Below are positions 1 to 26,310 of a DNA stretch of 26,310 nt, piece by piece. This DNA comes from a virus: IMG/VR virus record IMGVR_UViG_3300010153_000092, positions 1-26,310 of that record. One strand, given 5' to 3'. The number at the start of each line of letters is the position of its first letter. The first letter of the stretch is position 1. The position numbers were made by a program, and so were the translations under genes. Below the pieces are notes generated by a model. The model saw nothing but the letters and a program-made list of their open reading frames with translations. It was not told the DNA's origin and ran no database searches.

Positions 1-2
1 TA

Positions 3-1115
3 AGGGATGAAAATGGTAAGGTATTGGAAAATGTAACAGACCTCGGGTTATTATATGGGGCTTATTACTTCCCAGCACCATTTTTGATTGCAACTTATCT
101 GATGTACTATGATAGTGAGATTAGTATTTCGAGGCGATTTTCTCAGGCTTATCAGAGGATACAGGTAGAGGTTGCCACCGCTGACGATAATTTGCTATCT
201 GCACTAAGCGGTCAACAAGTTTTTAAATTCCAGAAGGCATTATCATCTTATCCACAGAACGAGGTTACCTGGGATGGCTTACAGGTTACTTATTTTAATC
301 CTAAACAAGTTCAAAGCAGAATAGAATACTTGGATACCATCTTATTGAGAGATAAAGAAAGTTTCCTGCGCTGGCTTAAATTACAGGTAACAGTAACTGT
401 TGAACAGGCAGGCTACGGAAGCAACTCCACACTCCTGAATATTCCTGGATACAGAGCAGACTTGGTAACGAGGTTAGATGACCCGCCTTCTACTCATCCT
501 CGGGACTTCCTGCTGGCAACCCTGGATGGCTCTCTTCCTTCTTTGGTGGATGTTTTTGGGTCCCCCAATAATATATGGAACGCTCCTATTAGATCTTTCT
601 TCGCCACTTTTGAGAGGGTTCCTGCATACAGAGAGTGGTTTGATGCCGCTGTTAGGTCTGGACAATACCCCGCATTAGAAAATGATCTGCGCACGGGCAA
701 TTTATATGAATTTACTGCCACTCATGGCAAGCCCATGTTACAAAGTTCAAATTCAACTGCGGAAGACGGTGGTCGTATCGATAAAAAGTACTTTAATCTT
801 TCTGATATATTCCCCAATTATGCCTCCCAGTGGATGGACTTGATTACTCGTATATATTTTGTTTTTGCGGGCTATGAATACCAGACTACTTTAGATGTAA
901 CCACTACTGAAAATCCATCATATTATGAAACAAGTGAGGCATTTAGGGAAGTACATAACCTGATGACGAACTGGCTTGATGCCAAATTCACCCCCCCGGA
1001 TGTGCCCATCGATGATCGAAATTTAATAGAAGCTCCGGCAAATGCAATTGTGGTCTCTTCTTTGGCAAGGATGAGATCTGAAAGATCTCGTTTAGAGCAA
1101 CTACTTATAACATGA
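3..1115 (+). CDS. Partial phage structural-type protein, 5' end outside window
   Basis: This reading frame is open from base 3 to a TGA at 1113-1115, with no stop back to the window edge. The first possible start inside the window is a TTG at 24, but no Shine-Dalgarno precedes it and the codons before it (Arg-Asp-Glu-Asn-Gly-Lys-Val) read as ordinary coding sequence, so I take this as the C-terminal ~371 residues of a longer protein. The product is soluble-looking and rich in aromatic residues, with a mixed helical and beta appearance; it has no signal peptide or convincing membrane segment (the hydrophobic LLYGAYYFPAPFLIATY stretch near the left edge is interrupted by prolines). I do not recognise the family. 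Its stop overlaps the gp25-like start in an ATGA, so it is translationally coupled to the baseplate genes and probably encodes a tail or baseplate-associated component. That role rests on context only. Confidence 0.8.
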   Translation, partial: RDENGKVLENVTDLGLLYGAYYFPAPFLIATYLMYYDSEISISRRFSQAYQRIQVEVATADDNLLSALSGQQVFKFQKALSSYPQNEVTWDGLQVTYFNPKQVQSRIEYLDTILLRDKESFLRWLKLQVTVTVEQAGYGSNSTLLNIPGYRADLVTRLDDPPSTHPRDFLLATLDGSLPSLVDVFGSPNNIWNAPIRSFFATFERVPAYREWFDAAVRSGQYPALENDLRTGNLYEFTATHGKPMLQSSNSTAEDGGRIDKKYFNLSDIFPNYASQWMDLITRIYFVFAGYEYQTTLDVTTTENPSYYETSEAFREVHNLMTNWLDAKFTPPDVPIDDRNLIEAPANAIVVSSLARMRSERSRLEQLLIT

Positions 1116-1516
1116 GTAAACGACAGGGAATATCTCCAGCAGTACCACTTGTATATGACAGGACGGACGGTCCTTATCGTCTAAATAAAACTCTCTTGGA
1201 GGCTATAAAGCAAAACTTCAAGAATCTTATTCTGACTTCCCCAGGGGAACGAGTCATGCTTCCTGACTTTGGTGTAGGATTGAATAATTATTTATTTGAG
1301 AATATGGACGGTGATGTTTTCGACGCCTTGGTTGCTAGGATAAAAGAGCAAACAAGTTTTTATATCCCCTCGATAAATTTAGAGACCATAGATTTTTTGA
1401 CGAGCGATGAAGTTACTACTATGGCATTTAACGAAGTGCAGGTTGTTATCAAATATAATATCCTTCCTTTAGATGCTCAGGACCAACTAATAATAACTTC
1501 GGTAATGACTACTTAA
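1112..1516 (+). CDS. gp25-like baseplate wedge protein
   Basis: This 134-residue protein has the size (T4 gp25 is 132 aa) and hallmark motif of the gp25/P2-W/TssE family. Residues 38-57 read as an N-L-I-L-T-S-P-G-E-R-V-M-L-P-D-F-G-V-G-L block, the conserved PGER...P.FG.GL signature. In contractile tails this protein sits in the baseplate wedge next to the gp6/J protein and helps couple baseplate rearrangement to the first sheath ring. The start is the ATG of an ATGA overlap with the upstream gene. The next gene, gp6/J-like, begins 23 bases downstream, which is the classic W-J neighbour order and supports the call. It is full length and nothing looks broken. Family assignment is from recognised motif and context; I ran no search. 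Confidence 0.93.
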   Translation: MSKRQGISPAVPLVYDRTDGPYRLNKTLLEAIKQNFKNLILTSPGERVMLPDFGVGLNNYLFENMDGDVFDALVARIKEQTSFYIPSINLETIDFLTSDEVTTMAFNEVQVVIKYNILPLDAQDQLIITSVMTT

Positions 1517-1539
1517 AAAACAAGGCGAGACTTTAAAAA

Positions 1540-3333
1540 ATGGCAAAAAGACCCATAAATTATACGAGCAGAGAGTTTAACTCAATAAAAGAGGATTTGG
1601 TTAACTATGCTCAACGCTATTATCCCACTACTTTCAAGGACTTTAGTGAGGCTTCTTTTGGGTCTCTTATGTTGGATATGGTTGCCTATGTCGGCGACCA
1701 ATTGTCTTTTTATACAGATTTTCAGACAAACGAAGGTTTTCTCGACAGTGCTATCCAGTACGACAGTATCAACAGGCTTTCGAATATTCTAGGATATAAA
1801 ACCCAGGGCGCTGCCCAATCAACAGGACAAGTAGCATTTTATATAATTGCACCCGCAGACCCCAATAGCCGAGGACCCGATTTAGATTATTTTCCTATAT
1901 TACAGAACGGAACAATACTCTCTTCAGATAATAACTCGGTATTTACCTTGATTGAAGATGTGGACTTCACAGACCCCTCTAATCAGATTACCGTTGCCCG
2001 AACTGATGTATCTACTGGTAACCCTACCTTTTTTGCTGTTCGGGCCTATGGGCAAGTAATATCGGGACAGAGGTATACCGAGACTATCACAATTGGAGAC
2101 TATGTTCGTTTTAATAGACAAAAACTTTCAAAAGAAAATATTACTGAAGTCCTCTCGGTAACAGATAGTCAGGGTAATGAATATTATCAGGTAGATTTTT
2201 TGACCCAAGATGTCATTATACAAGAGTTTAAAAACACTTCTAGCGATAGAATTGCTGCACCCTATGTTATGAAAATTAAACCTGTTCCTCGAAGGTTTGT
2301 AACAGAGCATACCTCCCAGGGGGAAACATTTATTCAGTTTGGGTATGGATCGGCTAATAACTTAACTGGGGATGTGGTTGCTGATCCTGCTGATGTAGTT
2401 CTTAATACTACGGGTCGTCAATATGTGTCTGATTTGACTTTTGATCCTACTAATCTTATTCAAAGTGATAAATTTGGGGTAGTTCCTACCGATACCGTTC
2501 TGACAGTTAGTTATACCGCTAATAACACGGACGATGTAAACCTAGCTGTAGATTCTTTGAACAATGTAATAGCCCCTCAGTTGTCATTCAAAAACCAAGC
2601 ACTCTTAGATCCAGCTTTGGTTTCTTCTGTAATCGCTTCAGTAGAGGTAGAGAATGAAGAGCCAATTTTGGGTGATACCTCAATTTTGACAGGGGAAGAA
2701 ATTAGGCAAAGAGCCTATGGAACCTTTGCCTCTCAGAATCGTGCGGTAACCAGGACTGATTATATTAATCTTATTTATAGAATGCCTTCTAAGTTTGGAA
2801 AGGTTAAGAGAGCAAATGTTGTTCGAGATGTAGATTCCCTAAAGCGCAATCTAAATGTGTATCTGTTGTCGGAGAATTCAGTAGGAAATCTTACCCCACC
2901 CAACCAAACAATACGAGAAAATACTAGAATTTGGCTAAACAAATATCGAATGATCAATGATACTATAGATGTTCTTGATGCCCGAGTGGTTAATATTGGC
3001 ATTAGGTTTAAAGTCCTTCCTGAGTTGGATATAAATCGCTATGAGTTATTGGAAACTTGCGTGCAAAAACTAAAAGATGAATATCTTAATATCAAATTCA
3101 ATGTAGGCGAGGCTGTATATATCTCCGAAATATACAAGCTACTTAATGATGTTCCTGGTGTCGTAGATACTATGGAAGTAGAACTGTTCAACAAAACTGG
3201 CGGTTTGTATAGTAATTACCGTTTTGATATAGATTCTAACTTATCGGATGACGGAAGATTCTTGATCCTCCCAGAAGACACTGCCGCTGAGGTGCTTTTT
3301 CCGGATACTGATATTGTAGGGGCGGTAACATAA
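1540..3333 (+). CDS. Baseplate wedge protein, gp6 / baseplate J-like
   Basis: This 597-residue protein is comparable to T4 gp6 (660 aa). The N-terminus (residues ~5-70) has the Y-T-S-R-E-F..I..DL opening followed by a D-F-S-E-A-S-F-G segment and a helix ending in a Y-V-G-D-Q-L-S-F-Y-T-D motif, which is typical of gp6-like wedge proteins of T4-type and marine myoviruses. Residues ~385-560 contain the baseplate-J-type core: RAVTRTDYINLIYRMP, then alternating beta strands and a G-E-A-V-Y-I-S-E-I-Y-K-L-L segment ending in DVPGVVD. In the virion gp6/J dimers form the ring joining the wedges. It follows the gp25-like gene by 23 bases and ends one base before the next start. A purine-rich AAGGCGAG lies upstream of the ATG, with a rather long spacer. 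The family call is strong; exact homologues were not searched. Confidence 0.9.
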   Translation: MAKRPINYTSREFNSIKEDLVNYAQRYYPTTFKDFSEASFGSLMLDMVAYVGDQLSFYTDFQTNEGFLDSAIQYDSINRLSNILGYKTQGAAQSTGQVAFYIIAPADPNSRGPDLDYFPILQNGTILSSDNNSVFTLIEDVDFTDPSNQITVARTDVSTGNPTFFAVRAYGQVISGQRYTETITIGDYVRFNRQKLSKENITEVLSVTDSQGNEYYQVDFLTQDVIIQEFKNTSSDRIAAPYVMKIKPVPRRFVTEHTSQGETFIQFGYGSANNLTGDVVADPADVVLNTTGRQYVSDLTFDPTNLIQSDKFGVVPTDTVLTVSYTANNTDDVNLAVDSLNNVIAPQLSFKNQALLDPALVSSVIASVEVENEEPILGDTSILTGEEIRQRAYGTFASQNRAVTRTDYINLIYRMPSKFGKVKRANVVRDVDSLKRNLNVYLLSENSVGNLTPPNQTIRENTRIWLNKYRMINDTIDVLDARVVNIGIRFKVLPELDINRYELLETCVQKLKDEYLNIKFNVGEAVYISEIYKLLNDVPGVVDTMEVELFNKTGGLYSNYRFDIDSNLSDDGRFLILPEDTAAEVLFPDTDIVGAVT

Positions 3334-3334
3334 G

Positions 3335-4849
3335 ATGGGTATAAAGAAATATTATGCTTCGGCAGACAATACAGTAACTAATGCATTTAAGGCTAATCTT
3401 CTTACTCGTGGCACCGGGTCTAATATGGGTGCTGCGGATATTTTAGAAACATTTGTAATACACGGTCAAACCTCTACCTCCTTATCAATACCTGCCTCAG
3501 AAGGGAATGCTAATGCGGCAGAACAATCAAGAGTGGTGATACAGTTTCCCACTTCCGATGTGGCTGCTGATATGTCTAGTGGGGTATTACCATCTGACTC
3601 TTCTAAAATAAAGTTCTATCTCAATTTGTACAATGCACCTCATGGAAGCACTGTGCCTTTAGATTATACCTTAGATGTTTATATGCTATCTGAAGCATGG
3701 ACTGAGGGTCGTGGCTTAGATATGGATAACTATACCGATCTAGGACAGTCAAACTGGGATAGGAGAGATTCTTCTAATACCTGGACGCAGGCAGGCGGCA
3801 CCTATCTAGCGGCAGGTGATACTAAAAAGACAGTAACTTTTGATACGGGACTGGAAAATGTTTTCCTAGATGTATCTACACAAGTTTATAAATGGCTAGA
3901 TAGCTCGGAAGCAAACAATGGCTTCCTTATCAAATTCCCTGATGCTGTAGTGTCGGGTAGCGATTCCTATTATACGAAAAAGTTCTTTTCTAGAACTAGT
4001 GAGTTTGAACTATACCGACCTACCTTAGAGGCTCGATGGGATTCTTCCCGCAAGGACAACAGAGCGAGTTTTTATATCAGTAGTAGTGTTGCTTCGGGAG
4101 CAGATAATCAAAATACTTTATTCATGTACAATTTTGTGCGAGGGCAACTCAAGAGTATTCCTAGCTTAGTAAACGATAGATTATCTGTAGACATTTATTC
4201 AGGATCGGCTGCTCCAACAGGAAATGCTTTACAAGTAGTAGTTGATACGGCAGGCACCGTAAGGACAACCATAACTGGTACTTTGCTTGTTGAAAACGGC
4301 GCTCAAGTCCCCGGAATTTATACTGCATCTTTTGCCAGTACCAGTTCATACGATACTATCTTTGATGTTTGGCATACTGGCTCTGGCGGATCCCGTGTGA
4401 ACTTTATATCCGGGTCTTATATTCCTAAAACAGTAAATACTGCTGATGGTATCCACGAAGAGGAGTATGTTACAACTCTTACTAATTTAGAAGACTCTTA
4501 TGATAAGGGTCAAAAGCCCACCTTAAGATTGTTCACTAGAAAAAAGAACTGGAGCCCTAATATTTATACGGTCGCCACATCTCAAGTGGTGCCCGAAATA
4601 ATTGAAGATGCTTATTATAGAATCTTTAGGGTTATAGATAATTTTGATGTCATCCCTTACGGTACCGGCAGTTCTAATAATAACTTTACTCGTTTATCTT
4701 ATGATGTTAGTGGAAATTATTTTGAACTAGATACCTCCTGTCTTGCCTCGGGTTATGCCTATGGAATTGGGTTTGCGTACTATTTACAGGGGGAATACCT
4801 AGAACAACCAGAAGTGTTCAAATTTAGAATTAAAGAAGAAGATAAATGA
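3335..4849 (+). CDS. Putative virion protein with DNRLRE-like beta domain
   Basis: This 504-residue protein has no membrane segments and is rich in Ser, Thr, Tyr and Asp. Residues 1 to ~240 resemble the DNRLRE/CBM-like beta-sandwich domain seen in extracellular and phage structural proteins: a strand-rich region, a W-T-E-G-R-G-L-D-M-D-N-Y-T-D segment, a C-D-V-S/T-type region (here LDVSTQVYKWLD), and a terminal F-F-S-R-T..F.LYRPTLEARW motif. Residues ~245-504 look like further beta-sandwich material, including a VPGIYTASFASTSSYDT segment. It lies one base after the gp6/J-like gene and overlaps the start of the giant 3,230-residue gene by ATGA, so it is translated as part of the baseplate block. 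Likely role: a baseplate-peripheral or glycan-contacting component. The virion assignment is inferred from context and the domain call is by eye. Confidence 0.75.
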   Translation: MGIKKYYASADNTVTNAFKANLLTRGTGSNMGAADILETFVIHGQTSTSLSIPASEGNANAAEQSRVVIQFPTSDVAADMSSGVLPSDSSKIKFYLNLYNAPHGSTVPLDYTLDVYMLSEAWTEGRGLDMDNYTDLGQSNWDRRDSSNTWTQAGGTYLAAGDTKKTVTFDTGLENVFLDVSTQVYKWLDSSEANNGFLIKFPDAVVSGSDSYYTKKFFSRTSEFELYRPTLEARWDSSRKDNRASFYISSSVASGADNQNTLFMYNFVRGQLKSIPSLVNDRLSVDIYSGSAAPTGNALQVVVDTAGTVRTTITGTLLVENGAQVPGIYTASFASTSSYDTIFDVWHTGSGGSRVNFISGSYIPKTVNTADGIHEEEYVTTLTNLEDSYDKGQKPTLRLFTRKKNWSPNIYTVATSQVVPEIIEDAYYRIFRVIDNFDVIPYGTGSSNNNFTRLSYDVSGNYFELDTSCLASGYAYGIGFAYYLQGEYLEQPEVFKFRIKEEDK

Positions 4850-7800
4850 GCGTAAAAAAGTTATTTCAAAAAAATAAGCAGGCAGTAACTGTTGGGAAGT
4901 ACCTTAAGGCTTCATCACCTGATGGTTTAGGCGACGGTATAGAATCTCAGGCTCATTTATCCTCCTCTCTGGAAAGACAACGGTACTTTCTTCCTTCTAT
5001 AAATTATGGTGACCCCAAAAACTTTGTAAAGTTTGGGTCTGCTGAGCAATATTACAAAAATGCTTTTGAGTACATTGCAAATTATTTTCCTTACGATGGG
5101 TCTGTTTTAGAGAGAACAAGCTTTTACAATGATATCAATCCTTTAGAAAAGTTTATTCTAGAAGATGTATATCCTAGATCTACTGGGTATGTGACTATCG
5201 GTGCGGATTATGGAACTGTAGCCTCTGATGCTTCAGGGTACTATTCCTCTTCGGCAGAATACATTCAAATAAAGGGCGGTCCACACTCAGGGTCAATTTA
5301 TAATGAAGATAAAAACAGAACCTCTAACTTGGAGTTTGGCGGAGAGTATGGAAATACTGTAGAATTCTTCTTTAAGAAAGAGGGGTTGACAGATGTCCTC
5401 ACCAGTTCGGATAGACAAGTTCTCTTTGATCTTTGGAACGGTGCTCCCACTACAGACTCTACATATGGTCGCCTGAGAATCGAAATAAGGCAAGGAAGCG
5501 AAGACAGCTTTTTTGTTACTCTCTTATCAGGAACAACCGGCTTTGACGCAGTGCGGGTACCTTCTGCCGGCGGATTGACCATCGCTGATGGAACTTTTAG
5601 GAATTATGCATTTGTATTTAATACCTCTGGTTCGTCTCCTACTATTGACTTTTTTGTAAATGGGTCCTGTGTAGAAACAGCTATTCCACCTGCTGCTTCC
5701 GCAGAAATAGGCTTGGTGACAGGCTCTATGATTGGTAATCTTGGTGCCCTACGGGCAGATATTGTTGGTTCGCCTGGCGTCGCCGAGGGGTATGGCAAGT
5801 TATCTGGATCCATAGATGAATTCCGCTTCTGGAAAACGAATAGAAATGACGAACAGGTTGGTCGATATTGGCTTAGTAGTGTTGGCGGCGGCTCTAATAA
5901 ATATGATGCCAATGTTGGGCTGGGCGTTTATCTTAAGTTCAATGAGGGTATAACGGGAACTTCTAGTATAGATGATGACTTTTTAGATTATTCTGGTCGG
6001 CTCTCTAATGGTATTTACACCGGATATAACCCCTTGTATAGTCGCAATACAGGCTCTGCTCTGGATTCCTTGAATTTGACCTCCGTTACAGAAGTTGCTT
6101 CGCCCATTGTGAGGACTCAAAATCCTTTATATACTACTAAAAAAGCGCAGTATCTTCTTTCTGGTAGTAACTATGATTATCAAAACGGTGCCCGTTTGAT
6201 GAATAATTTGCCTAATTGGATAATTGAGGCTGAAGAAGCGGGCGCAAATGAGATTGTTGATCTTACACAGATAATTTCAAGTTATTTTGATACTCTATAT
6301 AATCAATTGACGGTAATGAAAGGTCTAAAATATACGGACTATATTAGTGGTAGTGTTAGTGCCTCTATAAATCAGTTTCCCTATAATGACCGTTTGGTTG
6401 AGTCATTTGGTATTGAGGCACCAGAAATATTTGAGAATATTGGAACCCTGGCACAATTTTTACAGCGTGACGAACAAATAAATTTTGAACAGACTTTGGC
6501 TGATGTCAAGAACTCCATATATAAAAATATTTATAATAACTTAAGTTATATCCTCAAGGGCAAAGGAAACGAAAAAGCAATTAGAAACTTCATCCGTTGT
6601 TTGGGTGTAGGAGAGGATGTAATTGCTCTCAATACTTACCCTAGCAACTCAGATTTCCAACTGAAGAGTAATTATTTCTCGACATCCAGCCCTAAGAAAT
6701 TTGCCGACTTTACGGGGCTATTGAATCAGTCCGACGATGCTGCGACTGTATATCAGTATTATGATTCTACTAATGCTAATTCGGTGGGGTTTATAACAGG
6801 CTCTAGTGTAATAGAAGAGTTTGCTTTTTCGCTACAGTCAGAGTTTGTATTTCCCGATAAATCCAATTTTAGATCTTTATCATATGAGGTGCCCAAAATT
6901 CTGGAAGCTTCTCTTGTTGGGTTTCATACTCCCATGGACAGCAGCCAGACTTCTACAGACTTAACTTGGGCTGCTCCCGCCGATGATTATGGACTCCAAG
7001 TCTATGCGGTCAGGAGTCCCGGCGAGTATGCGAAGGTATATTCTCCTTTATATCAGGTCCGGGATGCCTACTTCGTCGTTAAAAATAGTGCCGGCGCAAC
7101 TTTGTTGACCAGTTCTATTTTCAATGAAGTATACGACAATCAGAAGTGGAACCTTACCCTATCTCTCCGACCTAAAAAGTACCCCTTTGCCGACGGCATT
7201 AATGGTGCTTCTGTGGCTGGGGATGGCTATTATTTAGAACTGTATGGTGTCAATTATGATACCGGGATGAAACGCAATAGCTTCTTAGTAAGTGCAAGCA
7301 TGACCGCCCAAGACGGTGCGAATATTTTAGAAAGTAATAAAAGAATATATGTAGGTGCTCACAGAACAAATTATACTGGAAGCGTCCTTACGCAAACAGA
7401 TGTTCGAGCATCCAGTACCCGCTACTGGACGGACTATTTCCCCTCTGGAACATTAGACCTTCAGGCCAAAGAAGCAGATACTCACGGGCGTGTAAGACCA
7501 TATAGGAATGCATATTCGTTTCAGACTCAAAATCCGGGAGTTTATATCCCAAGAATTCAAACACTGGCAATGAACTGGGAGTTTACCGATATTACAGGTA
7601 GTAATGCTTCCGGTCGTTTTGGTGTTTCCGATTTGTCCTCCGGGTCCGTAGCTCCTGATTATGTAAGCAATTATCAGAATCCTATCTTTAGTAAAATTAA
7701 CCTGCGACAGCACACTGGTCGAGGGGATTTCTTCGTAGCCAATGCTACACCCGTGCGAAAAGAATATGTCTATACCGATAAACTGCAAATACCAGAATAT

Positions 7801-10800
7801 ATCGGCGGGGACTCCATGGTCACGGTAATGAACTCGGATGATCAGACTTTTGGGATATATTCTCGACCAGTTGATTTCTTTTTTGCAGTTGAGAAAAGCA
7901 TGTACCGCAGCATCTCCAGTCAGATGCTTAAGTTATTTGCTTCTATTGAAGATTTCAATAACTTAATCGGCGAACCGGTTAACAAATACCGGCTCAACTA
8001 TAAAAGAATGGAAAAGGTAAGGGAGATATTCTTTAGAAAAGTCCGGAACGATATTCCCGATCTTGAAAAATATATTGATTATTATAAGTGGCTCGATACT
8101 TCAATGAGCGAAATGATAGAACAACTATTTCCAGAATCCGCACGGTTTGCAGATTCTGTCCGGAAAATAGTAGAGAACCATGTTTTAGAAAGACCCAAGA
8201 TACAACATCGGGCATCAATCCTCCGAGGAAGACGGTCATGGCCTCCCCCCGGCATCACTGGTGGACCTAGCACTTCAATATGTTATGATGCGCCAGGATG
8301 GAAGTTCAACCATGCCCCTTTATCTAATGAGCAGAATGAGAACTGTTTTTGGTGGAAAACTCGTGCCCTTCGAGATAATCCTATTTTTGATACTCCTGTG
8401 GGAATCTTGCCTACTCGAAATGCTGTTCTAAATGCTCTTCAAAAAGAACAATCCCGTAATGTTGTGGTGTGTTTGACTGCGGAGCCTCGCTTCCCTTATT
8501 ATGGCGGAATCAATCAGACCTGGAACAAAAAGCGCAATATGCGCAATATTACTTTTAGTCGATTCGAGCCATTGGAGGATTGTACAGACGACACCGAACC
8601 CAACAAGAAGAAGAAAATTTCTTTTAGGGTTGAATTGGGGTCTGGTCTTTATAAGGGGGATAATCTCTCTCCTTTTACTGCTATAAGTTCTAGCGTCGTT
8701 TCTGGGTACAATGCCGGGCTGATAGCTTCGGGTCTGTCGGGAATATCTATTACTAATTTACATGAAGATAGTATTCTTCCTTTCCGTCATAGCGTGCCAT
8801 TACAGGGTCCCTTCACTAAGCGACATGTTGGTGGTCTCCAAGCAAGGCACAACGCACCATTTAGAACGGTAGATCGAGCCGAAGAATACACTTTAGAAAT
8901 TGCTAGCGGTACTGGGTCAATTACCACGCTGACCGTCCAAACTGTCCCTAAAGGTAAATACCTAAGAGGTGCGGGTTCTAAATCCCCTCTTAATATTGAA
9001 AACATAAAGACAGTTATATCCGATCACACAACGGGCGATGGCGTTCGTTTGGTGGGCAACTATTCAAAATATTATGAAGTTGTCCAGGGTAATGACAGAT
9101 CAGCTACAAACATGGACTTTGTTTTTAATCCTACTTTTTATGCTTATAGTGCCCCCACGGCTTTCTTGACCCCCCCAAGCCGCCGTGCGCTGGGCTTGAC
9201 TGGTTCTGCTGGTTACCCGGCTCCCCGTCAACGATCAGGTGTTCGAACCAACGAAACCATTTTTGTAGACTTGTTTTCAGCCCCAGGGTCTAAACAAGAT
9301 TCAAAACAATTGTTTAGGGATGTTAATTCGGATACAATGTCTCCAAATAATGCTCTCCCATTTCGTAACGAAGCAGTCCGCCGCCCTGGAAACTTATCAC
9401 ATCGCCAGCTTGGTATCCCTTTGGGTGCAGGCGCTGGTTTGGCTGGGTATCTTCGCCTTCACACAGGTTGGGGAGGCTTTCAGGCAGATATAGCTCCTGA
9501 GCTAAACGATGCATATGCTGATCCATTTATCGGGGTAAACGCACTCCAGTACTTCAACGGCGGGGGCATACCTATGGTTGCTGCTTGGCCGGCTGCTGGT
9601 CCTCCTAATATCGATAATATTATGCTAGGAGGATACCCAGGGATTGGAGATGTTCGCCTGGCAGCATTACATAAGACACAAAGAAACACAACAAAGAGAA
9701 TAGAAATCAGCGGCAGTATTGTAGTTGCAGATATCATGAAAACGGGCTCTGTTCGTGATAATGCCTATGTGACTCGACCAATACCTTCTGCCGATAGGGC
9801 AGAATGGACTTCGTATATTTCAGGTGCTGCAACTATTGCGACCTATGGTGCTTATATTGCCAAAGGGGAAAGATACCCTGATGATATTACTTTTGCAAAC
9901 ATGCCCTTAAATGCATCTCCAACCTGGGCAAAATCAGTATTTTACAACACCAACATGAGCAAGCAGTTCTTGTGGGATAAAAATTATGATTTTGAAATAT
10001 GGAAACAACTAAGGAACTCCGATAAACCATCTGCAAAATACTACTGGCAACACAATACTTATGAATTGCTCCCAGAAGTGGTAGAAAGTAATGTTCCCGG
10101 TACAAATCGGGTACAGAGGGGTTTTGCCAACAGCACTCTTTCCCGAGAAGTTAAAGATATAGCCATCGACGAAAACACCTCAAAGTACTACTATTCAGTA
10201 TCATTGCGAGAAGCGCCTGTTACCTCTCGCTATAAGCCATTGGTTCATCAGATTCGCACCCCGCTTGGTAGCCCTTCTAAAACATCCGACGAAAAAATAA
10301 CTGTTAGTTTAGATTATAGTTACGGCAATGAATTGATGGCTTTTGCAAACCGCCGCCTTAACTTCGATCTAAAGGGTAACCTTAAGGCTTCTTATGGAAT
10401 AATCAAAAGACCTTATGAGATATTGAGAGAACAGAGAGTTCCAGGCACAGAACGAAGTGTGGCAGGATTAGATCTTATCGAGGTCTTTTCGTACCCTGAA
10501 ACAATTTACCCAAAAGAGGTTTACACATACCTTTCAGGTTCTCGATCCCGATTATCTTATTTGTGCGATTTCTGGAAAGAAGACATCGATGTAGCAAGTT
10601 TTCCTGTGGGCTCATTTACATCCTATAGTAATCTTCTATCCGAGACGAATCAGCTAACTTATGTGCCTCAGCGTGCTCGCCTAAAGCATCCTTTTGTAAC
10701 AAGCCAGGGTTCTACCGTACTCAATTCCGTTCAGACGCCTTATAACTCTCTCGACGCCAGTTATCCACTTGGTACTGGTAACGGTTCGGGTTCAATTTGG

Positions 10801-13800
10801 CCTATGGATTCTTATCTATATTCCGACTCTACAGGTTCTTTGGTTACCGTGATGACACAAAGCGTACCGGTATTGTTTGCTGATGCCACCACCATGGCTT
10901 GCGGTGAACTTATGATGACCAGCTACGGCACGATAAATGATAGGATAACGAATCCTGCCTTTTCTGCCAATACAGCGTCTTATGCCTCTTCTAGTATAAA
11001 CTCTGCTCAATATCTGTATAGTGTCCCCGTAATGAGTACGGGAAGTGTTATCGTTACTCCTGCTGTCGCTGCGGATGCAGAAATTGAGGCAGTAGAGATA
11101 ACACCAAGCGTTTTACACGATCAAGTTTTCCAAATAAAAACAACTACTGTTACTGTTGAATTTACTTTCGATACAGGTTCGGCAACCCCTGGAGGTACAG
11201 GCGATGATTATACAATCGGCGCACAAGGTCCTATTGCTGACACGAATGATGTTATTAATCGTATTTATGCTGCTATATTACTCGCCAAGTCTTCGGGAGA
11301 TATTGATGTAACCCCTACTAATCCTGGTGCTGTTGGGTCTACTATGCGATTAGACGCTGATGTCCCTGGGACTGCGATGAATAGTGAGACTATTACGGGT
11401 GATGCCGTCACCTTCGGCGATATCACTGTTGTAAATTGGGCAAACGGCGCTGCTGCCTCCACCACCGCCGGCAACAGTTTGCCAGAAGTAAGATCTCCGG
11501 GATCAGCCTATACAAGACCTGCGTGGACAGCAGGACGAGAACGACGATATGTTGATGGTCCAGCAAAAGGTCAACTTGCTCCTGCAAGCTATCCTTTTTA
11601 TGATAACTATGAAGACTTCCATAGAGACACCAGATTGGCTGGTCAAGACTATACCATAGTACCAGAGTTCAGGATAAGTGAGCATGTGGCTGAATATGAG
11701 GAAAATGGGTCCTTGTATTCTATTATTTCCTCCTCGCTTGAAATAACGGGTGCAAATGCTAACAATTTTGACGGTTCTAATCCTCAATTTTATGAGAGAT
11801 TCACTCAAACTGACAATATAGAATTTTTAGCCGACTTCATGCCTAATGATCGTGGAAACAGGAATTATATCTTCAATAAATTCCCACGGCACTTTGAAAT
11901 TTCATCAGAAGCAAAAGTGAGATTATTGCCATACAGCGGCTTTTATCCCGTAGATCGATCTTTGGACTTAGCAACTTTGTTCCGCTCTACTTACGAAAAT
12001 AATGCAGTTCTTTCGTCAGCTAGTCCGATCCCCGCTCAAGGGTGGAGAGCCATCTTGAGACCTTTTTATGCTCCTGGCATTATGTATAACTCTATCAAGT
12101 CGGGACTTGCTGTGGATTATCCTATTCGCCGAGCGGGTCGTAATGCTGATCAATATTATGAAAAGGTAGCTTCTCATACGCCCCTTGCTGGTTGTTTGAC
12201 TGGTTCATTGACTGCTGTGGCGGCAGGTTCGATTCCAGGGAACAAGAGAAGAAATAATGAGGACTTTGATTGGGCTAACCCAGATGTCAATAAATTTTTC
12301 TGGGCAGATAGACTTCCTTTCGAAACGATTCTATCCCCAATTGATGCTTTGGAAGCAGGGTTTAAAGAGCCTACTGTTTTGTCGGATATACGCCAATTCA
12401 TGGCAGTCGATGTAAGTGGTTCTTTGACTCGCAAGGGTTTAGATGATTCTTTATATAAGAAAGCGGTGTCTAACTTCTTGGCTAATGTGCCTAAGTTCTT
12501 CTTATCTCGTAAGGTTGATAGCTATGGGAACGAGGGATACTTGACTAAGTTTGTATCTCAGTTCGGAACCCCACCCTCAGCAAAGGCGGGGTCTATTACT
12601 ACTCCCGTCAGAACCGTGGAAATTGACAAGGGAGCCGCCTATATGATGGAGATTGGACTGATGAAAACAGATCAGTTTAATTTCTATAGTAACCCATATG
12701 CATTTGGGATGCCCACCAGTACAGGATCGACTTCGTGGGAGACTCTAAACGCTGATCAGATACCTAAGCCTAATTCGTGGCCTAAGCACCGTGCTGAGTT
12801 TGCTCCTTTTACTCCTTCTCATTATTATGGACCCTCTGTGGCTCGCATTACATTCATGCCTGTCGGGGACAAACTTACATATACTTTGGATGAAATCATA
12901 AATAACGATCGAGGCGAGTTGTTTGTTCAGTACCTCAACGAAAGTGGTAGTTATTATGATATGGCTTCTGGTTCTTTTATAAGCCGTGATGGGGTTGCTA
13001 TGTCTTCTTCCGCTACTCCTACCTATGGATGGAATAGAGCTTGGCAAAACCGTATGGATATTGACGCATCGATTAGTATTAATAATTCTTTTGTTACAGA
13101 TTATGGCTCCTCTTACCGGTCACTAGACCCTAACAAGTGGACTATCATGCCTAAGTGGGAGTGTCCAACTCTAGACTTCCCAGATAGATCAACATCTTCA
13201 GATCAGTATGCTTTTTCTTCCTCGGTAGGTCAAGGGTACTACACCTCTTCGGCACAAGGTATGTGGCATCAGTACGGAACGATGCCAGACAATAATCAGG
13301 GATCTTATCTCTATATTAAGGATATACCAACGGGTGCCGAAGAAGAATATGACCTCGTCGCCATTCCTTATGCTGGCGGTTCATATACGGAGCGTGCATA
13401 TACTTATGTATCTAAGATACCAGACTTTGTTTCTAATGCGGGGCGCTCGGTTAGATCGATGGCTGACCTAGTTGGTTTTGATCCGGAGGAGATTATTCGT
13501 GCAGGGTTTGATACCACTAAAGCCAAAAGGTTGGGTGAACTCGCCGCCGATGATGAGAAATCTATTTCCGAGGCTATTTTGGCTCTTCCATTTTATATTG
13601 ACGATAAGGACCAGCCACGACTTATAACTTTGCAAGCCCCGGCTAATAAGCTCGGTCCTAAAATTAAACAATTTAGGAAGCAGTTTACTAAGTTTTCTCT
13701 TCCTCCATCTTTAGGGAAAAGTTTGTTGAGTATGGTACCCAGTGATTATCCACATGTTCCTGACTACATCAATCCTTTTGGGGGAGATGAGTACGACTCA

Positions 13801-14538
13801 ATCATGTCTGGTGAAAGTATGAAAACAACTCCTGTGGTTTATTTGATGGAACATAAAGTAAATCTTACACGACAGGATCTGGCAGATATGTGGCAGGGGA
13901 TTATGCCAGAATTATCCACAAAATTCCAGCACAGTATGACCTCAATAGATCACTATATGCCGGGTGATAAAGTAGAAGAAGAAGTAACTCGTTTCCCAGA
14001 GGTAATTAAGGAGCAGTTGAATCTTGGTGTCGAAATGACTGGTCATCCTCGTTATGATTTATTAGACATAGCCCAGAGCCCCGAAAAGCTTGGATTGTTT
14101 CCAGAGATCAAGTGGCTTGTTTTCAAAGTAAAAGAACGAGGGTTGTTAGATTATAACCAACTTATTATGGAAGAGGTTGACGGAGAATTTGTGCTAGACT
14201 ATGATAATGCTCGAAGGAGATTCTCAGGTACGACTCTCACGCCTGAAAATATAGACGCAATTCTTGGTGATCGTGACGAGTGGTCTAAGCTTGTCTACCG
14301 GTACCAGCACTCACTGGGTTCCCCCAGTTATAACTGGCCTTATGATTATTGCTCTGTTGTGGAACTTGGTAAGATCAATACAAAAATTAGTTTCCGACCG
14401 GATTTGAAGAAAGAGAACGAAGAAGATGTGGCAGATGCAGAATTCCGAACTCGTCAACTTCAGGCCTCAACACAGGAATCCCAACAGGTATCGGACCTGG
14501 GTAATTTATCTAATCTCTCCCGAAATTTAAATGGGTAG
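4846..14538 (+). CDS. Giant multidomain baseplate/tail protein with LamG-like and P2 gpI/gp7-like segments
   Basis: One uninterrupted frame of 3,230 codons starts at the ATG of an ATGA overlap. Domains seen by eye: residues ~160-372, a LamG/concanavalin-like jelly roll; ~450-590, a helical region resembling P2 tail protein I and gp7-type wedge proteins; ~658-890, a second jelly-roll-like segment with a Y-V-G-A-H-R-T-N-Y-T-G strand; ~1010-1120, charged helices ending in VLERPKIQHR; ~1319, a QGPFTKRHVGG motif; ~2070-2210, a small beta module; ~2268, an IVPEFRISEH motif; the C-terminal ~40 residues are Q/S/N-rich. It lacks the long uniform coiled coil expected of a tape measure. Its place just after W- and J-like genes suggests that it supplies the gpI/gp7 wedge function and projects carbohydrate-binding domains. 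Several motifs recall unnamed marine-phage proteins, from memory. The ORF is certain; the function is inferred. Confidence 0.85.
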   Translation: MSVKKLFQKNKQAVTVGKYLKASSPDGLGDGIESQAHLSSSLERQRYFLPSINYGDPKNFVKFGSAEQYYKNAFEYIANYFPYDGSVLERTSFYNDINPLEKFILEDVYPRSTGYVTIGADYGTVASDASGYYSSSAEYIQIKGGPHSGSIYNEDKNRTSNLEFGGEYGNTVEFFFKKEGLTDVLTSSDRQVLFDLWNGAPTTDSTYGRLRIEIRQGSEDSFFVTLLSGTTGFDAVRVPSAGGLTIADGTFRNYAFVFNTSGSSPTIDFFVNGSCVETAIPPAASAEIGLVTGSMIGNLGALRADIVGSPGVAEGYGKLSGSIDEFRFWKTNRNDEQVGRYWLSSVGGGSNKYDANVGLGVYLKFNEGITGTSSIDDDFLDYSGRLSNGIYTGYNPLYSRNTGSALDSLNLTSVTEVASPIVRTQNPLYTTKKAQYLLSGSNYDYQNGARLMNNLPNWIIEAEEAGANEIVDLTQIISSYFDTLYNQLTVMKGLKYTDYISGSVSASINQFPYNDRLVESFGIEAPEIFENIGTLAQFLQRDEQINFEQTLADVKNSIYKNIYNNLSYILKGKGNEKAIRNFIRCLGVGEDVIALNTYPSNSDFQLKSNYFSTSSPKKFADFTGLLNQSDDAATVYQYYDSTNANSVGFITGSSVIEEFAFSLQSEFVFPDKSNFRSLSYEVPKILEASLVGFHTPMDSSQTSTDLTWAAPADDYGLQVYAVRSPGEYAKVYSPLYQVRDAYFVVKNSAGATLLTSSIFNEVYDNQKWNLTLSLRPKKYPFADGINGASVAGDGYYLELYGVNYDTGMKRNSFLVSASMTAQDGANILESNKRIYVGAHRTNYTGSVLTQTDVRASSTRYWTDYFPSGTLDLQAKEADTHGRVRPYRNAYSFQTQNPGVYIPRIQTLAMNWEFTDITGSNASGRFGVSDLSSGSVAPDYVSNYQNPIFSKINLRQHTGRGDFFVANATPVRKEYVYTDKLQIPEYIGGDSMVTVMNSDDQTFGIYSRPVDFFFAVEKSMYRSISSQMLKLFASIEDFNNLIGEPVNKYRLNYKRMEKVREIFFRKVRNDIPDLEKYIDYYKWLDTSMSEMIEQLFPESARFADSVRKIVENHVLERPKIQHRASILRGRRSWPPPGITGGPSTSICYDAPGWKFNHAPLSNEQNENCFWWKTRALRDNPIFDTPVGILPTRNAVLNALQKEQSRNVVVCLTAEPRFPYYGGINQTWNKKRNMRNITFSRFEPLEDCTDDTEPNKKKKISFRVELGSGLYKGDNLSPFTAISSSVVSGYNAGLIASGLSGISITNLHEDSILPFRHSVPLQGPFTKRHVGGLQARHNAPFRTVDRAEEYTLEIASGTGSITTLTVQTVPKGKYLRGAGSKSPLNIENIKTVISDHTTGDGVRLVGNYSKYYEVVQGNDRSATNMDFVFNPTFYAYSAPTAFLTPPSRRALGLTGSAGYPAPRQRSGVRTNETIFVDLFSAPGSKQDSKQLFRDVNSDTMSPNNALPFRNEAVRRPGNLSHRQLGIPLGAGAGLAGYLRLHTGWGGFQADIAPELNDAYADPFIGVNALQYFNGGGIPMVAAWPAAGPPNIDNIMLGGYPGIGDVRLAALHKTQRNTTKRIEISGSIVVADIMKTGSVRDNAYVTRPIPSADRAEWTSYISGAATIATYGAYIAKGERYPDDITFANMPLNASPTWAKSVFYNTNMSKQFLWDKNYDFEIWKQLRNSDKPSAKYYWQHNTYELLPEVVESNVPGTNRVQRGFANSTLSREVKDIAIDENTSKYYYSVSLREAPVTSRYKPLVHQIRTPLGSPSKTSDEKITVSLDYSYGNELMAFANRRLNFDLKGNLKASYGIIKRPYEILREQRVPGTERSVAGLDLIEVFSYPETIYPKEVYTYLSGSRSRLSYLCDFWKEDIDVASFPVGSFTSYSNLLSETNQLTYVPQRARLKHPFVTSQGSTVLNSVQTPYNSLDASYPLGTGNGSGSIWPMDSYLYSDSTGSLVTVMTQSVPVLFADATTMACGELMMTSYGTINDRITNPAFSANTASYASSSINSAQYLYSVPVMSTGSVIVTPAVAADAEIEAVEITPSVLHDQVFQIKTTTVTVEFTFDTGSATPGGTGDDYTIGAQGPIADTNDVINRIYAAILLAKSSGDIDVTPTNPGAVGSTMRLDADVPGTAMNSETITGDAVTFGDITVVNWANGAAASTTAGNSLPEVRSPGSAYTRPAWTAGRERRYVDGPAKGQLAPASYPFYDNYEDFHRDTRLAGQDYTIVPEFRISEHVAEYEENGSLYSIISSSLEITGANANNFDGSNPQFYERFTQTDNIEFLADFMPNDRGNRNYIFNKFPRHFEISSEAKVRLLPYSGFYPVDRSLDLATLFRSTYENNAVLSSASPIPAQGWRAILRPFYAPGIMYNSIKSGLAVDYPIRRAGRNADQYYEKVASHTPLAGCLTGSLTAVAAGSIPGNKRRNNEDFDWANPDVNKFFWADRLPFETILSPIDALEAGFKEPTVLSDIRQFMAVDVSGSLTRKGLDDSLYKKAVSNFLANVPKFFLSRKVDSYGNEGYLTKFVSQFGTPPSAKAGSITTPVRTVEIDKGAAYMMEIGLMKTDQFNFYSNPYAFGMPTSTGSTSWETLNADQIPKPNSWPKHRAEFAPFTPSHYYGPSVARITFMPVGDKLTYTLDEIINNDRGELFVQYLNESGSYYDMASGSFISRDGVAMSSSATPTYGWNRAWQNRMDIDASISINNSFVTDYGSSYRSLDPNKWTIMPKWECPTLDFPDRSTSSDQYAFSSSVGQGYYTSSAQGMWHQYGTMPDNNQGSYLYIKDIPTGAEEEYDLVAIPYAGGSYTERAYTYVSKIPDFVSNAGRSVRSMADLVGFDPEEIIRAGFDTTKAKRLGELAADDEKSISEAILALPFYIDDKDQPRLITLQAPANKLGPKIKQFRKQFTKFSLPPSLGKSLLSMVPSDYPHVPDYINPFGGDEYDSIMSGESMKTTPVVYLMEHKVNLTRQDLADMWQGIMPELSTKFQHSMTSIDHYMPGDKVEEEVTRFPEVIKEQLNLGVEMTGHPRYDLLDIAQSPEKLGLFPEIKWLVFKVKERGLLDYNQLIMEEVDGEFVLDYDNARRRFSGTTLTPENIDAILGDRDEWSKLVYRYQHSLGSPSYNWPYDYCSVVELGKINTKISFRPDLKKENEEDVADAEFRTRQLQASTQESQQVSDLGNLSNLSRNLNG
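5323..5962 (+). other. LamG / concanavalin-like domain within the giant protein
   Basis: Residues ~160-372 of the giant protein show the usual LamG_3 strand order: V-E-F-F-F-K-K near the start, a LFDLWNG strand, R-L-R-I-E-I, an NYAFVFNTSG...IDFFVNG pair, and the diagnostic G-S-I-D-E-F-R-F-W-K strand, followed by an L-K-F-N-E-G close. This fold usually binds glycans or acts as a beta-sandwich spacer in phage virion proteins. Confidence 0.75.
6193..6615 (+). other. P2 gpI / gp7-like wedge segment within the giant protein
   Basis: Residues ~450-590 read as helices: L-P-N-W-I-I-E-A-E-E, then SYFDTLYNQLTVMKGLKYTDY, and an IYKNIYNNLSYILKGKGNEK block leading into AIRNFIRCLGV. The last part matches the Y-L-L-K-x-K-G-x-x-x-x-I-x-x-L-x-x-x-x-G-x pattern typical of tail protein I and similar wedge proteins. 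The position after W and J genes is as expected. This is similarity by eye and needs a profile search. Confidence 0.55.
6817..7515 (+). other. Second jelly-roll-like segment within the giant protein
   Basis: Residues ~658-890 alternate strand-like segments, including a VRDAYFVVKN strand, a KWNLTLSLRP strand, a YYLELYGVNYDTG hairpin and an R-I-Y-V-G-A-H...G-S-V-L-T strand near the end. The late G-(I/V)-G-(G/A)...G.L pattern is that of ConA/LamG folds. It is weaker than the first LamG-like domain and could be a different beta-sandwich. Confidence 0.4.
11053..11475 (+). other. Small beta module, possible domain insertion in the giant protein
   Basis: Residues ~2070-2210 differ from their surroundings: low in aromatic residues, rich in Ala, Thr, Asp and Gly, with alternating strands and a central helix (DVINRIYAAILLAKSSGDI) followed by a G-A-V-G-S-T-M-R-L-D strand. 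This resembles the compact T-V-E/T-F-T-F-D...AAI...I...G..G repeated modules found in many phage tail proteins. The flanking sequence is aromatic-rich on both sides, which is why an insertion is suspected. Confidence 0.4.
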
Positions 14539-14548
14539 TAATTAAGGT

Positions 14549-15463
14549 ATGGTTAAGTTTTTCGATCAAAAACAAGAGGTCATTCAAATCGAGCTTACTC
14601 CCTATGGGCGTGAGCAATATGCTAATGGTAAATTTTCTCCTCAATATTATACCTTTCATGATACCGGAATTCTTTATGATGGGATCTGTGGTTCTAAAAC
14701 TGAAACACAAAATGAGATTGTTACCCGAATAAAAAACACTACCCCCCGCCTACGACCACAAACTCGTTTTACTAGCTCTCTAGGTCAAGTAGTGACCCTA
14801 AAAAGCCTCAATAGTAAAAATCAATTCAAAGAAACTTTCCCTTATGTGGCAACTTATAACAGAGTACTTGGGGACAGTAGTGTGTGGTCAGATTATATGC
14901 CTTCGTGGGACATAACAGTGGACAAGGGGAGCACTACTCAAATCGATGAGGGGGTAGAATATTTAGCCGGTCGCACTATTCCCAGAGTGACGGTTAGCTG
15001 TAGTATAGAATATGATTATACTACCACCGAATCATCTACTCTATACACTTTATTAAAAAGCGATAAAATAATTCTTGACATGCAAGAATTAAACACTCAA
15101 TTTAAATTGAACGGAAATTTTGACATCGAAATATTTAAAGTTGATCGTGGTAAAGGTCTCCAATCACTGGGCTTCATAAACCCGGAAACTCAAAACTCTC
15201 AGGCTTTAAGTAATCAAACTTACCCTAGTCAGATGGCAGAAACCATCGCAGGGACGAATGCTGATATTCTTGCTGGTTTCCCAAAACTAGATAACACCTA
15301 TGTGGAATATTATTTAGATGTTATGTTAGATCAAGAAATAGACGGAGTTTCAATGCCTTCTAATTCTACAATCTATAAGAGTAATTTCAATAAGAACCCC
15401 GGAAGCATTTGTCTTACGGACGAGGGTAGACCCACCTATAATACTGACCCTGGCGGTAAATAA
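14549..15463 (+). CDS. Conserved phage structural-type protein of unknown function
   Basis: This 304-residue protein begins MVKFFDQKQEVIQ and has a recognisable N-terminal block at residues ~8-45: E-V-I-Q-I-E-L-T-P-Y-G-R-E-Q-Y, then G-K-F-S-P-Q-Y-Y-T-F-H-D and ILYDG. I recall this pattern (E.I...LT.YG...L..GKF.P.YY.F.D..I.YD) from uncharacterised proteins encoded beside tail genes in marine and large myoviruses, but I cannot name a function. No signal peptide, membrane segment or coiled coil is seen. It starts 10 bases after the giant gene. The only Shine-Dalgarno-like bases (TAAGG at 14543-14547) lie one base from the ATG, too close for a normal site, so translation may depend on ribosomes finishing the upstream gene. 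The next start is two bases past its stop. A virion role is inferred from context. Confidence 0.75.
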   Translation: MVKFFDQKQEVIQIELTPYGREQYANGKFSPQYYTFHDTGILYDGICGSKTETQNEIVTRIKNTTPRLRPQTRFTSSLGQVVTLKSLNSKNQFKETFPYVATYNRVLGDSSVWSDYMPSWDITVDKGSTTQIDEGVEYLAGRTIPRVTVSCSIEYDYTTTESSTLYTLLKSDKIILDMQELNTQFKLNGNFDIEIFKVDRGKGLQSLGFINPETQNSQALSNQTYPSQMAETIAGTNADILAGFPKLDNTYVEYYLDVMLDQEIDGVSMPSNSTIYKSNFNKNPGSICLTDEGRPTYNTDPGGK

Positions 15464-15465
15464 AT

Positions 15466-18400
15466 ATGTTTTTACGAAGTATAGCTGAACTAAATTTCTC
15501 ATCGATCACCCTTGAGACAAGTAGAAACGAAGGTGATAGAGAAAAAAACTTGGCTATTATTAATACTACATTCGTGCAGGCGTCTAGTAACTTGTCTGAA
15601 GCTAATTCAGAACTTGCGAATTTACACCTTCGAGTCATCGCCTCCTATACCCCAAGTTCTTCACAATTGGGCGACTTTACTTGTCAAAGATTTAATGAAT
15701 ATAATCTTTTTGACAGTCAGAGTGCTGAGTTTGGTAATGACAACCCTCCAGAAGAGATGGTTAATTTTTTACAAAACGAGATAGCACAAAAAGCTGGAGT
15801 TTCTTTTTTGAAGCAAGCCGGTCCTTTCTCGCCATTCTCTACAGATAGATCTATTATCCCTAGAATGTTTAGAGATAGGGTCTCTAGTGCCGGCACTCCG
15901 GGTGGCATCACTTTATATGATGACTTGTTGGTGAATCTGATGCCTAGGAGTGCTAATGTTGTTCCGGGGATGTCTGGGGGACCCTTATCTGAAAGAGGAA
16001 TCTCATCCACCAGGGTGAGGACAACTAATCCGATCCGATCCACACAAACTAGCTTGAGCCAAGAGGAAATAGAGTCAGGAGTTTTTACCGGCACGGAAGA
16101 GCCCGGCGACCAAGACGAGCCCCCCGTGGACAACTCGTTACAATTGCTCGATAGAGTTTCTTTATTGCCTATAGTAATTGATCTTTCTTCTGTCTCGTCA
16201 CTTATTAAAGATAATCTTACCTTTTATATGTTTGTGTACGATTCTAATTTTGCCCCCCAAGAAGAATTGTTTGAGCTTCCTGAAATATCATTAAATACGG
16301 GAATGAGTCAGTGCATTTCGGCAACCGTTCGGGGTAATCAAACTGTCTGGAAACCTATTTCCATATCCAGACCTTACCTTGGTCTAGGAAAAAGATTACC
16401 GGGAGGAGAGTATCTGGACGCCACCGCCGCCACCGCTCCTAATGCTAATATTTTTCAACATATTGACCTGTCGCCTTCGGATAATGTAGTTATACGACTA
16501 GCCAGTGTATTCGACAGGGTATATGATCAACTAGCGAGGACTATTCTGGACGAGAAGCCAGAAATAAGGAAGATCATAAGCAAGGATAATTATTTGTCCG
16601 AATTATGGATTTCAAAAGATAGTGATGAGAATCACCGTTTCTCGTTTGCTTTCGATCTAGAATCTTATCTTATCGCTAACAGTTATTTCCCATTTCTCTA
16701 TAGGAGCCAGAACCTTTCCCGACAAATTATAAATCAAACAGGATTTATGGCTGGCTCTGAGCCTTCAAAAACTTTGAGCATGAGGGTTTTAAGAAGGTTT
16801 GTTTCTGAGGATTCTACGATGCCTGTGAACCAACTCACCACCAGCGGTCATCTAGTAGAGAAGGGTCCAAACATACCTTTCCCAGAGAAGGTAATAGATT
16901 CTGTTGGAGAAATACCCAATCTATATTTGGATCAGCAAAATGATGGCTCAACTCCAAATAAGATTATTTTCTATGAGGGTAAAGACTCTTTCGGCATAGA
17001 AGGAGAATACACTTTTAGGGATGCACAAATAAGTGGAGATTTTATATATGGGGCTGACTTTACAGTTTATGACGCCGCACCGATCTTTATGCGTAACCTT
17101 GTCACCTATCTTATGCAGTTGAGATCGGGCGTTGAAGAGGTGTTCAATACTATTGTAAACTCGGTGCCCACGACAGAAGGCTATCAAGGTGGTGTGGTAA
17201 AAGATGGTCGTAATCTATACAATCCTGAGACTTTAGCTTTAAATGTGCCCCTTCGTCAGATTGTAGGTGCCATCAATGGGCAACAAGTTAATTTCTATGA
17301 TTATCTCATAGAGACAATCCGGCAATATCAAGTAGTCATAAATGATCTAGCTCCATTAACTACAGGCGGCTTGTTAGATGAATTCTATTCAGCAGCCTTT
17401 AGTTTAAATCGTGGTCTTATCGACCCCTTGACAATTAAGGATGTCCAGAAACTCATAGATTTAGGGATTCAAATGTTATTCAGAAAGTTGACTGAAATCT
17501 TCCCTAATGACCCGCTTGGAAGAGGTCTTGACATAAGTGAGACTTCACCCCTTGAGCGCCGAGGTTTTTGCCAGCGAAAATTCCCAGTATTGAGGGGACG
17601 CCACTTTTTTGGGGAAACTTATAAAAAAGGCAAAAACCTAGGATACGGTTATGATTTTATATTCACTAAAGAACCAGACATGGGACAAAGGAGCGGCATA
17701 ACCAGAATTTCGTTCCCCGAGTATGAAGCCCGTGTCAACCAAGAATTCGTAAAATATTTTCAATCAGCAGAGGATCCTGATGAGATTAGGACTGCTTTGT
17801 TGCCTCAAGGACCTTATAGAAATCCTGGTTATGCATATTTTACTTCAAAAACGATTAGAACTCCTATGACTGATGATATTCTACAAACCACCGCCGGTGC
17901 TGCGCCTGGTACCCCGATTTCCAACTATGACCTTGATCGATATGGAAGATTATTTTGCGACATTGTTGATTTAAATCATCGTATTCACAACAGGCAACAT
18001 AACCCCACTATCACTCCTGGTCGCCGCTTGAGGGCATCAGCCAATGAAGAACTTTTTAATTCTGTAATTAAAGTTCTGGAGGAGCAATATGCGGTAGAAA
18101 TAAAAACAGAAGACATACTGCCGCAGTACAATCCTCCCAGAGTATCTACAGGTAAATATGAACCTACTGTAAAAGATAAGGAAAAGGTGGGGACTTTAAT
18201 AATCCAGAATGGACCGCTGGCTATCCCTACTCTGGTGGGCGGTGCGAACAATATTGACCCTACAACTTTGACTTATTTTTCTAATGTTGAGACAGGTTTA
18301 TCCAACACTGCACTCGACAAACAAAAGGGTTATACAGATGAAAAAATCAGTACCAAAAGAAAAAACCAGATACCTATAAAGCTTCCTTTTGCTATATTTG

Positions 18401-19218
18401 GAGAATTATCTGTGGATAGTTCTATTGACTTAGATACTACCTACCAGGAGAAAGAATTCAACTCCATGACCGGATTGACCAATATTTTAGCTACAAGGGG
18501 TGCCGGCTTTGCACAGACGGTGGAGACTGGGGTAATAAGTTCTTTTCCGAACCAACTCAAGAACATGATCTTATTAACATCGACCAATGAAGATGTAACT
18601 TTGGGAACATACCCAGTTCAGTTTTCACCTTGCCGCCCTTATTTGGAGGATAAAGACTCAGCGATATTAGAACAGTTAGTGAGCTATTATAGTTCAGATG
18701 ACCCACCTCCTCCATTTCCTCAAACTAAGGATCCTATGAAAGTTTATGCTAAATTTTTAGCTTTTTGGATGAACTATAAGCAGATTGCACGGATCGAGTA
18801 TTTAGATACTTTTAGTAGCTTGGATGCTGCTAGTATATTTTATAGCGATATACCTCAGTCAGGTAATCCGGAAGTACTGGACAACACCTATTTGAGAAAA
18901 ACTAAGATGCCGGTCTGGAAGGTCATGGACCCTGATTTTGCGCAAGATGTTATCCAGAGTGGAAAAATATTATTTTGTAGAGTGAGGGTGATGTCTCCGT
19001 TGGACTACAGAGACCTGGTGAGTAGTTTCAAGCAGCCGATCATAGATGTCTTTACCGAGTCCTTCCGCAACAAAGAACCTTTAGAACTTCCTATGTATAA
19101 TAAGTACTTTTTATTAGGAACTCCACAACAAGAACCAGAACCAGAACAAGAACAAGAGCCAAAGCCCAAGCCAAAAGATGAGCCAGGTGCTTTTCTTGGT
19201 GGTCTTGTTGGCTACTAA
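15466..19218 (+). CDS. Large virion-associated protein of unknown function with charged C-terminal tail
   Basis: This 1,250-residue protein belongs to no family I recognise. Residues ~20-60 form a helix with coiled-coil character (DREKNLAIINTTF...LSEANSELANLHLRV). The body is of mixed composition with many Pro, Asp and Tyr residues and no membrane segments or known catalytic motif. Around residues 205-225 lies an acidic, Pro-rich stretch (TGTEEPGDQDEPPVDN). Residues ~1220-1240 are a low-complexity Q/E/P then K/P run, ending with AFLGGLVGY. The start ATG lies two bases after the preceding stop, with GGCGG about 9 bases upstream as a weak ribosome site. It is set between presumed baseplate proteins and followed after 14 bases by another very large gene, so I infer a baseplate or tail-tip structural protein. 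The ORF is secure but the function is not known. Confidence 0.75.
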   Translation: MFLRSIAELNFSSITLETSRNEGDREKNLAIINTTFVQASSNLSEANSELANLHLRVIASYTPSSSQLGDFTCQRFNEYNLFDSQSAEFGNDNPPEEMVNFLQNEIAQKAGVSFLKQAGPFSPFSTDRSIIPRMFRDRVSSAGTPGGITLYDDLLVNLMPRSANVVPGMSGGPLSERGISSTRVRTTNPIRSTQTSLSQEEIESGVFTGTEEPGDQDEPPVDNSLQLLDRVSLLPIVIDLSSVSSLIKDNLTFYMFVYDSNFAPQEELFELPEISLNTGMSQCISATVRGNQTVWKPISISRPYLGLGKRLPGGEYLDATAATAPNANIFQHIDLSPSDNVVIRLASVFDRVYDQLARTILDEKPEIRKIISKDNYLSELWISKDSDENHRFSFAFDLESYLIANSYFPFLYRSQNLSRQIINQTGFMAGSEPSKTLSMRVLRRFVSEDSTMPVNQLTTSGHLVEKGPNIPFPEKVIDSVGEIPNLYLDQQNDGSTPNKIIFYEGKDSFGIEGEYTFRDAQISGDFIYGADFTVYDAAPIFMRNLVTYLMQLRSGVEEVFNTIVNSVPTTEGYQGGVVKDGRNLYNPETLALNVPLRQIVGAINGQQVNFYDYLIETIRQYQVVINDLAPLTTGGLLDEFYSAAFSLNRGLIDPLTIKDVQKLIDLGIQMLFRKLTEIFPNDPLGRGLDISETSPLERRGFCQRKFPVLRGRHFFGETYKKGKNLGYGYDFIFTKEPDMGQRSGITRISFPEYEARVNQEFVKYFQSAEDPDEIRTALLPQGPYRNPGYAYFTSKTIRTPMTDDILQTTAGAAPGTPISNYDLDRYGRLFCDIVDLNHRIHNRQHNPTITPGRRLRASANEELFNSVIKVLEEQYAVEIKTEDILPQYNPPRVSTGKYEPTVKDKEKVGTLIIQNGPLAIPTLVGGANNIDPTTLTYFSNVETGLSNTALDKQKGYTDEKISTKRKNQIPIKLPFAIFGELSVDSSIDLDTTYQEKEFNSMTGLTNILATRGAGFAQTVETGVISSFPNQLKNMILLTSTNEDVTLGTYPVQFSPCRPYLEDKDSAILEQLVSYYSSDDPPPPFPQTKDPMKVYAKFLAFWMNYKQIARIEYLDTFSSLDAASIFYSDIPQSGNPEVLDNTYLRKTKMPVWKVMDPDFAQDVIQSGKILFCRVRVMSPLDYRDLVSSFKQPIIDVFTESFRNKEPLELPMYNKYFLLGTPQQEPEPEQEQEPKPKPKDEPGAFLGGLVGY
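19128..19178 (+). repeat. Short low-complexity repeat encoding a Q/E/P and K/P tail
   Basis: Near-tandem hexamers of the CAAGAA / CCAGAA / CCAAAG type encode the EPEPEQEQEPKPKPK tract at the end of the 1,250-residue protein. Six-base units keep the frame, so the tract can grow or shrink without breaking the protein. The charge switches from acidic to basic within about 15 residues. Confidence 0.7.
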
Positions 19219-19224
19219 GGAAGG
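19217..19224 (+). promoter_or_regulatory. Strong ribosome binding site for the 1,121-residue gene
   Basis: AAGGAAGG begins within the stop codon of the preceding gene and lies 8 bases before the ATG at 19233. It is the best Shine-Dalgarno match of the large-gene block and fixes the start. Confidence 0.7.
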
Positions 19225-19232
19225 CGTGAAAA

Positions 19233-22200
19233 ATGACACTTACACGAAAAATTAAACTCAAAGCACCTGGCGGGGGATCTGGACCTTTTAAGAGGTTTTA
19301 CGAGGATTCTTCTATGACTAATCCCGTTGTACAGGATAGGAGCCTTCATATAACCCCTGAGGGTTCGAACCATCGAATACAATATTCACTAGGAGGATGG
19401 TCTACACCAGACGATGATCAAGATCCGGGAGTTCCCCTCTCAAGACAAGATGCCACAGAGGAGCAAAAATTACAATGGATAAATGCATATGCTCAGCCAT
19501 CCATTTACGGTGAGTCCGATCGGCAGCACTCACAAACCTCATACATTTCCCAGGCTTCAGGGTCGCAAACTTATAATAGCTTGCCACGACTTCTATCTCA
19601 GCTACGAGAAAGAAGTATTACTCGGGTCCTTCTGTCCGAGAATGTTAGAGATTATTTAAGAATGGTATCTATCGATACGGCGACCTATAACCCTGAAACT
19701 GAACAAACTACTGTATCTGTAAGTTCTTTTTATCAAGATTTGTTCCGTACTGCTCCTGATGGTGTTGTTATGCGTCATACAATGGAAATAATTCAAAAAG
19801 TTCGAGTGGGTGGCGAGAGCATCGCTCCCATATATATGCCGGAATATCTTTATCAGGCGAAGAGAAAGATCCTGTCAATGATAGAGCAAACCACCGAGGG
19901 ACAGCCTCTTACTAAAATGGTTGCGCTGTTCGCCTTAAGCCCCCGCTACACTGCTGAAGACCGTGGCAGCGCCCTCAGCGCTATTGTGCTACTCGACGAC
20001 CCATCTTGGAAAACCTGGTTAGCTACTGGCGGAGATGTAACAACTGAAGAAGTGAACCTCATTTGGTCCAGGACCAAATTGGCCGCTGCGTTCTGGCCCC
20101 GCATACCTGTGTGGATGGACGAATCTCTCGAAGCAGCCCGGGCCCAAGCCTGGGAACTACGAGGCGAACTCCCTGAGATAGAAAGATTACAAGAAATAGA
20201 TATTTCAAGCATTGCTGATTCTTTGGACTACCTTGTTCCTAAATTATTTATTTCGCCTGCACAACTTGGACAACAAAAGCTGCAAAATATGCAGGACAGC
20301 CGCATAGCATTATTTAATGCAATCCGCAATTTGATAGGAAAAGAAGAATTAGTTAGGCTGGTTTTCCAAGGTCAGTCGGTCTCTTCCTGTCCCTATGGTT
20401 CTTTTGATGTACAGATTTCTACTCCTTTTGTAACCAGGAAGGAGATATACCCACTCTTAGAACTCGGTAACGGAGTAGTTCAGCGGTCCACGGGAGCAAA
20501 AATAGACCCTCAGTATCTTCTATATAACAAGCATTATGAAGAAGCTATAAGCGGTTCTTTTGTAACCGAAGGTATACTGCCTAATTTTTATATATATAAT
20601 CTTTATGCCTCCTCATATCGGGATGACCGAGGTCTTAGGAAGACCGATGCCTGGGAGGGGTCAAGGTCATCGAACCACCAAATAGAGGGACACTACCAGG
20701 ATCAGCTTTCACTAGGTGGTATTATTTCCGAAACGGATTTACCTACATCTGGTCAAGGATCTGGTGATTATCTACATACCTACTCCAGAGAAGTAAGCAG
20801 CCCTGCATTATCAGATCGAAGAAAGTCTTTTTTAGAGGCAGCAAGTAAATCTTTGATATTTCCGGCAACCGACGGAAATATGTTATGGAACCTTAGAGGT
20901 GAACACACAGGGCTGCCAATGCACATTGAAACTAGTTTCACGCCGGAAAACATTGGACCCGTGGGTGAGGTTATAAAAAACAGTGGTGTAAGTACTACAT
21001 TGCTGGAGTCGCTTCGAACTCAAGAGCCAATTTCTGATATAAAATATGATACGAGTACCGATCTTGTCATGGGTGTGTTGTTTGGGACCCCAGAGAGTAA
21101 ATATGTGAGCCATGTCCCATTCGGGGAAAGGTCCTATAACACTTATGACATCTTCCGGTCTCTAGACTTCGGCAAAAGCGGGGAGACTATTACATCCCTC
21201 GTGGTGACCGAAAAGGGGCTTGAACCCGTTACTGGAATGGGATTAACTAACGATCAAGTTAGCGAGGTGGACAGAGCCAAACGCCAAATTAGGTCTCTAT
21301 TGCCGTGGCAAACACCAGATTATCCTGACTTACTTCGTTCTGGCACATCTTTGTCTTCCGAGGCTTTAGGGTATGTTTTGCGTAAATATGACACAGACGG
21401 GAATATCCTTCAGGAAATAATGTTTGGGAACACGGGAGACCTACAAGTCCTCTCCTATATTGATACACAAGTCAAATACAATACAAATTATACTTATGAA
21501 CTCAATGAGTTCCGGATGGTTTATGTTCCTCGTTATGATTTATTTATGGCAGATGCAATCCTACCTCAAATTCTCTCAACATATCCTGACTATCCTTCTA
21601 TCGTTGCAAACCAAGCAAACCTCGCAGACTCCGATATGAATCCGTATTATGATATTTATACTTCAGAAAAATCAGAAGGTCTTATTGTAGAGGTTCCTAT
21701 TTATGGGTCTGCTTATGATGTCCCGAATTTTGAGGATGTAGCGGGTTCGGTAGAATATCCCACTGCAAAGATAATGGATTATCCTCCTACTACGCCTGAG
21801 ATGCAGATTCTCCCCTTGTTGTCGAACTATAGGCAGATAAAAATAAACATACAACAAAACACAGGAGATTATATTGGAAAGAGTTCCTTGGATGTGGTCT
21901 CTTTGCCAGAGACCCTAGTCAGGCATACAGAACTTTATGACTACCAATCTCAGTTTGAGTATTATATTCTTAAGCCAGGGAAGTTGGGGTTTAGGAATGA
22001 TGGGATTGATGAAGTTGCTACCGCTCGCCTCTATAGAACAAAGAATATTATCAATAATGTCTCAGAGTATTCCGAACTTTATAGATCTTTTGGGATCGAT
22101 GGCAGCGAAACTTTGACTATGACTATTGACCCTGCTCTCTCATCAGAAAATAGTGTTTTGTCGCTGGACATTGTTGATACCATCGAGCCCAATGAGTATT

Positions 22201-22598
22201 ATTACTACACTTGTGTGGTTGAAGATGTTCATGGAAACCCTTCTAATCCTTCCCCTATTTATAGAGTGCGGCTTGTATACGAAAAAGGTCTTTACATTCC
22301 AGAAATAGAAGTATATAATTTTACTCCAATAAATAACCAAAGACCAACGAGGAAATTCGCCCGGTTTATGCAAATACAGGCATCTGATATTCAAACATTT
22401 CCTTTTGTCGATATTGATGAAAATGGTGCTTCAGTGGGCACAAAGAACCTCGCTGAGCGAACCGACTCAGGAATCATCGGTCAAGAGTTCATAGTCAGAT
22501 TGACTTCTAAAGATACGGGGCGCAAATTTGATGTTAAACTTTCTTTTAACGAAAAACTTACTGAAAAATTCATAGAAAGTGATGACCCCGATGAATAA
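19233..22598 (+). CDS. Large virion-associated protein with FN3-like segments
   Basis: This 1,121-residue protein starts at an ATG with a strong ribosome site. The N-terminus is basic (MTLTRKIKLKAPGGG). Residues ~110-380 are mainly helical and include a Trp- and Ala-rich part (~230-310) encoded by unusually GC-rich DNA. Later regions are beta-rich. Residues ~705-765 and ~930-1016 look fibronectin-III-like: the first has GYVLRKYD...Y.D..V.Y.TNYTYEL, the second has L-D-I-V-D-T-I-E-P-N-E-Y-Y-Y-Y-T-C, then DVHGNPSNPS and Y-R-V-R-L-V. The C-terminus has a TGRKFDVKLSF segment and ends acidic. No enzyme motif or membrane segment was seen. FN3-like domains are common spacers in phage tail-tip and baseplate proteins, so a peripheral baseplate role fits, but it is inferred. 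It is the last gene before the 70-base gap with the palindrome. Confidence 0.75.
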   Translation: MTLTRKIKLKAPGGGSGPFKRFYEDSSMTNPVVQDRSLHITPEGSNHRIQYSLGGWSTPDDDQDPGVPLSRQDATEEQKLQWINAYAQPSIYGESDRQHSQTSYISQASGSQTYNSLPRLLSQLRERSITRVLLSENVRDYLRMVSIDTATYNPETEQTTVSVSSFYQDLFRTAPDGVVMRHTMEIIQKVRVGGESIAPIYMPEYLYQAKRKILSMIEQTTEGQPLTKMVALFALSPRYTAEDRGSALSAIVLLDDPSWKTWLATGGDVTTEEVNLIWSRTKLAAAFWPRIPVWMDESLEAARAQAWELRGELPEIERLQEIDISSIADSLDYLVPKLFISPAQLGQQKLQNMQDSRIALFNAIRNLIGKEELVRLVFQGQSVSSCPYGSFDVQISTPFVTRKEIYPLLELGNGVVQRSTGAKIDPQYLLYNKHYEEAISGSFVTEGILPNFYIYNLYASSYRDDRGLRKTDAWEGSRSSNHQIEGHYQDQLSLGGIISETDLPTSGQGSGDYLHTYSREVSSPALSDRRKSFLEAASKSLIFPATDGNMLWNLRGEHTGLPMHIETSFTPENIGPVGEVIKNSGVSTTLLESLRTQEPISDIKYDTSTDLVMGVLFGTPESKYVSHVPFGERSYNTYDIFRSLDFGKSGETITSLVVTEKGLEPVTGMGLTNDQVSEVDRAKRQIRSLLPWQTPDYPDLLRSGTSLSSEALGYVLRKYDTDGNILQEIMFGNTGDLQVLSYIDTQVKYNTNYTYELNEFRMVYVPRYDLFMADAILPQILSTYPDYPSIVANQANLADSDMNPYYDIYTSEKSEGLIVEVPIYGSAYDVPNFEDVAGSVEYPTAKIMDYPPTTPEMQILPLLSNYRQIKINIQQNTGDYIGKSSLDVVSLPETLVRHTELYDYQSQFEYYILKPGKLGFRNDGIDEVATARLYRTKNIINNVSEYSELYRSFGIDGSETLTMTIDPALSSENSVLSLDIVDTIEPNEYYYYTCVVEDVHGNPSNPSPIYRVRLVYEKGLYIPEIEVYNFTPINNQRPTRKFARFMQIQASDIQTFPFVDIDENGASVGTKNLAERTDSGIIGQEFIVRLTSKDTGRKFDVKLSFNEKLTEKFIESDDPDE
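19920..20165 (+). other. GC-rich patch inside the 1,121-residue gene
   Basis: Hand counting of 19921-20160 gives about 57% G+C (137 of 240). Of single 60-base lines nearby, the one ending at 19920 gives about 48% and 20221-20280 about 38%. It encodes residues ~230-310 (ALSPRYTAEDRG...FWPRIPVWMDE...AWELRGELPE), rich in Trp, Ala and Leu and probably helical. Codons such as GCC, CTC, AGC and CCC are more frequent here than nearby. The frame is intact throughout. Confidence 0.6.
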
Positions 22599-22634
22599 GA
22601 AAACCAATTTTGATAAAAGGATACTACTTAATAA

Positions 22635-22652
22635 GAACTAATCGATTAGTTC
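22635..22652. promoter_or_regulatory. Perfect 18-base palindrome in the widest intergenic gap
   Basis: GAACTAATCGATTAGTTC is identical to its reverse complement. It lies in the 70-base gap at 22599-22668, the only sizeable gap in the window, and ends 4 bases before the ribosome site of the next gene. In RNA it could fold as a 7-base stem with a TCGA loop; as DNA it could be a symmetric operator-type site. No T-run follows, so it is not a standard rho-independent terminator. Palindrome: seen. Function: inference. Confidence 0.6.
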
Positions 22653-22656
22653 GTAA

Positions 22657-22662
22657 AGAGGA
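22657..22662 (+). promoter_or_regulatory. Ribosome binding site after the palindrome
   Basis: AGAGGA sits 6 bases before the ATG at 22669 and supports that start. Its closeness to the potential hairpin at 22635-22652 means folding could influence ribosome access. Confidence 0.7.
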
Positions 22663-22668
22663 AAAGTT

Positions 22669-23712
22669 ATGGGATTTTTAGACAATAGCGGTGATATACT
22701 TCTAGACGCCGTACTTACAGATGCGGGACGAAAGAGACTAGCTGCCGGTGACGGAAGTTTTAGAATATCTAAGTTTGCTCTAGGCGATGATGAGATTAAT
22801 TACTCATTGTATACTCCCGTTACTTCGTCTGGTTACCAGGATTTGAGAATTTTGCAATTGCCTGTTTTAGAGGCTTTTACTAACAATACAAGTGTTCTGA
22901 AGAATAAGTTATTGACTTATGCTGACAATAGCCTCTTGTATCTTCCGGTGATCATGCTGAACAACAACGGTCTCGTGGGGAATGTAACAGCTACGGGAGC
23001 CACACCAGCATTTTCTGGTTATTATGCCTCTGTAGATGCCACGACCGTTACTGAAACGACTATTGGTAATGATGGGCGCTCACCTGGCTTTTTGTTTATC
23101 GATGATGCCTCTGCTGCTCTGCCAAAAAATGGTTCCATGGTATTCGACCAGGGATTAGATACTACAGAATTATCTCTAAATTATCTATCAAGTAATCAAA
23201 GAAATCTTGTTGAGACGCAATATATTATTGAGGCTGACAACCGCCTGCTCCAGTTGAGAACTACTTCGGGTGATCACTCGATTGCTACACCTACTTTTGT
23301 GGATGATGATAGTGTCGCCAGTTATTATTTCTCTCTAAACTCAAATCCAGGTTATTTTGGTGCCCAGCCTGACGGCGCTGGACCCACAGAACAAGGCGGC
23401 GCACCAGGATTTGACTATACTATCACTGATCCAGGTGGGGTCAATGCTTCGTCTTTGGGTAAGGTTATCGGCGGCGACGGAACCACTACAGGTCGCTTAG
23501 GTACTCGACTTGTGTTCGGTCTGCGAGCCACACTAGACCTTCAGACTTCTACCACGCTGTTTACCCAGTTGGGCGGTGAGATGTCTGTAACTATTGATGG
23601 TACGCCTAAGACATTTTATTATGTTGATACGGTCGTTAGAGTAACCGGATTTACGACTGGGTATCGCACTGATGTCCCCGTAAGACTACTGAAGTGGAAA
23701 ATCACTCCATAA
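22669..23712 (+). CDS. Phage structural protein, possible tail-fibre/baseplate adaptor (P2 gpH N-terminus-like)
   Basis: This 347-residue protein begins MGFLDNSGDILLDAVLTDAG. Residues ~13-45 carry the pattern L-T-D-A-G-R-K-R-L-A-A-G...F-R-I-S-K-F-A-L-G-D-D, which resembles the LT.AG...LA.A......I..MAVGDG opening of P2 gpH and related tail-fibre attachment proteins (Phage_tail_fib/DUF3751 type). The rest is beta-rich and low in Cys, with Gly/Pro/Asp-rich turns around residues 230-270 and no enzyme motif. I recall closely similar N-termini from unnamed marine myovirus proteins. It follows the 70-base palindrome gap, has a good ribosome site, and leads a set of three similar-sized genes. A structural role is likely; the H-like relation is by eye. 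Confidence refers to a phage structural CDS. Confidence 0.75.
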   Translation: MGFLDNSGDILLDAVLTDAGRKRLAAGDGSFRISKFALGDDEINYSLYTPVTSSGYQDLRILQLPVLEAFTNNTSVLKNKLLTYADNSLLYLPVIMLNNNGLVGNVTATGATPAFSGYYASVDATTVTETTIGNDGRSPGFLFIDDASAALPKNGSMVFDQGLDTTELSLNYLSSNQRNLVETQYIIEADNRLLQLRTTSGDHSIATPTFVDDDSVASYYFSLNSNPGYFGAQPDGAGPTEQGGAPGFDYTITDPGGVNASSLGKVIGGDGTTTGRLGTRLVFGLRATLDLQTSTTLFTQLGGEMSVTIDGTPKTFYYVDTVVRVTGFTTGYRTDVPVRLLKWKITP

Positions 23713-23713
23713 T

Positions 23714-23718
23714 AAGGA
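23714..23718 (+). promoter_or_regulatory. Ribosome binding site for the 358-residue gene
   Basis: AAGGA lies just after the previous stop codon and 7 bases before the ATG at 23726. It supports that start. Confidence 0.65.
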
Positions 23719-23725
23719 ATAAGAA

Positions 23726-24802
23726 ATGGCTACTAGTTTTAAGACACTACTAAGTACAGATGTAACCCAGAACCGGACAAAGCTCCACGAGGCAATCCCT
23801 CTAACTGGTACAATCCTATCGGGCACCTATGGAACATTTGGTGCGGAAACTAACATTAAGAATTACTCTCATGGAATGTTTCAGTCAGTTTACGATTATC
23901 CTTATCTAAGTTCATCTGCAAATCATATTTTGGATTTGACTGTGGGGTTATCTACCGCTATCCTTCCGGCAGAGGTAGCTTCTGCTGTTCAGCTTAATCA
24001 AAAAAATGATATTTATAATGAAATGGCACAAATTCTATGTGGCTATGATTCGAGTGGAAACATTCAGCGTTTCGATAATCTAGGAGATTTTGGTGGCTCT
24101 ACTGAGGCGCAAAAAATGAATGGTGTTTATTTTGTGAACCTAGCCAGACTTCTAACAAAAGATGAGATTCAAAAAGTATCTGGAGGTGGTTTTTCCCTAA
24201 TTTTTAATGCTGGTAGTGATCTAACTCCCGCTACTATTGGTGACGAATTAGTCACCCTAACAGATTCAAATGCTACAAATGCACTCACTAATTCCCCCGC
24301 AGGCGAATTCAATGTTTTGTATGCTGCTTCCAGTGATGGTTCTCCTACCGCCGCACCTTGTGGACTCTTATTCTATCAAGCCGGCATTGCTGTCATAAGT
24401 TCCTCTGTGTTCCAAGATACCATTGCTGCCGGGAATAGACCAATGAATCCGGCTGCCCAAACCGCCACACAGGTTATGGTCTTGGGTGCCATCAGCGCCA
24501 GCGCAGATGCCTTCCGCCGCCGAACAAGAGATCTTAGTTTTAACAACACTACTGAACTAAACTCTACTATTTACTTCTGCCGAGCAGGATCTAATGAATT
24601 CAATTATAGTAGTAATCCCACTTACCTAAATTCTAGCAAGATTCAAGTAAAGAATGTTGCCAGTGACGACCCGGTTTCCTACATTACTACCGTGGGTCTC
24701 TATGGAGCTAATAATGAAATGTTAGCAGTTGGCAAGTTAAGTGAGCCACTGAAAAAGACTCCTGCTGATGAATTCACACTCAGGGTAAGATTAGACTACT
24801 AA
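23726..24802 (+). CDS. Phage structural protein with gpH-type C-terminal motif
   Basis: This 358-residue protein begins MATSFKTLLSTDVTQNRTKL, then a G-T-I-L-S-G-T-Y-G segment and a SHGMFQSVYDYPYLSSSANH block, a combination I recall from unnamed structural proteins of marine myoviruses. The last ~40 residues read YITTVGLYGANNEMLAVGKL, then SEPLKKTPADEFTLRVRLDY. This parallels the (R)E-(L/V)-G-L-(Y/F)-D...L-I-A-V-A/G-N...E..K segment of P2 gpH-like tail-fibre proteins and the C-terminus of the next gene's product. Ala/Ser/Thr content is high and there are no membrane segments. It begins 13 bases after the preceding stop and ends 10 bases before the next start. Probable role: virion component at the baseplate periphery or fibre attachment site. 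The virion role is inferred from context; the motif relation is by eye. Confidence 0.75.
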   Translation: MATSFKTLLSTDVTQNRTKLHEAIPLTGTILSGTYGTFGAETNIKNYSHGMFQSVYDYPYLSSSANHILDLTVGLSTAILPAEVASAVQLNQKNDIYNEMAQILCGYDSSGNIQRFDNLGDFGGSTEAQKMNGVYFVNLARLLTKDEIQKVSGGGFSLIFNAGSDLTPATIGDELVTLTDSNATNALTNSPAGEFNVLYAASSDGSPTAAPCGLLFYQAGIAVISSSVFQDTIAAGNRPMNPAAQTATQVMVLGAISASADAFRRRTRDLSFNNTTELNSTIYFCRAGSNEFNYSSNPTYLNSSKIQVKNVASDDPVSYITTVGLYGANNEMLAVGKLSEPLKKTPADEFTLRVRLDY

Positions 24803-24808
24803 AGGGGG
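24803..24808 (+). promoter_or_regulatory. G-rich ribosome binding site for the 397-residue gene
   Basis: AGGGGG follows directly on the stop codon of the preceding gene and is 4 bases from the ATG at 24813. The spacing is short but usable, and no better start lies nearby. Confidence 0.5.
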
Positions 24809-24812
24809 TCCC

Positions 24813-26006
24813 ATGGCATACCTCCATGAGTTCGGTCCCGATGATATCTTCATAAACCGGATGATTGCTAATCCGTCTTATGAGTTTCTCATGTATAGTG
24901 GGTCAGCATATATTAATAATGATCGCTACCAGGGGGTAAATATTCCTACTGGGTCTATAAGTCTTTATGAATACAATGTCGATCGTGATGGTACAGCCCA
25001 ACAACTTATTTATCCGTTCTTAATTAAGGATGGTCACTGGTTGGCTTTCCCTAGTGTAACAACTTCTTCTTATGCTAGTCAGCCATATGGTACGGTGATT
25101 ACTGGCTCTTATCCGCTAACCGCCTCTATGTACCGTCATTATTATCACGCCACCACGGATCCTTTTCCTGCGGGAACAAACGCCCAGAAGGACGCCTACA
25201 CTACAAACCGCCGTGAATTGGTAGCATTACAAAATACTATGAATTACTATAGAAATATAAGTAATAAGTATGAATATACTGGGGAGTATGTTGATGGAGT
25301 GGTAAATATGATCCAAATTCCATCAATATTTTTTGAGTCCGGAATCGAGAAGGGTTCTGTAAGTCTCAAATTTTATTATACTGGGTCTTTGATGGACGAG
25401 GCAGTTGATAGTCTTCAAAACGGAGAGCTTATTTCTACTATGGGAGATACCGCCGGTAGTGTCGTGGGTATGGTTCTTTACAATGAAGGCTTTGTCCTTC
25501 TAACTTCCTCTGTAAATATTAACACTACATCCTATGATGATTATCTAGGTACTGGTGACCCCACCACCAATGTTAATCCAAGGTGGACCTATTTTGGCAG
25601 CTACTTGGCGACCAGTAGTGCTGGCGGATTTCCTACTGCTAGCATCAGTACTCTAACCTTCAAAGGGACCCAGAAAATCCCCACGATGACGATGTTTGCA
25701 AGCATTCAGCCTGGTCAGGCAAACAATTCTCTAAATCCTACTTGGATAAGTTCCTCTAATGGGGATTGGAGAGGTAGAACAGTCACCGGCTCGGGCGGAT
25801 ATGTGGAGCCCAGACAGCTTGTGATTAAAAATACTATTCAGAGCCAATATTGTGATTTTGAAGAAGAGTTTAGCAAACAGACTTTCATAACCGAGATTGG
25901 CATATATGATGACGAGAAGAATATGATTGGAGTAGCCAAGTTGGCAAATCCAGTTATGAAAAAAGAGCTTGACGAATATACATTTAAGCTTAAGCTAGAT
26001 CTCTGA
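24813..26006 (+). CDS. Phage structural protein with gpH-type C-terminal motif, second copy
   Basis: This 397-residue protein begins MAYLHEFGPDDIFINRMIAN, followed by P-S-Y-E-F-L-M-Y-S-G-S-A-Y and a P-T-G-S-I-S-L-Y-E-Y-N-V-D-R-D segment. The central part has a helix (residues ~125-150) and then beta strands (SIFFESGIEKGSVSLKFYYT). The C-terminus, FITEIGIYDDEKNMIGVAKL then ANPVMKKELDEYTFKLKLDL, matches position by position the end of the preceding gene's product, so the two share a C-terminal domain although the rest differs. That motif recalls the P2 gpH-type fibre attachment domain. It begins 10 bases after its neighbour and is followed 11 bases later by the RuvC-like gene, so it is the last virion gene of the block. 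A structural role is inferred from context and motif; the exact position in the virion is unknown. Confidence 0.75.
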   Translation: MAYLHEFGPDDIFINRMIANPSYEFLMYSGSAYINNDRYQGVNIPTGSISLYEYNVDRDGTAQQLIYPFLIKDGHWLAFPSVTTSSYASQPYGTVITGSYPLTASMYRHYYHATTDPFPAGTNAQKDAYTTNRRELVALQNTMNYYRNISNKYEYTGEYVDGVVNMIQIPSIFFESGIEKGSVSLKFYYTGSLMDEAVDSLQNGELISTMGDTAGSVVGMVLYNEGFVLLTSSVNINTTSYDDYLGTGDPTTNVNPRWTYFGSYLATSSAGGFPTASISTLTFKGTQKIPTMTMFASIQPGQANNSLNPTWISSSNGDWRGRTVTGSGGYVEPRQLVIKNTIQSQYCDFEEEFSKQTFITEIGIYDDEKNMIGVAKLANPVMKKELDEYTFKLKLDL

Positions 26007-26017
26007 TATACTAACTT

Positions 26018-26310
26018 ATGATTTTAGGATTAGATATTTCTACCACCATGGTAGGCGTTGCTATACTTGATGAAACAGGCAAGCTTGTAAAGAGCGAAGC
26101 TTGGGATATATCAAAGAGCGATACTTTGTTTGATAAGGCAGAATTTGTTGGGGCAGAACTGTATGCATTGAGGTCTGACTATAAAATTGACCACATATTT
26201 ATTGAAACAGCCCTAAAGAAATTCTTACCAGGCAAATCTCGTGCTGATACTATTTTGAAGCTGGCAAAGTTTAATGGTATCGTCTCTTGGATTTGTTTTG
26301 AATCATATGA
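26018..26310 (+). CDS. RuvC-like Holliday junction resolvase, 3' end outside window
   Basis: Ninety-seven codons are visible and no stop is met before the window edge. The opening MILGLDISTTMVGVAILDET is the first beta hairpin of an RNase-H-fold nuclease of the RuvC group, with Asp6 in the position of the first catalytic carboxylate (E. coli Asp7). The segment DHIFIETALKKF places Glu63 where E. coli RuvC has Glu66. The C-terminal carboxylates would lie beyond the window. Such enzymes cut branched DNA and are used by phages to resolve recombination and replication intermediates before packaging. The start lies 11 bases after the preceding stop with no clear Shine-Dalgarno. Other RNase-H-fold proteins share the first hairpin, but the spacing of Asp6 and Glu63 favours RuvC. 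Confidence 0.8.
   Translation, partial: MILGLDISTTMVGVAILDETGKLVKSEAWDISKSDTLFDKAEFVGAELYALRSDYKIDHIFIETALKKFLPGKSRADTILKLAKFNGIVSWICFESY

Follow-up and report, generated by a model that had tools for sequence, protein, structure and literature searches.

Opening and closing parts of a P2 gpH-like attachment domain on separate neighbouring proteins of a viral tail module

The opening and closing parts of a domain resembling the N-terminal attachment domain of P2 gpH are separated on different proteins in the window, by which we mean the whole 26,310-nucleotide stretch of viral DNA analysed here; this separation is well supported. The products of three consecutive genes, A, B and C (Table 1), may constitute a conserved tail module whose gpH-like attachment fold is shared out among chains, a reading that we hold tentatively, at slightly less than even. 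The module probably sits at the edge of the baseplate, and joining of the pieces between chains is the likeliest mechanism. We must also note that the word “split” presupposes a one-chain ancestor.

Table 1. Features of the window (positions refer to the 26,310-nucleotide stretch).
Feature	Coordinates	Strand	Description
gp25-like baseplate wedge protein	1112..1516	+	PF04965 44.5 bits (cut-off 27.2); PHROG 261
gp6-like baseplate wedge protein	1540..3333	+	PHROGs 10646, 219 (E 3e-18, 7e-15)
Second opening-type protein, 304 aa	14549..15463	+	relative of the A N-terminus in residues 1-69
Gene A, 347 aa	22669..23712	+	ORF; N-terminal opening piece, then Ig-like beta-sandwich body
A segment aligned to gpH 5-38	22702..22794	+	residues 12-42; hhalign 86.5%
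A body, Ig-like sandwich	22942..23709	+	residues 92-347; AlphaFold model
Gene B, 358 aa	23726..24802	+	ORF; beta-sandwich body, then C-terminal closing domain
B closing domain	24536..24799	+	residues 271-358; gpH-like stretch about 317-346
Gene C, 397 aa	24813..26006	+	ORF; paralogue of B across last 235 residues
C closing domain	25656..26000	+	residues 282-396; hhalign 89.3% to gpH 81-114

Match of A, B and C to the halves of gpH

PF12571 (Phage_tail_fib, DUF3751) is the N-terminal domain of P2 gpH and of R-pyocin fibres. It is considered to fix the fibre to the baseplate (PMC6363177, PMC6116203). P2 gpH, taken from NC_001895, carries the opening and closing motifs in a single chain, with PF12571 spanning residues 1-151, which bears out the earlier note on this point. 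The order and position of the two motifs agree with those of the pieces in A, B and C. In PF12571, however, both parts belong to one chain at the fibre N-terminus, whereas here the two are carried by different proteins, with the closing part at the C-terminus. The opening motif LTDAG...KFALGDD comprises residues 16-41 of A, and the closing motifs VGLYG...AVGKL and IGIYDD...GVAKL comprise residues 323-338 of B and 362-377 of C, respectively. The gpH-like part is thus N-terminal in A and C-terminal in B and C, which are paralogues of each other (hhalign 99.2%, E 1.4e-19, 202 columns).

Against a gpH profile built from 11 sequences, the N-terminus of A scored 86.5%, the C-terminus of B 83.0% (gpH 86-115) and that of C 89.3%. 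Since the reversed controls reached 0.1-0.4%, the resemblance of all three ends exceeds chance. Specificity was assessed with 21 gene families from related loci, compared separately with the two gpH halves. Only two A-type families matched the opening half (86.8% and 91.5%; next 6.4%), and only four B/C-type families matched the closing half (65-85%; next 1.2%), with reversed controls at ≤ 1%. The B/C-type families scored at most 6.4% against the opening half, and both A families scored 0.4% against gpH 42-149. The ORFs, the motifs and the 21-family comparison therefore agree with the earlier claim that A has the opening-type motif only and that B and C have the closing-type motif only. One alignment of A did span gpH 4-143; nevertheless, A was rejected as a complete gpH domain on the 0.4% score of gpH 42-149 alone.

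Conservation of the gene arrangement

A set of 294 non-duplicate loci was selected by A or C, meaning that in the A-selected loci a downstream closing gene was not built in. A gene with the closing part follows A in 276 of the 294, with a spacing within 60 nt in 273, and the remaining 18 have at most 981 bases of contig left. On these counts the opener-closer layout is old. None of the 297 opening and 534 closing ORFs contains both parts. In 516 of 531 ORFs, the protein ends with its closing part. Closing domains also occur as free proteins of 95-101 aa.

The arrangement was found in hundreds of relatives, including aquatic phage contigs and cultured phages. Among homologous clusters, Flavobacterium phage immuto (gp107-105) has a like neighbourhood of an opener and closers, Microcystis phage Mel-JY01 differs in having five closers, and Rhodothermus phage RM378 (p129-p127) shows the order opener-closer-opener, with a weak second opener (E 7e-4). 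The genes are annotated as hypothetical proteins in all three phages, and the homologous neighbourhood in LR756508 carries no annotation. As one A is accompanied by two to five closers, and RM378 has two openers and one closer, the pairing is not one to one. Among the matches listed for literature searches on PF12571, gpH structures, split or heteromeric fibre domains, immuto and RM378, the titles and abstract openings do not describe the module.

Within the window, the order of the gp25-like and gp6-like genes followed by A-B-C recalls P2, in which H follows I; the gp6-like protein has no Pfam match. The second opening-type protein (14549-15463) brings the total to two openers and two closers. 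It aligned with the N-terminus of A at 94.1% (hhalign, 68 columns) and with gpH directly at only 10.4%, and among the 21 families it matched only the two A families (68.0 and 89.2%; rest ≤ 0.8%). By eye, the C-terminus of the 1121-aa protein encoded at 19233-22598 seemed a likely relative of the A C-terminus, a candidate discarded at hhalign scores of 0.1-0.5%.

Predicted structures and covariation

In the AlphaFold single-chain models of A and B, the bodies were folded and the gpH-like segments were poorly defined. The earlier note had named matching segments with folds unrelated to the gpH domain, or whole proteins folded as unrelated domains, as evidence against its reading. The models answer this test by half: A and B do hold folded bodies, but these lie outside the matching segments, which are themselves ill-defined when each protein is folded singly. 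The first 30 residues of B are likewise poorly defined; the closing domain is therefore not alone in its low confidence. The models fit a domain shared between chains and also flexible ends.

The VIA rows for the A body were sandwiches of the integrin, PAD, pilin, chaperone and p53-like kinds, and their Z, 6.4 at most, does not suffice for naming a family. A Foldseek search of the PDB with A and with B gave no match at E ≤ 0.001, and sequence searches of the PDB with A, B, C, each of the two pieces and the gpH N-termini found no credible match. Against BFVD, B matched seven viral proteins at E ≤ 0.001, three of them uncharacterized, three nameless and one called lectin/glucanase-like. A 95-aa P1 protein was also a structural match to B (prob 0.89 across 41 columns, E 0.83), but its identity did not emerge from the P1 stretch consulted. 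The best two VIA rows for the B body were the T4 gp6 C-terminal domain (3h2t, 5iv5; Z 4.0, rmsd 4.3, 101 residues and Z 3.5, rmsd 4.8, 110 residues), both below the tool's meaningful level; no sequence relation between the two was found, and the phage has its separate gp6-like gene.

The sole alignments of the B closing domain among 12 VIA rows were with the Sf14/Bas63 neck protein (PDB 9c39 chain K, 9mt4), at Z 2.5, rmsd 2.3 over 54 residues of a medium-confidence model, and at Z 2.0, rmsd 2.5 over 53 residues in the second row. The aligned part is the C-terminal half of the neck protein (residues 53-107). Its relatives are Felix O1 ORF55 and PHROG 240, with a weak PF23140 Gp80 match, and the Felix O1 homologue has a similar SLWD...VATGALSKP stretch. 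The neck protein is a single 110-aa chain located at the neck. Its profile similarity is weak: a profile of only four neck-protein sequences scored 14.3% with the B closer, 3.7% with the C closer, 21.1% with gpH and 0.4% with the A N-terminus.

Covariation between A and the closing domains gives a suggestive signal in one clade, but the overall picture is mixed. By mutual information (82/93 rows kept), pairs of the A N-terminus with either closing domain were enriched (2.06, 2.01), and so were its pairs with either body (1.75, 1.59). In the long-A clade, the top inter-protein coupling was A46-B307 (z 8.6-9.7 in three runs); at least one of 80 shuffles exceeded the observed 7.7, the highest reaching 8.8. 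By mfDCA, the A N-terminus was enriched with the B closing domain (1.97-2.31) and not with that of C (0.67, 1.13). The short-A clade did not reproduce the signal, its top z being 5.9 vs shuffles with mean 5.4, highest 7.2, and the tree-based analysis gave no overall enrichment of pairs between the A N-terminus and the closing domains.

Joining between chains and its alternatives

Were the pieces to join, the LT.AG helix and FALGDD strand in the first piece of A, ahead of its Ig-like body, would form a socket, and the YITTVGLY and ELLAVAKLS strands in the last piece of B and C, behind their beta-sandwich bodies, would form a plug. Socket and plug would together complete one fold and fasten B, C or further proteins onto the baseplate. 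Joining is favoured by the presence of two non-overlapping halves of one known attachment domain, by the near-constant closing gene after A and the lack of an ORF with both parts, by the poor definition of the gpH-like segments in the single-chain models of A and B, by the free closing domains, by the P2-like gene order and by the A46-B307 coupling, the strongest in the long-A clade. It is weakened by the unequal numbers of openers and closers, as in RM378, by the equally ill-defined first 30 residues of B, by the short-A clade without signal, by the long-A shuffle above the observed value, by the lack of mfDCA enrichment between the A N-terminus and the C closing domain and by the absence of overall enrichment in the tree.

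The pieces could instead be independent short modules, derived from or resembling parts of the gpH fold, that never meet; the A N-terminus would then dock on another baseplate protein or on copies of itself, and the closer would dock elsewhere or trimerise. We consider this plausible but somewhat doubtful. Closing domains that stand free, unequal opener and closer numbers, and a tree devoid of overall covariation all speak for it, and the poor model confidence may stem from flexible ends or shallow alignments. On the other hand, the pieces are complementary within one domain and always adjacent given enough contig, and a purely independent pair would have no need to retain both.

It is improbable that the pieces join with partners other than their neighbours, for instance the B or C closer with the 14549-15463 opener, or A with one closer only. 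Two openers and two closers within the window would allow such pairing, and mfDCA prefers A-B to A-C. Nevertheless, mutual information is about equal for A with B and A with C (2.01, 2.06), and the 14549-15463 family occurs in 13 viral contigs, far below A.

If joining between chains is correct, the pieces would represent a natural two-piece docking tag, with one socket for several plugs, and docking of the fibre would be uncoupled from the fibre chain. A broader proposal, which we regard as unlikely, is that in a widespread group of aquatic phages an A-type N-terminal socket takes the C-terminal plugs of one to five proteins, the free 95-101-aa plugs included; attachment would then run through the C-terminus of each part and not through the usual fibre N-terminus. 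The divided-domain reading would provide a testable role for three genes of hypothetical product, known from hundreds of aquatic phage contigs and also from cultured phages.

Least probable, and already disfavoured, is a generic likeness without shared descent with gpH: short glycine-rich helix-strand and hairpin motifs are common in phage proteins, the aligned stretches cover only 25-38 columns and Pfam offers little, but the reversed controls stay at ≤ 1% and a clean gap separates the matching families from the 15 others, in both halves at once. In the Pfam search, A, B and C had no match at E up to 1, and the curated PF12571 score was not reached; of the 14 closing domains searched, three had a weak PF12571 match, the lowest E being 0.087, and none of 12 opening pieces had one. 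The reading of the earlier note is partly supported: gpH-type pieces that complement each other without overlap do lie on separate adjacent proteins, with the closing part duplicated in B and C and the opening part present twice, whereas the assembly of the parts and a one-chain ancestor are putative, and A, B and C have no PF12571 match. Against PHROGs, the pieces weakly matched families named tail fibre or tail collar fibre, which we do not count as proof: PHROG 1162 was matched by 5 of 14 closing pieces (best E 0.011), and PHROG 1800 and PHROG 1780 by 1 of 12 opening pieces each (E 0.056 and 0.15). The PHROG matches of the pieces most commonly fall in unnamed families.

Opening and closing pieces compared with P2 gpH

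The window, a virus record of 26,310 bases, carries a contractile-tail gene cluster on the + strand, in which A, B and C are neighbouring genes. A RuvC-like resolvase gene adjoins C directly on its downstream side. The large proteins between the wedge genes and A had no clear family match; the reading frame of 3230 aa at 4846-14538 had none in PHROG at E up to 1.

Features of the window and of related loci (L-numbers)
Feature	Coordinates	Strand	Basis or remark
gp25-like wedge protein	1112-1516	+	PHROG and Pfam
gp6-like wedge protein	1540-3333	+	PHROG
Second opening-type protein	14549-15463	+	N-terminus IELTPYGREQYANGKFSPQYYTFHDTGILYD; 7 kb upstream of A
A	22669-23712	+	ORF
B	23726-24802	+	ORF
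C	24813-26006	+	ORF
RuvC-like Holliday junction resolvase (start)	26018-26308	+	PHROG 827, E 1.4e-5; below Pfam's cut-off; truncated by the window end
Free closing-domain protein	L237:11613-11915		95-101 aa
Free closing-domain protein	L242:10761-11063		95-101 aa
Free closing-domain protein	L244:10795-11079		95-101 aa

In P2 gpH, the opening motif (LT.AG..LA......I..MAVGDG) and the closing motif (RELGLYD..G.LIAVAN) lie on a single chain, inside Pfam PF12571. In PMC6363177 and PMC6116203, this domain is taken to fasten the fibre on the baseplate via the fibre N-terminus. The motifs quoted in the earlier note were found in A, B and C where it placed them, and its division, with the opening part in A only and the closing part in B and C only, was borne out by gpH profile matches at opposite termini. 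Against 11 gpH-type N-termini from named phages (one starting mid-gene), the A N-terminus matched gpH 5-38 (hhalign, 86.5%), and the C-termini of B and C matched gpH 86-115 (83.0%) and 81-114 (89.3%), with reversed-profile controls at 0.1-0.4%. Smaller, more diverse profiles including immuto, Mel-JY01, RM378 and LR756508 gave 89.0% for the opening and 88.7% for the closing piece.

As an empirical null, the fetched loci supplied 2052 ORFs of 90 aa or longer, which yielded 21 families, each of at least 10 members. The gpH opening half matched two A families only (91.5% and 86.8%; next family 6.4%), and the closing half four B/C-type families only (84.5, 78.8, 77.8 and 65.0%; next 1.2%); reversed controls stayed at or below 1.0%, and gpH 42-149 scored 0.4% with each A family. 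The matches of A, B and C are short stretches, and none of the three reached Pfam PF12571. Judged by these profiles, the A-B-C module is related to the already known PF12571/gpH attachment domain. Our literature searches, with most subscription journals outside their coverage, found no description of the module.

The most economical reading would be a gpH-like fold assembled from two chains. A would supply the helix and the FALGDD strand, and B or C, through its closing domain, the other strands, a single A type thereby serving several closers. It is nearly as probable that the opening and closing pieces form independent modules.

Gene arrangement and duplicated pieces

Loci were fetched with C as query (17) and with A or its N-terminus (the best 80 from each of at least 237, 511, 500 and 579 confirmed); the 342 searched became 294 once those sharing the same A protein were removed. 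A closing-domain gene followed A in 276 of the 294, within 60 nt in 273, and the remaining 18 had at most 981 bases of contig beyond A. At L205:2439-3052, about 600 nt separate the two genes, compared with fewer than 60 nt in most loci. Two closing genes were present in 249 loci, one in 24 (some contigs cut), and three, four and five in one locus each. The opening piece began within three residues of the ORF start in 293/297 ORFs, and the closing piece finished within three residues of the ORF end in 516/531 (three more, at contig ends, were set aside); no ORF of the 294 loci held both.

Two A types were distinguished, long-A (the window's kind, 139 paired loci) and short-A (113). The opener-closer pair also occurs in immuto, Mel-JY01, LR756508 and RM378. 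Mel-JY01 has five closers in consecutive genes of 352-954 aa, each with the closing domain at or near its end (L101:12652-21595), and RM378 p129-p127 (L102:8440-11021) encode, in series, an opener, a closer and one more opener, a weak match (E 7e-4). In the LR756508 A gene, the in-frame stop at 9989 is followed by no ATG, GTG or TTG before the conserved start is reached (L103:9989-10003), and an isoleucine codon occupies its relatives' Met position.

The earlier suggestion that the closing part was duplicated held: the paralogy of B and C extends over 202 columns (99.2%, E 1.4e-19), so the closing domain was duplicated along with a portion of the body. The second opening-type protein matched the A N-terminus at 94.1% over 68 columns and the gpH opening half at 10.4% only, and its link to gpH thus passes via A. 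Its relatives were found on 13 viral contigs, and a search (E 0.1) of the phages collection gave none. In three contigs, stand-alone closing domains follow A and B at a distance of a few kb.

Predicted structures and neck proteins

The single-chain AlphaFold model of A (83 sequences; mean pLDDT 79.3, pTM 0.73) shows a beta sandwich at residues 92-347, weaker near 101-111 and 241-250, and block means of 43-78 over residues 1-90. In that of B (76 sequences; mean 75.4, pTM 0.68), most of the body (40-276) is well defined, residues 277-305 fall below 50, and block means are 66-72 over 311-350, with closing-domain strands at 318-326, 332-344 and 350-355; residues 1-30 are poor as well (39-43). The gpH-like segments are thus ill-defined parts of otherwise folded proteins, in B not the sole such part, which fits a shared domain and flexible ends too.

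In a structure comparison of the B model, only the neck proteins of Sf14 and Bas63 (Z 2.5 and 2.0), out of 12 rows, aligned with the closing domain, and the Felix O1 homologue carries an SLWD...VATGALSKP stretch. The neck protein profile was weakly similar to the B closing domain (14.3%) and gpH (21.1% over 84 columns), with 0.4% for the A N-terminus. PMC11821841 describes Sf14 whiskers of gp30 and gp31, in which one gp30 chain is common to, and threaded through, two whiskers.

Covariation between A and its closers

Taken together, the covariation is mixed, leaning towards a possible contact between A and B. Mutual information (82/93 paired loci) gave enrichments of 2.06 and 2.01 for the A N-terminus with the closing domains, 1.75 and 1.59 with the bodies, and at most 1.14 for other segment pairs. 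In three mfDCA runs (137/139 long-A loci), couplings within A connected predicted strands (95-159, 189-340, 194-285), and A46-B307 was the strongest inter-protein pair every time (z 8.6, 9.3, 9.7). Enrichment was 1.97-2.31 for the A N-terminus with the B closing domain and 0.67 and 1.13 with that of C; A75-B192, outside the closing domain, scored 8.4. With the A N-terminus and the B closing domain alone (128 rows), A46-B307 had z 7.7 (next pair 4.1). The first 40 full long-A shuffles gave maxima with a mean of 5.0 and a highest value of 8.8, above the observed 7.7; a second 40, in a single cluster and hence full shuffles too, gave 5.0 and 6.6. The short-A clade (102 rows) showed no signal (5.9 vs shuffle mean 5.4, highest 7.2).

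On the tree, A N-terminus × closing-domain pairs were not enriched overall (the fraction below 1e-3 was 0.0053 vs 0.0060 for the body, and 0.0072 vs 0.0071). For both clades, the best co-changing A N-terminus × B pair involved the closing domain, at differing positions (A19-B328, p 4.8e-8; short-A A29-B346, p 1.2e-8); A body × closing-domain pairs were nearly equal in strength (1.5e-7, 3.6e-7). With full residue states, A46-B307 ranked 302nd of 13,833, and closing-domain pairs made up 14/69 of the top 0.5% vs 18.4% expected. At this pair, E, S or T occurs mostly with R, and G or R mostly with V, combinations that make chemical sense. With two classes picked post hoc from the pair table, 26 and 25 changes shared 8 branches (2.4 expected), all 8 changing in the matching direction.
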